Origin: Nordella sp. HKS 07
GTDB taxonomy: Bacteria; Pseudomonadota; Alphaproteobacteria; Rhizobiales; Aestuariivirgaceae
Length of the DNA: 64,000 nucleotides
Reading direction: 5' to 3'
NCBI RefSeq assembly: GCF_011046735.1
Contig: NZ_CP049258.1
Span: 558,001 to 622,000, forward strand
Shown: in pieces, positions 1 through 64,000 of the stretch
Position numbering within the stretch: position 1 is the first letter of the stretch
Layout: each line of letters opens with the position of its first letter
Translations under genes and position numbers: made by a program
Notes under the pieces: model-generated
Told to the model about the DNA's origin: nothing
Databases searched by the model: none
The model's input: only the letters and a program-made list of their open reading frames with translations

Positions 1-405
1 GCCGAGCGAGAGTGCGGCCTCGCGCTGGCCCTTGTGCAGGGCCTCGATTCCGGAGCGGAACACCTCGGCAAGTATGGCGCCGCCATGGAGGCCGAGGCCA
101 AGAACGGCACCGGCGAAATCGGTGAACCATGTCCAGTCGAGGCCGGGGAAGAGTTGCGGCGGCACAAAATAGACAATATAGAGCATCACCACGATCGGCA
201 GCCCACGAGCAATTTCGATGAAACCCATCGCCAGGGTGCTGACCAATTTGATGCGTGATGTGCGGCAGAGAGCGACGAAAATGCCAAACACCACTGCGAG
301 AATGAAAGAGAAGATGGCGATCTTGATGGTGGTCAGCGAATAATACAAGAGTTCCGGCAACCAGCGGTGGATGTGCTCAGCGTAGATTTCGGGAAGCTGA
401 AGCAT
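1..405 (-). CDS. Polar amino-acid ABC transporter permease (partial, cut by window edge)
   Basis: Inner-membrane permease of the HisM/GlnP class; the 3' end lies beyond base 1. The minus strand from the ATG at 405 reads MLQLPEIYAEHIHRW, then a hydrophobic segment and the permease EAA-type loop near the cut end (GIEALHKGQREAALSLG). It pairs with the permease at 419-1084 as a heterodimer served by the ATPase and binding protein upstream. All four genes run on the minus strand with short gaps, as one operon. The family assignment is firm; the exact amino acid carried cannot be read from sequence. Confidence 0.9.
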   Translation of the reverse strand, partial: MLQLPEIYAEHIHRWLPELLYYSLTTIKIAIFSFILAVVFGIFVALCRTSRIKLVSTLAMGFIEIARGLPIVVMLYIVYFVPPQLFPGLDWTWFTDFAGAVLGLGLHGGAILAEVFRSGIEALHKGQREAALSLG

Positions 406-418
406 AGTGTCTCCTTCC

Positions 419-1084
419 CTATTGCCAGGCCTGGCGCTGGCGCTCGAGCCGGGCCGCGAGCCGCGCCATGGGAATGGTTACGCACAAATACATTGCCCCT
501 GCCATCAAATAGATGGGAGCGCTTTGAAGCGTCTCAGTGACAAGCTGGCGTGCTAGCGCCATGACTTCAAGCACGCCAACAGCAAAAACGATGGCCGTGT
601 CCTTCAGGAGTACGATGGCGAAATTGGTCATCGGCGGCAACATGGTGCGAATAGCTTGCGGCAACACGATGTACCGCATGGCCCGTGTAGGTGTCATGCC
701 GAGTGACAAGGCCGCCTCCATTTGGCCGCGATGGATCGACTCGATTCCGGCCCTGTAGATTTCGGAGAGATAGGCGGCCCCATTCATACCAAGCCCGAGG
801 ATCGCTGCCTCGAAAGGCGTGGGCTGGTATCCCACGTCGGGGAAACCGAAGTAGATGACGAAGAGTTGCACAAGTGCCGGCGTACCGCGGAAAAATTCCA
901 CATAGGCGGTGGCGGCCCAGCGCAGAAGCTTCCACGTCGAAATGCGCAGCAGCGCGATGACAAGACCGAATACCAGCGCGAAGACTAGAGCGCCCGCCGC
1001 GACGATGAGGGTTGCTGGCCAGCCGCTCAGCAGCGTGGTAAAGAAGTACCAACCCTTGGCCTCGATAATCTGGAAGAAGTTCAT
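419..1084 (-). CDS. Polar amino-acid ABC transporter permease
   Basis: Integral inner-membrane subunit of a His/Glu/Gln-type amino-acid importer, 221 aa, the usual length. Hydrophobic helices occur around residues 15-45, 55-75, 85-105 and 150-210. The cytoplasmic coupling loop EAALSLGMTPTRAMRYIVLP (about residues 123-142) contacts the ATPase. It lies 13 bp from the next permease and 12 bp downstream of the ATPase stop, so the four genes are probably cotranscribed. Substrate specificity is not determinable; opine, histidine or acidic amino acid are all possible. Confidence 0.93.
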   Translation of the reverse strand: MNFFQIIEAKGWYFFTTLLSGWPATLIVAAGALVFALVFGLVIALLRISTWKLLRWAATAYVEFFRGTPALVQLFVIYFGFPDVGYQPTPFEAAILGLGMNGAAYLSEIYRAGIESIHRGQMEAALSLGMTPTRAMRYIVLPQAIRTMLPPMTNFAIVLLKDTAIVFAVGVLEVMALARQLVTETLQSAPIYLMAGAMYLCVTIPMARLAARLERQRQAWQ

Positions 1085-1096
1085 GCGTGCAACCCG

Positions 1097-1894
1097 TCAG
1101 CGGTCTTGAATGTGCTTGAGAAACTCGCGGGTTCGTGCTTCACGCGGTTTGAGCAGCACCTCCCGAGGCGAGCCTTGTTCGACGACTTTTCCATGGTCCA
1201 TAAAGATCACCCGGTCCGACACTTCGCCGGCGAATTGGATTTCGTGAGTGACGATCACCATGGTGGCGCCCTCTTCGGCAAGCTGGCGCATGACGCGCAG
1301 CACCTCGCCGATGAGTTCGGGATCAAGGGCGGAGGTCGCCTCGTCGAACAGCATGAGTTTGGGCTGCATTGCGAGCACGCGGGCAATGGCTACGCGCTGT
1401 TGCTGGCCACCCGACAGGCGCTCGGGATATTCGTTGATCTTGTGGCCAAGGCCTACTTTTTGCAGCACCTCGCGGCCGCGCGCTTCAGCCACCTCGCGCG
1501 AGTGGCCAAACACCCGCATGGGCGCGACCGTCACGTTTCCGAGCGCCGTCAGATGCGGAAACAGGTTGAAGCGCTGGAAGACGAAGCCGATTTCCTGGCG
1601 CTCCTTGGCGAGTTCGCGGTCGCTGAGGTGGACGTAACGGTCGCCCACCTTCTTCTCACCTACCAGACTGCCTTCGATGTAAATGTGGCCAGCAGTGGGT
1701 TTTTCCAGATAGTTGATGCACCGAAGGAGCGTCGTCTTGCCCGACCCGCTCGGCCCGATAATCGATATCTTCTCGCCCCGCTTTACCTCGAGGTTGACGC
1801 CGCTTAGAACGGTCAGATCGCCGAATTTCTTGTGCAGGTCCTCGATCTTCAGCAGTGGCTGCGCTCCAGCCGCGCCATTGCCCGCTTTGCTCAT
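1097..1894 (-). CDS. Amino-acid ABC transporter ATP-binding protein
   Basis: Cytoplasmic ATPase that powers the permease pair. Visible motifs in order: Walker A GPSGSGKTT, Q-loop FVFQRFNLFPHLTALGNV, signature LSGGQQQRVAIARVLA, Walker B LMLFDEATSALDPE, H-loop VIVTHE. This is the HisP/GlnQ (PAAT) pattern, about 265 aa. I chose the ATG at 1894 (MSKAGNG) rather than 1906 because GAGGGA sits 5 bp upstream of it. It is followed 12 bp later by the first permease and preceded by the binding-protein gene. Confidence 0.95.
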   Translation of the reverse strand: MSKAGNGAAGAQPLLKIEDLHKKFGDLTVLSGVNLEVKRGEKISIIGPSGSGKTTLLRCINYLEKPTAGHIYIEGSLVGEKKVGDRYVHLSDRELAKERQEIGFVFQRFNLFPHLTALGNVTVAPMRVFGHSREVAEARGREVLQKVGLGHKINEYPERLSGGQQQRVAIARVLAMQPKLMLFDEATSALDPELIGEVLRVMRQLAEEGATMVIVTHEIQFAGEVSDRVIFMDHGKVVEQGSPREVLLKPREARTREFLKHIQDR

Positions 1895-1958
1895 GAAATC
1901 CCTCACCCTCGGACAGGAACGGGCGGGATCCTATCCCGCCCGCTGCATCTTTCACCGC

Positions 1959-2870
1959 TCAGAAGCAGTGATCGGCGCTTGGCGCCTTGTAACCCTCCTC
2001 GCGGTCCACGCCGATGCGCGGATTCTTCTCTGGTGGGATGAACCACGACTTGTCCCCCAGGCCGTACTTGGTCATCGCCTTTACGTTCAGGCAGTCCTTC
2101 CACACCTGCATGATCGCCCCGTTGATGGCCTCGGCGAGCTCCGGCTCATTCTTGTTGATGCCGAATATCACATTGTACTTGCCTGACATTATGGGATACT
2201 TGTCCGGTTCAGGTGTCACCGGCAGTTGCTTCAGCTTCCATTCCGGATGCTGAAAGATCGCATATTGTACAAGCGGCGGGTCAAGGATCGCCATGTCGAT
2301 GCGGCCGGCGTTGAGATCCTGCATTACGCCGTCAGAGGTATCGTAGAGCTTGACTTCACCGATCCCCTCGACAGCCTTGAGTTCGGGAACGAGGGTGAAG
2401 CCGGTCACCGTGCCGACCTTACGGCCCTTCATGTCGGCGAAAGTGGTGAAGTTGTTTTCGTCCTTTTGGGCCAGGAGGGTGCCGAAATAATAGATGGGCT
2501 CGCTCAGGATCATGATCTTGGTGCGAGGTTCGATCCAGCCCATGGCGCCGTGCATCACATCGAGTTTGCCCTGCTTGGTGGCTTCGATGAGCGCCGCCCA
2601 GTCCATCTGGACGACGTTGGGGGTGAGGCCGATCTTGCCGGCGACCCAGGTCATGATTTCGCCGTCCGTGCCGCTTAGCACGCCATCCTTCAGCTGCGTC
2701 ATGGGCATGTCACCATTCATTCCGATGGTGAGTTTGCCTGCTTCAAGCGTCTTCGGCTCTGCCTGAGCCATGCCGGCGCCCAACACGGCCAAGAAAGCGG
2801 CGGAGGCCACTGCTACACCCAAAAAGAGAAGCTTGCTTGTGACGGATTTCTTGCGTGGATTGGTGGTCAT
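1959..2870 (-). CDS. Periplasmic amino-acid-binding protein (SBP family 3)
   Basis: Periplasmic ligand-binding component of the importer encoded downstream. The ATG at 2870 (MTTNPRKKSVTSKLLFLGVA) follows an AGGGGA ribosome site and begins a clear signal peptide with cleavage likely after GMAQA. The mature part shows family-3 binding-protein features: LTIGMNGDMPMTQLKDGVLSG at the start, then a TDGEIM loop and the hinge region DLNAGRIDMAILDPP. About 303 aa, slightly longer than the usual 260-280. The longer open frame to 2957 lacks a signal peptide at its start and is rejected. Confidence 0.92.
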   Translation of the reverse strand: MTTNPRKKSVTSKLLFLGVAVASAAFLAVLGAGMAQAEPKTLEAGKLTIGMNGDMPMTQLKDGVLSGTDGEIMTWVAGKIGLTPNVVQMDWAALIEATKQGKLDVMHGAMGWIEPRTKIMILSEPIYYFGTLLAQKDENNFTTFADMKGRKVGTVTGFTLVPELKAVEGIGEVKLYDTSDGVMQDLNAGRIDMAILDPPLVQYAIFQHPEWKLKQLPVTPEPDKYPIMSGKYNVIFGINKNEPELAEAINGAIMQVWKDCLNVKAMTKYGLGDKSWFIPPEKNPRIGVDREEGYKAPSADHCF

Positions 2871-3103
2871 GGATGATCCCCTGCTGACTGCGTTTGAGAT
2901 CCCTTGATGGCCGGTCGTGAGGAAATGGCATCCTCTTGCCGTGCCATTGTCTATCACCCTATCATCCTACCATTAAGACAATCAATAGACGCCAGCCCTC
3001 AGATGCACCATCATCGAGCAAGCGAAGAGGCGTCGTCACGTAGATATCGCGAGCGTCTCTGCGGCGCGACTGCCGGTTACGGTTTCGGCGTCTCTGGCGT
3101 TGT
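2871..3103. other. Intergenic spacer between the two ABC/oxidoreductase operons
   Basis: No convincing gene is seen here. It must hold the promoter of the minus-strand amino-acid importer and the 3' end of the flavoenzyme operon. No strong terminator hairpin with a T-tract was found. Confidence 0.4.
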
Positions 3104-5296
3104 TCATCTCAGGGAAACTGGGTCATTGAGCTTCGGCCATGTTTCGCCGCCCCATAGGGGGCGCTCGCGAATGATGGCGTGCGGCCGCTGTGGATCGGCG
3201 GAGTCGATCTCGCGCCCCATGCGGTGTCCGTCGAATACGGCATCGGCGATATAGCGCGGGGCGAGGCAGTCTCCGGCCCGATAGACGCCGATGATCCCCT
3301 TTTCCGTCCATTCCGCCTTGCGTGCCGCCAGATCGCGATAGAGGGAATTGTCGGAATGCCGGCCGGTGCACAGTACGACGGTATCAAAGGCGAGCGAATC
3401 GGTCTCCTTGCCGGCGCGGCGGGGAAGTGCACCAAGGCTCGGGCTGTCGGTTCGTTTCCAGCCGTCGCGATAAACGTCGTAGAGCTGGAGCACCGTCCGC
3501 GATCCGCTCTCTGCCCGCTCCACCCAAATCCCTACTCGTGAGACAATGCCCTTCTCGCGCAACATCCGGCGAAGATTGGGGCCTTCGAGGGTGAAATCAG
3601 TGTAGGGCGCCACGCGATCGAAAAGCGTGACGAGGGTCACCTTCTTACCGCGATTGGCCAGCAATTCGGCAAGGCTCACGCCCATGAAATAGCCGTCGCT
3701 GTCGAGGACGGCCACGCTGTCGGCGACCTCCTTGCCGGCGAAGAGCTGTTCTGGCGTCACGAAGCCCGGCAGGCCCGCATCGATGCCGGGTATGGGATCG
3801 GGACAGGCCGGCCCCCGGCCATCGCCGTTCCATTTCGCACCAGTCGCCAGCACGACCTTGGCACAGCCAAAGTCGAGCACCTCCTGCGTCGTCGCCCGCC
3901 CGGTCCCGCGCAGCACCTCGATACTTCCAAGCCGGCGCAGTTCAGCCTCGCGATAGCTCACAACGCGAAACCATTCGGCAAGACCCGGGAGTGTTGCGAT
4001 ATTGCGTAAATGTCCGCCCAATTCAGGTTCCGCCTCGATCAGATGCGCACTGTAACCGCGTCTGCCGAGCACGCGTGCGCATTCGAGGCCGGCGGGGCCG
4101 GCGCCCACGATCAGGATCTCTTCATCGCCACTCCTGGGCGCAAAGCGTTCGGGATGCCAGCCGCGGCGGTATTCCTCGAGCGCTGTGGGATTCTGGGTGC
4201 AGACGATGGGCACGCCATATTCGAAGCGCGCAATACACTGGTTGCAGCCAATGCATTCGGCGATTTCGTCGGCGCGGCCCTCGTCGACTTTGCGCGGCAG
4301 CCAGGGATCAGCGATCGAGGGCCTCGCACAGCCGATGATGTCATACTGGCCCGAACGCAGGACACGCACCATCTCGTCGGGATCGGTGAAGCGGCCGACG
4401 CCGACGACCGGCACCTTGGCGACGCGCTTTACCTCGCGCGTCCAGGGCGCCTGATGGTTCGATTTGTAGAAGCGCGACGGCCCAGCGTCCTCGCCCCATT
4501 CCTCAAGGCTGCTGATATTGACGTCCCACAGATCGACGAGCCCGAGTCCCGTCACATAATCGACGAAGCGAATGCCGTCATCTGTCGCCTCGAGGCCCGC
4601 GGAGCCCGAGAGTTGATCAATCGAAATCCGCGTGGCCACCGCACACTGGCCGCCGCCCGCGCGACGCAACGCCTCGAGAATTTCGACCCACAATCGCGCG
4701 CGACCGGCGAAGTCCCCGCCATAGCGGCCCTGGCGTCTGTTGTGATAGCGCGACAGCATCTGCATCGGGAGCGCGCCGTGGGTACCGTGCAGGTAAAGGA
4801 TGTCGAAGCCCGCATCGATAGCCCGCTTTGCAGCTTCCTCGAACATCACCACGATGCGAGCGAGGTCGCTGTCCTCGGCTTCATAGGTGTTGACCTGCGG
4901 GATCCAGGGCGTCGCGAACTGGTGCGCGGCGGGCGACACATAACGGCTGCCCAGATTGTTGGAGAGGCCACCGGCATGACACAATTCGACACCCGCCAGT
5001 GCGTCCCACTTGTGTACGCTGTCGACCATGTGGCGGTGATTGATGACATCGCCCTCATCGAACAGGCTGCTCACGATGGCGACGGGCTGGTCGGTTTCGG
5101 GGTGGATCATGCAGGCCTCGGTGCAGATGCCGGCCCAGCCGCCTTCGGCCTTGACCTCGCGATGCATGGCATTGGCGCCCGGCCGTTCGACGCCTGCGCC
5201 CGTGCACTGCGGCACCTGGAAGAAACGGTTCTTCAGAATTTTCGGGCCGATGGCGATCGGCACGAAAAGAGGGTCGTGGCGGGGATCGCGTGGCAT
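3104..5296 (-). CDS. Trimethylamine/dimethylamine-dehydrogenase-like flavoenzyme (FMN, 4Fe-4S, FAD-like domain)
   Basis: About 730 aa, matching the trimethylamine dehydrogenase family. Domains in order: an old-yellow-enzyme TIM barrel (residues ~10-340), an iron-sulfur segment with the CxxCxxC(x11)C pattern (CIGCNQCIARFEYGVPIVC), the family hallmark EYRRGWHPE, then a Rossmann domain starting EILIVGAGPAGLE. Relatives demethylate or deaminate tertiary amines and pass electrons to ETF. The barrel loop reads LYLHGTHG where, from memory, trimethylamine dehydrogenase has YGAH, so an active-site tyrosine appears to be histidine and the substrate may differ. The ATG at 5296 follows AGAGGTGATG and lies 4 bp after the SDR stop; it is the last gene of the operon with the SDR and a polyamine-type importer. 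Related N-demethylases for betaines are the main alternative. Confidence 0.88.
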   Translation of the reverse strand: MPRDPRHDPLFVPIAIGPKILKNRFFQVPQCTGAGVERPGANAMHREVKAEGGWAGICTEACMIHPETDQPVAIVSSLFDEGDVINHRHMVDSVHKWDALAGVELCHAGGLSNNLGSRYVSPAAHQFATPWIPQVNTYEAEDSDLARIVVMFEEAAKRAIDAGFDILYLHGTHGALPMQMLSRYHNRRQGRYGGDFAGRARLWVEILEALRRAGGGQCAVATRISIDQLSGSAGLEATDDGIRFVDYVTGLGLVDLWDVNISSLEEWGEDAGPSRFYKSNHQAPWTREVKRVAKVPVVGVGRFTDPDEMVRVLRSGQYDIIGCARPSIADPWLPRKVDEGRADEIAECIGCNQCIARFEYGVPIVCTQNPTALEEYRRGWHPERFAPRSGDEEILIVGAGPAGLECARVLGRRGYSAHLIEAEPELGGHLRNIATLPGLAEWFRVVSYREAELRRLGSIEVLRGTGRATTQEVLDFGCAKVVLATGAKWNGDGRGPACPDPIPGIDAGLPGFVTPEQLFAGKEVADSVAVLDSDGYFMGVSLAELLANRGKKVTLVTLFDRVAPYTDFTLEGPNLRRMLREKGIVSRVGIWVERAESGSRTVLQLYDVYRDGWKRTDSPSLGALPRRAGKETDSLAFDTVVLCTGRHSDNSLYRDLAARKAEWTEKGIIGVYRAGDCLAPRYIADAVFDGHRMGREIDSADPQRPHAIIRERPLWGGETWPKLNDPVSLR

Positions 5297-5300
5297 GGCA

Positions 5301-6101
5301 TCACCTCTGAAAGACGCTGGCGAGGTCGATCTGGCTCTTGAAAGCAGTGTAGCCCGAATCGGCCGTATAGATCCCCCCGGTGATACGGCGCGCCTCGTCG
5401 GAAGCAAGAAAGATCGCGAATGTGGCAATGTCCTCAGGGCTCATGATGCCCATGAGATGCATGCGCTCGATCTTTTCGCGCTCGGCGGGTTTGTCCATGA
5501 AGACGCTCTGATGCGGGGTCGCGACAAAGCCTGGACAGATTGCATTGACACGCACGCCTTCGGGAGAGAGTCCCGTTGCCATGGAGCGAGTGAGCGAAAC
5601 GACCCCGCCCTTGGCGGCGGTATAGGCGTCGATCCCGGCGGTGCCGATCAGCGCATCGACAGTAGCGGTGAGAATGATCGATCCCGCCTTGCGCGACAGC
5701 ATATGCTGAGCGACGTATTTTGCGGTGAGGAACGTTCCGTTGAGCACGAGATCGACGATCTGGTGCCAGGTCTCCTCCGGCAATTCAGTGATGCGCCGAT
5801 CGCAGTTGTTGACCAGCGGCACCGAGACCGCATTGTGAAAAAGAATATCGATCTGGCCAAATTCGGCGATCACGAAAGCAACCATTTCGCGCACCGACTG
5901 ACTATTCCGGACATCGACGCGGCAGGCGCGGGCGATATATCCCTCTGCCTCGATCCCTGATGCGACGACAGATGCACCGCCCGTGTCGAGATCAGCCGTG
6001 ACAACGCACGCACCTTCGCGTGCCATCAACTCACAGCCCGCTCTGCCGATCCCCGATGCGCCGCCGGTAACGAGCGCTATTTTTCCAGCCAGTCGACCCA
6101 T
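5301..6101 (-). CDS. Short-chain dehydrogenase/reductase
   Basis: Classical SDR of 266 aa. It has the NAD(P)-binding motif TGGASGIGRAG near residues 13-20, an acidic residue after beta-2 (TADLDTGG) suggesting NAD preference, FHNAVS in the NAG position, and the catalytic YTAAK near residue 158. The C-terminal GGIYTADSGY fits the family's DGGY end. It is sandwiched between the PotC-type permease and the trimethylamine-dehydrogenase-like gene with a 4 bp gap, so it probably oxidises a product of that flavoenzyme or a linked alcohol. The substrate is unknown. Confidence 0.92.
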   Translation of the reverse strand: MGRLAGKIALVTGGASGIGRAGCELMAREGACVVTADLDTGGASVVASGIEAEGYIARACRVDVRNSQSVREMVAFVIAEFGQIDILFHNAVSVPLVNNCDRRITELPEETWHQIVDLVLNGTFLTAKYVAQHMLSRKAGSIILTATVDALIGTAGIDAYTAAKGGVVSLTRSMATGLSPEGVRVNAICPGFVATPHQSVFMDKPAEREKIERMHLMGIMSPEDIATFAIFLASDEARRITGGIYTADSGYTAFKSQIDLASVFQR

Positions 6102-6119
6102 ATCCTTGTTCTCCCTGCT

Positions 6120-6896
6120 TCAGCCGCGATAGCGGGTCAGCCGCAAGGCAATCAGACTCGACCCGAGAGTGAGGAGAAGAATGAGAGTGCCGATGGCATT
6201 GACCGTCGGTGTCAGGCCGGTGCGGATCATTCCCCAAACCAACGTTGGCAACGTGTTGCCGCTTCCGATTGTGAAGAAAGTGATGACGAAATCGTCGATC
6301 GACAGCGCCATGGCGATAAGCGCCGCGCCAATGACAATGGGCCGGATGATCGGCAATGTCACGGTGAGAAAAGCCCCAAGGGGGCTCGCTCCCAGATCGC
6401 GGGCGCTCTCCACGATCCGGTAGTCGAAATTGGCGAGCCGCGCATGGACGATCAGGATGACGAAGGGCTGGGTGAAGAGCACATGGCTGATGATGACGGT
6501 GATGAGGCCGAGTTTCAGCCCGAGGCTGACGAAGAATGACAGCAGCGCCACGGCCAGTACCAGAGGCGGCAGCATAACCGGCAAGGTCAGGACCCCCATT
6601 GCGAGGGAGGCCCGCCGCGGCGGAAAGGACACAAGCCCGATCGCAGCCATGGTACCGATGGTCGCCGAGATCACCCCGACACTCAGCCCGACGATCATGC
6701 TGTTGCGGAAGGCTGACCAGAACTGGTCATAGGTCACCATCGCCTCCCACCAGCGCAAGGACAGGCTTTCGATGGGGAAATTGGTGAGACCGCGGGAGGT
6801 GAAGGAAAAGATCATCAGGAGAATGATCGGCGACAACAGAAAGGCGATGAGCAGGAAGGCGAGCAGGCGCCAGAGAATGGAAGACTGTTCGCTCAT
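6120..6896 (-). CDS. Spermidine/putrescine-type ABC permease (PotC-like)
   Basis: Inner-membrane permease of about 258 aa. From the ATG at 6896 it reads MSEQSSILWRLLAFLLIAFL, with helices along its length and the EAA loop ESARDLGASPLGAFLTVTLP. The start overlaps the stop of the upstream permease in an ATGA arrangement, showing translational coupling and ruling out the longer open frame to 7130. It is the PotC half of the permease pair. The imported compound is inferred, from the neighbouring amine dehydrogenase, to be an amine or betaine. Confidence 0.93.
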   Translation of the reverse strand: MSEQSSILWRLLAFLLIAFLLSPIILLMIFSFTSRGLTNFPIESLSLRWWEAMVTYDQFWSAFRNSMIVGLSVGVISATIGTMAAIGLVSFPPRRASLAMGVLTLPVMLPPLVLAVALLSFFVSLGLKLGLITVIISHVLFTQPFVILIVHARLANFDYRIVESARDLGASPLGAFLTVTLPIIRPIVIGAALIAMALSIDDFVITFFTIGSGNTLPTLVWGMIRTGLTPTVNAIGTLILLLTLGSSLIALRLTRYRG

Positions 6897-7729
6897 ATCC
6901 GGCACCACCACCACATGGCCCGGCTGAACAGCCAGATGACCAGAACCGAGATTGCCAGCATGATGAATGACATAGCCGATCCCAATGGCCAATTGAACAT
7001 CGATCCGAATTGCGGCGCGATCAGATTGCCGATCATCGTCTGTTTGCCGCCGACGAGCGAGGGAGTGACATAGTCGCCGGCGGTAATGAGAAACGAAAAG
7101 CTGAACGCGGTCACGATGCCGGCGCGGCAACGCGGCACGATGATGGTCGAAAAGGCTTTCGCCTGCGAGGCACCAAGATCGCGTGCCACCTCGATCTCGA
7201 TATTCTTGATGCCACGCATGGCGGCATAGATGGGAAGAACCGCGAACGGCAAGGCGAAATGAAGGAGCGTGACGACGACAGCACCCGGGCTGTAGAGAAG
7301 GGCGCTGATCGGCGTTGAGATAATGCCTGCCGCCATCAACGCCGAGTTGAGGACCCCCTCATTGCCGAGAATTGTCTTCCACGCGTAGATTTTCATCAGG
7401 TAACCGCCGAACATGGTAATGAGCACAATGAACAGCAACGGGTCGGCCCAGGCGGCCAGTTTGAAGCGGGCGATGAAAGCGTAGAGGAAGCCGACAAGAA
7501 CGGTCAGGATGGCAGTGGTCGATGACAGCAACACCGTATAGGCCGCGATCGGCACGTATTTGACATAGATCTCGTGATAGTTCGCCAGTGTCGCGGCCGG
7601 GGTCAGCTCGAAAAAATCGACCATCCAGAAACTGATGATGAAGAAATAGATGAAGGGCGCGACAAAAGTTGCAAGAAAGATGATTGCCGAGGGCAGTGTC
7701 AGAACATAGGGCAAGGTAGGACGGTTCAT
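6893..7729 (-). CDS. Spermidine/putrescine-type ABC permease (PotB-like)
   Basis: PotB half of the permease pair, 278 aa. It has an N-terminal helix (LPYVLTLPSAIIFLATFVAP), several further helices and the coupling loop EVARDLGASQAKAFSTIIVP near residue 185. Its stop overlaps the start of the PotC-like gene by 4 bp. It lies about 130 bp downstream of the binding-protein gene, with a stem-loop between them that probably lowers permease expression relative to the binding protein. Confidence 0.93.
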   Translation of the reverse strand: MNRPTLPYVLTLPSAIIFLATFVAPFIYFFIISFWMVDFFELTPAATLANYHEIYVKYVPIAAYTVLLSSTTAILTVLVGFLYAFIARFKLAAWADPLLFIVLITMFGGYLMKIYAWKTILGNEGVLNSALMAAGIISTPISALLYSPGAVVVTLLHFALPFAVLPIYAAMRGIKNIEIEVARDLGASQAKAFSTIIVPRCRAGIVTAFSFSFLITAGDYVTPSLVGGKQTMIGNLIAPQFGSMFNWPLGSAMSFIMLAISVLVIWLFSRAMWWWCRI

Positions 7730-7834
7730 GGCGAGGGCGTCAATTGCCTGGGGCGGTCCGTTGAATCCTCGGGGTCAGCACCCGATCCCCCATCGCCTGG
7801 TCGGAAGATCGGGCAAGGCCCTTTGCGTGTTCGA

Positions 7835-7852
7835 GGCTGGCTTGGGCCAGCC
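7835..7852. terminator. Stem-loop between binding-protein and permease genes
   Basis: GGCTGG-CTTGGG-CCAGCC forms a 6 bp GC-rich stem. A T5 run follows on the plus strand and the matching A-run precedes it on the minus strand. In the minus-strand operon it lies just after the restored end of the binding-protein gene. I read it as an mRNA-stabilising or attenuating hairpin; on the plus strand it would act as a rho-independent terminator. Confidence 0.5.
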
Positions 7853-7858
7853 TTTTTC

Positions 7859-8976
7859 CTATGCGGTCTTGAAGCGCTCATAGGCCTTCAGCCAGTCGCT
7901 GAAAGTCGTATGAGTGCCGTCAGGCTCGGTCGGGGGAAGGCGAAGAAGCCTGCCTTCTTGCCGAAGTCCTCGATCGAATCATAAGGATAGAGAGCCTTGA
8001 TCGCCGGGGTCAGCTGTTTGATGGCCTCGATATTGACGATGGCTTGAATGGCATTCTCGGCGAGGCGCACCTGCGGCGCCACGTCGATGCAGCGATTGGC
8101 CAGTTCATAGGCCGCATCGACATTGGGCGCATCCTTGGCGATGCAATAATTATCGAGCCAGGCGTAGGTGCCTTCCTTAGGATAGGTGTAGGCGATCTTC
8201 TTGCCCTTGTCGGCAGCGAATTTCTGCACCGTCTCCCAACCATTGTAGGTCACGGAGACATCGCCACGCGCCAGCGCATCGGCGAGATCGCCCCAGCTGA
8301 CTGTCACCGCGCGCGACTGCTTCTTCATGGCAATCAGGAGTTCGATGACCTTGTCGAGCTGTTCAGGTGTCAGAAGAGTCGGAAGCTTGGCATCCGTGGC
8401 GATCCGGGCTCCCAGCATCATATTGCCGAGCGGGTCGTCCATCATTCCGACTTTCCCCGTATATTCGGGCTTGAGCAGGTCGATCCAGGCTTCGGGCGGT
8501 GTCGGATAGACGGCCGGATCATACATCATTGGCCCCGAGCCCCAGGTGAAGGGCACTGAATGGAGCGTGCCGCCGGGATTCACATTGGGATCATTGCGGA
8601 AGAGCGGCATGATCTTGTCCAGATTGGGAACACGCGACGTGTCGATCGGCTGGATCAGGTCGAGCTTGGCGAGCAAAGGGATGTAGCCCATGTAGGGTGT
8701 TACGATATCGATCTGGCCAAGACCGCCGGAGCGAAGCTTGGTGATGATCTCGTCATTGTTGCCGATATAGGTGGTATTGAGGGTGATCCCCTTGTTCTTG
8801 GCGAAATCATCGAAGGTCACCGGGTCATCATAGCCTTGCCAACCAAGGAAATTGACCGTGCTGGCGGCAAACGCCCGGATCGAGATAAGACCTGCGGCCG
8901 CCGCGGCAGCAGCGAAGCCTGTCTTTAGTGCAGAACGCCGCGACAGCGACGGAAAGTTCAGATGGTTGGTATTCAT
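7859..8976 (-). CDS. Polyamine-type periplasmic binding protein with a 3'-end frameshift
   Basis: PotD/PotF-family binding protein for the adjacent PotABC-type importer. It begins with a Tat-type signal: SRRSALKTGFAAAAAAAG, likely cleaved after RAFA. The mature part starts STVNFLGWQGYDDPVTFDDF. The uninterrupted frame stops at 7888 with an atypical tail. Shifting one base at the G5 run 7932-7936 gives PPTEPDGTHTTFSDWLKAYE followed by RFKTA and a stop at 7859, which is the usual end of this family. So one base is missing, by mutation or by sequencing error. It precedes the permeases and follows the ATPase gene in the same operon. Confidence 0.9.
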
Positions 8977-9057
8977 CGTTTCCTCCCTATGTTTTCCAGG
9001 ATGTTGCCCTGGATGCCAAGTCTTTGCCGCTTGGTGTTGAAATGGATCCGCGTGCGG

Positions 9058-10158
9058 TCATGCGCTGACGATCCGGTGATGGCGTCGCAGCCAGCCTATC
9101 CGCATCTTCTCGCCCGCCCGGCTTGCCGGCATTCGATCCGGCCGGGCATGCACGATCATCTCGCTGCCGCCGCGCACAGCGACCTTGTATTTCACATGCG
9201 AGCCCAGATAGACGACATCACGTACTTCGCCGTCGAGAACCATTTCCGCCGTCTCTCCGGGTGCCAGCGCCAGCAGGTTTTCGGGGCGGACGACGACTGA
9301 AATTTCGCCATCCACTCCCGCTTCGGAGAACTGGGGCCCCGCTGCGAGGATTACCGTTCCGTTGCTGCGGCGGCCGGGAAGCAGATTAGCCTCACCGATG
9401 AAGGTCGAGACGAAACGGGTCTCTGGCGAGGCGTAGATCTCCTGGGCCGTTCCCACCTGCTCCAGCCTGCCATCGCGCATCACCGCGATCCGGTTGGCAA
9501 GACCCAGCGCTTCGCTCTGATCATGAGTGACGAAGACGAAAGTGCCGCCGATCTCATGGTGAATGCGGCGCAATTCCTCCTGCATCGCCTGACGGAGCTT
9601 GAGATCGAGTGCGGCGAGCGGCTCGTCAAGCAACAGAACTTTGGGGCGCATGACGAGCGCCCGCGCCAGGGCGACGCGCTGCTGCTGGCCGCCCGAAAGC
9701 TGGTCGATCCCGCGATTGGCGAGATCGGCCAATTGCACCAGGGCGATCGTTTCGCCGACACGCGCATCGATTTCGCCCTTGGGCATTTTCTGCAGGCGCA
9801 ATCCATAGCCGATATTCTGGGCGACATTCATGTGCGGAAAGAGCCCGTAGCCCTGAAACACCATGTTGGTCGGTCGCCGCTCTGGCCCAAGCGCGGTTAC
9901 ATCGTTGCCGGCAATCTCGATCGTTCCGGTCGTCGGCGCGACGAAACCGCCAATCATTCGCAAGAGTGTGGTCTTGCCGCAGCCGGAAGGACCGAGCATG
10001 GCAACGAAATCACGCGAGTCGATGTCGAGATCCAGAGGCTGAACGGCGGTAAGCTGGCCGTAAACTTTCGAGAGCCCGCGCAAGCGCAAGAGCGGTGGCT
10101 GGCGGTCACGGGACGGCGCCCCGTCCAGGCGATCCGTATCTGGCGACAGGCTAAGCAT
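9058..10158 (-). CDS. Spermidine/putrescine-type ABC ATPase (PotA-like)
   Basis: Cytoplasmic ATPase of 366 aa. Motifs: Walker A GPSGCGKTTLLR, Q-loop MVFQGYGLFPHMNVAQNIGY, signature LSGGQQQRVALARALVMRP, Walker B LLLDEPLAALD, switch FVTHDQSEAL. A C-terminal TOBE-like regulatory domain starts around residue 265 (FIGEANLLPGR). This is the PotA/CUT-type architecture. It is the first gene of the minus-strand operon running to 3104, so the promoter should lie in 10159-10335, shared with the divergent lactonase gene. Confidence 0.95.
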   Translation of the reverse strand: MLSLSPDTDRLDGAPSRDRQPPLLRLRGLSKVYGQLTAVQPLDLDIDSRDFVAMLGPSGCGKTTLLRMIGGFVAPTTGTIEIAGNDVTALGPERRPTNMVFQGYGLFPHMNVAQNIGYGLRLQKMPKGEIDARVGETIALVQLADLANRGIDQLSGGQQQRVALARALVMRPKVLLLDEPLAALDLKLRQAMQEELRRIHHEIGGTFVFVTHDQSEALGLANRIAVMRDGRLEQVGTAQEIYASPETRFVSTFIGEANLLPGRRSNGTVILAAGPQFSEAGVDGEISVVVRPENLLALAPGETAEMVLDGEVRDVVYLGSHVKYKVAVRGGSEMIVHARPDRMPASRAGEKMRIGWLRRHHRIVSA

Positions 10159-10335
10159 TTTCCGTCTTTTGCCGTTTCAGCATAGACTGGAATCCAGTCG
10201 CTGGGCAAATGACTACGGCATCGGGTAGCGCATTCTGTCACGGCGTATGGGCATGGCTCGCTCTTGCAGTACGCCGGGGACTGGGTAATTGTTGCGGACC
10301 CGGAATGAAGGCGAGGGCCGAGGTGAGTAGCGAAG

Positions 10336-11256
10336 ATGAAAAACTACCGGATCGTTAACCGAGACGTACGTTGTGTCGTCGATTCTCGCGACAAGATCGG
10401 CGAGGGTGTGTTCTGGTGCCCTCAAGAGCAAGCTGCCTACTGGCTCGATGTACCGATGCCCTCGGTATTGCACCGCTTCGTTCCTTCGACCGGGCGGCAC
10501 GATAGCTGGCCCATGCCAGAAATGATCACCGCCATGGCCAAGCGTGCCGACGGTTCACTCCTGGTTGCCTCGCAAGGCGGTATCAACTTTTTCGATCCCA
10601 AGACCGGCAAGCTCAACCGCAAGGTGGCGCCTGAAGCCGATCAGCCGCTCAACCGCAGCAATGACGGCGCTCCCGATGCGCGCGGCCGCTTCTGGATGGG
10701 AACGATGATGAACAATCTGGGACCAGCGGGAGAAGATATGCCGATCACCGCGGCAAGCGGCGCCTTGTGGTGCATCCAGCCTGACCTGTCGGCGCGAAAA
10801 GTGATCAGCGATATCAAAATCACCAATGGTGTGGTGTGGAATCCGCAATCGAGCGTGCTCTATGTCGCCGACTCGGCGCTCCAGATCATCTATGCCTATG
10901 ATTTCGACCTCGAGCGGGGAACGGTCGCAAACCGCCGCGAGTTTAGCGCCATAAAGGATCTGGGCTATCCAGATGGTGCTGCGGTCGACAGCGAAGGCTA
11001 TCTGTGGAGCGCGCGGTGGGAGGGGCATTGCGTGGCAAGGCTTGCGCCTGACGGAACGGTCGATCAGGTGGTTACCATTCCGGCGGTGCAGGTGACATCC
11101 TGCGCCTTCGGCGGCGCCGATCTCAAGACGCTTTATGTGACGAGCGCACATCAAGGCCTGCGCCCGGAATTGGCCGCGCGCTATCCGCAGCAAGGAAGTC
11201 TTTTTGCCTTCGAGGCGCCAGTGACTGGTCTGCCCCGGCCGCGCTTTGCTGGCTGA
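10336..11256 (+). CDS. SMP-30/gluconolactonase-family protein
   Basis: Six-bladed beta-propeller lactonase, 306 aa, probably cytoplasmic since no signal peptide is visible. Family marks: the metal-ligand glutamate in KIGEGVFWCP near residue 24, the asparagine region NRSNDGAPDARGRFWMGTM near residue 108-126, NGVVWNPQSSVLYVADS near 155, and YPDGAAVDSEGYLWSARW near 208. Such enzymes hydrolyse sugar lactones made by sugar 1-dehydrogenases, one of which lies at 14283-15212. GAGGTGAG precedes the start by about 9 bp. Its 3' half is duplicated and broken at 12611-13128. Confidence 0.92.
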   Translation: MKNYRIVNRDVRCVVDSRDKIGEGVFWCPQEQAAYWLDVPMPSVLHRFVPSTGRHDSWPMPEMITAMAKRADGSLLVASQGGINFFDPKTGKLNRKVAPEADQPLNRSNDGAPDARGRFWMGTMMNNLGPAGEDMPITAASGALWCIQPDLSARKVISDIKITNGVVWNPQSSVLYVADSALQIIYAYDFDLERGTVANRREFSAIKDLGYPDGAAVDSEGYLWSARWEGHCVARLAPDGTVDQVVTIPAVQVTSCAFGGADLKTLYVTSAHQGLRPELAARYPQQGSLFAFEAPVTGLPRPRFAG

Positions 11257-11272
11257 AGGCTCCCCGCCGAGC

Positions 11273-11372
11273 TAGAGCATCGGACCGAAAAGCTTGTGGT
11301 CGGACTTGACCCGACCATGCGAAGCGGTTTTCGGGAAATCCGATGCGCAAAACAAAGAGTTAGAGCGCCGCA
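11273..11372. repeat. Rhizobial-type palindromic intergenic repeat, copy 1
   Basis: Begins TAGAGCATCGGACCGAAAAG and ends CAAAGAGTTAGAGCGCC, with the internal inverted pair ATCGGA/TCCGAT. Near-identical copies lie at 17216-17346 and 25057-25158 and a diverged one at 26442-26513. Such dispersed palindromes are common between genes in rhizobia and have no coding content. Confidence 0.85.
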
Positions 11373-11394
11373 CCGATTCTATGAGAGCGTTTCG

Positions 11395-11530
11395 GATCGT
11401 CCAATCCGAGAAAACTCGCATTATCAAGTACGACCTTGCCATCGATGATCACGATGTAGACCGATTTGGAACGCGAGGAATAGAGCCACGCGCGATTGGT
11501 GGCACCGATACATCGCTTCCGGTCGGCTGA
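11395..11530 (-). pseudogene. Remnant of an amidohydrolase-like C-terminus
   Basis: The minus strand reads SSRSKSVYIVIIDGKVVLDN and continues ASFLGLDDP. This resembles the conserved near-terminal strand of amidohydrolase/chlorohydrolase proteins (VIVDGKVV). No intact frame extends from it in either direction. I treat it as debris of a gene lost when the neighbouring duplication formed. The assignment rests on one short motif. Confidence 0.35.
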
Positions 11531-11533
11531 GAG

Positions 11534-11720
11534 TCACCTTTGCTTGGGGTAGGCGGCTGCCAGTGACTTCAGCCTGCCCTGGATCGCTGCTTCGACATCA
11601 GCAGGCAAGGACCCAGCAACGCCGCCACCAATTGCATAGGGATGGTCCTGTCGGTTGATGGTATTCTGGTTCTGCCAACCCAATATTGCCCAACCTTGAT
11701 CAAGCGGGTCTTAAATGCAG
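11534..11720 (-). pseudogene. Unrecognised protein C-terminal fragment
   Basis: The minus frame ending at the TGA at 11534 reads PLDQGWAILGWQNQNTINRQ, then DHPYAIGGGVAGSLPADVEA and AIQGRLKSLAAAYPKQR. The composition is protein-like, but there is no start codon with a ribosome site and the frame breaks upstream. I do not recognise the family. Confidence 0.3.
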
Positions 11721-11962
11721 TTGATGTCGGCATTGACGATCTTAACCCAGGTCGCTGCAGCGCCCGGCGCCGCGGCGAAACCAACGTCGGAAGGGAGCGA
11801 GCCTCAGCAGGAAATGGCCGCCGAACCGCCTCCGGGAAGGCTGGTCGTCGACTCGTCCAAGCATTATTGCGGTCATTGACTAGATGCTGCGCGACACGCA
11901 CGATTGTTCGCGCGACGGCACCCGCTGCGTAATGGTTGGTAGACATTCCAAGGATGGCTGTC

Positions 11963-12421
11963 ATGAGAACCATATTGAAAACGATACTCCTGGGAACAGG
12001 GGTTGCGACTGTAGCCGCCACCCAAGCCCATGCCGGAACCATCACCTGCTCTGCCCAGAGCGGCGCGGAGTGTCAGGTGGGTCGAACGGGCGCAAGTTGT
12101 AAAGTATTTGGCGGCGGGCTGGAGAACAGTTTTGTCATTGACACCGACGCCAAGCAGATGAAGTGCAGTCACGGGGGCTGCCTAGGAACGCATCCAATCA
12201 GCATTTCACCGTACAGCATATCACCGGGTCCGGTGCGGATCGATATTGCGGTCATTGCTAGCGATAGGCTTCCAACGCAACTCGACATCTCCGTCTCGTG
12301 GCCTCACCAGTTCACGGCAACAACTCATCAGGGCACGACGAACGACGGCACTGGCGGTGTCGTCATCGTGAGCGGGTTCTGCACGGGGGACTTCAGTGAC
12401 TATGGGCAGCAATCTAACTGA
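11963..12421 (+). CDS. Small secreted cysteine-containing protein
   Basis: About 152 aa. From the ATG at 11963, preceded by AAGGATGG, it reads MRTILKTILLGTGVATVAAT, a signal peptide cleaved near QAHA. The mature part has at least six cysteines (ITCSAQSGAEC, GASCKVF, KCSHGGC and a late FCTG), suggesting disulfide bonds in the periplasm or outside. I recognise no family. It is the only intact gene among the debris between the two lactonase copies. Confidence 0.6.
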   Translation: MRTILKTILLGTGVATVAATQAHAGTITCSAQSGAECQVGRTGASCKVFGGGLENSFVIDTDAKQMKCSHGGCLGTHPISISPYSISPGPVRIDIAVIASDRLPTQLDISVSWPHQFTATTHQGTTNDGTGGVVIVSGFCTGDFSDYGQQSN

Positions 12422-12432
12422 CCACGAGGCAC

Positions 12433-12612
12433 CTGAAGCTCGGCATCCAGATCGATCGAATCAAGCCGGGCAATCCCCAGCAGAATGGCCGCCATGAACG
12501 CAGGCGCCTCACTCTCAAACAGGATACGACAAAGCCAGCCGGCCAGAGCTTCCTTCAGCAGCAGGCCAGATTCGACGACTTTGTCGTTGAGTACAATACT
12601 GAGCGCCCGCTA
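12433..12612 (+). mobile_element. IS transposase fragment (DDE integrase-core C-terminal part)
   Basis: The plus frame reads LKLGIQIDRIKPGNPQQNGR, then HERRRLTLKQDTTKPAGQSF and LQQQARFDDFVVEYNTERP. This is the C-terminal catalytic region of an rve/IS3-type transposase, with the catalytic Glu in NGRHER. Both ends are missing. It runs straight into the duplicated lactonase segment at 12611, so the IS remnant marks the junction of that duplication. Confidence 0.8.
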
Positions 12613-13128
12613 TGCCGATCACCGCGGCAAGCGGCGCCTTGTGGTGCATCCAGCCCGACCTGTCGGCGAGAAAAGTGATCAGCGATATCAAAATCACCAA
12701 TGGTGTGGTGTGGAATCCGCAATCGAGCGTGCTCTATCGCCGACTCGGCGCTCCAGATCATCTATGCCTATGATTTCGACCTCGAGCGGGGAACGGTCGC
12801 AAACCGCCGCGAGTTTAGCGCCATAAAGGATCTGGGCTATCCAGATGGTGCTGCGGTCGACAGCGAAGGCTATCTGTGGAGCGCGCGGTGGGAGGGGCAT
12901 TGCGTGGCAAGGCTTGCGCCTGACGGAACGGTCGATCAGGTGGTTCCCATTCCGGCGGTGCAGGTGACATCCTGCGCCTTCGGCGGCGCCGATCTCAAGA
13001 CGCTTTATGTGACGAGCGCACATCAAGGCCTGCGCCCGGAATTGGCCGCGCGCTATCCGCAGCAAGGAAGTCTTTTTGCCTTCGAGGCGCCAGTGACTGG
13101 TCTGTCCCGACCGCGCTTTGCCGGCTGA
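12611..13128 (+). pseudogene. Truncated, frameshifted duplicate of the SMP-30 lactonase 3' half
   Basis: From TATGCCGATCACCGCGGCAA onward this nearly repeats 10737-11256, the last ~172 codons of the lactonase gene. A 2-base deletion (TATGTCGCC became TATCGCC near 12737) shifts the frame. A few substitutions occur, such as GTTACC to GTTCCC and CTGCCC to CTGTCC. Homology ends just past the stop, near 13140. With no promoter or 5' half it should be inactive. Confidence 0.92.
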
Positions 13129-13345
13129 AGGTTCCCCGCCGCGGCTTCAGCGAGCTACTCCTTGAGCCCCAATATATTCGTCGTTTTTATCGTCATCGAT
13201 GCCGGGCGAGGTCAGACTCGGAATTACGCCAACCTCCTCTTGTCTCGTGGTGTACAACAATCGGCGAAATTCTCCGCTGATCCAACCGACAATCTCCAAG
13301 TCGGTCCATCTTGCTCTCTCTTGCGCAATCCGGACTGAGCCACAT

Positions 13346-14140
13346 CTATCCTCCCCCGGCAAATTGCAAAGCAACTTGACCGAGTGTGCCGAAGTCCGCG
13401 AAAACATCATCGCCGGGAGCGATTTCCAGGGGCACGAGACAGGTTCCGGTCGTGACGATCTGGTTTCTGGCCAGCGTCAGGCCGTGCTGCGACAGCTCGT
13501 TTGCCAGCCAGGTGAGCGCGATGCGGGGATCGCCCAGAACATTTGCGCCGATGCCCTCGCGTTCAATTCGTGTGCCGACGCGGCCGACGACCCGGTGTGT
13601 CGCGAGGTCGATGTCGCGCCAGATATGTGGAGCCTCGGGCCCCAGCACGAATTGGTGGCCGCAGGCATTGTCGGCGATCAGTTGCGGTGCGCCTACGCGC
13701 GTGAAGTCCGTATAGCGTGAATCCGGCACTTCGATAGCGACATGCAGCGCCGCCACGGCGCCGAGCACCTCCTCCTGGGCATAAGCTTCGCCACGCGGCG
13801 GCAGATCACGCGACATCCGGAAGGCAAACTCGGCTTCGGCGACACGCATGCGGTTCGGGCCGAGCGTCAGGGTGGCACCGTTGGGAAAGACCCTCTCTGC
13901 CAGAAGCCGCCCGGCGAGCGGGCCATCGACTGCGATATGGCGCTGGCCGGCGAGGCTCGTCGCGGCGATCTTCCAGCCGAAGAGCGGCTTGCTGCTCAGG
14001 CCTTCGAGATGCGACTGGATCAGATAGCCCTCGGCGCGAGTCTCGGGCCGCAAAGGTAGAGGCAAAGCCTCGAGCGTCGTGCCCTCCTGCCAATGCCGGA
14101 TCAGAAGGTCCGACGCTTCCTTCGCTTGATCCGGTTCCAC
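13346..14140 (-). CDS. 2-keto-4-pentenoate hydratase / FAH-family protein
   Basis: 264 aa, no signal peptide, cytoplasmic. It shows the MhpD/FAH-family pattern: GWKIAATSLAGQ near residue 55, the metal-ligand region VAEAEFAFRMSRDLP near residue 100, AAIHVAIE-like VAALHVAIEVPDSRY near 130, and the late TTGTCLVPLEIAPGD. Members hydrate 2-oxopent-4-enoates or dehydrate 2-keto-3-deoxy sugar acids. Given the lactonase and sugar 1-dehydrogenase nearby, a role in sugar-acid breakdown is an inference; aromatic meta-cleavage is the alternative. It is divergent from the dehydrogenase at 14283. Confidence 0.88.
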   Translation of the reverse strand: MEPDQAKEASDLLIRHWQEGTTLEALPLPLRPETRAEGYLIQSHLEGLSSKPLFGWKIAATSLAGQRHIAVDGPLAGRLLAERVFPNGATLTLGPNRMRVAEAEFAFRMSRDLPPRGEAYAQEEVLGAVAALHVAIEVPDSRYTDFTRVGAPQLIADNACGHQFVLGPEAPHIWRDIDLATHRVVGRVGTRIEREGIGANVLGDPRIALTWLANELSQHGLTLARNQIVTTGTCLVPLEIAPGDDVFADFGTLGQVALQFAGGG

Positions 14141-14282
14141 GATCTGTCACCCTCACAATCCCGACGACAGGATCATACGCACGCCGCTACCTAAAGAAAG
14201 GGCCTGGAGAACAACGACCCCCGACAAAGCAAAATAGCTGTGCTACACCTCCACTGCCTCAATCAGCGAAATGGGGAACCTC

Positions 14283-15212
14283 ATGCCTTACAGGATCGCT
14301 GTCGTCGGTATTGGGAAAATTGCCCGCGATCAACACCTGCCTTGCATAGGCAAGAACCGGAATTTTGCCTTGGTGGCCGGGGTCAGCCGTTCTGCCAGGA
14401 TTGAGGGCGTGCCGACCTTTGAGAACCTTTCGGCCCTCAAAGCGAGCAAGCTCAAGGTGGATTGCGTGGCGCTTTGCACACCGCCGGCGGTGCGCCTGGC
14501 GATGGCGCGTGAAGCGACGGACTGTGGCTGGCATCTCCTGATCGAAAAGCCCCCGACACCTACAGTTGGCGAGCTCCTTGCCCTCGAGGCCTATGCCAGA
14601 AGGAAGAAGCGCGTGCTCTATGCCACATGGCATTCGCGTTACAACAAGTCGGTGGACATGGCGAAAACCAGGCTCAAGGGCAGGCATGTCGATTTTCTGC
14701 GCGTGACGTGGAAAGAGGACGTGCACAAGTGGCATCCCGGTCAAGCCTGGATCTGGCAGCCGGGCGGCTTTGGCGTGTTCGACCCCGGCATCAACGCACT
14801 GTCCATCGTAACGAAGATTCTGCCGGAGCCCATTTTCGCCGAGAGCGCCACAATAGAAGTTCCCGCCAATGCCGCTACCCCGATTGGCGCCGACATCCGC
14901 TTCAAGCGGGGCGATGGTGCACCCGCAAACCTCTCGGCGGTGTTTGACTGGCGGCAGAAGGCCAGCGAGATCTGGGAAATCGAAGTTGGCACCAGGGACG
15001 GCCTGAGACTTCATCTGAAAAATGGCGGCTCAATACTCGAGGTCAACGGCAAAACTGCACACAAAGCTGTGCTGCATGAATATGAGGACATTTACGCCAG
15101 GTTCGCACGCCTGCTGAAAGCAAGGAAGAGTGAGGTTGACCCTTCCCCTCTGCAGCTGGTGTCCGATTGCTTCATGCTCGGCAAGCCGGTGGTGGTTGAG
15201 CCTGTCAGCTGA
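14283..15212 (+). CDS. D-galactose/L-arabinose 1-dehydrogenase-like (Gfo/Idh/MocA family)
   Basis: About 309 aa. It has an N-terminal Rossmann fold (YRIAVVGIGKIARDQHLP) and the family EKPP motif (HLLIEKPPTPT near residue 93). The segments ATWHSRYNKSVDMAK and VHKWHPGQAWIWQPGGFGVF followed by DPGINALSI are typical of bacterial galactose and arabinose 1-dehydrogenases. Those enzymes make sugar lactones with NAD(P), the substrate class of the SMP-30 protein at 10336. The ATG at 14283 was chosen because GGGGAA lies just upstream; the open frame extends 12 bp further. Confidence 0.9.
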   Translation: MPYRIAVVGIGKIARDQHLPCIGKNRNFALVAGVSRSARIEGVPTFENLSALKASKLKVDCVALCTPPAVRLAMAREATDCGWHLLIEKPPTPTVGELLALEAYARRKKRVLYATWHSRYNKSVDMAKTRLKGRHVDFLRVTWKEDVHKWHPGQAWIWQPGGFGVFDPGINALSIVTKILPEPIFAESATIEVPANAATPIGADIRFKRGDGAPANLSAVFDWRQKASEIWEIEVGTRDGLRLHLKNGGSILEVNGKTAHKAVLHEYEDIYARFARLLKARKSEVDPSPLQLVSDCFMLGKPVVVEPVS

Positions 15213-15361
15213 ATCGAGTGGGCCGCCGACAAGGGATTCGGAACGAAAAGCTTGTGGATGCTATCTCAGTTCCCTGCGACATCTGGATGGCGTCAGCGAT
15301 AGTCGAGAAGATAGGCCCTGTGGAATCCGAGGCAATTAAAGCAGCCTTACGACCACGATGC

Positions 15362-15988
15362 TCACTCGAAACTGAACGCATAGCCAATGGTGAGTCCTGT
15401 CGCTGTGGCATCCCACTCGCTGTCATAGTTACTATAGAGCTCGCCATAGATCGTGTTGTGCTCATTGGCGTGAAAGCTGAGCTTCGTTGTCAAGCGGGGG
15501 GTTTCATAGTCATTGACGGTATTGAAGGCATTGCGATAACGGAAGGTGATGACGTTCCAGGTCACCTGATCACAGATGGCCACGTCGAGGCCGGTGCGAA
15601 AGACGTAATAGGCGAAATCATTGTCATCGGTGAAACGCTCGCCAATGCCGGCGCTGCCGAAGAGTGAAATCGGCGAAACGAGGATGTGCTGGTAGCCGAG
15701 ATTGCCCTCGAGATTCTTCTTATTCGGGTCACCATCTTCCGGCACTTCGATTTCAATAGAGCCATTCACATAGATTCCGCTGTCGAACTTATAAGCGCCT
15801 TCAAACTTGAAGATGTTGTTGAGTACGTCGCTGAAGTCGTCGGGGTCGCGTTCGTTCGAATTCTGCAAGCTCAATGTCGTGCTGCCGGCAAGTGCCGATC
15901 CGTGCGGCGCCGGCATCGCGGCAAGCATCAACAGACCCAGTGCTGCGGCAAAACGGTACGGACTGAGACTCGCCATCGGTTTCCCCAA
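15362..15988 (-). CDS. Predicted outer-membrane beta-barrel protein
   Basis: 208 aa with a signal peptide (RFAAALGLLMLAAMPAPHG, cleaved near ALAG). The mature part is rich in alternating hydrophobic/polar strands such as FKFEGAYKFDSGIYVNGSIE, TWNVITFRYRNAF and IYGELYSNYDSEWDATATG. It ends in GYAFSFE, close to the aromatic C-terminal signature of outer-membrane barrels. No named family is recognised. It may be an 8- to 10-strand barrel. Confidence 0.7.
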   Translation of the reverse strand: MGKPMASLSPYRFAAALGLLMLAAMPAPHGSALAGSTTLSLQNSNERDPDDFSDVLNNIFKFEGAYKFDSGIYVNGSIEIEVPEDGDPNKKNLEGNLGYQHILVSPISLFGSAGIGERFTDDNDFAYYVFRTGLDVAICDQVTWNVITFRYRNAFNTVNDYETPRLTTKLSFHANEHNTIYGELYSNYDSEWDATATGLTIGYAFSFE

Positions 15989-16413
15989 ATCAACCTGCGT
16001 CGTCCCGTTTCGATCTTATCCGATCCGGCAGCCGCGCGCCAATATTGTGATTTGACAGGGGGCAAGCCCGGGAGGCACGTTCCGTTCGGACGACAGCCGT
16101 GTCAAGACACCGTTCGGGATGGGAGGCGCGATCGCCTCTCCGTCGGGCAGCAGTTGCGGTCGAAGGAACTGCAAAGCTATATCAATTTCCCGGCGATGCA
16201 AATCCGGCAAGTTATAATCTTGAGCAGGCCATGCAGCAGGTCCGGGCAACGACGACATTTTCCGACCGCCGCGCAGCCGTGAAAGTCGCGATGTATCTAT
16301 TCGTTTGAACGGGACAGCGCAGCATTCAGACGACTAGAAGCCGAAACGAATGGCCCGAACCGCCAATTCGAATTTCCGATTGGAAGTCGCTTGAAAGCAA
16401 ACGGAGGCATCTC
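15989..16413. other. Intergenic region between divergent envelope genes
   Basis: 425 bp holding the promoters of the minus-strand barrel gene and the plus-strand glycine-rich protein. Short open frames here look like shadows. The only clear element is the ribosome site CGGAGG upstream of 16414. Confidence 0.35.
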
Positions 16414-17163
16414 ATGAGTATCAATCAGATCGCTTGCTTAACCGTCCTTGCCGGCGCACTCGTTTGGACGACCGGTACAGGATTCGGCCAAGACACGACC
16501 AAGAAGCCCCATATCCCGTTGCAAAAGACGATCGGCGAAGTCACCGCGACGGCGCCGGTACCGTCGCTCTTTGTGCTCAACTCCGGCGGCGCAAAACTTG
16601 AGGGCAACAAACTCATTCTCACGAACGTGTCGACCAATACGATCGTCTTTGCCGATCGCCCCATTCGCGCGGCCGGGCATGAAATGACCGACCAATTCCT
16701 GATGCAGTGGGATGAAGGCAAGAACAGTTTCGCCGTTGATCCGCCCAATGCAACCGTCTCTGTATTGGGCGGCGGCAATGGCAGCGAGGTGATTGATGCG
16801 GTGGTGACGATCAAGTCGCCCAAGCTCGAGGGCACCACGCTTACATTCGAGATTGCCTTGCTGGAAGGAAATCTTGATGGCGCCGCTGGACCTGCAGCGC
16901 TGTTCATCGATCGCGGTGGCGGAGGACGTGGCGGATTCGGAGGCGGTTTCGGGGGTGACGGTGGATTTGGCGGTAGAGGCGATGGTTTTGGCGGGGACAT
17001 GGGCGACGACCATGTCGGCGGCGGCTACTGGAATGGCGGCGCCTGGCACAATGGCAATTATTGGCATGCGCCCGAATATCACGGCGCCTGGTATTCGCGT
17101 GAAGACAACTGGAATTCAGGGCATTGTGGATACTACCCCAACCCGCCGTGCCCCAACCGGTGA
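16414..17163 (+). CDS. Secreted protein with Gly-rich C-terminus
   Basis: 249 aa. Signal peptide MSINQIACLTVLAGALVWTT, cleaved around GFGQ. Residues ~40-170 form a compact domain (SLFVLNSGGAKLEGNKLILT, then FADRPIRAAGHEMTDQF) resembling a family of exported rhizobial proteins of unknown function. The rest is low-complexity Gly/Asp/Trp repeats (GGGRGGFGGGFGGDGGFGGR) ending in an aromatic/His-rich tail with two cysteines. CGGAGG precedes the ATG. Function unknown; surface or periplasmic location inferred. Confidence 0.75.
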   Translation: MSINQIACLTVLAGALVWTTGTGFGQDTTKKPHIPLQKTIGEVTATAPVPSLFVLNSGGAKLEGNKLILTNVSTNTIVFADRPIRAAGHEMTDQFLMQWDEGKNSFAVDPPNATVSVLGGGNGSEVIDAVVTIKSPKLEGTTLTFEIALLEGNLDGAAGPAALFIDRGGGGRGGFGGGFGGDGGFGGRGDGFGGDMGDDHVGGGYWNGGAWHNGNYWHAPEYHGAWYSREDNWNSGHCGYYPNPPCPNR

Positions 17164-17215
17164 CTTGGCGAAGCGTGCCCGCGCTGCACGATGACTTTGC
17201 CAAATTGCGTTCGGT

Positions 17216-17346
17216 CTAGAGCATCGGACCGAAAAGCTTGTGGTCGGGCTTGACCCGACCATGCGAAGCGGTTTTCGGATAATCCGATGCGCAAATCAAA
17301 GAGTTAGAGCGCCGGCCCGGTTCTATGTGAACGTCCGGCGCTCTAG
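17216..17346. repeat. Rhizobial-type palindromic intergenic repeat, copy 2
   Basis: The longest copy: CTAGAGCATCGGACCGAAAA through to CCGGCGCTCTAGC, so it is bounded by CTAGAGC/GCTCTAG inverted ends. The central part matches copy 1 almost base for base. It lies between the convergent glycine-rich gene and the LssY-type gene, where it may also act as a bidirectional stem-loop. Confidence 0.88.
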
Positions 17347-17362
17347 CTCGGTGGATCAGCAT

Positions 17363-18232
17363 TCACCCGGCCCGAGGGACGACGGTATCGGCCTGGTCGC
17401 GACCCTTGGCGTTGACACACAAGCTGGCGAACGCGATTTCACCATCGGTGATGTAATGGTTGACCTTTGCGGCCTGCAAACGTGAACCGGATTGGTGCAG
17501 CGCGACATCCCCGATCACACGCTTTGCCCTCAGCTCACCGACTATGTAGTCGCGCTCGGCATTCGTATCCGCATCGGTGGCATGTGTGATCTGGAACGTC
17601 AACCAGGTTAGAGAAAATCCGGTGTCCCTGGTCCCTGCTCCAACCCACAAGACGCGCTCGTCTGGCGACGGCTTGTCCGTATTCATCCAGAAACTCGCGG
17701 CACTCATATCATCGTCGGAATGGGCGAGACCAAGGGCCCAGAAACGGATGTGATGGCGCTTGCGAGGGCTTCCGCCGATGGGCTCCTGGAATCCGATATC
17801 CTGCCGTCGCCCAAAGAGATAGAGACTGCTGAAAGGTGCGGTAGGATAGGCGGAGTTCACCAGAAACGCTCGTATCATTCGCCACGAGCTTGCCATCCCC
17901 AGACGGTCGGCCGTGGACCAGCCCATTGTTGCGAAGGCCTCGCGGAGTTGTTGAAGCGTTCCGATAAGGACGAAATTTACGGGATCGCCGGGCAGGCCAT
18001 CCCCCGTGATCGTGTATCTGGGGATAAGTCCTCGATGAAGAACTTTCAGGCCCATTCGGACCACGTTCGGCAGGATGACATAAGCGGCCAGGCCATAGGT
18101 AAGGCACACCGCCAAAATCCATGGCAGTCGGTTGTCCGCGGTATCGAAAACGACGAAGACGATCAGCCAGACACTGAATACACCCAGACAGAAAACCAGG
18201 ATCCTCTGGAAAAGGCGCGTCAGCATTCTCAC
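17363..18232 (-). CDS. LssY C-terminal domain membrane protein
   Basis: 289 aa. Two N-terminal transmembrane helices (residues ~10-32 ILVFCLGVFSVWLIVFVVF and ~38-58) precede an LssY-type C-terminal domain. Its signature GDPVNFVLIGTLQQLREAFA starts near residue 81, followed by MGWSTAD, YLFGRRQDIGFQEP and HHIRFW. The domain is often found with PAP2 phosphatases; its role is not established. The GTG start at 18232 follows GGGAGAAAG. Confidence 0.82.
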   Translation of the reverse strand: MRMLTRLFQRILVFCLGVFSVWLIVFVVFDTADNRLPWILAVCLTYGLAAYVILPNVVRMGLKVLHRGLIPRYTITGDGLPGDPVNFVLIGTLQQLREAFATMGWSTADRLGMASSWRMIRAFLVNSAYPTAPFSSLYLFGRRQDIGFQEPIGGSPRKRHHIRFWALGLAHSDDDMSAASFWMNTDKPSPDERVLWVGAGTRDTGFSLTWLTFQITHATDADTNAERDYIVGELRAKRVIGDVALHQSGSRLQAAKVNHYITDGEIAFASLCVNAKGRDQADTVVPRAG

Positions 18233-18435
18233 ATTGCTTTCTCCCGTCTAGCGCCCGATGAGCTGGGCCGTCGCGCTCTTCGGCTTGGTCTGACGGCATC
18301 GGATATTAAGCCGCCAACGATCGATGCGAAACCGGCGAATATTGGGGCTTTCCCGCACGGAGATGAGACGCGACGATCCGAAGCTCGTTTCCTGGCGGGC
18401 GGCACGCAAGCTGCCATCGCCGGACAAGCGGAATC

Positions 18436-19343
18436 TCAGGCGACGATCTCGCGCCCGAAGCGCTCGACGAGAAAGTCGATGAACAGGCGGACCTTGATCG
18501 ACAGATGCCTGGTCGAGGGATAGACCGCATATAGTGAAAGCGGCGGCGCCCGGAACTCATCGAGGATCGTCCGCAACATCCCGCTCTTCAGCGCGTCCTC
18601 GGCGATGAACTTCGGGATCAGCGCAATTCCTCGCCCCTTCATCGCGACGTCGCGAAGAACCTCGGCATTATTGACGCAGAGCGACCAGGCGGGCTGGATC
18701 CAATGGTCGCCGTCTTCGCCCGTCAGCTTCCACTGATTGCCCGTCAGAAGAAACCCATAGGTGAGCGTATGATGCTTGCGCAGGTCGTCCGGATGAGCCG
18801 GCGCGCCATGCTGCGCGAAATAACCGGGCGATGCGCAGATGACGCGCGGCATCGGCGCGATCTTGCGGGCGATCAGGCTCGAGGATTCGAGCTCGGCGAT
18901 GCGCAGCGTCACGTCGAAGCCCCCTCCACCGGATCGACCAGGTCGTCGCTGAGCACGAGCTGGAGCTGCATCTCCGGATATCTGGTCATGAAGTCGGCGA
19001 GCGCCGGGCCAAGCTTGATCGTGCCGAAGGACATCGGCGCGTTGATGCGTAGGAGCCCCCGCGGCGCGGTCTGCTGGCTCGCGACCGCCTGATCCGCGGC
19101 ATCGATCTCCGCCAGGATGACGAGCGCGCGCTCGAAATAGAGCTGACCATTCTCGTTCGGGCTCGCATGCCGTGTCGTGCGGTTCAGGAGCTGCACGCCG
19201 AGATTCTCCTCCAGATCGGCGATGTATTTGCTGACCGCCGATCTCGACAGCCGCAACTGCCGGCCAGCCTCGGCGAAACTGCCATTTTCCACTACTTTCA
19301 CGAAGGCCTTGAGACTCGCCACCTTGTCCATCTGAGTTTCCAT
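18436..19343 (-). pseudogene. LysR-family regulator with frameshift
   Basis: N-terminal winged HTH (MDKVASLKAFVKVVENGSFA, then EAGRQLRLSRSAVSKYIADL) and an effector domain that continues in another frame. The first frame ends after LSDDLVDPVEG; the second resumes DVTLRIAELESSSLIARK and runs to LVERFGREIVA at 18436. Adding one C to the C5 run at 18920-18924 joins them exactly. It is divergent from the ring-cleaving dioxygenase gene and would control it. Either a recent inactivation or a homopolymer error. Confidence 0.85.
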
Positions 19344-19364
19344 TGGTTCCAATTCATAGACAGA

Positions 19365-19382
19365 CCATGCGTAAAGGCATGG
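19365..19382. promoter_or_regulatory. Candidate LysR operator
   Basis: A perfect inverted repeat CCATGC-GTAAAG-GCATGG lies in the 112 bp between the divergent LysR-type gene and the dioxygenase gene. Position and symmetry fit a LysR-family binding site; no direct evidence. Confidence 0.5.
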
Positions 19383-19455
19383 ATTGTCCTCAATTCAAAG
19401 CTGCCCGATATGTGCCCCTGAGGCAAGCGCCTTCATTTGGATGAGGAGAAATGAG

Positions 19456-20388
19456 ATGTCGGGCATTCATCACGTCACCGCAATCGCAGGCAATCCGCTG
19501 CGGAACTTCGCGTTCTACACGCGCGATATGGGCCTGCGCTTCGTCAAGAGGACCGTCAATTTCGACGACCCGGGCACCTATCACTTCTATTATGGCGACG
19601 AGACCGGCCGCCCCGGCACTATTCTCACCTTCTTCCCGTGGGAAGGCGCCCCCGCCGGCCGCCGGGGTGTCGGTGAAACGGAAGAGACCGCCTTCCGGGT
19701 CCCGCAAGCCTCGCTCAGCTATTGGACCCGGCGCTTTCAGGAAAAGGGCATCACGTTCGCGACGCCGGAAAAACGGTTCGGCGAATCTGTGCTGACCTTC
19801 TCCGACCCGGACGGCATGGCGCTGGCGCTGGTCGGCGTGACGGGCGCGGAGAACGAGCCCGCCTGGAGCAATGGCGACATACCGGCCGAGCATGCGATCC
19901 GCGGCTTCCACGGCGTGACGCTTCTGATCGCCGATGCGACCAGGACTGCCAAGGTCCTTACCGACATATTCGGCCTGCGCGAGATTGGGCGCGAGGGCGC
20001 CTTGATCCGCTTCCAAGCCGCGGGCGATAAGGAAGGTGGCATCGTCGACATTCGCGAGATGAAGGGCTTGTCGCGCGGCGGGCAGGGCCGCGGCTCGGTG
20101 CATCACATCGCCTTCCGCGCCAAGGACGACGCCGAGCAGGTTTTGATGGCCGAGAGGCTCGTTGGCAATCACGGCCTCTATGCTACCGAGCAGAAGGACC
20201 GCAACTATTTCCGCTCGGTCTATTTCCGCGAGCCCGGCGGCGTTCTGTTCGAGATCGCCACCGACGTCCCGGGATTCGCGGTGGACGAGCCTGTCGCAAC
20301 GCTCGGCCGCGATCTGAAGCTGCCGCGTTTCCTCGAGCCCCATCGCCGCGAGATCGAGGGCGTGCTGCCCGAACTTCAAGGAGCCTGA
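19456..20388 (+). CDS. VOC-family ring-cleaving dioxygenase (MhqO/LinE-like)
   Basis: About 310 aa with two vicinal-oxygen-chelate modules. The first starts GIHHVTAIAGNPLRNFAFYT, the second about residue 150 with RGFHGVTLLIADATRTAKVL. Metal ligands are the His of GIHHVT, the His of VHHIAFRAKDD and the Glu of LFEIATDVPG. Related enzymes cleave hydroquinones or act in quinone stress. The ATG at 19456 follows AGGAG; the frame is open 72 bp further upstream but lacks a site. It is cotranscribed with the hydrolase 2 bp downstream. Confidence 0.9.
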   Translation: MSGIHHVTAIAGNPLRNFAFYTRDMGLRFVKRTVNFDDPGTYHFYYGDETGRPGTILTFFPWEGAPAGRRGVGETEETAFRVPQASLSYWTRRFQEKGITFATPEKRFGESVLTFSDPDGMALALVGVTGAENEPAWSNGDIPAEHAIRGFHGVTLLIADATRTAKVLTDIFGLREIGREGALIRFQAAGDKEGGIVDIREMKGLSRGGQGRGSVHHIAFRAKDDAEQVLMAERLVGNHGLYATEQKDRNYFRSVYFREPGGVLFEIATDVPGFAVDEPVATLGRDLKLPRFLEPHRREIEGVLPELQGA

Positions 20389-20390
20389 CG

Positions 20391-21023
20391 ATGACCGCGA
20401 AATCGCCCTTCACCTATCGCTTCGAGCCCGGCAGGCAAGCGGACGCACCGCCTTTGCTGCTGCTACACGCCACCGGCGGCGACGAGAACGATCTGCTCGA
20501 GCTCGGAGGGGCGATCTCGCCGGGCTCGGCGCTTCTGTCGCCGCGCGGCCACGTCCTCGAAAACGGCATGCCGCGCTTCTTCCGCCGCTTCGCCGAGGGC
20601 AGGTTCGACGAGGAGGACGTGCGCAACCGCGCCGGGGAGCTCGGAGATTTCGTCGCTTATGCGCGGGATCGCTACGGCATCGGCGTGCCGATCGCGGTGG
20701 GTTTCTCCAACGGAGCCAATATCGCCGCGGCGGTTCTGCTGACCGCGCCTCGGGCATTGGCCGGAGCCATATTGCTTCGCGCCATGGTCCCGCTGAGCGA
20801 TCCCCCCAAAGCGGATCTCGGCGGAAAGCCGGTCTTGCTTCTGTCCGGCCGGCACGATCCGATCGTTCCCGCCGACAACGCTGAACGGCTGTCGACGATG
20901 CTGTCGGAGGCAGGCGGGAGGATCGAACATCTGATCCTTCCCACCGGCCATCAGCTTTCGCAGACCGACATCGCGCTCGCCCGGGAATGGGTCGCCGACG
21001 TAGCGCTCGACGCGGCGGCCTGA
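20391..21023 (+). CDS. Alpha/beta hydrolase (carboxylesterase, MhqD/YpfH type)
   Basis: 210 aa cytoplasmic esterase. It has the oxyanion region LLLLHATGGDENDL, the nucleophile elbow GFSNGAN (Ser near residue 107), the Asp in LSGRHDPIVP and the His in PTGHQLS. The same pairing of a VOC dioxygenase with this hydrolase occurs in quinone-responsive mhq operons, so a role in handling ring-cleavage or quinone-adduct products is inferred. It starts 2 bp after the dioxygenase stop with AAGGAG upstream. Confidence 0.9.
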   Translation: MTAKSPFTYRFEPGRQADAPPLLLLHATGGDENDLLELGGAISPGSALLSPRGHVLENGMPRFFRRFAEGRFDEEDVRNRAGELGDFVAYARDRYGIGVPIAVGFSNGANIAAAVLLTAPRALAGAILLRAMVPLSDPPKADLGGKPVLLLSGRHDPIVPADNAERLSTMLSEAGGRIEHLILPTGHQLSQTDIALAREWVADVALDAAA

Positions 21024-21099
21024 AAATACTTCAGAAGGCGTAAGCCGGAAATAGCGGCGGTTGATCAAGCTCCGTTTGCCGCTTGCTCCGGCTGCCCCG

Positions 21100-21190
21100 T
21101 CACGCCTTCCGACCGCGCCACGCGCCGGGACTGGTGCCGATAGTGCCGAGAATACCCGCGTGAAATAGCTCTGATCGCCAAATTTATTCC
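21100..21190 (-). pseudogene. AraC-family regulator C-terminal fossil
   Basis: The minus strand reads NKFGDQSYFTRVFSA; one frame over it continues GTIGTSPGAWRGRKA and stops at 21100. This is the second HTH end of an AraC/XylS regulator (FGDQSYFTRVF...TSPGAWR), truncated at its start and frameshifted. It overlaps the last codons of the maleylacetate reductase gene. Confidence 0.7.
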
Positions 21191-22242
21191 GGCGGCAGGC
21201 CCCGCCAGGCGCGCTCGAGCAGCACCCGGATCCTCGTCGGCTCCACCGGCGCCGGGTTCCAGTAGGGACGCGCGACGATGAGATCGACGGCGCGATCGAG
21301 ATCGGCGCTTGCGAGTCCCAGATCCTTGAGCGCCAGGGGCGCGTCCATCCGCTTCGCCAGATCATGGAGTGCGGAAGGCGCGTCGGTGGCTCCAAGCGCC
21401 CGCGCTATTCTCGCCATGGCAGGCACCGCGGCGGCGCGGTTATAGGCCGCCGCATGCGGCAGGATGACGGCATGCGTCTCGGCATGCGGCAGATTGAAGC
21501 TACCGCCCAGCGTGTGGCAGATCTTGTGATGCAGCGCCATGCCGACGGCGCCCAGGGTCGCCCCGCATAACCACGCGCCGTAAAGCGCATCGGAGCGCGC
21601 CGCCAGGTCCTGCGGATCCGCATGGATGCGGGGAAGCCCCATGGCGAGCGCTCTGATCCCTTCTTCGGCCATCAGCGACACGATCGGATTGGCGTCCTGC
21701 GCATAAAGCCCCTCGACAGCATGGGCGATGGCGTTCAGGCCGCTGGCGACCGAGAGGCGCGCCGGCAGCGAGACGGTCAAACTCGGATCGTAGATGACTG
21801 TGCGCGGAAGGACTTTCGGGTCGCGTCCGGTCTTCTTTACGCCATTCTCGGTGATGCCCCAGATCGGCGTCATCTCCGAGCCGGCATAGGTCGTCGGCAC
21901 CGCGATGATCGGCAGATCGTGCGCAAGCGCGATCGCCTTTCCGAGACCGATGGTCGATCCACCGCCGAGCGCCACGCAGCCTTGAGCCCCTCGCCGCAAC
22001 GCCTCCTCGCGGGCCGCCTGCGCCTTTTCCAGGGGAACATGCATCACCACCTGATCATAGACGCCGGCGGAGCGATCGCCGAGCGCCGCGGCCACCTCCG
22101 CACTCACTTGGCGATGATGGGGCGTCGACAGCACCATGACCTTGGCGAGGTGAAGCCGTTCTATTTCCGCGGCGAGCTGATCGAGGGCGCCGTTTCCAAA
22201 GATGACGCGACTGGGAAGCGCCTCATAGATGAAACTGTGCAT
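21184..22242 (-). CDS. Maleylacetate reductase
   Basis: Iron-type alcohol dehydrogenase family, about 352 aa. It reduces maleylacetate to 3-oxoadipate with NAD(P)H. Motifs: VALGGGSTIGLGKAIAL near residue 95, PTTYAGSEMTPIWGIT near 118, GLNAIAHAVEGLYA near 175 and HHKICHTLGGSFNLPHAETH near 242, with the metal-site His residues. It converges with the VOC dioxygenase/hydrolase pair, and together they suggest a hydroquinone or hydroxyquinol ring-cleavage route. The ATG at 22242 is preferred to GTG 22245; AAGGA lies upstream. Confidence 0.94.
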   Translation of the reverse strand: MHSFIYEALPSRVIFGNGALDQLAAEIERLHLAKVMVLSTPHHRQVSAEVAAALGDRSAGVYDQVVMHVPLEKAQAAREEALRRGAQGCVALGGGSTIGLGKAIALAHDLPIIAVPTTYAGSEMTPIWGITENGVKKTGRDPKVLPRTVIYDPSLTVSLPARLSVASGLNAIAHAVEGLYAQDANPIVSLMAEEGIRALAMGLPRIHADPQDLAARSDALYGAWLCGATLGAVGMALHHKICHTLGGSFNLPHAETHAVILPHAAAYNRAAAVPAMARIARALGATDAPSALHDLAKRMDAPLALKDLGLASADLDRAVDLIVARPYWNPAPVEPTRIRVLLERAWRGLPPE

Positions 22243-22345
22243 CACCTTGTCCTTGCGAACCGTGCCCGATCCGCTGTCGGCTCGCTTTTACTGGATGATA
22301 GAAGTTCGCAAGGCCAGGCATATCAAACGCGGCCACCCTTCTGAT

Positions 22346-22819
22346 CTAATATCCGTATTTCTTCTTGAGCTTCGCTACCTCTGCAGTGACAGTGTCCCCT
22401 TTCTTGAATTTCTTTTCCTGGTCGGTCGTGACATCGCCCAGCCATTTGTCTTCGCCCTTTGTGTTCTTCGTATAGATCTTCTTGCCGAGCTTATATTTCT
22501 CACTGCACTGGGCATAACTATCAGTCTTGGACTTGTCGGGTCCGTGCCAGATGCTGTCGAGGCACCAGCTGTTGCCGTTCACCTTCCACGTGCCTTCGGC
22601 GAACCAACCGTCGGTTCCCAAGGCGACGAGAATCCCATCGGGCGAAAAATAGTACCTGATGCCCTTGATCGGAGCGAATGTATTTCCCGATAGAATAATG
22701 CTGATCTCTTCCGGCGTCATCGGAACGGCGTCCTTGGGTATCGTACCCTTATTTTTCGCATCTGCGGTCGAACAAGCCAAAGTGGCAGCTACGGCGAACA
22801 GAATCAGAGTTCGCTTCAT
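22346..22819 (-). CDS. Small exported protein, DUF995-like
   Basis: 157 aa. Signal peptide MKRTLILFAVAATLACSTAD, cleaved near ADA. The mature part has MTPEEISIILSGNTF, YYFSPDGILVALGTDGWFAE and WCLDSIW, resembling short rhizobial periplasmic proteins (DUF995 group), ending in a Lys-rich segment. Function unknown. It stands alone between the maleylacetate reductase and the TPM genes. Confidence 0.7.
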   Translation of the reverse strand: MKRTLILFAVAATLACSTADAKNKGTIPKDAVPMTPEEISIILSGNTFAPIKGIRYYFSPDGILVALGTDGWFAEGTWKVNGNSWCLDSIWHGPDKSKTDSYAQCSEKYKLGKKIYTKNTKGEDKWLGDVTTDQEKKFKKGDTVTAEVAKLKKKYGY

Positions 22820-22959
22820 CTTCGCCTCCCCATGCTACGGCCCCACAAAGATCATCATACGCGCATATGGGACAACGGCAGCGCTCAACGGGCTCACCAT
22901 TGATCTCGATCAGACACGGACGGTCTTCTCGCCGCATGTCCCACTTAGAACCCTGACGA

Positions 22960-23604
22960 TCACCCCCGAATGACAATGAGATGATCGGGAAGTTCGTTGA
23001 GGTTGAGCGCGCCGGGAGGGAAATGTTTGGAGAGATGCTCGGCGCAACGCGCGATTCCGGTCTCGAGGCCGGCAGCCAGGTCGCCCGCTTTTATCCTGGG
23101 GAGTATTTGATCGATGATGACTCGCCATGTTCTTTTCGGCACTTTCTCGCTCACCGCGATATCGGCGACGATCTCGCAGTATCGCTCGAGAAGCGAGACG
23201 AAGATCAGCACGCCCGTCCGCGCCCTCGTCGTGTGAATATTGCTCGCCAGGAACTGCGCGGACGCGTGGCGATGGGCATATTTCCGCATCAGCGCGCGCG
23301 GCGTGATGTAGTAGCGCAAGGGAGGAATACTGAGCGCCAGCGCCACGACGATGAATGTGACGAGCTGGTAGACGAACACCCAGGCAATCGGCGTGGGGTA
23401 CCAATGCAAGAACCGGCTCACCAGCGGCAACAGGAGAGGCACAGCCAGGGCCGCGGCCGTCGCGACATGAAGCGGCACATGGAGATAGTCGTCGGAACGA
23501 TAGGCCACAACCACGACGATCTCGCCGCTGGTGGTTCTTTCGGCGCTTTGTATAGCAGCCTTTATGCGCTCTCGGTCATTGTCGGTGACGATCGTGGTGC
23601 TCAT
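22960..23604 (-). CDS. TPM-domain membrane protein
   Basis: 214 aa. It begins with a TPM-type strand (AAIQSAERTTSGEIVVVVAY near residue 17), then two or three transmembrane helices (~50-65 and ~70-100). A second TPM-like segment follows: RARTGVLIFVSLLERYCEIV, ADIAVSEKVP, then WRVIIDQILPRIKAGDLAAG. Proteins of this kind pair with YgcG-type TPM proteins and LemA. It is the last gene of a three-gene set (LemA, TPM, TPM), 2 bp after its neighbour. Biochemical role unproven. Confidence 0.85.
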   Translation of the reverse strand: MSTTIVTDNDRERIKAAIQSAERTTSGEIVVVVAYRSDDYLHVPLHVATAAALAVPLLLPLVSRFLHWYPTPIAWVFVYQLVTFIVVALALSIPPLRYYITPRALMRKYAHRHASAQFLASNIHTTRARTGVLIFVSLLERYCEIVADIAVSEKVPKRTWRVIIDQILPRIKAGDLAAGLETGIARCAEHLSKHFPPGALNLNELPDHLIVIRG

Positions 23605-23606
23605 GT

Positions 23607-24350
23607 CTACCAGCTGCCGGAGGCTCCGCCGCCACCTGAACTGCCGCCTCCACCGCCATATCCTCCGCCGAAGCCGCCGCCGCCGCTCCAGCCGCCACCA
23701 TAGCCTCCTCCAAAGGTACCGCCCGGGCCGGGCACGATAATGATCCCTCGGCCACGTGACGCCTGCGACAGCAAAATCAGGGCAAAGGCGAGAAGCATGA
23801 AAATCAGCAGCAGTTCGCCGGGGTCCGGCTCCGACTGGCTTCTTGTCCGCTCGATGATCTCAGCGCCATTCCCGCCGAGCGCCGTGGCAATATCGTCGAT
23901 ACCCGCCGATACACCCGCACCATAGTCGCCGGCCTTGAATCTCGGCAGCATGGCATTGTCGATGATGACTCGCGACAGGGCATCGGTCAGTTCGCCCTCC
24001 AGCCCGTATCCGACCTCGATCGAGACATTGCGCTCATTCGGCGCCACGAGCACCAGTACGCCGTCATTGCGTTTTTTGTCGCCGATGCCCCACGATCGAA
24101 AGAGCCGATTGCCATAGTCGCGCACGTCGTACCCTTCGAGCGAGCGAACTGTGGCGACGACGACCTGGTGGCCGGTCTTGTCCTGATAGGCGCGCAGGCG
24201 CTCCTCGAGGCTTCCCCTGGTCGCCGCGTCGAGCACGCCCGCCCCATCGACCACCGGTCCCGTCAGCGCGGGGAAATTGGGCTCGGCAAGGCTGATAGCC
24301 GCCAGAAAGGCAAGCAGAAGACCGCCGAGAACTGCGATGCGTGCTCTCAT
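23607..24350 (-). CDS. YgcG-type TPM-domain protein with Gly-rich tail
   Basis: 247 aa. N-terminal signal (LGGLLLAFLAAISLAEPNFP), then a TPM domain with DGAGVLDAATRGSLEERLRA, HQVVVATVRSLEGYDVRDYG, WGIGDKKRNDGVLVLVAPN and VEVGYGLEG-like IEVGYGLEGELTD. A transmembrane helix lies near 180-200, and the tail is GGGYGGGW-type repeats ending SGSW. The same layout is seen in LemA operons. It is separated from LemA by 3 bp. Confidence 0.9.
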   Translation of the reverse strand: MRARIAVLGGLLLAFLAAISLAEPNFPALTGPVVDGAGVLDAATRGSLEERLRAYQDKTGHQVVVATVRSLEGYDVRDYGNRLFRSWGIGDKKRNDGVLVLVAPNERNVSIEVGYGLEGELTDALSRVIIDNAMLPRFKAGDYGAGVSAGIDDIATALGGNGAEIIERTRSQSEPDPGELLLIFMLLAFALILLSQASRGRGIIIVPGPGGTFGGGYGGGWSGGGGFGGGYGGGGGSSGGGGASGSW

Positions 24351-24353
24351 CGA

Positions 24354-24968
24354 CTATTGCCCTGTCGAGGTCGTCGGTTTCTTGGAGAAATCGACTTTCG
24401 GCGCCTGCAGGACCTTGTCCTCGACGGTAAACGTCTCGGCTGGCTTTGCATCGGAGTAGAGGAGCGAAGCCCAGATTCGTCCCGGAAACGTCTTCAGCTC
24501 GGTATTGTATACGCGCACAGCCTCGATGTAGTCGCGTCGCGCTACCGCTATACGGTTCTCGGTTCCTTCCAGCTGCGACTGAAGGGCCAGGAAGTTCTGA
24601 TTCGATTTGAGATCGGGGTAGTTCTCGACGACCGCCAGAAGTCTCGCGAGAGCGGAAGAAAGCTGCGCCTGTGAGTCCTGGTATTTCTTGAATGCCTCGG
24701 GGTTGTTGAGGATGTCCGGCGGCAATTGCATTTGCGTCGCCTTCGCCCGCGCCTCCACAACCGAGGTCAGCACATCCTTTTCCTGTTGTGCATAGCCCTT
24801 TACCGTTTCCACCAGATTGGGAATGAGGTCGGCACGGCGCTGATATTGGTTCTGCACGTCACTCCAGCCGGCCTTCACTTTCTCTTCGTAAGTCGGAATG
24901 TTGTTCACTCCACAGCCAGAGAGGAGAAGGGTCAAAGCGACAAGGACCACCAATCGAATCCGGTTCAT
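24354..24968 (-). CDS. LemA-family lipoprotein
   Basis: 204 aa from the ATG at 24968 (RBS AAGGAG). Lipobox LLLSGCGVNN, then the LemA helical domain: QNQYQRRADLIPNLVETVKG, YAQQEKDVLTSVVEARAKAT, ENYPDLKSNQNFLALQSQLE, GTENRIAVARRDYIEAVRVY and NTELKTFPGRIWA. First gene of the LemA/TPM operon. The longer upstream frame overlaps a palindromic repeat and is rejected. Cellular role unclear; an envelope-associated function is inferred. Confidence 0.95.
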   Translation of the reverse strand: MNRIRLVVLVALTLLLSGCGVNNIPTYEEKVKAGWSDVQNQYQRRADLIPNLVETVKGYAQQEKDVLTSVVEARAKATQMQLPPDILNNPEAFKKYQDSQAQLSSALARLLAVVENYPDLKSNQNFLALQSQLEGTENRIAVARRDYIEAVRVYNTELKTFPGRIWASLLYSDAKPAETFTVEDKVLQAPKVDFSKKPTTSTGQ

Positions 24969-25056
24969 TGCCAGCTCCTTGATCAGTGACTCGAAGGGCT
25001 CAAAGAAGGAGGGGCCGGAGTTTGTCCGGCGCGGCACCCTCCACCGAGCGACATTA

Positions 25057-25158
25057 CAGCATCGGACCGAAAAGTGCGAAGCGGTTTTCGGATAATCCGA
25101 TGCGCAAATCAAAGAGTTAGAGCGCCGGATCGATTCCATGTGAGCGTCCGGCGCTCTA
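25057..25158. repeat. Rhizobial-type palindromic intergenic repeat, copy 3
   Basis: AGCATCGGACCGAAAAGTGC through CCGGCGCTCTAAA. It lacks the middle stretch CTTGTGGTCGG...CCATG present in copies 1 and 2, so it is a shorter variant of the same element. Confidence 0.85.
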
Positions 25159-25240
25159 AAATATTGCAGGTGGGGTCGCATCCAACTCGTCGCCGGTGGG
25201 CGACGAGGCTTTCCCGCGAAGATCGGCCGCACCGCCCTCT

Positions 25241-26431
25241 CTAGGCGCCGTTCTCCAGCATGTAGTCCCGCGTGACCGGCAGGACGTCGACGCGCCGGGT
25301 CAGCTGGAACTGCATCACCATGTGGCCCGCATAGCGGAAGCCCATCTCCGAGCCCGCCAGGTAGAACTCCCACATACGGCGGAACGTCTCGGGATAGAGA
25401 GCGGGGATTTCCGGGTCGGCCATGAAGCGCTCGCGCCAATGTTTCAGCGTCTCGGCGTAGTGCAGACGCAGGACCTCCACATCGGTGATCCACAGCCCGG
25501 CATCCTCGATGGCCTTTGTTACCTCGGACATGGCCGGCACATAGCCGCCCGGAAAGATGTACTTGTGGGTGAAGGCGTTCGTGGCCCGCGGACCTTCCAT
25601 CCGGCCGATGCTGTGGATGAGCGCGACTCCGTCGGTGTCCAGCAGCCGGCGAACCGTCTCGAAATAAGCGCGCAGGTTCGGCGCGCCCACATGCTCCAGC
25701 ATTCCGACGGAGACGATCCGGTCGAAGGAGCCGGCCAGGTCGCGATAGTCCCGGAGCTCGAAAGCGACCCGTTCCGTCAGCCCCGCGGCCGCCACGCGTT
25801 CACGCGCCAGGCTGAGCTGTTCTGTCGAAAGCGTGACCCCGGTGACCTTGGCGCCGTAGTCTTTGGCGAGCGTCATGGACATCCCGCCCCAGCCGGAGCC
25901 GATGTCCAGCACGCTCTGCCCCTGCGCGATCTTCAGCTTCTCCGCGATATGGGCCTTCTTCGCCGCCTGGGCCTCCTCCAAGGTCATGTCCGGCCGGCTG
26001 AAATAGGCGCAGGAATACTGCATGTCTGAATCGAGGAAGCGCCGGTAGAGGTCGTTCGACAAGTCGTAGTGGTGCGCGACATTGCGGCGCGAGGCCAACC
26101 GGCCATTGGCCTGCTGGAGGCGTCGCTTGAGCGTCCGCTTGAGGCGCTTTAGCAGCGAGCCGCGCCCCTTGGCGGGCGCCCGGCCTCCGCTGCGGCCCAC
26201 CATGTCCAGCAGGTCCCAAAGGCCACCCTGCTCGAAGACCAGCTCGCCGTTCATATAGGCCTCGCCAAAGGCCAGCCCCGGATTGAGAGCGATACGACGC
26301 AGCGCTTTGGCCGACATGCGCAGAACCACCGGCGCGCCGCTGCCATCCCCGGCCTTGAGCGTACGGCCGCCGGGCAGGCGAACCGTCAGGTCGCCAACCT
26401 TGATCATCCTGCGCAGAAAGGACTCGATCAT
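25241..26431 (-). CDS. Cyclopropane-fatty-acyl-phospholipid synthase family protein
   Basis: 396 aa SAM-dependent methyltransferase acting on unsaturated acyl chains of membrane lipids. The N-terminal lipid-binding part (residues 1-120) precedes ASRRNVAHHYDLSNDLYRRF, YSCAYFSRPDMTLEEAQ, the SAM site VLDIGSGWGGMSMTLAKDYG (near 185), RIVSVGMLEHVG and YIFPGGYVP. All are conserved CFA-synthase segments. It stands alone between two palindromic repeats. The product could be a cyclopropane or a methyl-branched acyl chain. Confidence 0.93.
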   Translation of the reverse strand: MIESFLRRMIKVGDLTVRLPGGRTLKAGDGSGAPVVLRMSAKALRRIALNPGLAFGEAYMNGELVFEQGGLWDLLDMVGRSGGRAPAKGRGSLLKRLKRTLKRRLQQANGRLASRRNVAHHYDLSNDLYRRFLDSDMQYSCAYFSRPDMTLEEAQAAKKAHIAEKLKIAQGQSVLDIGSGWGGMSMTLAKDYGAKVTGVTLSTEQLSLARERVAAAGLTERVAFELRDYRDLAGSFDRIVSVGMLEHVGAPNLRAYFETVRRLLDTDGVALIHSIGRMEGPRATNAFTHKYIFPGGYVPAMSEVTKAIEDAGLWITDVEVLRLHYAETLKHWRERFMADPEIPALYPETFRRMWEFYLAGSEMGFRYAGHMVMQFQLTRRVDVLPVTRDYMLENGA

Positions 26432-26441
26432 CGGAACCCTG

Positions 26442-26513
26442 GAGCATCATCCGGAAAAGCGCGAAGCGCGTTTCCGATAAGATCATGCGCAAACAAGAAG
26501 ATAAAGCGCTATG
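26442..26513. repeat. Rhizobial-type palindromic intergenic repeat, diverged copy 4
   Basis: GGAGCATCATCCGGAAAAGC, then GCGAAGCGCGTTTCCGATAA and GATCATGCGCAAACAAGAAG. It shares the GCATC...CGGAAAAG...GCGAAGCG.GTTT.CGAT layout of copies 1-3 but is a different subfamily. Confidence 0.7.
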
Positions 26514-26559
26514 ACGTCTCGCCCTGAAGCTACGGGATAGTTTTAGTCCCAACCGCCGC

Positions 26560-28248
26560 TCAGCCGGACATCATCGCGACCAGGATCGGTCCCCACGCCG
26601 TAAGCAGGATGTTTCCGACGGCATATGGCACGGTGTAGCCCAGAGCCGGAACGCTGCTCTGGGCCTCATCCTGAACGGCGCGAAGGGCGGCAGTGATGGT
26701 CCCTGCCCCGGCGCAGGCGCCGAGTACGATGAGTGGGTTCATTTTCAGCACGTAACGACCAAAGAGAATCCCCAGAGTGTGAGGCAGAAGTGCGGAGAGC
26801 AAACCGACGAAGACGAGACTGAAGCCGGTCGTCTGCAGCCCAGTAAAGAAGCTCGGCCCCGCGGTGAGACCCACGATACCGATGAAGATGCACAGGCCCA
26901 GAGTATCGAATATCCAGACCGCCGGCTCCGGAATGCGGCCGAAGAATGGGTAAACCGAGCGCATCCAACCGAAGACTAAGCCCATGACGAGGGCGCCGCC
27001 GCTGGCCGTAAGGGTCAGGGGTATGCCTCCGACCGCCACTGACAGCAGACCCACCAAACCTCCGAGAACGATGCCCAGCCCCACAAAGACCATGTCGGTT
27101 GCCGCGGTGGGACGATCAGGATAACCCAGGTACTTTGCCGCTTTCTCGACCTCGGCCACGGTGCCAACCAGACGCATCACATCGCCCCGGTCGACCTTTG
27201 TGCGGGGCGCCAGCGGGATCTCGACCCCCGCCCTGGTGAGCCGGGCAAGGAACACCCCGCGGGCGATATCAAGCTGCGATAAATTGGTCAGGGTATTGCC
27301 CGCCACTGAGCGTCGCGTCACCACGACATCGAGGGAATCGATCGGGAGGTTCAGAAGAGCCTCATCACTCACTTCGGGTCCGATAACTTCCTCTCCGCGG
27401 GTCGCGTGCGCCTCGTATCGGCCCATGACGGCGATAACGTCACCCTCCTTGATAACGATGTCAGGCGCCGAGTCTTTGATTCCATCGTTGCTCCTGACGC
27501 GCAGGATAGCAATGCGGACGGCCTTGGGCAGCGACTCCAGCTCCGCGATTGTCTTCCCGATCAGCTTCTTAGTGGTGACCCGATAGGCTCTGACATCGAA
27601 GGGTCGCGCTGCCGAGCTGATGCCTTCCTGCATCTGGCCTACCTCACCGCTTTCAGCGCGTTGCCGCGCCGCTTCTTCCCGCAGATTGATGCGCATGAGC
27701 TTTGGCCCGATGGTCGGAATGTACCAGACCAGCACGGCCGTTCCCACGAGATAGGTCACGGCATAGGCCACCGGAATATTGTTGATGAGCGCTGCTCTAT
27801 CCGCATCCGGGATCGCCAGGCGGTTGATGGCATCACCAGCCGTGCCGATCACTGTGGATTCCGAGAACGCGCCGGCCAGGAGGCCGGCAGCCGTGCCGAC
27901 GTCGTAGCCGAGCAATCGCGCCATTCCGAATGCCGTGAGGAGGCAAGTCACACACACGACAACAGTCAGGATTAATTGCGGCAGGGCGTCGCTCTTCAAT
28001 CCACGGAAGAACTGTGGACCGACCTTGTAGCCGGTCGTGAACAGAAAAAGATCGAAGAAGACCGTCTTGACGAGCGCGGGGACCTTGATGTCGAGTTGCC
28101 CGATCAGGACGCCCGCCAGGAGCGACCCGACGACGATCCCGAGGCTGAAACTCCCAAATTTAAGTCGTCCGATGAAGAATCCAATGGCGATCGTCAGGAA
28201 GATCGCAAGTTCGGGATTCTGCCGAAGTGCCGTTGCGATGTAATCCAT
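26560..28248 (-). CDS. AspT/YidE-family antiporter (paralogue 1)
   Basis: 562 aa. Two blocks of transmembrane helices (residues ~10-190 and ~370-560) flank a soluble centre with two TrkA-C/RCK-C-like domains (YRVTTKKLIGKTIAELESLP and the segment ending in TKVDRGDVMRLVGTV). This is the aspartate:alanine exchanger (AspT) layout. Repeated motifs AGAFSESTVIGTAGDAINRL and GACAGAGTITAALRA in the two halves are the family signature. It lies downstream of an amino-acid decarboxylase, so it probably swaps amino acid for decarboxylated product across the inner membrane. Confidence 0.9.
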   Translation of the reverse strand: MDYIATALRQNPELAIFLTIAIGFFIGRLKFGSFSLGIVVGSLLAGVLIGQLDIKVPALVKTVFFDLFLFTTGYKVGPQFFRGLKSDALPQLILTVVVCVTCLLTAFGMARLLGYDVGTAAGLLAGAFSESTVIGTAGDAINRLAIPDADRAALINNIPVAYAVTYLVGTAVLVWYIPTIGPKLMRINLREEAARQRAESGEVGQMQEGISSAARPFDVRAYRVTTKKLIGKTIAELESLPKAVRIAILRVRSNDGIKDSAPDIVIKEGDVIAVMGRYEAHATRGEEVIGPEVSDEALLNLPIDSLDVVVTRRSVAGNTLTNLSQLDIARGVFLARLTRAGVEIPLAPRTKVDRGDVMRLVGTVAEVEKAAKYLGYPDRPTAATDMVFVGLGIVLGGLVGLLSVAVGGIPLTLTASGGALVMGLVFGWMRSVYPFFGRIPEPAVWIFDTLGLCIFIGIVGLTAGPSFFTGLQTTGFSLVFVGLLSALLPHTLGILFGRYVLKMNPLIVLGACAGAGTITAALRAVQDEAQSSVPALGYTVPYAVGNILLTAWGPILVAMMSG

Positions 28249-28343
28249 CCTACGTTCCCCAATGCAGTTCCACTTGGAACTTCAAGGCGTGCCGATGCGA
28301 GGATCGGATCGATATGAGAAAGGTCGTTGCGTCGCTCTCCAAG

Positions 28344-31106
28344 CTATTTCTTTCTCGGCTTCGATGTATTCTTTCTCGGCTTAGATGCGTTCTTTCTCGG
28401 CTTCGACGTAGCGCCCGCGTGGCGCAGCTTGTCCGGCCTGATCAGTTTCAGCCCCTTCGCGGATTCGTATCCATGAATCTCCTTGACGTCGAGCTTGCGC
28501 ATGAAGCCGATCGCGTCTTGCGTCAGCACCTGGCCGGGTACCATGATCGGGAAGCCCGGCGGATACGGAATAACGAAGTTTGCCGAAACCAGATCCGGAC
28601 CTTTTTCCAGCCGCTTGTTGATTTCAGGACTGTTCAGCGGAACGTACTCGCATGACGATTCGTCATAGGCCATGAAGAAGGCGGTCCGCATGTCGCCTTC
28701 ATTCGTATGCTTGCCGGCATTGCCCCTGAACGCATCATGGAAGCGGCTGAAGTTCGGAAGATCGGGCACGTCATGCATCAGACTCTTGGTTCGCGCCGCG
28801 AAACCCTTGCGCTCGCCCTCGCCGCCGGTCGCGAAACGTTCCTCGATCTCGCCGCAAATCTCGACGAGAACGCGAACGAGATGGGCAATGTCACTGCGCG
28901 TATTGTTGATGTTCGATTGCAGCAATACGGAATTTCGCGATGTCTTGTTGACCTGGATGTTGAAGCGGCTTGCCAGCAGGCCCTTGAATTGAGTTCCGTC
29001 AAAGCCGGCGTTTCCGCACACAAGGGTCATGCGGGTCGGATCGAGATAGAACTCGTCCTCGCGCATCGACTTGACGATATCGGCCCACGTCGTACCCGGC
29101 ACCAGATAGTCGACGAAACCGGACTGGCGGAAGACCTCGGGAATCAATTCGTCGGCGCCGAGCACCTTGAAGTATTTCGAGATCACCGGATGCGAGTTGA
29201 CAATCGCCCTGATCTTCAGGGCAACGGAGATTGCGTTCATGACCAGGCCGTAACCTTCGAGCTCCATCTGGCGCCGGGCCACATCGAGGCTCGCGATCAA
29301 CTGCTGGTTGGGGCTGGTCGAGGCATGGGTGAATATGGCCTCGTGGAACTGGCTTTCGACGGATCCGAAGTCGACGTCCTTGACCAGCACCATGGAACCC
29401 TGCCGTATGGCCGACATGGACTTGTGGGTGGAATTGGTCTGATAGACGCGCAAACGCACCTTGCGTGGATCGGGAACAAGCCGCGTTGTCATCAGCTTTT
29501 CGCGCGACGGTTTTGGGCCCATATCCTTCTGCTGTTTTTCATAGGCCGCAACCGAGGCGGGATCCTGCAGCCAGCTTTCGATGGCGGCTGCGGCGCCCAT
29601 GCCGGTCCGCGGCCTGAGGAAGGGCGACCAGCGCGCGAAGCCCGACCATGCTTCATCCCAAAGGAAGATCAGATCCGGCTTTATGGCGAGGCACTCCTCC
29701 ATCACCCGCCGCGTATTGTACATGTGGCCATCGAAGGTGCAGTTGGTGAGATCGAGGAGACGGAGGCGGTCGAGGCGGCCCTCGTCACGCAGATCCAGCA
29801 GCGCCTTCTTGATGGACTGCAGCGGCACCGCGCCATACATCGAATACTGAGTGAGCGGAAACGCCTCCACATAAAGCGGTTGACCACCGTTGAGCACCAG
29901 GCCGTAATGGTGTGACTTGTGACAATTGCGGTCGACAATGACGATATCGCCGGGAGCGACCAGCGCCTGGACCACCATCTTGTTGCTCGTTGACGTTCCA
30001 TTGGTCACAAAGAACACGTGGTCGGCGCCAAAGGCGCGCGCCGCCATGTCCTGGGCTTTCTTGATGTTGCCTGTCGGCTCAAGAAGGCTGTCGAGGCCTC
30101 CTGTCGTGGCGCTGCTCTCGGCCAGAAACAGGTTGATGCCGTAGAACTCGCCCATGTCGCGGATCCATTCCGACTGGAACACCGATTTGCCTCGCGCGAT
30201 CGGCAAAGCGTGAAATGTGCCGATCGGGCGCTGCGCATAACGCTTCAGATTGTCGAAGAACGGTGTTTCAAAGCGCTTCTGAATTCCCTCCAGAACCGCC
30301 AGGTGAAGCTCCAGCAGCTCTTCCACGGCATAGAAAATCCGCGTGGCGCAGGCGGCCGCGGGATCGGAAGCGAGTTTCTCGACGGCGCGGTCGGTGGTCA
30401 CATAGATGTCGAGGTCCGGGCGGAGATTCTTCAGGATGCCTGCTAGCCTCAAGGCGGAGGCGTCTGCCGCCAGGGTACCCATCGTCTGGTCGAGGATGCG
30501 GCGCAATACCGGCGCGTCGTGGCTCGATCTGAAGGGCACGCCTTCTGCGACGATGACGGCAAGAATCTGCGGGTTCACAATGGCCGCGCACAGCGCGTCT
30601 TCAAAGCTTCCGACAATGACCGGTTCGTAGACGAAAGAATCCTCCACTCTGCGCAACCGGCGCAGTTCGGCGCTCAGCACCGCCCAGCGCGAAGGCGGCT
30701 GCGGCGTGACGAGCAACACTTCGAAATAGGGCCGCCGTGCATCGCGCCCGGCAATCACGCTCGGCAGCAATTCCGGCAGTGCATCGCCGCTCTCCCCCGC
30801 CTGATCGGTTTCCACCTGATGCGAATAGGCCTTCGTGAGAATCGCATTCGCGAACCGGCTGACAAGCTCGGCGGTCGCGCCGGCATCGCCGGCGGCGATC
30901 TTTTCGCGCAGACGGCTCATCAGCCGCACGCCCGGATAGGCGTGGAATTCTTCGATGACGGAAATATCGCCCAGGCTATCCTCGACGGCAGCGCGGCTGC
31001 CCTGACCTGACGCCCACTGTTGAGCGGCAGTCAGCACCTCGCGCCAGCGATCCGAACGTGCCGACTGCATGGCTAAGAAGTTGTCGATCCTATCCGCGGT
31101 GGCCAT
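28344..31106 (-). CDS. Orn/Lys/Arg decarboxylase, large PLP-dependent form
   Basis: About 920 aa from the ATG at 31106 (RBS GGAGGGAG). After a ~300-residue N-terminal region with a receiver-like wing, the PLP domain shows VFFVTNGTSTSNKMVVQALV, DRNCHKSHHYGLVLNGGQP, FLWDEAWSGFARWSP and the PLP-lysine motif NSTHKSMSAIRQGSM. The C-terminal domain includes IPYPPGFPIMVPGQ. This is the acid-inducible-type decarboxylase layout. The substrate is not readable. The tail is three repeats of SKPRKN/K, encoded by 21 bp tandem repeats. It lies between AspD and AspT on the same strand. Confidence 0.92.
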   Translation of the reverse strand: MATADRIDNFLAMQSARSDRWREVLTAAQQWASGQGSRAAVEDSLGDISVIEEFHAYPGVRLMSRLREKIAAGDAGATAELVSRFANAILTKAYSHQVETDQAGESGDALPELLPSVIAGRDARRPYFEVLLVTPQPPSRWAVLSAELRRLRRVEDSFVYEPVIVGSFEDALCAAIVNPQILAVIVAEGVPFRSSHDAPVLRRILDQTMGTLAADASALRLAGILKNLRPDLDIYVTTDRAVEKLASDPAAACATRIFYAVEELLELHLAVLEGIQKRFETPFFDNLKRYAQRPIGTFHALPIARGKSVFQSEWIRDMGEFYGINLFLAESSATTGGLDSLLEPTGNIKKAQDMAARAFGADHVFFVTNGTSTSNKMVVQALVAPGDIVIVDRNCHKSHHYGLVLNGGQPLYVEAFPLTQYSMYGAVPLQSIKKALLDLRDEGRLDRLRLLDLTNCTFDGHMYNTRRVMEECLAIKPDLIFLWDEAWSGFARWSPFLRPRTGMGAAAAIESWLQDPASVAAYEKQQKDMGPKPSREKLMTTRLVPDPRKVRLRVYQTNSTHKSMSAIRQGSMVLVKDVDFGSVESQFHEAIFTHASTSPNQQLIASLDVARRQMELEGYGLVMNAISVALKIRAIVNSHPVISKYFKVLGADELIPEVFRQSGFVDYLVPGTTWADIVKSMREDEFYLDPTRMTLVCGNAGFDGTQFKGLLASRFNIQVNKTSRNSVLLQSNINNTRSDIAHLVRVLVEICGEIEERFATGGEGERKGFAARTKSLMHDVPDLPNFSRFHDAFRGNAGKHTNEGDMRTAFFMAYDESSCEYVPLNSPEINKRLEKGPDLVSANFVIPYPPGFPIMVPGQVLTQDAIGFMRKLDVKEIHGYESAKGLKLIRPDKLRHAGATSKPRKNASKPRKNTSKPRKK
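28348..28410. repeat. Three 21 bp tandem repeats at the decarboxylase 3' end
   Basis: Units at 28348-28368, 28369-28389 and 28390-28410, each TTCTTTCTCGGCTT followed by 7 varying bases. On the coding minus strand they give the peptide repeats SKPRKN, SKPRKN, SKPRKK separated by A/T, a basic tail beyond the normal end of the enzyme. Confidence 0.9.
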
Positions 31107-31213
31107 TGCTACTCCCTCCAGATCCAAGCGATTCATGTTTCCAACGAACACCGTGGCGGGGTCAGAGTGTCATCAGACCTAGATATTGCCGGCTTCCATT
31201 CTCGACTGCGCCG

Positions 31214-32821
31214 TTACTTCTTCTGCGACGCTTTGAACGCATCGACATAACCGCGCGCCACCGCACGCACGGAACGCCCTATGTCATCGTAGACGTCATC
31301 CGGGAGATTTGCGAAAGAAACACGCACGCTCCAGTTTGGCGCCTGGAAGCCGCCACCATTGAGCAATACGATCGAATGGTCCTCTGCCAACTTATAGACG
31401 AGATCGAGCGGATGGACATTTTTCTTGAGCCACTTGACCATTTCCTCGCCCTGGTATTTGCGCAGCCAGAATTCAAAGTCCAAGGTTCCATAATAGTAGG
31501 CGAAGTTGGGGTTCGGCTGGACATCGAGCGGCAGCCCCTCGAGCAGACTATCGACACGACGCTTGCAGATCTCGATGCAAGCTTTCTGGTACAGTTTCTC
31601 CGTATCCATGAGTTCGCTGAGCGAGAACATGGTCATCATCACCTGCTGCGGCAATGAAAGGCCGGCCGTGTGGTTGAGTGCCACGTCGCGGCTGTCGGCC
31701 ACGATCCGGTCGATCATCTTGAGCTTGCGCGGCTCGAGCGTTATCGCGATGTAGCGCTTATCGAGTGCTTCCAGCTCCTTGGGCGGAAGCTTGGCGATCA
31801 TGTCGTCAAGGATATTTCGCTCATGAATCGCAATGACGCCAAGACGCCAGCCGGTGCAGCCAAAGTATTTCGAATAGGAGTAGACGCCGATAGTATTGTA
31901 AGGCAGTTCCGCCATTAACGAACGGAAATTCGGAACAAAGGTGCCATACACGTCGTCGGTGAGAAGGATCAGATCCGGGCGCTTCTTCTTCACCAGGTCG
32001 ACCAGCTTCTTGAGTGTCGCAGCATCGACCGCCATCGAGGTCGGATTCCCCGGATTGACGATAAAAAATGCCTTGATCTTCGGGTCCTCGAGCTTCTTGA
32101 TTTCCTCATCTGAATATTGGAAACGATGCTCCTGTGTCGCCTTGATGTGAACGGCGTGGAGGGCGTAATCCTCGAGCTCGGCTATCTCGACATAGGGCGT
32201 GAAGATCGGGGTGCCCATCGCAATGGTGTCGCCCTTCTTCAGGATACGGTTCGCCATCAGCGACTTGAAGATATAGCACATGGCGGCGGTGCCGCCTTCG
32301 ACGGCATAGAGATCGAACTTGCCCGCCGGTGGCTTGTCGCCGGCCATGGCCCACATCAAGTAGCGATGAGCGACCTGCTCCGCATGTATGAGCATGCGAT
32401 CGGGAACTGGATAATTGTCGCCAATAATCGAATCCGTCAGTTCGAAGACGAAAGCGTCGGCATCGAAGCCGAAGGATTTCACGCCATGGTCCACCATCTT
32501 GGACAGGAAGCCGGCTCCCGGCATTTCCGAATGCTTGGCCAGCCAGTCTTCGAGACGCGCGGCAATACCATTCATTTGCGGCATTCCCGCGAGCCCGGCT
32601 TTCGGATTATCCATCGTCCGCCGGCATTCGGTCAGCGCGAACTGACCGAACAGAAAGAAGCCCTCGCGCGGGGTCGTCGCGATCCAGTTGGGATTGCCGC
32701 GGCCGGCATTCAGCAGGGCGTGGGCGGATTTCTGCGCGCTGCGCTTCGCAAGCTTGATCAACCCGTCCTTGATCTCGAACGGGCTCATTTTCTCATATTC
32801 GCGGTAATCGATCGTCTTCAT
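31214..32821 (-). CDS. aspD: Aspartate 4-decarboxylase (bifunctional aspartate transaminase type)
   Basis: 535 aa, the length of bacterial L-aspartate beta-decarboxylase. It removes the beta-carboxyl of aspartate to give alanine and CO2. PLP fold-I aminotransferase features: LNAGRGNPNWIATTPREGFF near residue 38, VEGGTAAMCYIFKSL near 172, FIVNPGNPTSMAVD near 255, DDVYGTFVPNF near 295 and the PLP lysine in YSYSKYFGCTGWRLGVIAIH near 320. It is divergent from the AspT gene at 33239 and upstream of the Orn/Lys/Arg-type decarboxylase. With AspT it would consume a proton per cycle and help drive the membrane potential. Confidence 0.94.
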   Translation of the reverse strand: MKTIDYREYEKMSPFEIKDGLIKLAKRSAQKSAHALLNAGRGNPNWIATTPREGFFLFGQFALTECRRTMDNPKAGLAGMPQMNGIAARLEDWLAKHSEMPGAGFLSKMVDHGVKSFGFDADAFVFELTDSIIGDNYPVPDRMLIHAEQVAHRYLMWAMAGDKPPAGKFDLYAVEGGTAAMCYIFKSLMANRILKKGDTIAMGTPIFTPYVEIAELEDYALHAVHIKATQEHRFQYSDEEIKKLEDPKIKAFFIVNPGNPTSMAVDAATLKKLVDLVKKKRPDLILLTDDVYGTFVPNFRSLMAELPYNTIGVYSYSKYFGCTGWRLGVIAIHERNILDDMIAKLPPKELEALDKRYIAITLEPRKLKMIDRIVADSRDVALNHTAGLSLPQQVMMTMFSLSELMDTEKLYQKACIEICKRRVDSLLEGLPLDVQPNPNFAYYYGTLDFEFWLRKYQGEEMVKWLKKNVHPLDLVYKLAEDHSIVLLNGGGFQAPNWSVRVSFANLPDDVYDDIGRSVRAVARGYVDAFKASQKK

Positions 32822-33238
32822 TTACATTCCTCCGTCGCTAATAGGCGCGCCTTTTCAGTCGGCCTTTGATCCCCGCCCTTGTTTCACTGATGCCTATTCG
32901 GTCGGCGCCGCCAGACAGAAGCACCTTGGCTTGAGGATTTTTCATCGCTCGTGACGGTTCCGGCTCACCGTCTCTCCTTGCGGGCCCCCTACATTTGTGA
33001 CTTGCTTTGTAGGCGCAATGGCAGTTCTGCACGATCAGAGCATGAGCGGAGCAGTAAGCGCGCTCCACGCCATTATTCATGGATCAACGACGATCGACGC
33101 TTGCAACTGGTGATCCTAGCACCTTGAATTCCTCACGCAAGAGTGTAGTCTCATTTGGTGACTTGGGCAGAGGGCCATTCAAGTCACGGTTCATTGCACG
33201 TCGCCGATACCGCCTAACTACGCAAAAGGCAGGGACTC
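32822..33238. promoter_or_regulatory. Divergent promoter region between aspD and the AspT gene
   Basis: 417 bp with no supported gene. Both flanking genes start at its edges, so it carries two promoters. No operator with convincing symmetry was seen. The plus-strand gene is preceded by GGCAGGGACTC. Confidence 0.45.
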
Positions 33239-34930
33239 ATGGTTGACTGGTTTGTGAGCACGCTCCGCAGCTATCCGGAGATCGCAATCTTTCTCTCTTT
33301 GGGCCTTGGCTACTATTTCGGCGCCTTCAACTACAAGGGGCTCGGCCTCGGCGCGGTGACGGCCACACTCATCGCAGCCATCATCATCGGACAGCTTGGC
33401 ATCACCATTTCGCCTCCCCTCAAGGCGACGGTCTTCCTGATGTTTCTTTTTGCGGTGGGTTATTCGGTGGGACCGCAATTCGTGCGAGGCATCGCCAAGG
33501 ACGGCGTACCGCAAGCACTATTCGCGGCAGTCGTTGCCGTCTGTTGCCTGGCCGCACCATTTTTGGCCGCGAAATTCGCCGGCTATGACGTCGGCTCGGC
33601 AGCCGGATTATATGCGGGGTCGCAGACCATTTCGGCCTCAATGGGGTTGGCGACGGATGCGATCAATCGCCTGGGTCTGTCTCCTGAGGAAACCAAGCGT
33701 CTGCTCGACGCAATGCCGGTGGCCTATGCCGTCACTTATATTTTCGGCACCGTGGGTTCCGCCATCCTCTTGGCGCTGATCGGCCCCGCCTTGCTGGGCA
33801 TCGACCTCGAGGCGGAATGCAAGCGCTATGAAGAGGAGAGTGGCGGCAAGAAGCTGCAGGGTGGCGCCGGCACAGCCTGGCACCATTACGAGCTGCGGGC
33901 TTTCCGCGTCAGGCAGGGCGGGAAGGTCGTCGGCCTCACCGCACGCGAGGCTGAGGCACTCGTCCCGGGTGAGCGCGTCTTCGTCGAGCGCCTCAAGCGG
34001 GACGGAAAGATCCTGGACGCGACAGAGGATACCCGCATTCAGGCGGGCGATGTCGTCGCTGTCGCCGGCCGTCGGGAGGTTCTGGTGCAGCTGATCGGCG
34101 AGGGAGCCGAGGAAGTTGACGATCGCGAATTGCTGGCAGTGCCGGTGGAAGGCGTGGACGTGTTGGTTACGAGCAAGGAGGCCGACGGCAAGACGCTGGC
34201 TGAACTGGCGCAGTGGCCAACGGCGCGCGGCGTGTTTCTGCGCAGAATCGCGCGTGGCGCCACCGCCACCGATATTCCTATACTGCCGAACACGCAGATT
34301 CATCGCGGCGACATCCTCACTCTCGTAGGGCGTACTCAGGACACGACGGCGGCAGCCAAGGCCCTGGGCGTCCCGGACCGGCCAAGCGATGTTGCTGACG
34401 TTGCCTTCATCGGTGGCGCGATCGCGATCGGCGCTCTGATTGGAGCGTTTGTTTATAAGGTCGGTGATGTACCGTTGACGCTGTCAACATCAGGTGGCGC
34501 GCTGATCGCCGGGCTTTTCTTCGGCTGGCTGAGATCGGTGCATCCGACCTTCGGTCGGATTCCGTCGTCGACGGTGTGGTTCATGAATTCCGTCGGCCTG
34601 AACATGTTTATCGCAATCGTTGGTATTTCATCGGGGCCGGGTTTTGTTGCCGGACTGCAGCAACTGGGCTTCAGCCTGTTCTTATGGGGTATTTTTGCCA
34701 CGAGCGTGCCGCTGATTCTCGCGATGTATATTGGAAAATACATATTCAAGTTCCACCCCGCCATTCTGCTGGGATGCTGCGCGGGCGCCCGCACGACAAC
34801 CGCAGCACTTGGCATGATCAACGACCGCGCCAAGAGCCAGATCCCCGGGCTCGGCTATACGGTCACCTATGCGGTCGGGAACACGCTGTTGACGATTTGG
34901 GGAATGGTCATGGTCATTCTGTTGACCTAG
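33239..34930 (+). CDS. aspT: Aspartate:alanine antiporter (AspT family, paralogue 2)
   Basis: 563 aa. Same layout as the 26560-28248 protein: helices 1-190, two RCK-C-like domains ([20 protein letters not shown] and [19 protein letters not shown]), then helices 385-560. Signature stretches are [20 protein letters not shown] and [20 protein letters not shown]. Divergent pairing with AspD strongly suggests this copy is the aspartate:alanine exchanger. The two paralogues differ clearly in sequence, so they may serve different decarboxylases. Confidence 0.92.
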
Positions 34931-34966
34931 GTCAGCCCGCGCTGTTGACCTAGGTCAGCCCGCGCC
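34921..34966. repeat. 23 bp direct duplication containing a perfect palindrome
   Basis: GTTGACCTAGGTCAGCCCGC followed by GC[T/C] occurs at 34921-34943 and again at 34944-34966 with one mismatch. Each unit holds the 12 bp palindrome TGACCTAGGTCA. The first unit carries the AspT stop codon and the second the stop of the opposing gene. Confidence 0.9.
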
Positions 34967-35365
34967 GCCGCCCGGAGACTTCGGCGGCAGCGTCCGCCAC
35001 ACCTTGCGCCGCTGATCGACGAACACCTCGCGGCCCTCGTGCGTCACCGACCATAGCGGGTCGAACATTGATAGCGTGGCGGCGCAGGGTTTCCAGACCA
35101 GCTCTGCTGCCGCCGTATCGCCGAGCCCGGCGAGCGCCAGCGCCGCTTCGGATGTGACGCTCACCGGCGTGTTTGCGGCGGCCGCTGACGCGAGAAGCTC
35201 CCCACCGGCGGCGTCGATGCATGCGACGCTCCCGGCCACGTGGACGAGGAAATATGCGTTCTGTCCATCCAGCCGCCGGACCCGCCACGCGCGACCTTCC
35301 GGCGATTGTGGCAGACTGAGGAGCCGGCGCGCCTGAGCGATCGCCTGCTCGGAAGCGCCCGGCAT
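34955..35365 (-). CDS. Hypothetical protein coupled to a C39-like peptidase gene
   Basis: 136 aa, no signal peptide. It contains GRAWRVRRLDGQNAYFLVHV, a strand followed by CIDAAGGELLASAAAANTPV, then FDPLWSVTHEGREVFVDQRR. This looks like a small alpha/beta domain resembling PepSY-like folds, but I do not recognise it. Its ATG overlaps the stop of the upstream peptidase gene by one base (TGATG), so the two are translated together and may act together. Confidence 0.65.
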   Translation of the reverse strand: MPGASEQAIAQARRLLSLPQSPEGRAWRVRRLDGQNAYFLVHVAGSVACIDAAGGELLASAAAANTPVSVTSEAALALAGLGDTAAAELVWKPCAATLSMFDPLWSVTHEGREVFVDQRRKVWRTLPPKSPGGGAG

Positions 35366-36573
35366 CAGATTCCTTTCAGATCGAGCGTCAGCGACGCGAA
35401 CACGGGACCGTCGATACGCACATAAAGACGGTGTCCGCCGATCGTGAACATATAGAACGGAAAATATGGCGACAGCGATTCAAGGCACGGCCGCCACACG
35501 AGATGCGGGTACATGCACACGGACTGCTTGCGTACGAGCAGCCGGCCCTTCCGATCGCCGAGCTCGATACGCTTCCCGAGGATCGATTTGAATGCTTGCT
35601 CAAGCGTCAACCAGGAGCCGGCGCGACGCGGCTTGGGCAGGAGAGCCGCCTGCATATAGTCGCCCCACCGGCCGTCGACCGCGGCCATGGCCACGATTCC
35701 CCTGTTCGCTTCGAATGGCACGAGCGCGTAGTAGCTGTCGAGACGGTCCAGGCGTTGCACCATCATGCCGGGCCTCGGTTTGGCTTTGCGCAGGATGGAG
35801 CCCCAATCCTCGCGCTCGAACAGTCCGTAATCGCGCATCCCCGCTACCGCAAATTCCGCCGCGGTTCTCGGTTCGATGAGGTCGCCTTTGCCGCGGCGCT
35901 TGGGCGCTTCGCGCATCCGGCCACCGCGCGGGGCGGGCGGCTCCGGATCGCACAGGGCGACGAACTTGCCATTCCAGTAACCGGCCGGCACCCCGGTCAT
36001 ATAGGTCGACTGCCACGTCGCATAGGTCACATGCTCGTTGGCGATGCCGCGGTCGCCGCCCGTGCCGCATCCATCGCCGGCATTGTGCGGCGGTGGCGGC
36101 GCAAGCGCGGGCGTGTAGAAACTGGGAGTTGGCGGCCACGGATTGTTGATGTCGAAGGCCTCGATCGCATAGCCGTTATCGCTCGAGCTTATGGGATGGG
36201 CGCTGGCGGTGTAGCCGCGAACGGTAATCCAATGCGCCCAGCCGTAAACGAGCGCGATCGGCGCAACCTGATAGTGGCGGATCGTCCAGCACAGTTTGCG
36301 CGAGATCAGGTCTTCGGTGTCCAGCGCGTACAGGGCGAAATAATTGGTGAAGGTCGGTGGACGGCGGTCCATGAGCGTCCATTGAAGGCCATCCGGCCCG
36401 GTGTACCAGCCGGGGTCAAGCGTGCTGTGGCTGTGATTGTCGGCATAGAGGTCGTCTTGGTCGAGCAGGCCGGCGCCAATCGTTTCCAGCACCATCTGCG
36501 CGCACGCTGCGCCGCAATAATAATCGGTGTCCTGCTGATGCATCTGGACAGCAAGGTTTTCGCTGACGGACAT
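35365..36573 (-). CDS. C39-like (papain-fold) cysteine peptidase
   Basis: About 402 aa from the ATG at 36573 (RBS GGGAGG). The N-terminal half is a C39-type cysteine peptidase domain: VQMHQQDTDYYCGAACAQMV places the catalytic Cys near residue 21, GWAHWITVRGY the catalytic His near 116, and FDINNPWPP the Asp/Asn near 140. A Pro-rich linker (YTPALAPPPPHN) leads to a C-terminal domain of unknown type. There is no ABC transporter, bacteriocin precursor or signal peptide, unlike typical C39 systems. Function unknown. Confidence 0.75.
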   Translation of the reverse strand: MSVSENLAVQMHQQDTDYYCGAACAQMVLETIGAGLLDQDDLYADNHSHSTLDPGWYTGPDGLQWTLMDRRPPTFTNYFALYALDTEDLISRKLCWTIRHYQVAPIALVYGWAHWITVRGYTASAHPISSSDNGYAIEAFDINNPWPPTPSFYTPALAPPPPHNAGDGCGTGGDRGIANEHVTYATWQSTYMTGVPAGYWNGKFVALCDPEPPAPRGGRMREAPKRRGKGDLIEPRTAAEFAVAGMRDYGLFEREDWGSILRKAKPRPGMMVQRLDRLDSYYALVPFEANRGIVAMAAVDGRWGDYMQAALLPKPRRAGSWLTLEQAFKSILGKRIELGDRKGRLLVRKQSVCMYPHLVWRPCLESLSPYFPFYMFTIGGHRLYVRIDGPVFASLTLDLKGI

Positions 36574-36761
36574 GGCAATCCTCCCGATTTGATGCGAGGG
36601 GACGATCTCCCCGCCTGGACACTTGATCACGGAGGAGACCGGAAGGCCAGCGCCGGCGCGGGCAGCCGGGAAGGGCGTCGAATCCGCCTCTTTTTCGTCG
36701 CACGCCCATCATAGACGAACGTTCCTTCGTTTGGCGGCACGTAGCATGCGTACGCGCGACA

Positions 36762-37599
36762 TTGGGGCTTTCGAAGTTTCCGGCGCAACTGCGCCGTCAT
36801 ATCGCCGACCGGCTCAACTATATCAGTGTCAACGACATCGTTGTCATCCCGACCGAACGGCGATACGACCATAGTCCCTCGCATTACATCCTGGCGCCGA
36901 ACAGCTCCGGCATAACCGTACGCGATCCGGCCGATCTCGCCGCCAGCGCCACGGAGACTCACCGCATGGATGCGAAGGGCTTTTGCAATCCCCCTGCGAA
37001 AGCCGAAAGACCCAGTGTGGACATTGTTGTCCTGGGCGATTCCTTCGTCTTCTGCTCGGGGGTTGAAGCCACCGATACGAGCACCAGCTATCTCGAGGAG
37101 ATCAGCTATCTGACGACCTACAACATAAGCATCGGCAGGATCGGCCCCTATGAATATGTCGAGCTGCTCAGACACTTCGGCCTTGCCCTCAAGCCGCGTG
37201 TGGTAATACTCAACATTTATGAGGGGAACGATCTCAGGGATGCGCTCCGCTACGAAGAATTCCGGCTGTTTGGCCAAGATCGTCGGGCCGCGGAGAGCGC
37301 CCTTGAGGATGCGTTGTCATACAGCTATGCCCTTTCACTTGTCTACGCTTCAGGCGAGTGGTTGTTGCGCGATCAGATCAGTTGGCTTCTCGATTCCGAC
37401 AGAAACATCGACTACCACTACACCGCCAGCTCGCAAGGGGCCTTGATGCCGCTCAACGAGTCAAACCGGGGAAGGACCGCTCACGCATTTTCCCGTCAAT
37501 GTGCATCTGACACCCTATGGTCACCGGGTGTCGGCGACGGAATGGGCATCCGTTGTCGCGAAGGCTCTAGGCGCCACGGCGACAAATGCGGACGAGTAA
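36762..37599 (+). pseudogene. SGNH-hydrolase-like gene with internal deletion
   Basis: The plus frame has DIVVLGDSFVFCSGVEATDT (the GDS block I) and VVILNIYEGNDLRDALRYEE (block III). Just after PLNESNRG the frame is lost. One frame over, FPVNVHLTPYGHRVSATEWA and a stop at 37599 supply the block V His region. Roughly 100 codons that normally separate these parts seem missing, and the N-terminus has no good start. Related proteins are membrane-anchored acyl-transfer or glycan esterases. Considered inactive. Confidence 0.75.
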
Positions 37600-38034
37600 A
37601 TCGACAGCTGCCTCACCCCCTGGAACGCCCATGTAATCACCAAGCATTTTGCCGTCGTTGACCTACCTACCGTCGAATTTCGGGGCTTCGTTTCAATATG
37701 GCTACGCCCCGCCGGCGCTCAGCACTCACCGCACTGCACATCGGGACGCCGGCGGAACATCTCAAATGAAAGGTCGCCCCAAAAGATTCTATCTCGAGAT
37801 GGAACATCCTCGGCCTTTCGGGCATTTCCTGTTGCCTGTCACACGGCAGGCACGCCCTAAAAGCCCGTCAGAGATGCGAGGATAACCGTTCGCGCATTCT
37901 CTGGCGGGCTGATCTTGCGGCTCAGCTGGCGCGATTGCGGCACTGCGGTCGTAACATTTCGTAAAGCAATGTGCGGGAACCGGGGCGTTGCAAGCATCGT
38001 TCTTCACTTAGTATTGCATTTCATGGAGGTATTA
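37600..38034. other. Intergenic region
   Basis: 435 bp with no supported gene; short frames here lack ribosome sites. It includes the promoter and leader of the small secreted protein at 38035, whose ribosome site GGAGG lies near 38024. Confidence 0.35.
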
Positions 38035-38361
38035 ATGTTCCGGAAAACTTTGCTTGCTTGTGGTATCGCCCTTCCACTCGGCCTGATCGGCATGGCACCC
38101 GCGATGGCAGACGACATCGATATTTATTTGGGCAATGGCGGCTATGGCGATTATGGCGATTATGGCGATGGCCGATTGAGCTATCGCGATAGCCGATTGA
38201 GCTGCAATGAGGCTGCGCAGATTGTGCGCGATAGCGGCTACAACAGGGTCAGGCCCCGCGAGTGCGATGGCCGTGTCTACACATTCCGCGGTAGGCACAA
38301 CGGCAATTCTTATGTCATATACGTGAATTCGCGCAACGGGCGGATGTGGCGTGAAGGCTGA
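38035..38361 (+). CDS. Small secreted protein with YGD repeats
   Basis: 108 aa. Signal peptide MFRKTLLACGIALPLGLIGM, cleaved near PAMA. A short repeat YGDYGDYGDGRLSYRDSRLS is encoded by imperfect 9-18 bp DNA repeats. It is followed by CNEAAQIVRDSGYNRVRPRE and a strand pair (RVYTFRGRHNGNSYVIYVNS) like the PepSY-type domain of short rhizobial exported proteins. GGAGG sits upstream of the ATG. Role unknown. Confidence 0.75.
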   Translation: MFRKTLLACGIALPLGLIGMAPAMADDIDIYLGNGGYGDYGDYGDGRLSYRDSRLSCNEAAQIVRDSGYNRVRPRECDGRVYTFRGRHNGNSYVIYVNSRNGRMWREG

Positions 38362-38844
38362 GATAACAGGGACGCGCCGGCTGGATCAGGTGCCTGGAAT
38401 GCGACGGCTCAGGCTTGTGGCCCTGTCATCCGGTCGGCGCGGCCGGGACGATGCGCGGATTGTGCGCGGATTGCAAGGCGCTGGGCGGATCTTCGTTTCG
38501 ACTTAGAAACGGCGCACTTAGTGCGCATAACTTGTGACTTGGCGGATGACTGGCAGACATGCAATTCTCAGGCGTCGGCCTGCCCCAACCCCCGTTGACG
38601 TCCCAGCTCCTTCCATCGACGCGGACCTCAAGCAAGCTCAGCTCTAGCGCCTGAAAACGACGCAAGGGCAGTCGAGATTCGGACGTAACGGCAAGTAACG
38701 GGAGCAAGTTTGTTTCATTTTTGCGTTGTATTTTCTGCGAATCCCACCGCATGATTTTTACTTGCCGTAAATTCGATTGTTCAACATACTTACGGTTGTG
38801 GACGGCTCGCTGAGTCAGAACATTATCTGACAGAGGAGAAGCCT
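38362..38844. other. Non-coding stretch with small hairpins
   Basis: 483 bp without a supported gene. A perfect GCGCAC-TTA-GTGCGC stem lies near 38512-38526. Near 38764 the pair CCGTAA...TTACGG brackets an AT-rich segment upstream of the 55-aa gene and may be part of its promoter. Confidence 0.35.
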
Positions 38845-39012
38845 ATGAAAAAGACCATTCTCGCCACAATGGCAGTATTGGCAATGTTGGCAGCGAGTCA
38901 GGCCGCGTTCGCCGATGGTCGTGGGCCCGGCGGTGACAGCGGCATTAACAACGGCGGCGCGCCGGATGGCCGTGGGCATGGCAGCGCTGACGGCGGCGGC
39001 GGTGGCGAATAA
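38845..39012 (+). CDS. 55-aa secreted Gly/Asp-rich peptide
   Basis: Reads MKKTILATMAVLAMLAASQA then AFADGRGPGGDSGINNGGAP and DGRGHGSADGGGGGE. The first 24 residues are a clean signal peptide. The mature 31 residues have no cysteine and two DGRG units. The ribosome site GAGGAG precedes the ATG and a strong terminator follows 11 bp after the stop, so it looks like a real monocistronic gene. Function unknown. Confidence 0.75.
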   Translation: MKKTILATMAVLAMLAASQAAFADGRGPGGDSGINNGGAPDGRGHGSADGGGGGE

Positions 39013-39023
39013 GCGCTGATATA

Positions 39024-39049
39024 AAAGGCCTCCCTTAGGGGAGGCCTTT
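39024..39049 (+). terminator. Rho-independent terminator
   Basis: An 11 bp perfect stem AAAGGCCTCCC / GGGAGGCCTTT with a TTAG loop directly follows the 55-aa gene. The T-tract is short (TTTCGT), but the stem is strong and symmetrical, so it may work in both directions. Confidence 0.85.
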
Positions 39050-39295
39050 CGTCTACCCTCCGGACCGCCAAGCGAGATGACGCGAGGTTAGCAAGGTAGC
39101 GGAAGAGTTTTTATCTCGATGTAGCTTGGCGAGGAATTGTTGAGGTTCTGGGCAACAACCTCCTTGAGAGCCGTACCCCGTTCCCATGAAGTTGCTGCCT
39201 TGAAGCGGAGGCGCGCGAGTCGGTGCGAGGTGCGACTAACCAGACGCCCTGCTCGCGCGCGTCTTGCCGAGGGTGAACGAGCCGCGAATAACGCC

Positions 39296-39781
39296 ATGGT
39301 CAAAGTGGAGGTCGAATACAAGCACCGTCATCCGGGACGAAGATCGCCACGGAAATGCGCGCTACTACTACCGGCGCGCGGGCATGAGGAAGATCCGCCT
39401 GCCCGACATTCACTCGGAAGATTTCGACGCAGCCTATGAAGCCGTGAAGGCTGTGGGAGAGAAAGTGTTGCCGTCCACGAAAGCGAAAGCGCTGAAGTAA
39501 TCTTTGCGCTAGCTGACTAACCGCTATTACCTCTCGCAAGAATGGCGCCTGCTCGATCCGGTCACACAGCGCCGCCGGCGCATCAGCTCATGTCGATATT
39601 CGGGTGGACGACGCTGCAACAGGCCGAGGTTTACACCAGGGCGGCCGAACAGAAGCGCCTGGCGGGATCGGCCATGCACCTGATCTTACCGACCGCAGCG
39701 CAGAATGCGCCGGCAACAGGAATTGTCCCACTGGCGCAGGATTTCGCTGTCCCACTCAGGAAAGAGGCTGGAAAATCATGA
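39296..39781 (+). pseudogene. Broken tyrosine integrase (N- and C-terminal parts only)
   Basis: The start MVKVEVEYKH shifts frame into VIRDEDRHGNARYYYRRAGM and RKIRLPDIHSEDFDAAYEAV, typical of the N-terminus of alphaproteobacterial phage integrases. After a stop, the frame at 39542 reads HQLMSIFGWTTLQQAEVYTR and AAEQKRLAGSAMHLI. This is the C-terminal box with the catalytic Tyr (EVYTR). The central catalytic Arg/Lys/His-x-x-Arg parts are missing. A dead integrase next to the tRNA-like att remnant at 39797. Confidence 0.8.
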
Positions 39782-39796
39782 TGTTGGGAAGTGGGT

Positions 39797-39828
39797 TGGC
39801 GCCCCCTAGGGGACTCGAACCCCTGTTT
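39797..39828 (-). other. tRNA-Glu-like 3' end, candidate attachment site
   Basis: The minus strand reads AAACAGGGGTTCGAGTCCCC then TAGGGGGCGCCA. That is a 5 bp T-stem (AGGGG/CCCCT) around TTCGAGT, a 7-base acceptor strand AGGGGGC, discriminator G and CCA. It resembles alphaproteobacterial tRNA-Glu. The rest of a tRNA is absent upstream, so this is a fragment, as left at one end of an island integrated into a tRNA gene. It lies between the broken and the intact integrase. Confidence 0.7.
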
Positions 39829-39984
39829 CAGCTGTGAGAGATATGTAAACCCGTCTACAGTTGTTCATGGATGTCAGACTAACTTCATATAAAATAAAGA
39901 AAACATATACTTGCGCCCACGCTTGCCTAGCGCTGTCCACGTATATATATTGGACAAAGCGTTGGACAAAGGGGAGTTTCAGCC

Positions 39985-41259
39985 GTGGCGAAGCGGGTTT
40001 ACGACAAGATGTTGGACAGCAGGGCGGCGCGGGAGAAGCTGCCAGTTAGGGGCAAGCCATATTATCGCTCGCTCGGGCAAGGCCTTCACCTGGGGTATCG
40101 CAAGAACCAGAGCGGCGGGCGATGGGTGGCGCGCCTCTATGTCGGGTCCGGCGACTATCGGGTCGAGACTATCGCCGATGCCGACGACCGCCTCAATGCC
40201 AACGGCTCGACTGTGCTCGATTTTTGGCAGGCGCAGAAGAAGGCGCACGACCTTCACAAACAGTTGGCTGGTCCCGCCGAAAAGGTGTCCGCGGTCTATA
40301 CCGTCGAGCAGGCGGTCGACGACTATCTGATCTGGATGGCGGATGCCCGCAAGTCGGCCCAGGACGCGAGGTACAAGGCAAATGCGTCGATCATCCCCGT
40401 TCTCGGCAGCAAGGACGTCTCGAAGCTCAAGGCCAGTGAGTTGCGCCACTGGCTACGCAACGAGGCGAAGACAGCGACACGCCTGCGGACCCGGAAGGGC
40501 CAGCCCCAGAAATATGCCGAGCTCACCGATGATCCCGAGAGCATCAGGCAGCGGCGAGCGACAGCTAATCGCATTCTGACAGTCCTGAAGGCCGCGTTGA
40601 ATCACGCTTGGCGCGAAGGCAAGGTCACGTCGGATGCCGAATGGCGGCGAGTCCTGCCCTATGCTGGCGTCGATGGGGCCCGCGTGCGCTATCTCACCAT
40701 CGCCGAGGCGAAGCGGCTGGTGAACGCTGCGGAGCCAGCTTTCCGCAAGATGGTACAGGCTGCGCTCAAGACTGGATGCCGCTATGGCGAGTTGGCGGCG
40801 CTCAAGGTGGCCGACTTCAATCCCGATGTCGGCACCGTCACGATCCGCGATAGCAAGTCCGGCAAGGCGCGCCACGTCATCCTGACTGAGGAAGGCGGCG
40901 AGTTTTTCAGGGCCGTCACTCTGGGCAAAGCGGGCGATGAGATCATCTTCACGCACAATGGCGGTCCCTGGCGTCATGCCCATCAGAGCCGTCCGATGGC
41001 GGCCGCCTGCAAGGCTGGTAGCATCAGCCCGTCGATCGGTTTCCATGGATTGCGGCACACATGGGCGAGCTTGAGCGTCATGGCCGGCGTCCCATTGATG
41101 GTCGTCGCCAAGAACCTTGGGCATTCCGATACGCGCATGGTCGAAAAGCACTATGGGCATTTGGCCCCGTCCTTCGTGGCCGACCAGATCAGGGCAGGCG
41201 CGCCCCGGTTTGGCACGGTTGAAGAGACGAATGTCACGCCGATAGGCGGCGCCAAATGA
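39985..41259 (+). CDS. Tyrosine recombinase / island integrase
   Basis: 424 aa from a GTG at 39985 with GGGGAG upstream. N-terminal DNA-binding part, a SAM-like core-binding domain (TVEQAVDDYLIWMADARKSA near residue 113), then the catalytic domain. Catalytic residues: Arg in KTGCRYGELAAL, Lys in DSKSGKARHVIL, HxxR in GFHGLRHTWASL, His in LGHSDTRMVEKHYGHL with the nucleophile Tyr. All residues are present, so it should be active. It heads a plus-strand operon, its stop overlapping the next ATG. Confidence 0.93.
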   Translation: MAKRVYDKMLDSRAAREKLPVRGKPYYRSLGQGLHLGYRKNQSGGRWVARLYVGSGDYRVETIADADDRLNANGSTVLDFWQAQKKAHDLHKQLAGPAEKVSAVYTVEQAVDDYLIWMADARKSAQDARYKANASIIPVLGSKDVSKLKASELRHWLRNEAKTATRLRTRKGQPQKYAELTDDPESIRQRRATANRILTVLKAALNHAWREGKVTSDAEWRRVLPYAGVDGARVRYLTIAEAKRLVNAAEPAFRKMVQAALKTGCRYGELAALKVADFNPDVGTVTIRDSKSGKARHVILTEEGGEFFRAVTLGKAGDEIIFTHNGGPWRHAHQSRPMAAACKAGSISPSIGFHGLRHTWASLSVMAGVPLMVVAKNLGHSDTRMVEKHYGHLAPSFVADQIRAGAPRFGTVEETNVTPIGGAK

Positions 41260-41684
41260 GCAGCGATCCCCACGACTGGCACGTGTTCACCTTCGGCGAG
41301 CTCACCATGGGCGAGCGGGTCGAGCAAATTGTCGAGGTTCTGGAGCGCGGCAACCCCTCGCCGGAATTTTGCCGCGAACTCGCTGACTGCCTGAGGGGCG
41401 TACCGGAGCGTGGGATCTTCGTGCTCAAGCCTGTTCCGGCACGAGGCGCTGGTCGTCCACGGAACAACCAACAATATGGAATAGGCATGGAAATGGGGCG
41501 GCTCGTGGACGACCAAGGCATCTCCGTCAAAGAGGCGATTCATCAGGTGCAACGGCGCTTCGGCAAGACGGGCACGACGCGATCGCAATGCTTGGCTGCA
41601 CTCAAGGCCGAGCGTGAAACCAGAAAGTCGATCGAGAACATGAGAAAGCTTTGCCGCCAGCCCAAGCGCTGCGAGTCCGAATAA
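41256..41684 (+). CDS. Hypothetical protein coupled to integrase
   Basis: 142 aa, ATGA overlap with the integrase stop. It contains FGELTMGERVEQIVEVLERG, CRELADCLRGVPERGIFVLK and a basic C-terminal part (GKTGTTRSQCLAALKAERET). No recognised domain; small helical and probably cytoplasmic. Such genes beside island integrases often include directionality or replication factors, but I see no HTH here. Confidence 0.7.
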   Translation: MSSDPHDWHVFTFGELTMGERVEQIVEVLERGNPSPEFCRELADCLRGVPERGIFVLKPVPARGAGRPRNNQQYGIGMEMGRLVDDQGISVKEAIHQVQRRFGKTGTTRSQCLAALKAERETRKSIENMRKLCRQPKRCESE

Positions 41685-41773
41685 TTATCCGAATTTTTCG
41701 GACCTCTTTGTTGTAGCGCGCTGATGAAGAGGTATTAATAAGGGTGTTCACCCATAATCGCTGAGGTGGACAC

Positions 41774-42049
41774 ATGGACTTTCAAGCTCTCGCCTTCACG
41801 ATCAACGAATGGTGCACGGCTCGCCGGTTTTCGCGGGGCATGTTCTATAACTTGCAGAAAGCCGGCAAGGGACCGCGCGTCCACAAGGTCGGCGACCGCA
41901 CGTTGATCTCCATCGAGGCCGATCGTGAATGGCTCAAGCAGCGGGAGGCCGAAGCCGAGGCCGAGATCGCTGCCAAGGCCCCGAAGAACGCCGCCAAAGC
42001 CTCTGCCATAGCCGCCGCCAAGGCGTCGAAAGCGCGCGGAGCTTCGTGA
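41774..42049 (+). CDS. AlpA/excisionase-like small HTH protein
   Basis: 91 aa. Residues 5-55 (FTINEWCTARRFSRGMFYNL, then KAGKGPRVHKVGDRTLISIE) resemble the MerR-type winged HTH of AlpA/excisionase proteins, with DREWLKQREA as the usual last helix. The tail is Ala/Lys-rich. Placement behind an integrase fits an excisionase or element regulator, inferred from fold and context only. Confidence 0.7.
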   Translation: MDFQALAFTINEWCTARRFSRGMFYNLQKAGKGPRVHKVGDRTLISIEADREWLKQREAEAEAEIAAKAPKNAAKASAIAAAKASKARGAS

Positions 42050-42055
42050 TCGGCC

Positions 42056-42214
42056 ATGTCCATGAAAGCATCGGGGCCTGCCGGACGGCGATCCGGACAG
42101 GCCCCTGAGAAAGTAGTCGGCGAGCAGCACGACGGTCCTCTCGATACCAACTCTAAATCGCCGACGCAAGTCTCCGATTGCCACGCAGACAAGCATCGGA
42201 AGGACGACGTGTAG
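42056..42214 (+). CDS. Small hypothetical ORF (52 aa)
   Basis: The ATG at 42056 opens 52 codons (MSMKASGPAGRRSGQAPEKV...) ending at a TAG whose last base begins the GTG of the next gene. The tight junction supports expression, but the sequence is low in hydrophobics and I do not recognise it. Confidence 0.4.
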   Translation: MSMKASGPAGRRSGQAPEKVVGEQHDGPLDTNSKSPTQVSDCHADKHRKDDV

Positions 42215-42507
42215 TGAACACTCTCTTCCGACCGCCCCGCCAGAAGCTCGAACCGATGACGCGCAGGTATCCGTGTCCCACCTGCCCGCTGAATGACGAC
42301 TTTATCAAGCGCTGCATGCTCGGACCGACCAAGAAGCAGGCGCCCGAGCTGCGGACATATGTGACGCCGCGCTCGACGATCGACGCATTCTGGTACGTCG
42401 CGCGAACTTATGACCGTGCATATGTCAATCGCTGGCTTGCCGATCATCCTCTTGACCGTAGTTACTTACTGAAGCTTTGGCGCGAGAGGCAAAGGCGGGC
42501 GCCATGA
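42214..42507 (+). CDS. Small cysteine-motif protein
   Basis: About 97 aa from GTG 42214. It contains RRYPCPTCPLNDDFIKRCML, a CxxC...C cluster possibly binding zinc, then VARTYDRAYVNRWLADHPLD. Its stop overlaps the helicase ATG (ATGA). No family recognised. Coupled translation with a helicase suggests a partner or accessory nucleic-acid-binding factor. Confidence 0.65.
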   Translation: MNTLFRPPRQKLEPMTRRYPCPTCPLNDDFIKRCMLGPTKKQAPELRTYVTPRSTIDAFWYVARTYDRAYVNRWLADHPLDRSYLLKLWRERQRRAP

Positions 42508-44012
42508 CGATCAACCTTCGCCAGTATCAGATTGAAGTCATCGACGAACTGCGAGCGGCAGTAGCGAATGGATCGAAACGCACCCTTCTCGTCGCGCCGA
42601 CCGGTGCCGGAAAAACCGTCATTGCATCGGCCATAATTGCCGGGGCCGTTGCGAAAGGCAAACGTGTCCTGATGGTGGCGCACCGTCGCGAGCTTATCGA
42701 CCAAGCTTGCCGAAAGCTCGACGACGCCGGAATCAAATCGGGCACCATCCTTGCCGGTGATTTTCGCCGCGATGACGATGCGCCGGTCCAGGTCGGCAGC
42801 ATCCAGACCATTCATGCCCGCGCCATCCGAGGCGAGCGCATGATCCTTCCGAGAGCCGATCTGCTCATCGTTGATGAAGCACACCGAGTTCGCACGTCGT
42901 TGTATCAGCAACTGCTCGACGCCTATCCCCATGCCAAAGTTGTCGGATTGACAGCGACGCCGTGTCGGTCTGACGGGCGAGGTTTGGGTAACGTGTTCAA
43001 CGAGATGGTTCAGTGCCCGTCCGTTCAGGAGTTGATCGACCTCGGGCATCTTGTGAAAACCATCGTCTATGCGCCTGAGACGCCAGACCTCAAGGGCGTC
43101 AAGATCAAGCGCGGCGACTATGCGGAAGATCAGCTTGCCGAGCGCATGGACAAACCGAAGCTCGTCGGGGATATCGTCTCGCATTGGCATCGACTGGCGG
43201 CTGGGCGGAAGACGGTTGTCTTCGCGACGTCGATCGCGCACTCCAAGCACATCGCGGACGAGTTCAACAGGGCGGGCGTGGCTGCTGCCCACATTGATGG
43301 AGCTACGCCGAATGCAGAGCGCTCGGAGATTCTCGCCCAGTTATCCAGTGGTCAATTGAAGGTCGTCTCGAATTGCGCTGTTTTGATCGAAGGATGGGAT
43401 CAGCCGCACGTTTCCTGCTGCGTCTTGGCCCGGCCGACGAAGCACATGGGTACCTACCGGCAGATGGTCGGCAGAGTCCTTCGCCCAGTCCCCGGCAAGG
43501 ACCATGCGCTTGTCCTGGATCATGCCGGAAACACGTTTGAGCATGGTCGCGTCGAGGACCGCGTCGAGTGGACGCTCGATGCGGATCAGCGGGCGGAGAA
43601 CTCTGCGCACAGAAGCAGACGGCAGGAGGGCTCGCGATCGAGGCTCGTAAGCTGCCAAAAGTGTAGCGCAGTCAGAGTGGCTGGCGAGCCCTGCCCGCAA
43701 TGCGGCTGGCTTCCTAAGAGGCGGGGCGAAGCGGTCGATGTCGAAGATGGCGAGTTGGCACGCGTCGACAAGAAGGGCAAGGTCCATCCGCGCGATTGGT
43801 CGGCCTTCGAAAAGGACCGCTTCCTCGCGGAGCTGATCTGGCTCGCGAACGAGCACGGCTACAACCCCATCTGGCCGAGGTGCCAGTTTAAAAACCGTAT
43901 CGGCCATTGGCCCAACAATAATCCTATGCCGGTCGAGCCGAGAGCCGAGACGAGAGCCTGGATCAGGTCACGCATTATCGCTTGGGCCAAATCGAAAGGC
44001 AGGGCGGCGTGA
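42504..44012 (+). CDS. SF2 helicase with C-terminal zinc-finger segment
   Basis: About 502 aa. Motifs: Q-like LRQYQIEVIDEL, Walker A VAPTGAGKTVIAS, motif Ia VAHRRELIDQA, DEAH box LIVDEAHRVR, motif III VGLTATPCR, motif IV VVFATSIAHSKHIADEF, motif V VVSNCAVLIEGWDQP, motif VI QMVGRVLRP. After the motor come two CxxC pairs (CQKCSAVRVAGEPCPQCGW near residue 385) and a C-terminal helical part. This is the phage/island DEAD/DEAH type used in replication or restriction-like systems. It is coupled by ATGA and GTGA overlaps to genes on both sides. Confidence 0.93.
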   Translation: MTINLRQYQIEVIDELRAAVANGSKRTLLVAPTGAGKTVIASAIIAGAVAKGKRVLMVAHRRELIDQACRKLDDAGIKSGTILAGDFRRDDDAPVQVGSIQTIHARAIRGERMILPRADLLIVDEAHRVRTSLYQQLLDAYPHAKVVGLTATPCRSDGRGLGNVFNEMVQCPSVQELIDLGHLVKTIVYAPETPDLKGVKIKRGDYAEDQLAERMDKPKLVGDIVSHWHRLAAGRKTVVFATSIAHSKHIADEFNRAGVAAAHIDGATPNAERSEILAQLSSGQLKVVSNCAVLIEGWDQPHVSCCVLARPTKHMGTYRQMVGRVLRPVPGKDHALVLDHAGNTFEHGRVEDRVEWTLDADQRAENSAHRSRRQEGSRSRLVSCQKCSAVRVAGEPCPQCGWLPKRRGEAVDVEDGELARVDKKGKVHPRDWSAFEKDRFLAELIWLANEHGYNPIWPRCQFKNRIGHWPNNNPMPVEPRAETRAWIRSRIIAWAKSKGRAA

Positions 44013-44722
44013 CCACGAGCCGCAAATGGGCCGCCGTGCACCGTGTCCGGCTCGGGCACGTCCGCAGGCTTTTGAAATATCGCTATCGTGGCCCCACGGT
44101 GCCCGACGACGACGCCGGACGGGAGGACTTACGCACCCTCCTTCACGTCAAGGCCGTCTGTCACCCTCCCGGGCCTGACCGGGTGCGGAAACTCATCAAC
44201 GAGATCGAGCTCACGGCGCCATGGAAAGACACTAACGCGGCCCAGAAGCTCGCCGATGAGATTGCGGAGAAGCCGCTGACCCTCAAGGCCGATACTCTCG
44301 GTAGGATGCTCCGCATGGATTGGGTCACCCGCGTTGGGCTTCGGCTGTGGCAGATCGGCCCCGAAGACCTTGATGCCGAAGCGCGCAAGCAACAGCGAAA
44401 GCGTCGGGACCGCGAGCGTAAGGGAGACGCTCGCCGGGATCAGGGCCGAAAGCCACGCGCCGAATATGAAGGCAAATCTCTGTCACGTCTCAAGCCTTGG
44501 GAAGCAGAGGGCATATCGCGAGCGTCGTGGTACCGCAGGCAGAACCGTGAACCGGTGGCACAGGTGTGTCCGCAGACCAATGGATCGATGAGACAAGTGT
44601 GTCCGCAAAGTACCTTTCTTAATCCAGTGGACACACCTGTCTCACGGCACGAAGGGGGCTCGGGAAAACACCGAGGTGATGTCTCCAGTGTACATCATCC
44701 TGAGTCAGGGAGACGGCGGTGA
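44009..44722 (+). CDS. Hypothetical basic protein with embedded DNA repeats
   Basis: About 237 aa from a GTG that overlaps the helicase stop (GTGA). The N-terminal ~130 residues are helical (LGHVRRLLKYRYRGPTVPDD, HVKAVCHPPGPDRVRKLINE). Next is a basic stretch (ARKQQRKRRDRERKGDARRD), then a polar tail with repeats AQVCPQTNG and RQVCPQST. The DNA for that tail carries iteron-like repeats. Position after a helicase and embedded repeats suggest a replication-initiator-like protein with its origin inside the gene; I do not recognise the family. Confidence 0.65.
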   Translation: MTTSRKWAAVHRVRLGHVRRLLKYRYRGPTVPDDDAGREDLRTLLHVKAVCHPPGPDRVRKLINEIELTAPWKDTNAAQKLADEIAEKPLTLKADTLGRMLRMDWVTRVGLRLWQIGPEDLDAEARKQQRKRRDRERKGDARRDQGRKPRAEYEGKSLSRLKPWEAEGISRASWYRRQNREPVAQVCPQTNGSMRQVCPQSTFLNPVDTPVSRHEGGSGKHRGDVSSVHHPESGRRR

Positions 44723-44783
44723 CCAACAGGCAAGCGCTAGAGCGCAAAGCCCCGATGGTAAACGGACACACCTGTCTCACGGC
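44559..44783. repeat. Iteron-like repeat cluster, four copies in alternating orientation
   Basis: Core TGAGACAGGTGTGTCCG or its complement: 44559-44575 (CACAGGTGTGTCCGCAG), 44589-44607 (TGAGACAAGTGTGTCCGCA), and inverted at 44629-44648 and 44764-44783 (both exactly GGACACACCTGTCTCACGGC). The inverted pairs could also fold as hairpins. Such spaced repeats next to a helicase resemble an origin or operator array. Confidence 0.75.
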
Positions 44784-44934
44784 CAATGTCCCGCCTGGCT
44801 CGATGCCGACCTTTACTGACCTCAATGCCTTTCCCGGCCGGAAACCCGCCTGCGATCGCCGACGAGTTGGAGACGGCCCCACGATGACGCCGCCTGATGG
44901 AGGGGGGACTCGAAAGTCTGCAAGGTGGCGCTGA
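44719..44934 (+). CDS. Small hypothetical ORF ending the helicase operon
   Basis: 71 aa starting from a GTG that overlaps the previous stop (GTGA), continuing the coupled operon. It reads TNRQALERKAPMVNGHTCLT, then Pro/Arg-rich sequence. It spans the fourth repeat copy. Composition is weak and it may be non-functional. Confidence 0.4.
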   Translation: MTNRQALERKAPMVNGHTCLTANVPPGSMPTFTDLNAFPGRKPACDRRRVGDGPTMTPPDGGGTRKSARWR

Positions 44935-45128
44935 AGCGGACCCCCGAGGCCGTCATAGAGAGATTTTTTTCACCGCGTCAAAATGTTGGGACACGACCAG
45001 TTTGTGTGGCGTTCTGGTGTCAGGTTTTTTTACGCTATGCAAGACAGGTGGAACTATCCCAATGGTTGATTCCGCTATCGCTGATCAACTGCCTGGCTTG
45101 GTCGGTCCACTGCCTTGGATAGTCGAAA

Positions 45129-45161
45129 AGGTCGTCGGTTCGATTCCGACGGGCTCCACCA
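45129..45161 (+). other. tRNA 3'-end fragment, candidate attachment site
   Basis: AGGTCGTCGGTTCGATTCCG followed by ACGGGCTCCACCA: a 5 bp T-stem GTCGG/CCGAC around TTCGATT, a 7-base acceptor GGGCTCC, then ACCA. No matching GGAGCCC 5' half is found upstream, so only the 3' part is present. It differs from the fragment at 39797, so the two do not flank one simple island. The tRNA type is not assigned. Confidence 0.65.
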
Positions 45162-45497
45162 CTCACTCCTTGATATTATCGGGCTTTCGATAAGGATACG
45201 AACTTACCCGATATTTCCGCGACTTAGCGCTCAAATGCGGGAGCGATTGCGTCTCTGTCAGTCTCTGTGTCGTCCGGCACGCTCGATGTTTGCGGAAAAT
45301 CTCTAACGCCAGAAAAGTGTTTCCGAGATTCGCTACACTGCTTGCGTGGAGACCAGTTCGACTGCGCGAAGAGACCGGTTCGTATGTCGCTCAAAAGCTC
45401 AGTCGTTTGCCAGGCGCAGAACAAGTCGAGTCTTATCCAAACAGATTGTCCGCCGGGGATGACCACCGCAATGGCGCAATCAGAGCGCGACTGAAGA
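45162..45497. other. Spacer between tRNA remnant and recombinase cassette
   Basis: 336 bp with no supported gene. A short stem TTATCG-GGCTTT-CGATAA lies near 45177-45194. The rest has only shadow frames. Confidence 0.35.
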
Positions 45498-47071
45498 TCA
45501 GGCGATTCCGAGAAGGCGTCGTTGCTCAGCCCAGTCCAAAGGAAGCTCCGTCAGGCGGGTAAGGCCGAGACCGCGTGGCAGACGTCCCTCGATCGCTGCA
45601 GCGACGATGTCCGACGCCAGAAAGGCGAGAGATAGGGTGTGCCTGACAGTTCTTTCGCTGCAGCCCTCCCTCAGGGCTAGAGTTCCTGTGTCCGCCACTT
45701 TGCCACCAATCAGCTCGTCGAGCCAGACAATCGCTTTGTGAATTGCCTTCAACAGGCGAGTACGATTCTCAATCTTCATGGGCTGTTGGGCCGCGGCATC
45801 ACTTCCCTGCGGCACCAGCAAGTCGCGTTTGCGGGTCGTCGGAGGGGGTGGTGCCCAGGGGATGGTAATAATCTCGGCCGTGCTGGCTCCATCGGTCGTA
45901 TTGATCGCGACATCGAGGGTTCCGTTACGGATCACGACTTGGCCCAAGTACCTTTCGACCAGATCCCGGTCTTCCATTCCACCCTCGCCGGACACTTTGT
46001 CTCTGAGGGCGGTGAGAACTGCTTTCTCGATTTCGTTTGCCGGAAGACGCGGAACCGATCCAGCCTGTCCCCTTTGACCCTGGACGAGGGCAGTCGACAC
46101 ATAATAGCGATAGCGGACTCCCTTTTGATCGCATAGGTCGGTGACATCCGATTATTCCGGTCATCGAAGAACTTTCCGGTCAGAAGTGCCTCCGAGGCGA
46201 GACGATCTTCCCGGCGGACCTGTAGATTGTGCGAAAGCCGGGCCTGAACCGTATCGAAGAGAACAGGGTCAATAATAGGCTGGTGCTCTCCCTTGTAACT
46301 CTGCCCCTGGTGATTGATCTCGCCGAGATAGACCCGGTTACGCAGGATGTGATTGAGGGGGCCATTGGTCAGAGGACCGCCTCCCACGGTGCGCCCGGAC
46401 GACAAGGTTCTCACTCTGGTAATAATACCCTTCTCGCGCAAATCCTTTTGCAGGGCGGGGAGCGAGCCAAGCTCCAGATAGCGAGCGAAGATCAGCTTGA
46501 CGGTCGCCGCCTCTCCATCATCTACAATCAGGTGCTTGTTCTCGACCCGGTAACCAAGCGGGACGACCCCTCCCACCCACAGGCCCTTTTTCTTTGAGGC
46601 GGCTATCTTGTCACGGATTCTTTCGCCCGTAACCTCCCGCTCGAACTGCGCGAAGGAGAGAAGGACATTGAGGGTGAGGCGTCCCATTGATGTGGTCGTG
46701 TTGAAGGACTGGGTCACCGATACGAAAGAGACCCCATGGCCGTCGAACAATTCCACGAGCTTTGCAAAGTCGGCCAGCGCACGGGTCAGCCGATCCACTT
46801 TATAGACAACGACGATATCGATCCTTCTGGCCCGGATGTCGTCGAGTAACTGCTGCACAGCAGGCCGCTCCAGCGAACCACCCGAGTATCCTCCATCATC
46901 ATAAGTTCTTGAGAGGGCCTTCCAGCCTTCCGAAGCTTGGCTTTTTATGTAGGCCGAACAGGCCTCTCTTTGTGCATCGAGAGAGTTGAAGTCTTGCTCC
47001 AATCCCTGGTCGCTCGAGACGCGCGTATAGATCGCACAGCGCGCGGCAACGCGTTCAGATGGCTTGGTCAT
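45498..47071 (-). pseudogene. Large serine recombinase with frameshift
   Basis: Resolvase-type catalytic domain from the ATG at 47071: RCAIYTRVSSDQGLEQDFNS (catalytic Ser in RVSS), YDDGGYSGGSLERPAVQQLL, VYKVDRLTRALADF, then the recombinase domain (VPLGYRVENKHLIVDDGEAA, NHILRNRVYLGEINHQGQSY). At 46123-46126 (T4 on the plus strand) one base is missing. Restoring it turns IKRESAIAI into IKKGVRYRYYVSTALVQGQR and joins the C-terminal part ending LDWAEQRRLLGIA at 45498. Likely site-specific integrase of a mobile element, inactivated or misread. Confidence 0.88.
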
Positions 47072-47513
47072 TTCTGGGAAGCCTTCCGATCCAGACCGAA
47101 GAATCGACGACCGTTCCATTTGGTGCCGGTGATAGCGAAGGCGGTCTCGGACAGGCTGCTATACCCGACCAGGCGAAGCCATTCTCCAGAACCATAACCC
47201 TGTGCAGCTCGCCGCCATGCTCCCTGATGAGAACGCTGCCGGGCCGAAGCCCGGAAGCATTTGATGGAGACAGGCCTCCTGCCAGGACCTTGTTGAGGGT
47301 GACGCGAAGAGAGCGGTGCGGGTCACCTGACACTTTCGCCTGAATACGGTAATGCAGCAGGCGCTGGAAGAGGGTGCGTGGAAGATGCGTTGGCACGTTC
47401 CTACCAAACCTCACGCGCCAGAGACGATGGAGCTCGGCATCTTCAAGCGAAGAGAGTTGGCCGAAATCGATCGCCGAGACCAATTGTTCAACGTTCTCTA
47501 GAATTTTTTGCAT
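47068..47513 (-). pseudogene. DUF2924 protein with 3' frameshift
   Basis: MQKILENVEQLVSAIDFGQL, then LEDAELHRLWRVRFGRNVPT and FQRLLHYRIQAKVSG match the DUF2924 family found beside serine recombinases. The uninterrupted frame derails after ENGFAWSG. Adding one base at the C3 run 47163-47165 gives SSLSETAFAITGTKWNGRRF then FGLDRKASQK with a stop at 47068, the usual ending. The restored stop overlaps the recombinase ATG (ATGA), which supports the correction. Confidence 0.82.
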
Positions 47514-47525
47514 CTGGCCTCTCCG

Positions 47526-47786
47526 CTACTTGATCGAGTAACGGCGGTCTGAGCCTGGGGCCTTCTCTGACGACAGAGACAGTCCGAGCTTTTTGCGGAC
47601 GTGGCCGGCCAGAAAACCTCGGACCGAATGGAGTTGCCAGCCCGCAGCTTTGGCAAGTTCATCGATGGTTGCCCCTCCGGGGCGGGCCAGCAGCTTTAGG
47701 AGGCCGTCAGTCTTGGTGAGAGAGGGTCCCCCAGATTTGCGGCTTAGGGACTTGGTTTTGGATTGATGGCGCGTGAACTTGGGCAT
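47526..47786 (-). CDS. DUF3489 small HTH-like protein
   Basis: 86 aa. A basic N-terminus (PKFTRHQSKTKSLSRKS) precedes a winged-helix-like domain: TKTDGLLKLLARPGGATIDE, LAKAAGWQLHSVRGFLAGHV, RKKLGLSLSSEKAPGSDRRY. This is the DUF3489 pattern. With DUF2924 and the serine recombinase it forms a recurrent three-gene cassette in alphaproteobacteria, 12 bp from DUF2924. Probably a DNA-binding accessory; not proven. Confidence 0.85.
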   Translation of the reverse strand: MPKFTRHQSKTKSLSRKSGGPSLTKTDGLLKLLARPGGATIDELAKAAGWQLHSVRGFLAGHVRKKLGLSLSSEKAPGSDRRYSIK

Positions 47787-48257
47787 CGTGGTGCATCCTA
47801 GTTAGCGCTGGCCATTCCAGCGCTTGCACCACCTCGAGCCCGGGATCGACCGGGCTTGGAGTTAATCAGGGTACCTTTACCGCCTCTTATCCATGCTTGC
47901 TGTGCCGCGGAAGTCCAGCGAAATATCACCGCCGGTTCTGAGGCTAACCGCATCATCTCTCTCCGCCAGTTTCATGTTATAAATAGTTGTTTTTGTTTAT
48001 ATTTTTTTATGCGCCTCTTTTTTCGTCCTAGGCTCCGTCCTAGTTTCGGCGTTCAGTGTGAAGCGTCTGTCGGATAGGCTCTCACCGTTTTCGCTCCCGG
48101 CAGTCGAGTAGTCCGCAGGCCGTCGTTGTGGATACTGGCGAGCGGCTTTCGTCCTCTTCGCTGCTGGGAGGCAATTGGCTGCATAGTGCTCAAGACGCGC
48201 CGTGCGTCTGCGTCCCTTCAATGAAACTTTACCTGATGGGAAATCGTTGGGCATCAC
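47787..48257. other. Intergenic region upstream of the recombinase cassette
   Basis: 471 bp without a supported gene. It includes an AT-rich patch near 47975-48012 (TATAAATAGTTGTTTTTGTT) that stands out from the GC-rich surroundings and could be a foreign or promoter segment. Confidence 0.35.
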
Positions 48258-48608
48258 ATGACGTGGATCAATTTAATCACCGCGGGTGGGATGCTCGCTT
48301 GCCTAGCGCTGGCACCACCCGCTGCAGCAAAGAGCATGTGGAACGCGGACAAGCTCTACGCCGAATGCAGTCGGTCGAGCGCTCGCTGTGCATCGTATCT
48401 TGCCGCAGTTGTTGATACAGCAAATGAGGCTGCGGTGATTGCCACGGAAAAGTTGGTGATCTGCCTCCCTCCAAGAGCGAAGGTGGGAAGGCTTGGGAAG
48501 GTTGTTCTGAAGGAATTGGAGGCGCGACCACAGGCTCGCACAGGCTCGGCTGCTTCCGTTGCTTTGAGGGCTCTGAAGAGGAAATGGCCCTGCCCCAAAC
48601 AGTTTTGA
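48258..48608 (+). CDS. Rap1a/Tai-like small exported protein
   Basis: 116 aa. Signal peptide TWINLITAGGMLACLALAPP, cleaved near AAA. The mature part has LYAECSRSSARCASYLAAVV, VICLPPRAKVGRLGKVVLKE and ALKRKWPCPKQF. This Cys pattern and wPC ending match the Rap1a/Tai domain, known from immunity proteins of type VI amidase effectors but widespread in unrelated contexts. No effector gene is adjacent, so immunity is not claimed. Confidence 0.7.
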   Translation: MTWINLITAGGMLACLALAPPAAAKSMWNADKLYAECSRSSARCASYLAAVVDTANEAAVIATEKLVICLPPRAKVGRLGKVVLKELEARPQARTGSAASVALRALKRKWPCPKQF

Positions 48609-49068
48609 GTGGGACGGTAGAGCATCTGGGCCAGCTGCCGCCCGACGCTCGACTCCATGGCCATGAGCCGATGCCGTAGTCGCTGATACCGCTCAGCGCT
48701 TGTTCTCAGATAGCCGCTCTATCTCCGCGAGACGGATCAGCCGTTGCTTCCTGTTATTCCATGAGTGTCTTCTGGGCGTAGGTCGTGTCAGCGACTGCCG
48801 CAGTCAGGAAGCAATAAGTCGCTCCTGTGGGTCAATCTGATTGTCGGCGCGGTCCGCGTCTTTTCTGCTCTCCAAAAGGGTCTTGTGCATACGAGTGCTT
48901 TAGTGAGGCCCAGGTTTGGATCAGGGGCGGCCGAGGTACCGGAGGTCGCGCCGCGCCGCTCCCCTGTCGATCCCCTCCTCGCATTTTTCGTCAGAATTTT
49001 GGCCGCCAGTGATGTGGTTGGCTATGCTATGATCGACACGCCTTCAGGAAGGGAACAGGCGGGCAGTC
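48609..49068. other. Intergenic region
   Basis: 460 bp with no supported gene. The only clear element is the ribosome-site-like GGAAGGGAACAGG upstream of the GTG at 49069. Confidence 0.3.
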
Positions 49069-49278
49069 GTGGCCCATAGGTATTTCAATCCAGAGCGCAT
49101 GGCCGAGCTTTCTCGGGTCTTTGTTGAGCTGCGTACTCATTTGGCCGACCGGTGTATCAGCGATAACGCAACGCTCGAAACCATAGCGCACCGTATCATT
49201 TATCTCGCGGGCTGTGGCCGAAGTCCGGCCGAAATACTTGCAGAGATGCTGCGGCGCGACGCGACTTCAAAGGCGTAG
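49069..49278 (+). CDS. Small hypothetical protein
   Basis: 69 aa from a GTG. It reads AHRYFNPERMAELSRVFVEL, RTHLADRCISDNATLETIAH and RIIYLAGCGRSPAEILAEML: an amphipathic helical protein of the type common in rhizobial accessory regions. No family assignment. Confidence 0.55.
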   Translation: MAHRYFNPERMAELSRVFVELRTHLADRCISDNATLETIAHRIIYLAGCGRSPAEILAEMLRRDATSKA

Positions 49279-49321
49279 GTCGGCTGGGGTTAGCGGGGCC
49301 GCCCGACGCCCTTCGGCAGCT

Positions 49322-49545
49322 TCACGTCTTGGTCCCTGCGATGTGACGCGTCATGCGGCCCAAGTCGACGTCTCTCGCCCTGATCCGTGCAATTTCTTCG
49401 AGTCTCGCGCCGGTCAGCGCCGCGATCATGCTCGCGTCATAGACGTCACCGCATAGGCCAAAGAGCGTCTCGATCTCCTCGTCAGAGAACGCCCGCTTCT
49501 TCTCGCCCGGTCTCTTTGGGTCAGCCTTCGGCCTAAACCGCGATC
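49322..49545 (-). pseudogene. Tyrosine integrase fragment (catalytic Arg region)
   Basis: The minus frame reads KKRAFSDEEIETLFGLCGDV, YDASMIAALTGARLEEIARI and RARDVDLGRMTRHIAGTKT, then stops at 49322. This is the box I region of a tyrosine recombinase with catalytic Arg in TGARLEEIARI. No N-terminus and no HxxR/Tyr boxes are nearby. A third integrase relic marking the edge of the heat-shock block. Confidence 0.75.
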
Positions 49546-49706
49546 AATGATTGAACCTTCCTAGGCGAGCCCTTCGTCCTCCATCCAATCCCAATACCCG
49601 GGCAGCGCCGTCAACGGTAATCCTTTTCCCCAAAACTCCATATCCTACCAATTGCCCTACCAAAGGCCCACCTCCGGTTCCCCGAGGCGGGCATGGTCAA
49701 TGGCGG

Positions 49707-51377
<1,671 letters not shown>

Positions 51378-51404
51378 CATTGACTGGGTGCGATTAGTGC
51401 CAGG

Positions 51405-51719
51405 TCAGGCCGCACGCTTTACGGGGGCCTTCTCCTCGATCACACCCATGACGTCGCTCTCCTTCAGGATGAGCAGCTCTTCGCCATCGAGCTTGATCTC
51501 AGTGCCGGACCATTTGCCGAAAAGGATGCGGTCCCCCTTCTTGACATCGAGCGGCTGAAGCGCGCCCTTGTCGTCGCGCCCACCGGGGCCGACGGCCAGG
51601 ACCTCGCCTTCCTGCGGCTTCTCTTTTGCGGTGTCCGGGATGATGATGCCGCCTGCCGTTTTCTCATCGGCGTCGATGCGGCGGACCAGGATACGGTCAT
51701 GCAATGGACGGAACGTCAT
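51405..51719 (-). CDS. groES: Co-chaperonin GroES (10 kDa)
   Basis: 104 aa ring-forming lid of GroEL. The ATG at 51719 follows GAGGAG. Motifs: [20 protein letters not shown] at the start, [20 protein letters not shown] (mobile loop) near residue 23, [20 protein letters not shown] near 62 and [11 protein letters not shown] near the end. First gene of the groESL operon, with a candidate heat-shock promoter about 105 bp upstream. Confidence 0.98.
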
Positions 51720-51824
51720 ATCGTTCTCCTCGTTGGACAAACAGATTTTTGAGAGGTTCCACCGCCCAGCCCGCGGGGGCCACAGCGGGGTCCGCGATAC
51801 CTCATGGGCATCGCGTGCAATACG

Positions 51825-51889
51825 AGCTAATTTGCCCCCGCGTGATTTCAAGAGGTCTGGCGAAAAATTTTAGCACTCACCCATTGAGT
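51825..51889 (-). promoter_or_regulatory. Candidate RpoH promoter and CIRCE half-site of groESL
   Basis: On the minus strand, CTTGAA (51852-51847), 11 bases, then GCAAATTAGCT (51835-51825). The same CTTGAA-N11 spacing occurs before two Hsp20 genes. Upstream of it lies TTAGCACTC (51870-51878) followed by ACCCATT and GAGT, which matches one intact half and the start of the other half of a CIRCE (HrcA) site. The half-site is on the far side of the promoter, so it may be degenerate. Confidence 0.5.
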
Positions 51890-51982
51890 CGGCCAGCAAG
51901 AGGCCGGCAATGGATGCACCGGAACCCTCGCAGAACGAGACTGTTATTCTGCCTATCCGCATCCTGGGTATAAGAGGGACGT

Positions 51983-52251
51983 ATGATCAGCAAAGAATTC
52001 CTGCTTCGCATGCACGGCTACGGCCTTACCACGGCCGAGATCCATTACCACCTTCCCGACTATCCCGGTTTGCTGCAACTCTTCCTATGGTCACACCACG
52101 ACCTGGCGCCGGAATTCCCAACATTGATGGGCTTTCTCAGCTATTGGGAGCGTGAGATCGAGGGCAAGCTGCATTCGGTGCGCATGCTCATCACGCACTC
52201 GTGGAGCAGGCAGAGTGGCGTCATTTCGGCAAGGAGATCGCCCTCCCGTGA
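51983..52251 (+). pseudogene. Usg-family protein gene with frameshift
   Basis: MISKEFLLRMHGYGLTTAEI, HYHLPDYPGLLQLFLWSHHD and LAPEFPTLMGFLSYWEREIE then GKLHSVR match the Usg family (about 90 aa, alphaproteobacterial, function unclear). At ~52187 one base appears lost (ATGCTC instead of ATGGCTC). Restoring it gives AHHALVEQAEWRHFGKEIAL-P and a stop at 52251, an 89-aa protein of normal length. Confidence 0.8.
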
Positions 52252-52662
52252 GTACGCCAGCTTCCGTTTATCCAGCGAAAAAACAAGCCGGCCACAACCC
52301 TCATGCTGTCGACTAAGGACGGATCGTGGTGAACCAGAGGCTACGGCTGCGCCCATCCCGGCGACTGGGCGGTGGCGGCCGGCGAAATCGCCGAGAAGCC
52401 GAGCGCCCAAGGCGAGATCAATGACCAGAGACCCCAACCTGATGGAATGCAAAAAGCGCGATCACCCCGATCACCGCGACGGCCACACGTAGAACGCCCC
52501 ACGGCCAGCGGCGCACCCGAACTATCATTGGCGGGGTATCTCGCCGGAAAAATGATTGTGTTTATGTGTTGACTGACAATCTCCACCATTGCTGATCCCT
52601 CCCAATTTGGCGAAGGACGCAGCCGGCGGCGGCCGATGGACTGCCGCCGGCCCTCACAAGAC
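52252..52662. other. Intergenic region with hsp20 3' stem-loop
   Basis: About 410 bp. A 9 bp inverted repeat GCCGGCGGC/GCCGCCGGC at 52622-52651 lies just past the end of the minus-strand Hsp20 gene and may act as its terminator, though without a T-tract. A 36-codon frame with one hydrophobic stretch (MIVRVRRWPWGVLRVAVAVI...) on the minus strand near 52426-52536 is unsupported. Confidence 0.4.
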
Positions 52663-53166
52663 TCAGCTCTTGATCGCGATGCGCTTAATCTGCGACTGCG
52701 CCTTTTCGCTCTTGGGCAGCAAGATGTGCAGCACGCCGTTCCTGAAGCGCGCCTCGACCCTGTCCTCCTCGACGTCGACCCCGAGCGGGATGCGGCGCTC
52801 GAAATGGCCATAGAAGCGCTCCGAGAAGCGTCTATCCTTGTCTTCCGTCTGGGACTGTTTATCACCTTTCAGCGTCAGCACGCCGTCGCCGAGCAGGACT
52901 TCGACGTCTTTCTCGTCGAGGCCAGGTATCTCCGCTGTCACCTGGACGTCTTTGTCCGTTTCAGAGATCTCGACATTCGGCCAGGATCCGTTGAAGGACG
53001 AAAGCGATCCAAAGCGCGGCAGCTGGGTGTCGAAGCTGCGGAAGACGTCATCGAACAGGCGGTTCACTTCTCGGTGGAGCGAGAGAAACGGGCTACGTTC
53101 CTCTTCGCGATAGGCATTCGGGGCCGTGGAATTCCGGCCCCAGGGTATGAGAGCACGTACATTCAT
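52663..53166 (-). CDS. Small heat-shock protein Hsp20 (class with VRxLIPW N-terminus)
   Basis: 167 aa alpha-crystallin-type chaperone that holds unfolded proteins. N-terminal segment MNVRALIPWGRNSTAPNAYR, then HREVNRLFDDVFRSFDTQLP. The crystallin domain WPNVEISETDKDVQVTAEIP starts near residue 62, with GLDEKDVEVLLGDGVLTLKG and the end strand GVLHILLPKSEKAQ. First of two adjacent minus-strand hsp20 genes with a 92 bp gap. It lacks the ROSE-like leader of its neighbours. Confidence 0.95.
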   Translation of the reverse strand: MNVRALIPWGRNSTAPNAYREEERSPFLSLHREVNRLFDDVFRSFDTQLPRFGSLSSFNGSWPNVEISETDKDVQVTAEIPGLDEKDVEVLLGDGVLTLKGDKQSQTEDKDRRFSERFYGHFERRIPLGVDVEEDRVEARFRNGVLHILLPKSEKAQSQIKRIAIKS

Positions 53167-53258
53167 GGCTTCCTCATTTCAGTTTCTCTGTCAAAATTTG
53201 TTCCCAAGCGCTGGGCTCATCGCCCATCGCCCTGCGCACGAAGCGCGTCCGGGAAAAC

Positions 53259-53735
53259 TCAGGCTGCGCGCTTCCCGGCTTCGATCCGCTTGGTCTGGAC
53301 CTTCGGAGGCGACCCGGTGAATGCAACCGCGATGCGGCGCGGCTTCATCTCATCGGGAAGCTCGCGCTTCAGCTCGATCGTGAGCAGGCCGTTTACCAGA
53401 CTTGCGTCTGAGACCTTCACATGGTCGGCGAGCTCAAACCGGCGCTGAAATGCGCGACCGTTAATGCCGCGATGGAGGTATTGTCCGTTGTCCTCGCCGG
53501 TTTTCTCGCCCGACACAACGAGCATGTTCTGCTCTTGTGTAACGGTCAGTTCGTCTTGGGTAAATCCGGCCACCGCCATGGTAATGCGATAGTCGTCCTC
53601 ACCAATCTTGGCGATGTTGTAAGGCGGCCATTTATCGATCGATTCGACGCGGCTCGCGGCCTCGAGAGCGTCCAGCACGCGGTCAAAACCGATGCCCGAC
53701 CGGTACAGTGGGGTAAAGTCAAAGGTGGTTCTCAT
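53259..53735 (-). CDS. Small heat-shock protein Hsp20 (HspA/IbpA-like)
   Basis: 158 aa. MRTTFDFTPLYRSGIGFDRV is the usual start of rhizobial class-A sHsps. The crystallin domain begins YNIAKIGEDDYRITMAVAGF, then TQDELTVTQEQNMLVVSGEK, INGRAFQRRFELADHVKVSD and GLLTIELKRELPDEMKPRRI. The ATG at 53735 lies behind GGAGGATGT and a ROSE-like thermometer, with an RpoH-like promoter at 53844-53871. Likely a holdase induced by heat. Confidence 0.96.
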   Translation of the reverse strand: MRTTFDFTPLYRSGIGFDRVLDALEAASRVESIDKWPPYNIAKIGEDDYRITMAVAGFTQDELTVTQEQNMLVVSGEKTGEDNGQYLHRGINGRAFQRRFELADHVKVSDASLVNGLLTIELKRELPDEMKPRRIAVAFTGSPPKVQTKRIEAGKRAA

Positions 53736-53741
53736 AGCCAC

Positions 53742-53760
53742 ATCCTCCTTGGAGCAACAT
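53742..53760 (-). promoter_or_regulatory. ROSE-like RNA thermometer core of hsp20
   Basis: The transcript reads UUGCU-CCAA-GGAGGAU just before the start codon: the UYGCU signature of ROSE elements opposite the Shine-Dalgarno sequence, with a 4-base loop. In the known ROSE family this hairpin hides the ribosome site at low temperature and melts on heating. Upstream GC-rich segments (53770-53830) can form the additional stems. The same signature precedes the hsp20 gene at 54861. Confidence 0.78.
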
Positions 53761-53843
53761 GGATACAGGTTTTCCCATCGTCGGATGCCTGCCGGCACCC
53801 GCCGACCGCGCGGGCCCCCCTTTGGGCAGCCCACGCCCCCACG

Positions 53844-53871
53844 ATTTAGTTAGGCTTGTTAGAGGTTCAAG
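53844..53871 (-). promoter_or_regulatory. Candidate RpoH (heat-shock sigma) promoter of hsp20
   Basis: Minus strand CTTGAA (53871-53866), 11 bases, then CCTAACTAAAT (53854-53844). The spacing and shape equal those upstream of the hsp20 gene at 54861 (CTTGAA-N11-CCCAACTAGAT) and resemble groES. Fits the alphaproteobacterial RpoH consensus of CTTG plus a C-T-rich -10 box. Confidence 0.6.
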
Positions 53872-53886
53872 AGGCCTCCAGGCTGG

Positions 53887-54515
53887 TCAAGCCGTTGTTA
53901 TCACTTTGACCGGCCCCCGGCGATCGAGAACATCGACGACGACTTGCGATCCTGACCGTTTTAGCATCACATCAGCAGACGTCCCATCAACAATGTTGAG
54001 GTTTCGAAGCGTGACCTCGCCGATGAAAGTCCGGCAACCTCGGATCCTCGAAGGTGAGACGCCGCGGGGTCGAAGCCCAGGCCGAGACAGGATTGCAAAA
54101 GGTAAAGCGGTGCGGCGGCGGCCCAGGCGTGGGGGGCGCAGGCGACAGGATAGAAAGTAGGCCCCCTCGTAAGCTGCCGTGCGAAACCACAGAGAATTTC
54201 CGGCAAGCGACGGAGGTCGACATAGGTCGAAGCCAAAAGTCCTCTGAAGTGCGCCACCCTCCCGCGCTTGAAGCCGTAGCGTGCGAAACCGGCGGCAATC
54301 AGCGCACTCTCATGGGGCCAGACCGATCCATTGTGATAACTCATCGTACGGTATCGAGCCTCAGTGGCTGCCACCGTCCGAACGCCCCAGCCTGAAAAGG
54401 ATGCCGGGCTCACCAGGGTCTTTGCCAGGACTGCGGCTCTTTCTGGGTAGGCAATGCCCGTTAACAAGGCATGACCGCTACATCGCCGAGGAGGCTCCGA
54501 ACTTGAGCCGCCCAC
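53887..54515 (-). pseudogene. Amylo-alpha-1,6-glucosidase (debranching enzyme) C-terminal remnant
   Basis: The minus frame carries SGHALLTGIAYPERAAVLAK, TLVSPASFSGWGVRTVAATE, ARYRTMSYHNGSVWPHESAL and LRRLPEILCGFARQ, all from the catalytic C-terminal part of glycogen-debranching-type glucosidases (GSVWPHE). The frame breaks twice near the end, continuing as LTFEDPRLPDF then IGEVTLRNLNIVDGTSADVM to a stop at 53887. The N-terminal ~500 residues are absent. Dead remnant between two hsp20 genes. Confidence 0.85.
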
Positions 54516-54733
54516 AGGCCGTGTGCCCTGCGCTGCAGGACTGTGCGTCGAGATGGGTTATCTGCCGTGGAATGGTATGAATACTGACTCGGACTGATGA
54601 CCCGCCAGGCGTGGGGTTACTCATACGTTGTCCATGGTTTTTTCGGCGCAAGAGGATTTCTTTTCAGTCCATTCCTATTAGAAGGAGTTGTAAGTCGAGT
54701 TTCAGTTCGGAACAAAAATTTTTCCGACCGGGA

Positions 54734-54761
54734 CTTGAACTCAGGACTTCCCCAACTAGAT
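54734..54761 (+). promoter_or_regulatory. Candidate RpoH promoter of third hsp20
   Basis: CTTGAA (54734-54739), 11 bases, CCCAACTAGAT (54751-54761), about 100 bp before the ATG at 54861. It matches the promoter candidate of the 53259 gene at equal spacing. Confidence 0.55.
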
Positions 54762-54774
54762 CGAATTCTACCGG

Positions 54775-54860
54775 GATTATAATCGGGTTAGCCCGGCGCG
54801 TCCATTGGCGGACGTCCGATGCGCTGCTCGTACCCATGTTGCTCAATGGAGGATGTGGCT
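54775..54860 (+). promoter_or_regulatory. ROSE-like RNA thermometer leader
   Basis: Ends UUGCU-CAAU-GGAGGAU-GUGGCU-AUG, again the UYGCU signature facing the ribosome site with a 4-base loop (54839-54854). Upstream, CGTCC-ATTGG-CGGACG gives another stem near 54800-54815, as expected for the multi-hairpin ROSE layout. The last ~25 bases are nearly identical to the leader of the 53259 gene. Confidence 0.75.
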
Positions 54861-55304
54861 ATGAGGAACTTCGACTTTTCAACCTTGTCACGCTCAAGCG
54901 TTGGCTTTGAGCCTCTTTTCAAGCTCATCAATGAGGCTCAGAAGCGTTTTGACGCGGAAGGCGGCTTCCCGCCTTACGACATCATCCGGAAAGACGACTC
55001 AACCTATTTCATCCGATTGGCGGTTGCGGGGTTCTCGGAAGATGAACTTACCATCACTGCCAAGCAAAATCTCTTGACCGTTTCCGGTCAGAAGAAACCG
55101 GATGAAAAGCGCCATTACCTGCATGAGGGCATAGCAGGCCAGGCCTTCGAGAGACACTTCAGCCTTGCCGATCATATCGAGGTAAGTGGGGCCTCTTATG
55201 AAAACGGCATTCTTCAGATCGAGCTCCATCAGGAAATTCCGGAAGCGGCAAAGTCCCGGAAAATAACTATCAACGGTGGAGCATCTGCCAAGCTCATCAA
55301 TTGA
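54861..55304 (+). CDS. Small heat-shock protein Hsp20 (HspA-like)
   Basis: 147 aa. MRNFDFSTLSRSSVGFEPLF, then PPYDIIRKDDSTYFIRLAVA (crystallin domain from ~residue 40), GFSEDELTITAKQNLLTVSG, FERHFSLADHIEVSGASYEN and GILQIELHQEIPEAAKSRKI. Paralogue of the 53259 protein, on the opposite strand. The ATG at 54861 follows GGAGGATGT within the ROSE-like leader. It is followed 11 bp later by a small gene on the same strand. Confidence 0.95.
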   Translation: MRNFDFSTLSRSSVGFEPLFKLINEAQKRFDAEGGFPPYDIIRKDDSTYFIRLAVAGFSEDELTITAKQNLLTVSGQKKPDEKRHYLHEGIAGQAFERHFSLADHIEVSGASYENGILQIELHQEIPEAAKSRKITINGGASAKLIN

Positions 55305-55315
55305 TGGAGGCCGTC

Positions 55316-55642
55316 ATGCGAGGAATGTATCTATCCCGAAGGATCCCCAGCGGGCTGGACCTTGATGACAGCCTGAGGCCCGCTGATGCGTTTACACACC
55401 CTCAGGAAGTGGTCTGCGATCCAGATCTCACCGTAAACGAGAAGCGCGCCATTTTGGCGTCCTGGGCCTCTGACGCCTGCGCCGTGGAAGCCATGCCAAG
55501 TTTGCGAAGAAACCCGGCCGGGCGAACGGTGACGTTCGACGAGATCATGGACGCTCTCAAAGAATTGGACGAGGAGGCAAGACGGGGGATGAAGCGAACG
55601 CCGTCATATCGTCGCTTGTTGAGCCAGCGATATATTCTTTAA
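55316..55642 (+). CDS. Hypothetical protein downstream of hsp20
   Basis: 108 aa from ATG 55316 with GGAGG six bases upstream. It reads MRGMYLSRRIPSGLDLDDSL, AFTHPQEVVCDPDLTVNEKR, AILASWASDACAVEAMPSLR and TVTFDEIMDALKELDEEARR. The central KRAILASWASDACAVE stretch is a recurrent motif of short rhizobial proteins often found by hsp20 genes. Probably cotranscribed with hsp20 as a stress protein; function unknown. Confidence 0.8.
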   Translation: MRGMYLSRRIPSGLDLDDSLRPADAFTHPQEVVCDPDLTVNEKRAILASWASDACAVEAMPSLRRNPAGRTVTFDEIMDALKELDEEARRGMKRTPSYRRLLSQRYIL

Positions 55643-56132
55643 ACTGGCGACCGCCTGTCCTTAGTCCATCACAATTGTAGAGCCCGCTGCCCATAGTCTG
55701 GAGCAGTGGGCGTTTCGTCCCGCAATCGTAGCATGAACCTAGCCAATCATTTGCTGAGAGAGGCTGGCAGACTCGGCAGCAGCCAGACCCCTTCGGTCAA
55801 CACCCGCGGGCTTCTCCTAGTAGCCACGGGGTCTCGGAAGTGTGAGGAACCGGATCACGCTAAGGTCAGGTTCTGCGGCGCTTGTCAAACCTCGAACCAT
55901 GGCTGTTTTGCGGGCTGAGGACTATCCGACGCACTCTTTCGAAACGGCACCTTTCCGGTCTGGGGACATCGTGTCATCTCTCCATCGGGTTTCAGGACAT
56001 AAGCGTTTAGGCCGCACTTGCTGCACACAATCGATCGTTCTTGCGGGTAAACGCCCTTCCACCAGGCGTGTCGACAGCCAGACCCAGAGAGAACTAATCG
56101 AAGAAGAGCGCGGGTGTTGATCATGCTCTCCC
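55643..56132. other. Non-coding or degenerate stretch
   Basis: 490 bp. A minus frame around 55885-56136 (CRHAWWKGVYPQERSIVCSK, CGLNAYVLKPDGEMTRCP) has a CxxC pair but no ribosome site and odd composition. It could be a decayed zinc-ribbon gene. No other feature is supported. Confidence 0.35.
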
Positions 56133-56339
56133 TCACGGGCGCCCTGAATGCAGCCTTTCATATTTTGCCAGGCGCTCCGCTTCCTGTTCTATCCTGCTTC
56201 GGTCGCCCGCATGGCCCTGCACGATATTTCGAGCCGTGGCGCGGGAAAGACCGTAGCGATTGCAAAGATGGTCTACTTCCCAGCGCTCGCTGAACCCCGG
56301 GCTGGCGCCCATATTATTGACGGCAACTTGCTTTTGCAT
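56133..56339 (-). CDS. Small DUF3606-like protein
   Basis: 68 aa. FSERWEVDHLCNRYGLSRAT, ARNIVQGHAGDRSRIEQEAE and RLAKYER resemble short DUF3606-type proteins of rhizobia that carry a helical segment with an HTH-like look. GGAGAGAGGAG stands directly before the ATG. Function unknown, often stress-linked. Confidence 0.6.
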   Translation of the reverse strand: MQKQVAVNNMGASPGFSERWEVDHLCNRYGLSRATARNIVQGHAGDRSRIEQEAERLAKYERLHSGRP

Positions 56340-56863
56340 CTCCTCTCTCCAATGTGCTGTTGAGTGCCGGCAGCTGCCGGCCCGATTTATGTAGTTTGGG
56401 CTTAGGGGTCTTCAAGCCCTTAGATAATCGAACCGGTTTGGCTTGGGGGTAAACGGGCGCTGCCCGCCTGTGATGAGCCTTCCGGCGACGTGCTGTGAGC
56501 GGCGCTATGGTGTCGTCAACGCGTTCTGGCTTCTCGGCCGGCCGAGGGTTGCCCTTTGGCCGGACGGTGATTTTGTTCCTCAATGGGCAACGAGGTAGAC
56601 CTGCTGGCATTGAAGCGTCGTAAAAGTCGCCTCGACGCCCGAGGAAATCCGTCAGGACACCATCGGACGCGGCTGCGTCAGGCACGTTGACATTCCCGGG
56701 TCCACGGCCGCGGGATCTCCGCAAGTCCGGGAATCGGCGTGTTCTCGCAAGGCGGCGCGATACCCTGCTCGGTCGGCGTCTTGTTAATGTCGGGGAAGCT
56801 CACGCCGTGCATGGCGTCGAGGTGATAGACGCCCGGCCGTGCAACTCTGCTCGGCCTCTCGGA
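56340..56863. other. Intergenic stretch
   Basis: 524 bp. A long minus frame (56314-56724, Arg/Pro/Lys-rich) overlaps the gene at 56133 and has no convincing start; I do not accept it. Nothing else is supported. Confidence 0.3.
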
Positions 56864-57115
56864 TCACATCGGGAATTTCCCGCATTTCCTGGCGAAGCAA
56901 TTCGCGCTTTCCTCCCTTGTTGGCATTGCGGGAGACGATCGGCGCTTGCCTTTCATCGCTTTGGCTAATGCGCGTTGATCGCAAACCGCCGCGTGTATTT
57001 CGAAAAGTTCTGAAACTAGCGGGGATCCGCACTCGAGCGCCATTTTGCGAGCGCGGTCGGCCTGGATCTGAAGTTTTGTGAGGGTGTTTCTCGTCTTCCG
57101 TCTGCTCTTGGCCAT
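56864..57115 (-). CDS. Small basic hypothetical protein
   Basis: 83 aa from ATG 57115: MAKSRRKTRNTLTKLQIQAD, RARKMALECGSPLVSELFEI, HAAVCDQRALAKAMKGKRRS. A basic N-terminus, a short helix and a Cys-containing tail resemble small rhizobial proteins of unknown function. The ribosome site is weak. It lies 16 bp downstream of the RHH gene on the same strand, so an operon is likely. Confidence 0.5.
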   Translation of the reverse strand: MAKSRRKTRNTLTKLQIQADRARKMALECGSPLVSELFEIHAAVCDQRALAKAMKGKRRSSPAMPTREESANCFARKCGKFPM

Positions 57116-57131
57116 GGTGATACAAACGCAA

Positions 57132-57407
57132 TTACCTGCGCCCCCTAGTGGAGCCATTGGTTGGTCCGTCGCGTGTGGAAGGCGTTATTTCCTCCCCCAT
57201 TGGGGAGGTGATCACTCCATATTCCGCCGATTTGAGGCCACCGTTTGCAAGTTCGAAGCCCTGCGCAACTAGACCCCGCCTTATGATTTCTCGAACAGCA
57301 GCAGCTCGGCTTGGCATGCGGTTTCTGAAACGCCAATCTTCCACTGCCTGTGCTTCGGGCCCGTCCAACATAATTTGAAGTCTAATTTCGCGATGCCGAG
57401 GAGACAT
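57132..57407 (-). CDS. Ribbon-helix-helix-like small protein
   Basis: 91 aa. RLQIMLDGPEAQAVEDWRFR followed by NRMPSRAAAVREIIRRGLVA is the strand-helix-helix pattern of CopG/RHH DNA-binding proteins. The C-terminal half (FELANGGLKSAEYGVITSPM) is unstructured. Could be an antitoxin or autoregulator, but no toxin gene is adjacent. Confidence 0.7.
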   Translation of the reverse strand: MSPRHREIRLQIMLDGPEAQAVEDWRFRNRMPSRAAAVREIIRRGLVAQGFELANGGLKSAEYGVITSPMGEEITPSTRDGPTNGSTRGRR

Positions 57408-57986
57408 CGTAACCCTCTTTCCGATTAGACTACTTAGCTTTGTTAGTCATTATCCTCCATAACTAACAAGCAGTACATAGGTTCCCGCTACTTCGTTGAT
57501 TGCACCTCATGTTCGCTTTATATTCTGTCGAATTGCCGGCGAACTAGAAAACCTCCGCCTAAGGCGGAGCGCCAGGCGGGGTGGCCGGTGTCCGCTCAAC
57601 TGGGGGCATTGGCAAGCGGACGGGGACCACCGTCCTCGGAACCCGATGTGAGTAAAGTCGCCGTGAAACCTACAGGCCCCGCGCGGAAGGCGAATTAGGA
57701 ATCTTCCTGGAACTGGGGTAGTTCACTCGTATTGTCAGCACGTGCATTTTCTTGCAACCGGGCGCTGACGACTGAGAGTTCTATGTGCTCCCGCCTCAAA
57801 GTGGAGCACAATATGTCCCCAAAGAACCCCGCTTTTCCTGATATGCTGCTTACCTCGAAGGTACGGGAAAACACCCGAGCGATAATGAGCGATCTCGTGA
57901 GTTTCTCAAATCGACTGAGGCAATGGTCGATGGCTATATTCCTGCTAAGGAACGGAACCAATTGCTTGAGCATTTGGCGGCGGCCT
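57408..57986. other. Low-information stretch with stem-loop
   Basis: 579 bp. The hairpin CTCCGCC-TAA-GGCGGAG lies at 57553-57569. A frame ending near 57986 (SREFLKSTEAMVDGYIPAKE, RNQLLEHLAAA) is protein-like but has no start codon, so it may be a decayed gene. Confidence 0.35.
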
Positions 57987-58170
57987 AGCGGAGACGGGGG
58001 ACGTTATCGCTAAAGAACAATGGCGAATTTTGCGGGAACTGTCCGCGAAAGGTGGGGTACGGGCCAAGCCGAAGAGATGCTCAGGCAGTATGAGAAAGCT
58101 TCCTTTAAAAAACTGGCGGGAACTGAAAGAATTGCTGGACCGGTTGGATCGGGTAGAAAAATCAGACTGA
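57987..58170 (+). pseudogene. Degenerate small ORF
   Basis: In frame with the TGA at 58168 the sequence reads VIAKEQWRILRELSAKGGVR, KPLP-like RKLPLKNWRELKELLDRLDR and VEKSD. It looks like a real protein C-terminus, but no start codon with a ribosome site precedes it. Confidence 0.3.
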
Positions 58171-58432
58171 CCTGCGTCAGAAAAAGCCTCGTTCGTGCTT
58201 TCTTCATGGCGATACATGCCATTCTCTTCAGGCAGCGCAAACTCTCACCTAAGTGCCAATCCCGGGTTGAGAGTAGTGACAGTCGCGCCCCTGGGTAGGT
58301 CTCGCGCAGCGATTTGCTGACATGAGCCGGGCATCCTGGGTCGCTCAGCCCCCCTCGTCGAGTCAAGGTAGAGCCTGCCGCACAGCACCACGGCGGCAGG
58401 CAGATTCGCTTAATTCCACCAAGCATCTCACC

Positions 58433-58762
58433 ATGAAATTGCACAGCGTATTATGGGCGAGCGCCGCTACCCTCGCGAGCCGCCAGCCCCTCCGCCGCGT
58501 CGAACTCTATGCCGAAATAGCCCGGTGCGAAGCCTCGCCGATTACGGACGAGGTCGCCCGGAAAGTTGCCGCCATTGAGGCGGAAGCCGAAAACTGCCGC
58601 CAAGCGCTGCATCGGTTAGGCGCCTTCCGACCGGATAAGGATCCGACATGCCCTTATTGCTGGATCGTGAACGAGGAACGTGCTTCCGTTTCAGACAGTG
58701 CCCAGCCGGGGCTGTATCGCTGCTCAAAGTGCGATGGCGAATACAGTTTATCGGCCTTATAA
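58433..58762 (+). CDS. Zinc-ribbon-like hypothetical protein
   Basis: 110 aa. N-terminal helices (LRRVELYAEIARCEASPITD, KVAAIEAEAENCRQALHRLG) lead to a two-pair cysteine motif (TCPYCWIVNEE ... YRCSKCDGEYSLSAL) that should bind zinc. A longer upstream frame exists, but ATG 58433 gives the sensible start. Family not recognised. Confidence 0.55.
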   Translation: MKLHSVLWASAATLASRQPLRRVELYAEIARCEASPITDEVARKVAAIEAEAENCRQALHRLGAFRPDKDPTCPYCWIVNEERASVSDSAQPGLYRCSKCDGEYSLSAL

Positions 58763-59162
58763 CGCGAGAACGATAAGCAGCCCGCGTTTTGGAATGGGGT
58801 TGGCATTTTGCGAGCCAAGTTTGGGCGGTCCAACGAGCTTGTTGTCGCTGCCCGCCGGTGACCGCCTCCCGGAAATCGAGCCAGATCTGGGAAGCTTCGG
58901 ATCCATATCTTTATCTACGTACGACGCGGACGCATTATCTGTGGTGGTGAAGACGAAGAATTCACTGATGAGGAGAAGCGGAATGCGCTGACTCCTGCCA
59001 AGGTGACCCGACTCAGTTCAAAGTTGCGTCGTCTGATGTCCTGCATTAGAAGTCTGACGTTGGTCACGCGCTTAACATAGACAGCTTCACTCTCTTGCAA
59101 ACTATCAAGGGCGGCCGGTTGCCAAAGCGCCACCCTCCATCGAGGCGCACTATCGACCGGTC
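58763..59162. other. Intergenic region
   Basis: 400 bp with no supported gene or clear hairpin; only shadow frames. Confidence 0.3.
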
Positions 59163-59638
59163 TCAGATCTTGCGGCTGTCGTAAGCCCAATGAAGCAGCG
59201 CCTGACGCTGTCGACGCCGGCAACTGAGGTCGCCGACCGCACACCGCTCGCGGATTTGTGCAACGTGATGACGCATGGCCTTCCAGCGCCTGATCTGGCG
59301 TTCGTCCTCGCCAGGTATCCGCCGGGCAAGGTAGTACCGGCAATACCATTGAAACCACCCCCGCGGATCGTCCGGATGGATCCATCCTCTGGCGCGCCAG
59401 ACTGATAGAGGCTGGCTGGCATTGACTCGGAAGCAGTTCAGCGACGGATCTCGCTTCGCCGACGAGAGCTTGGCGCCTGTGAACCACTCGGCCGGAAACT
59501 CGGCAGTCGTGTCGGTCATATATTTGCCGCCGAACACGCCGAGCCCCAGCATTCCTTGGGTGTAAGCTCGGGCCGAAATCCGGGATCGAATTCATCTCCG
59601 GTGTGTGCTGAAAGCGTGTAGCGATAGCCGCGCTGCAT
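59163..59638 (-). pseudogene. Conserved hypothetical protein with one frameshift
   Basis: Starts MQRGYRYTLSAHTGDEFDPG, FRPELTPKE (ATG at 59638), then one base is missing near 59552 (GAATG for GAGATG). It continues MLGLGVFGGKYMTDTTAEFP, SLNCFRVNASQPLSVWRARG, WIHPDDPRGWFQWYCRYYLA and ALLHWAYDSRKI. It is a widespread uncharacterised family in alphaproteobacteria and fungi; aromatic-rich, single domain. Restored length about 158 aa. Confidence 0.75.
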
Positions 59639-59704
59639 GGTGTCGTTTGACCTCGATCGTACCCGTTCGCTCCGCCATCATCATCGTCTCGGTGGCCTTT
59701 GACA

Positions 59705-60181
59705 TCAGCTTGCGTTAAGCCGCGTAATCTCCCAGTTCAGGACCGCCGCGAATGTGACCCAGCCGAGATACGGCCACAGCAAGGCGCTTGCTATTTGGTC
59801 GATCTGCCAGAAGCTGAACGCCGTCAGTGCTATCGCCACCCACAACGCTAGGATGGTCACTAGCCCACCGCGCGGATTGTGGCCGGCAAAGAAAACCCAC
59901 GACCATGCTGCGTTGAGAGCGATCTGGATCAGAAACAGCACAACCGCCACCGTGGTCCACCGACCCTCTGTAGAGGTGAGCACCCGGTAGAAGGCGTAGG
60001 CCATCATTGCGTACAGAACGGCCCAGATCGGCCCGAAGATCCAGTTAGGCGGATTAAAGGACGGTTTTGCCAGGCTCGCATACCAAGTCGGGATGTTCGG
60101 CATGGTCGCAATGTTGCCGAGTAGGGCAGCGGCGGCGACCGGCACGACGGCGATGATTATTTCGAGTGACACATTGCGCAC
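59705..60181 (-). CDS. tspO: TspO/MBR-family membrane protein
   Basis: 158 aa with five transmembrane helices. Conserved stretches: TWYASLAKPSFNPPNWIFGP near residue 32, IWAVLYAMMAYAFYRV, QIALNAAWSWVFFAGHNPRG near 87 and LLWPYLGWVTFAAVLNWEIT at the end. Relatives bind porphyrins and affect tetrapyrrole or stress regulation in alphaproteobacteria. Confidence 0.95.
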   Translation of the reverse strand: MRNVSLEIIIAVVPVAAAALLGNIATMPNIPTWYASLAKPSFNPPNWIFGPIWAVLYAMMAYAFYRVLTSTEGRWTTVAVVLFLIQIALNAAWSWVFFAGHNPRGGLVTILALWVAIALTAFSFWQIDQIASALLWPYLGWVTFAAVLNWEITRLNAS

Positions 60182-60248
60182 TTAACGATGGCTCCTCTAT
60201 CGCGGCACAGGCCGCCGCAGTGTCGGCAGCGGCCTGCCGTGTTTGGTG

Positions 60249-60752
60249 TCACTTGGCCGGCGGTAGCAACACAGTGTCGATGACGTGGATCACGCCATTC
60301 GATGCGGCCACATCGGCGGCAGAGACAGTCGCATCATTGACCATCACCTTGTCGCCGTTGACCGCAATTTTCACGGGCGCGCCGTTCACGGTCTTTGCTT
60401 CCGACAGCTTGACGACGTCAGCAGCCATGACCTTGCCGGCGACCACGTGGTAGGTGAGGATTGCGGTCAGCTGATCCTTGTTCTCGGGCTTGAGCAGGTT
60501 CTCGACGGTGCCCGCCGGCAGCTTCGCAAACGCGGCATCAGTCGGTGCGAAGACGGTGAATGGCCCCGCACCTTTCAAAGTATCGACCAGGCCCGCAGTG
60601 CCGAGGGCCGCTGCAAGAGTTTTGAACTCACCCGCGCTCACGGCGGTGTCGACTATATCCTTCTCGGCCGCGCGGGCCATTGTGCTTGAAGCGGCAATTC
60701 CAACGGCAAGCGCTGCGGCGGCCGCGAGTTTCATGATTTTGATCTTCATCAT
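60249..60752 (-). CDS. Fasciclin-domain secreted protein
   Basis: 167 aa. Signal peptide [20 protein letters not shown], then one FAS1 domain with [60 protein letters not shown] and [21 protein letters not shown]1 proteins mediate adhesion or surface interactions. AAGGAG precedes the ATG. It is divergent from the XRE-cupin gene across an AT-rich region. Confidence 0.94.
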
Positions 60753-60821
60753 TTCGCTCCTTGGGTTGAATGACGAGAGCCGGTTGCCGGCTGGCCCAAC
60801 ACGGGCTGAATGTGCATACAG

Positions 60822-60905
60822 TGAAATATCGTTTTCTTAATACTCACAATTTCGTGATATGAAATTATATTTTCTCCATAGTAAAACAATCACTACGGAA
60901 TTTCA
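60822..60905. promoter_or_regulatory. Candidate operator array in the divergent promoter
   Basis: TGAAAT half-sites at 60822-60827 and 60860-60865 and ATTTCA at 60900-60905, spaced about 38-40 bp, in an AT-rich segment. A perfect inverted repeat AATTTC-GTGATAT-GAAATT lies at 60848-60866. It sits between the fasciclin gene and the XRE-cupin regulator, which may bind here. Confidence 0.5.
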
Positions 60906-60929
60906 TCAGCGGTTCACGAGGAACAAAAA

Positions 60930-61508
60930 ATGCTTGCAGACATTCTGGCCTCCCGGCTCCAGGAATATGCGATCGGTCCCAAGATACGGGCCTTGCGCCG
61001 GGCCAAAGGAGTCAGCCTAGTTCAATTGGGCAAGCACAGCGGGCTGTCATCCGGTCTCTTGTCGAAGATTGAAAGAGGTAACCTGATCCCGCCACTCCCG
61101 ACGCTGTTACGGATCGCTCTGGTGTTCGGCGTTGGCCTGGAGCATTTCTTTGCCGAGAGTGCCAAGCCTGTGCTGGCAGTTGTTCGTAAACAAGACCGCC
61201 TGCGCCTACCTGACGACCCACAGCGGCAATCCGCGTCGTATTTCTTCGAGAGCCTGGACTACCCTGTGACCGATCGGCCCATGGACGCCTATCTCGCTGA
61301 ATTCCATTCTCCATCAAGCCCGCATGCCCATCCAGGCCCGGAGTTAATCTACGTGTTGCGAGGTCATTTGGTGGTTACGCTGGAAAATTCTAACGTTGAG
61401 CTGTCTGAAGGCGACGCCGTGCATTTCGACTCGACGTTTCGGCACAGCTACCACCCGAACGGCCGCGGCACCTGCAACGCAATCGTGATCGTAGCCCGAA
61501 GTAGATAG
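60930..61508 (+). CDS. XRE-family regulator with cupin sensor
   Basis: 192 aa. HTH at the N-terminus (IGPKIRALRRAKGVSLVQLG, KHSGLSSGLLSKIERGNLIP), then a cupin domain (HPGPELIYVLRGHLVVTLEN, SNVELSEGDAVHFDSTFRHS). Such proteins control metabolic or stress operons and bind small ligands in the cupin. Divergent from the fasciclin gene, which it may control together with itself through the repeats at 60822-60905. Confidence 0.92.
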   Translation: MLADILASRLQEYAIGPKIRALRRAKGVSLVQLGKHSGLSSGLLSKIERGNLIPPLPTLLRIALVFGVGLEHFFAESAKPVLAVVRKQDRLRLPDDPQRQSASYFFESLDYPVTDRPMDAYLAEFHSPSSPHAHPGPELIYVLRGHLVVTLENSNVELSEGDAVHFDSTFRHSYHPNGRGTCNAIVIVARSR

Positions 61509-61676
61509 CCAAGGCCATGCTCGGCCAGTCGACTCGCCATGGGCTTGCATAAGGTTTGCCCAACCTCGAGAACCAAGTCGAAGTCTCAGCTAAACTCCGG
61601 TTTGCGCCAGCATTCGGCCACGAGAAAACAAAGGGCAGATTTGAGACCTAACGTTTACCCCTCGAACCGACGGGGC

Positions 61677-62081
61677 TCAGGTGGTTTCTTGATTTCTCAC
61701 GGCGATTGCCAACAAGCGCTTGATACGATCGACCAGGGCTTGGTGAGAGTAAGGCGGCGCCAACACATGAACTTCTTCGCATAGGTCTACTGCGGCGGTC
61801 GCAGCCTTCGAAATCGTTCCAAGGAGTTGCACCTTGATTGAGGGTTTGTTCTCCCTGATCCAGCGGGCGAGTGCAAATCCATCAGATGCGCCGATCAAAT
61901 CAACAGCAATGAGCGCCACATCAACCTTAACGTCGCTTTCCCCAAGGATCAGCTTCGCCTCGTCTGTGTTGGCCGCCTCGACGACCTTGTAGTCACACCC
62001 GCGAAGGTAGTCGGCCAACACGATCCGAACGAGCACCTGCGTCTCTACGGCGAGGACTGTCGCGGCAGCTTCAGTTGTCAT
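61677..62081 (-). CDS. Divergent receiver-domain protein
   Basis: 134 aa single receiver fold. VLAVETQVLVRIVLADYLRG replaces the usual E-D-D start, the phospho-Asp position is kept in VALIAVDLIGASDGFALARW, and the PPYSHQALVDRIKRLL segment lacks the conserved Lys of the KPF motif. Phosphorylation may be altered, so it could be a regulator without normal phospho-transfer. It lies 10 bp downstream of the next receiver gene. Confidence 0.75.
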   Translation of the reverse strand: MTTEAAATVLAVETQVLVRIVLADYLRGCDYKVVEAANTDEAKLILGESDVKVDVALIAVDLIGASDGFALARWIRENKPSIKVQLLGTISKAATAAVDLCEEVHVLAPPYSHQALVDRIKRLLAIAVRNQETT

Positions 62082-62091
62082 TGAGGTCCAG

Positions 62092-62499
62092 CTATGTTGC
62101 TGAGTTCCTGGAGTCGACGAGCTTCAACAGCAAGAGATGCCGGGCGATTTCAGCCAGAACACGCTCATGAGTATAGGGCTTGGGTATGAGCGGCGCAACC
62201 ACGGAACTGGGAACATCGGATGCTGAGATGTGGCCCGATGTCATGATGCAGCCCGTTGCTGGATGGTTGTCGCGGATGTAGACAGCAAGCTGTAGTCCGT
62301 CCATCGGGCCCGCCAAGCGCACATCAGTGAAGACCACCGCGACAGGGACACCGCTATAGAGGATGGCTATAGCGTCCTCAGCCTTAGCCGCCTCCAGCAC
62401 GTGGTATCCGGCGCGGCGCAGAGCGTCGCTAATGTCCATGCGGATCAATACCTCGTCCTCCACGATGAGGATCGTCGGTCTATCCCGCTGATTTGGCAT
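62092..62499 (-). CDS. Response regulator receiver protein
   Basis: About 135 aa from ATG 62499 (GGTGG upstream). Complete receiver: TILIVEDEVLIRMDISDALR with the acidic pocket, phospho-Asp in VVFTDVRLAGPMDGLQLA, and LIPKPYTHERVLAEIARHLL with the conserved Lys. No output domain, so it probably acts as a phospho-acceptor or through protein contact. Upstream partner of the divergent receiver at 61677. Confidence 0.88.
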   Translation of the reverse strand: MPNQRDRPTILIVEDEVLIRMDISDALRRAGYHVLEAAKAEDAIAILYSGVPVAVVFTDVRLAGPMDGLQLAVYIRDNHPATGCIMTSGHISASDVPSSVVAPLIPKPYTHERVLAEIARHLLLLKLVDSRNSAT

Positions 62500-62763
62500 T
62501 AGTTCCACCGTCACTTGCATCCGAACCTCATAGCGCAACCACCAACCGGACCTCCCCACCCTTCGTTCCCTAATGGCAGTCAAAACCGGCAAAAATCTTT
62601 GAGAGGGTCATCGACAAGACCGGCGAGGGTCAACCCCCGTGGGGCCCTCAGACCCTCAGTATCCCGGATGCCCGCTTCTCGGTTCGCTTTCAGTACATTT
62701 TAATGCCGAGTTTTTGGGATAAGGGCCAGATTTTGAAAATTGATCGGCAAAATAGCGGGCACC

Positions 62764-62991
62764 TCAAAATAACCGCCGCTCTTTACGCATCTCGTCCCGG
62801 CGTTGTTGATCATGGCCATCTTCATTTTGCAAGTGCTCGAAACGGTTCCCGAGGTCGAGTTGGTCAAGCGATGAGAAGCAAATGCGTCCGGCAAGGGACG
62901 TTACAGGCGGCAAGACGAGCTGGTTAGATCCTTCGTAGGACGGCCGGGAACGTCTGAGCCCAAGGACAATTTCGTCAGATCGGTTGTTCAT
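62764..62991 (-). CDS. Hypothetical protein coupled to a B12-binding regulator
   Basis: 75 aa. The ATG overlaps the stop of the upstream regulator (ATGA). It reads MNNRSDEIVLGLRRSRPSYE, GSNQLVLPPVTSLAGRICFS then a Glu/Arg/Asp-rich end (NEDGHDQQRRDEMRKERRLF). I do not recognise it. The coupling is the main support; composition is mediocre. Confidence 0.4.
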   Translation of the reverse strand: MNNRSDEIVLGLRRSRPSYEGSNQLVLPPVTSLAGRICFSSLDQLDLGNRFEHLQNEDGHDQQRRDEMRKERRLF

Positions 62992-63803
62992 AATGCATGA
63001 AATCTTGCGCCTTGCTTGCTGACGCGCTCAATCACGACCCGAAGCTCCTCGAAGGACGTCACAAGAAATACGTTGCGCCTCGCTACCCAAGGGGCACCGC
63101 CAGCGAGCACAAGCTTGGCGCGCGCTGCGGTCGCTGCGGCTTGTAGCGCGTCTCCATTCGAGACGGCCCTTTGGCGCGTTAAGATCGCGGAGGCCGATAC
63201 GATGAGCAATTTGGGCTTCAGTTTCTGAAGCAACGAAGGTATTTCCTCCATCGGCGGACCCTCGCCTATAAGCAACACGCGCCAGCCGGCCTCGGCAAGT
63301 ACGAGTTCGGCCAGCGACAGGCCGAGAATGTGTCGCTCGCCTTCCAGGGAGCACAGAACCGCCCGCGGCGCCCGGTCATCGCGAGTAATGTCGCTGGCGC
63401 AGCTAGCGGTCGCGCGGCGCAACGTTTCGCTCGCGATGTGTTCCTCGAAGACTAAGCAGTTGCCGGCCTCCCACCGCCGCCCGAGCTCGACCACCGCCGA
63501 CGCCAACTCATCGGCCACCTGTGCCCAGCTACCGCAGCGCTGGCGGGAGGTCAGCAGCATGGACTTTAGCTGGTGGAAATCCCCGGCCAGGAGAATGTCG
63601 AGCCATAACGACAGCGGCTTTGCAATTTCTGGCGAGAGGGTTGAGGAAATAAGCCGCCGAACTTCGGCCAGGTGAATGCGCCGATGGCCTCCAGGCGTCC
63701 GTTCGGCGTGTAGGAGACCGCTGTCGACCCAACGTTGGATGGTCGCCGGCGCTACACCAAGCCGGCGCGCCGCCTCACCAGTCGCGACGATTTCTCGTTT
63801 CAT
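62988..63803 (-). CDS. MerR-type HTH regulator with B12-binding domain
   Basis: About 271 aa. N-terminal MerR/HTH: VATGEAARRLGVAPATIQRW, VDSGLLHAERTPGGHRRIHL. A helical cap (about 75-165) leads to a B12-binding Rossmann domain: GERHILGLSLAELVLAEAGW matches DxHxxG but with Glu for Asp, followed by LIVSASAILT and KLVLAGGAPW. This is the layout of light- or cobalamin-sensing regulators such as CarH and AerR relatives. The ATG at 63803 was chosen over 63845. Confidence 0.88.
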   Translation of the reverse strand: MKREIVATGEAARRLGVAPATIQRWVDSGLLHAERTPGGHRRIHLAEVRRLISSTLSPEIAKPLSLWLDILLAGDFHQLKSMLLTSRQRCGSWAQVADELASAVVELGRRWEAGNCLVFEEHIASETLRRATASCASDITRDDRAPRAVLCSLEGERHILGLSLAELVLAEAGWRVLLIGEGPPMEEIPSLLQKLKPKLLIVSASAILTRQRAVSNGDALQAAATAARAKLVLAGGAPWVARRNVFLVTSFEELRVVIERVSKQGARFHAL

Positions 63804-64000
63804 TGAACCCTGTCTTCGGAGCTCTTGTATTGCTATATGCGGCAATTCTGCAAGAGGAATCCGGCTCTGCTAGTGAATTGAGCGATTTTTATGTCATAGA
63901 ATCGCCCAAATCATATCCAATTGTCCGAGCCCAGTGCAACCTTCGGACCATGAGCCGGTCACTTGAATGCATGACCGTGACGTTTCGGGCCAACTGATCG
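63804..64000. other. Upstream region of the B12-binding regulator
   Basis: About 197 bp to the window edge. No gene can be closed here. It includes the promoter of the minus-strand regulator; an AT-rich patch near 63885-63925 may be part of it. Confidence 0.3.

Follow-up and report, generated by a model that had tools for sequence, protein, structure and literature searches.

A basic protein in an integrated element of Nordella sp. HKS 07 looks like a replication initiator with candidate binding sites at the 3' end of its own gene

The window analyzed here is a 64,000-nt stretch of Nordella sp. HKS 07 (contig NZ_CP049258.1), and the region under study within it (39985-44934) encodes a tyrosine integrase, a 142-aa protein (p142), an AlpA-like protein, a 52-aa ORF (p52), a CxxC protein, an SF2 helicase, a basic protein, and a 71-aa ORF (p71) (Table 1). 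The ORF check found all of them on the plus strand, where a preceding sequence-only reading had placed them. That reading described the genes as mostly linked by overlaps, which applies to five joints read in the sequence: int/p142 and CxxC/helicase (both ATGA), p52/CxxC (TAGTG), and helicase/basic and basic/p71 (both GTGA). The other two joints are unlinked, with an 89-nt gap between p142 and the AlpA-like gene and 6 nt between the latter and the 52-aa ORF. Because of the overlap joints, the starts of the CxxC, helicase, and basic genes were set later than those of the longest ORFs.

Codon statistics were derived from a training set of 51 long ORFs in the region and expressed as percentiles of 50-110-aa ORFs from all six frames. 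The int, p142, AlpA, and helicase genes and the core of the basic gene (44009-44550) were coding-like (94th-99th percentile), the signal of the CxxC gene was fair (89th), and that of the 52-aa ORF was weak (70th). The coding signal was absent from the 71-aa ORF (53rd percentile, no preferred frame), which is probably not a gene, and the tail of the basic gene that holds the repeat region (44551-44719) looked non-coding (11th percentile). In the profile searches, none of the eight ORFs matched a capsid, conjugation, or restriction-modification gene, in agreement with the earlier reading; capsid, tail, and terminase genes were found neither in these ORFs nor in ten larger ORFs of the unit (the remainder was inspected by eye). 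A blastp comparison of p142 with the gene that precedes AlpA in L085 gave no match. The CxxC protein was detected in one of 150 genomes, its own, had no match in the phage search, and belonged to no family among the Pfam, PHROG, PADLOC, and NCBIfam profiles.

Table 1. Features of the studied region and its flanks (window coordinates).
Feature	Position	Strand	Remarks
att, 45-nt 3'-end fragment of tRNA-Glu(CTC)	39796-39840	-	left end of the unit
Tyrosine integrase, 424 aa	39985-41259	+	Pfam Phage_integrase 2.5e-23; phrog_1 1.1e-54
p142, 142 aa	41256-41684	+	coding-like codons; no family match of weight
AlpA-like excisionase/regulator, 91 aa	41774-42049	+	phrog_66 excisionase and regulator, weak, 1.8e-4
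52-aa ORF, doubtful	42056-42214	+	weak codon signal; relatives not found
CxxC protein, 97 aa from GTG 42214	42214-42507	+	
SF2 helicase, 502 aa from ATG 42504	42504-44012	+	phage DNA helicase family phrog_16
Basic protein, proposed replication initiator, 237 aa from GTG 44009	44009-44722	+	
HTH codons, PWEAEGISRASWYRR	44495-44539	+	residue after SR is A
Site 1, TGGCACAGGTGTGTCC	44556-44571	+	
Site 2, TGAGACAAGTGTGTCC	44589-44604	+	left arm of inverted pair
Spacer of inverted pair, 24 nt	44605-44628		62.5% AT (whole gene, 38% AT)
Site 3, TGAGACAGGTGTGTCC	44629-44644	-	right arm of inverted pair
71-aa ORF	44719-44934	+	holds site 4; codon statistics without frame preference
Site 4, TGAGACAGGTGTGTCC	44764-44779	-	behind the gene
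tRNA-Ala(GGC) 3'-end-like fragment	45126-45170	+	89% over 45 nt to genome 2527720-2527764; ARAGORN: tRNA-Ala(GGC)

The stretch 39985-44934 had been taken for a small integrative element. Its right side holds no second att copy, and since the next one (97.8% identical, genome positions 642070-642114) lies 44.3 kb away, the 5-kb stretch is not the whole element. An intact tRNA-Glu gene is located at genome positions 673385-673460, 31.3 kb beyond the second att copy, and the att copy inside it is 97.8% identical. In G001 and G003, which belong to the same genus, the 43 nt left of att run straight into an intact tRNA. The putative replication module described below forms the integrase-proximal end of this 44.3-kb composite unit, and the island as a whole is composite, comprising two units in tandem and an end that resembles tRNA-Ala. 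Integrase remnants adjoin att. The tRNA-Ala-like fragment was considered as a right boundary and rejected: the fragment is present, but no partner was found in the 144 kb searched, and it therefore counts only as a candidate end of a different element.

The basic protein had no family in Pfam, PHROG, or NCBIfam and no tblastn match in phages. Both it and the CxxC protein had been called unrecognised, which stands for both at the level of families, whereas the C-terminal HTH of the basic protein does match plasmid initiators. In the profile comparison, this domain matched the solved plasmid initiator 3vw4 (E = 4.3e-8), which we take to be the DNA-binding domain of ColE2-P9 Rep on origin DNA, the record itself giving only the name 'Rep' and other sources being consistent with this assignment. 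The domain is also akin to the end of RepB of the IncU plasmid RA3 and to the C-termini of plasmid replication proteins. The AF2 model of the protein is all-helical, without strands (mean pLDDT 82.7), and the Foldseek search of this model against the PDB yielded no match at E<=0.001 (20 matches up to E 10). A primase domain is absent from the protein, as judged from its length of 237 aa, the lack of a Pfam match, and the strandless model.

Directly behind the HTH codons of the basic gene start the four TGAGACAGGTGTGTCC-like sites, three of the TGAGACA type and one TGGCACA; all lie within 224 nt, and none occurs elsewhere in the 64 kb at up to three mismatches. Judged from its domain and these repeats, the basic protein looks like a replication initiator whose own gene carries candidate landing sites at its 3' end. 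Conservation of the sites was counted over 60 independent clusters of initiator relatives. The motif GTGAGACA was present in 19 of the 60 clusters against 0.28 expected (unbiased 8-mer count), and TGAGACARGT in 21 against 0.88 expected; with TGGCACARGT in 9 further clusters, one or the other site form occurred at this position in 30. The 30 clusters with neither form include the Rhizobium chromosomal version with TWERR (24 loci, one cluster). The sites of the relatives fall in three frames and on both strands, over or past stop codons, and an inverted pair at 39-42 nt, with a spacer of 52-74% AT, was found in 14 of the 60 cluster representatives as well as in the window.

One HTH residue predicts the site variant: A goes with TGAGACA (27 rows) and R with TGGCACA (18 rows), with no discordant row among the 45 scored, and independent switches of residue and site agree in 9 of 9 cases (p=0.0039). 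The kinship of the DNA-binding domain, the presence of the sites, their conservation, and this covariation are all supported at the sequence level. The covariation also bears on a reading in which the inverted repeat forms a hairpin in RNA, acting as a terminator or attenuator, instead of serving as a protein site; this is very improbable. The inverted pairs in the 14 representatives have a 23-26-nt loop and would pair as RNA; however, the copies are direct or single in the plasmid and some other members (L181, L188, L190, L174, and RA3), and a hairpin predicts no link between site variant and protein residue, yet the variant follows the residue.

The helicase matches phrog_16 with 2.1e-107 across the helicase core (residues 6-440), and its relatives include proteins of G341 (53%) and L160 (50%). 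As the sole query against genome contigs and viral contigs, it gave no confirmed relative, and the DNA of the helicase operon had no match among plasmids. The order helicase-initiator is the same in L160 and L133 as in the window, and in the viral contig L119 a single 716-aa ORF represents a fusion of initiator and helicase; the site scan found no site in the fusion gene or in the L133 gene. The helicase was matched in only 4 of the 110 initiator loci. Whether the genes belong to a known prophage replication set, as the sequence-only reading had asked, was answered in part: relatives of the helicase and the basic protein lie in prophage-like early regions, but the basic protein has no known family. 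The same reading had also proposed a helicase-based defence module, which is extremely unlikely. The helicase resembles PADLOC helicase domains (best match mREase_IV, 5.2e-33), but the PADLOC match is limited to these domains and the other seven ORFs, partner genes among them, gave nothing; the protein matches the phage replication helicases of phrog_16 much more strongly, and its relatives adjoin phage or initiator genes.

In the RA3 study, oriV was mapped to the 3' end of repB by deletion and complementation; among the systems closest to the window module, RA3 is joined by the IncP-6 plasmid Rms149 as described there (PMC9455977). RA3 RepB and the basic protein have a C-terminal HTH of one kind (PWEAMGMSRAKWYR; common PWEAxGxSRxxWYR). 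In RA3 a TGAGACAAGT site lies directly behind the HTH, at the gene's 3' end and beside an AT-rich stretch, which is the place of the window sites; the second half of the site differs between the two. RA3 carries one in-gene site and DR2 repeats, whereas the window has four sites with an inverted pair, and no such helicase adjoins repB in the RA3 stretch fetched. RepB comprises 459 aa, against 237 aa of the window protein, and motifs like those of archaeo-eukaryotic primases were recognised by eye in its large N-terminal portion; RepB had no Pfam match, and its primase domain was therefore judged by motifs. The ColE2 Rep is described as a primase-initiator (PMC4980987, PMC5862659), and a 32-bp minimal origin suffices with Rep in trans (PMC3163176). 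The primase domain of ColE2 Rep is missing from the window protein. Three of the four ColE2-type loci read carry TGAGAC right behind the HTH, with the class-A residue accompanying TGAGAC as in the window, while the fourth, of the Col156 type (L233), has GTAGACC instead. A specificity study on ColE2/ColE3 Rep and origin reportedly exists. The plasmid pPDL2 was considered as an integrative IncU precedent and rejected, its RepB having a Rep-3 domain and its RepA RPA and Rep-3 domains in the passages considered.

These comparisons are also relevant to the reading of the basic protein as a transcription regulator whose sites are operators for its own operon or for the genes behind it. The covariation shows specific recognition and no more, an HTH protein can both regulate and initiate, and the prophage sites fall between early and packaging genes. 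Such a regulator is nevertheless unlikely, because the sites, some of which fall within the gene, occupy its 3' end and do not precede it; because the kin of tested function, RA3 (PMC9455977) and ColE2 (PMC3163176), are initiators with their origin at this place; and because TGAGAC follows the HTH directly in three of the four ColE2-type loci.

The four closest relatives found for the integrase all adjoin a tRNA-Glu 3' end. The closest (49%) belongs to a complete 10.2-kb tRNA-Glu element of G206, which shares with the window an AlpA-like gene (39% over 62 aa) and the same att; relatives of the AlpA-like gene were found in L085 (37%) and L237 (39%). Unlike the window, the G206 element holds a primase gene in the replication slot (phrog_21866 7.4e-39, Pfam AEP-TOTE 1.3e-10), followed by a large terminase, and has no TGAGACARGT or TGGCACARGT site; no capsid match was obtained among its scanned ORFs. 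Gram-negative PICIs are described as having the order int, AlpA-type regulator, replication genes, and origin (PMC6092414). The same order, with a candidate origin, is observed in the window, which has an integrase with its own att and an AlpA-type regulator (a weak match), but the 44.3 kb between the att copies exceeds the PICI size of ~15 kb, and there is no PICI-type primase-rep fusion. No terS, sometimes present in PICIs, was recognised in the unit: the TerL, TerS-position, primase, and neighbouring proteins of G206/L160, used as queries, revealed neither relatives nor terminase remnants in the 144 kb around the operon. For the earlier 'satellite' label, support comes from kinship, the closest integrase found being that of the G206 element. 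On the best reading, the putative replication module is part of an integrative element of the prophage or satellite type, from the group with tRNA-Glu(CTC) integrases.

The lack of relatives of the G206/L160 terminase, primase, and neighbouring proteins in the 144 kb searched, the composite island with its two tandem units and tRNA-Ala-like end, and the integrase remnants next to att would also suit a dead remnant, i.e., the left arm of a decayed prophage or satellite without present function. This is possible, although on balance doubtful: the int, AlpA, CxxC, helicase, and initiator frames are open and coding-like, and att and the sites are well preserved. As to the origin of the module, decay from such an element is compatible with the explanation preferred here.

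From these results, the region 42504-44779 is quite probably a replication module. The earlier suggestion that the element replicates gained support from the predicted ColE2/IncU-type origin-binding domain, the matching sites behind it, and the phrog_16 helicase. Through its C-terminal HTH, the basic protein would bind the TGAGACA-type sites located at the 3' end of the gene that encodes it, and the bound initiator would open the AT-richer spacer within the inverted pair (44589-44644). Together with the co-encoded SF2 helicase, it could then bring about replication of the excised circle; we infer that binding starts replication in the window element and that the helicase acts at the sites. A host primase could prime, and since no primase domain was seen in the protein, the primer would presumably be supplied by the host.

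More broadly, it seems fairly likely that alphaproteobacterial prophages and satellite-type elements carry an unnamed family of primase-less initiators that combine the ColE2/IncU domain with an in-gene origin, often an inverted pair with an AT-rich spacer, and share with broad-host plasmids a one-residue recognition code (A for TGAGACA, R for TGGCACA). No account of such a family was found in the titles and abstract openings of the literature on phage and integrative relatives of IncU RepB, ColE2 Rep recognition, and satellites; because this coverage was limited, with subscription journals largely outside it, novelty is unproven. The analysis provides a likely function and a specific candidate origin for a protein without a Pfam, PHROGs, or NCBIfam family, and ties IncU and ColE2 plasmid replicons to prophages and integrated islands through protein and DNA site together. 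If the family reading is true, origins and cross-recognition among phages, islands, and plasmids could be predictable from sequence. The covariation of residue and site would allow computational origin finding in elements that lack annotation, and it hints at which plasmids might interfere with which integrated elements, or with each other.

The basic protein of the operon, a proposed replication initiator, had no Pfam match at 0.1 and no NCBIfam match at 0.01. A single PHROG match (E = 0.043) was obtained for it, and none at 0.001 for 30 aligned relatives. The AF2 model was all-helical with a mean pLDDT of 82.7, and a Foldseek comparison with the PDB gave no match at E ≤ 0.001. The sequence profile of the family matched one solved chain well over the helix-turn-helix (HTH), namely 3vw4 'Rep' (4.3e-8), which we take to be the ColE2-P9 Rep domain in complex with origin DNA. 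Plasmid replication initiation proteins match the 3vw4 fragment at up to 100%, and a structure of this complex is mentioned in PMC4980987 and PMC5862659. The same HTH also ends other plasmid replication proteins and RepB, the initiator of the IncU plasmid RA3. Relatives of the basic protein were present in 16 of the 397 genomes of the order, its own included, and profile searches recovered 37 viral and 73 genome loci. A chromosomal Rhizobium version (L148 and 23 other loci, one cluster), whose HTH contains TWERR and which lacks the sites, is perhaps a domesticated copy.

At up to three mismatches, there are four copies of TGAGACAGGTGTGTCC in the 64 kb, all of them inside 44556–44779. RA3 carries TGAGACAAGTCCCTCC behind the HTH, in the same place as the window sites; it is four mismatches from the window consensus, yet TGAGACAAGT is common to RA3 and window site 2. 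RA3 oriV was mapped to the repB 3' end, together with a partial r3 repeat and the AT-rich DNA next to it (PMC9455977). TGAGAC stands directly behind the HTH in three of four ColE2-type loci, the fourth (L233) having GTAGACC instead. In a first scan (≤3 mismatches), 21 of the 110 loci had the motif following their HTH, against four matches in the remaining 1.15 Mb of those loci. For an independent count, the HTH was located in 97 of the 110 loci, giving 60 clusters. The very top word of an unbiased 8-mer count was CGATACCA, which corresponds to the HTH's own WYR codons, and GTGAGACA was found in 19 of the 60 clusters (0.28 expected). TGAGACARGT, at no more than one mismatch, was present in 21 clusters (0.88 expected, a value for this motif alone) and TGGCACARGT in nine others; 30 of the 60 had neither. 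The 34 TGAGACARGT sites are not explained by protein coding, since they occupy three frames and both strands (24 plus, 10 minus), and some extend over or past the stop codon (25 inside the gene, 6 over the stop, and 3 behind it). An inverted pair at 39–42-nt spacing was detected in 14 of the 60 cluster representatives (27 with a site in that scan); the window pair, sites 2 and 3, is spaced by 40 nt. The spacers are 52–74% AT, and that of the window is 62.5% AT versus 38% for the gene.

Features in and around the operon (window positions)
Feature	Position	Strand	Remark
Extra left segment	26431–39753		13.3 kb
Integrase-like pieces	39264–39781		ORFs judged by eye
tRNA-Glu(CTC) 3'-end fragment	39796–39840		45 nt
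Operon	39985–44934
Helicase gene	42504–44012	+	502 aa
Basic-protein gene	44009–44722	+	237 aa
Tail of basic-protein gene	44551–44719
Site 1	44556–44571	+
Site 2	44589–44604	+
Site 3	44629–44644	-
Site 4	44764–44779	-
Fragment like tRNA-Ala(GGC) 3' end	45126–45170		89% over 45 nt; right of operon
Large serine recombinase	45932–47119	-	Resolvase 1.7e-39, Recombinase 5.6e-13
Heat-shock cargo	49707–55304		first unit
ROSE RNA thermometer	53729–53833		first unit
ROSE RNA thermometer	54771–54867		first unit

The HTH residue following SR tracked the site variant, TGAGACA or TGGCACA. In the tabulation, each combination of cluster, residue, and variant contributed a single row (119 items, two without the pattern). 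Rows with alanine had TGAGACA in 22 of 36 cases and never TGGCACA alone; one of the 22 (the window) also had TGGCACA and one TGCGACA. Rows with arginine had TGGCACA in 14 of 36 cases and never TGAGACA alone; one of the 14 also had TGACACA and one (L207) TGAGACA. With other residues, TGAGACA was found for S in 2/8, T in 0/2, and P in 0/1. Fisher's test on the unmixed rows (20 vs. 12) gave 4e-9. The two variants compared throughout had been picked after inspection of the data. A tree built without this residue took the 46 site-bearing A or R rows, leaving aside site-less rows and those carrying other residues, and scoring the window by majority: 27 A/TGAGACA, 18 R/TGGCACA, and one tie (L207). 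It required 14 changes, and 9/9 independent pairs on well-supported branches agreed (p = 0.0039), the exact placements being unsure owing to long branches, including that of the window. Recognition of the sites by the initiator is strongly supported at the sequence level, and their putative role as an origin is based on the kinship with RA3 and ColE2.

The window helicase belongs to SF2 and to the phage family phrog_16 (2.1e-107). By tblastn, it matched 2692 phage records, every one below 60% identity, and at E ≤ 1e-40 it was present in 38 of the 397 genomes of the order, its own included. The best relative outside its own genome (53%) is in genome G341, in the order integrase, AlpA, helicase, and HTH; farther on lies a gene 36–38% like the small gene preceding the large terminase in genome G206 and in the prophage-like locus L160. 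That small gene had no family match, and its position suggests a small terminase subunit. The viral contig L119 carries initiator (33%, 2e-17) and helicase (36%, 2e-82) in one 716-aa ORF. In L160, a 50% helicase directly precedes the initiator, behind which come the small gene and the large terminase (phrog_2, 2.4e-26), and L133 has the same helicase-initiator order; no site was found in L119 or L133 in the residue/site variant scan. The helicase was matched in only 4 of the 110 initiator loci (L119, L133, L138, and L160), so many initiator relatives would work with a different helicase or lack their own. Before the L160 helicase (1479–4054), a HATPase gene and a TOP6A/Spo11-Toprim gene are arranged in the style of a topoisomerase VI pair.

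The genome is 7.18 Mb in size, the window being its bases 558001–622000. The gene set and overlaps of the sequence-only reading were present and coupled as described, save around the AlpA-like gene, which is preceded by an 89-nt gap and followed by one of 6 nt. With 51 long ORFs from the region as the training set, codon statistics favoured the integrase, the 142-aa protein, AlpA, the helicase, and the basic gene's core; support was less clear for the CxxC gene, hardly any for the 52-aa ORF, and none for the 71-aa ORF. The tail of the basic gene was non-coding-like, in the 11th percentile of short ORFs. A large serine recombinase gene lies just behind the operon.

The tRNA-Glu(CTC) fragment is repeated at genome positions 642070–642114 and within an intact tRNA (673385–673460); these copies delimit a tandem pair of units, about 44.3 and 31.3 kb long. 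The operon, previously taken as a small integrative element in itself, is instead the integrase-proximal part of a larger island, whose att copies delimit the ~44.3-kb unit. Four further genomes of the genus were compared. In G001 and G003, the 43 nt left of the window att continue directly into the intact tRNA; G002 offered a short contig with the tRNA and no left flank, and G004 a weak match only. The extra segment farther left, absent from G001 and G003, is another insertion at the same locus. Just left of the fragment, pieces like parts of another integrase suggest an earlier insertion at the same tRNA. Integrase relatives at E ≤ 1e-60 occurred in 5 of 297 genomes of the order, its own included, and in all four others the tRNA-Glu 3' end adjoins the integrase. 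A Pfam scan of ten larger ORFs of the first unit (its other ORFs were inspected by eye) identified GroEL, three Hsp20, TspO, a cupin/HTH protein, a cyclase/TPR protein, a TPR protein, DJ-1/PfpI, and a response regulator; with such contents, the unit looks like a composite island. GroEL, the three Hsp20 genes, and two ROSE RNA thermometers form a heat-shock cargo. The tRNA-Ala(GGC)-like fragment may mark a fusion with another element or the end of a different one. The second unit (genome 642070–673460; L032, L033), beyond the window, begins at another tRNA-Glu copy and has its own integrase, a 77-aa AlpA/HTH_17 protein, and a 451-aa protein that matched no family significantly.

The closest integrase found (49%) is that of a 10.2-kb G206 element, which is flanked by two tRNA-Glu copies and also encodes an AlpA-like protein, a primase (phrog_21866, 7.4e-39; Pfam AEP-TOTE, 1.3e-10), and a large terminase (phrog_2, 9.5e-30). 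No capsid or tail family was detected among its six scanned ORFs, five short ORFs lying outside the scan. The replication slot is held by the primase in G206, whereas in the window it is held by helicase and initiator. Eight G206 and L160 proteins, both terminases included, had no relative in 144 kb around the window. A comparable gene order is described for PICIs (PMC6092414); the window unit differs from them in size and in the packaging gene and was therefore not filed as a PICI.

In the proposed working of the module, the integrase and the AlpA-like protein, assigned by family, would excise the unit at the tRNA-Glu repeats. The initiator would bind the sites, which lie at the end of the gene that encodes it, and open the AT-richer spacer, and the helicase would extend the bubble; priming would be left to the host primase because the module has no primase domain. 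ColE2 Rep, which has no NTPase domain, is reported to unwind DNA via a PriCT-1 and an HTH domain (PMC5862659). For the module itself, melting, helicase action, and present activity are what we infer. The main interest lies in the initiator and its putative in-gene origin, a variant of an already known replication type.
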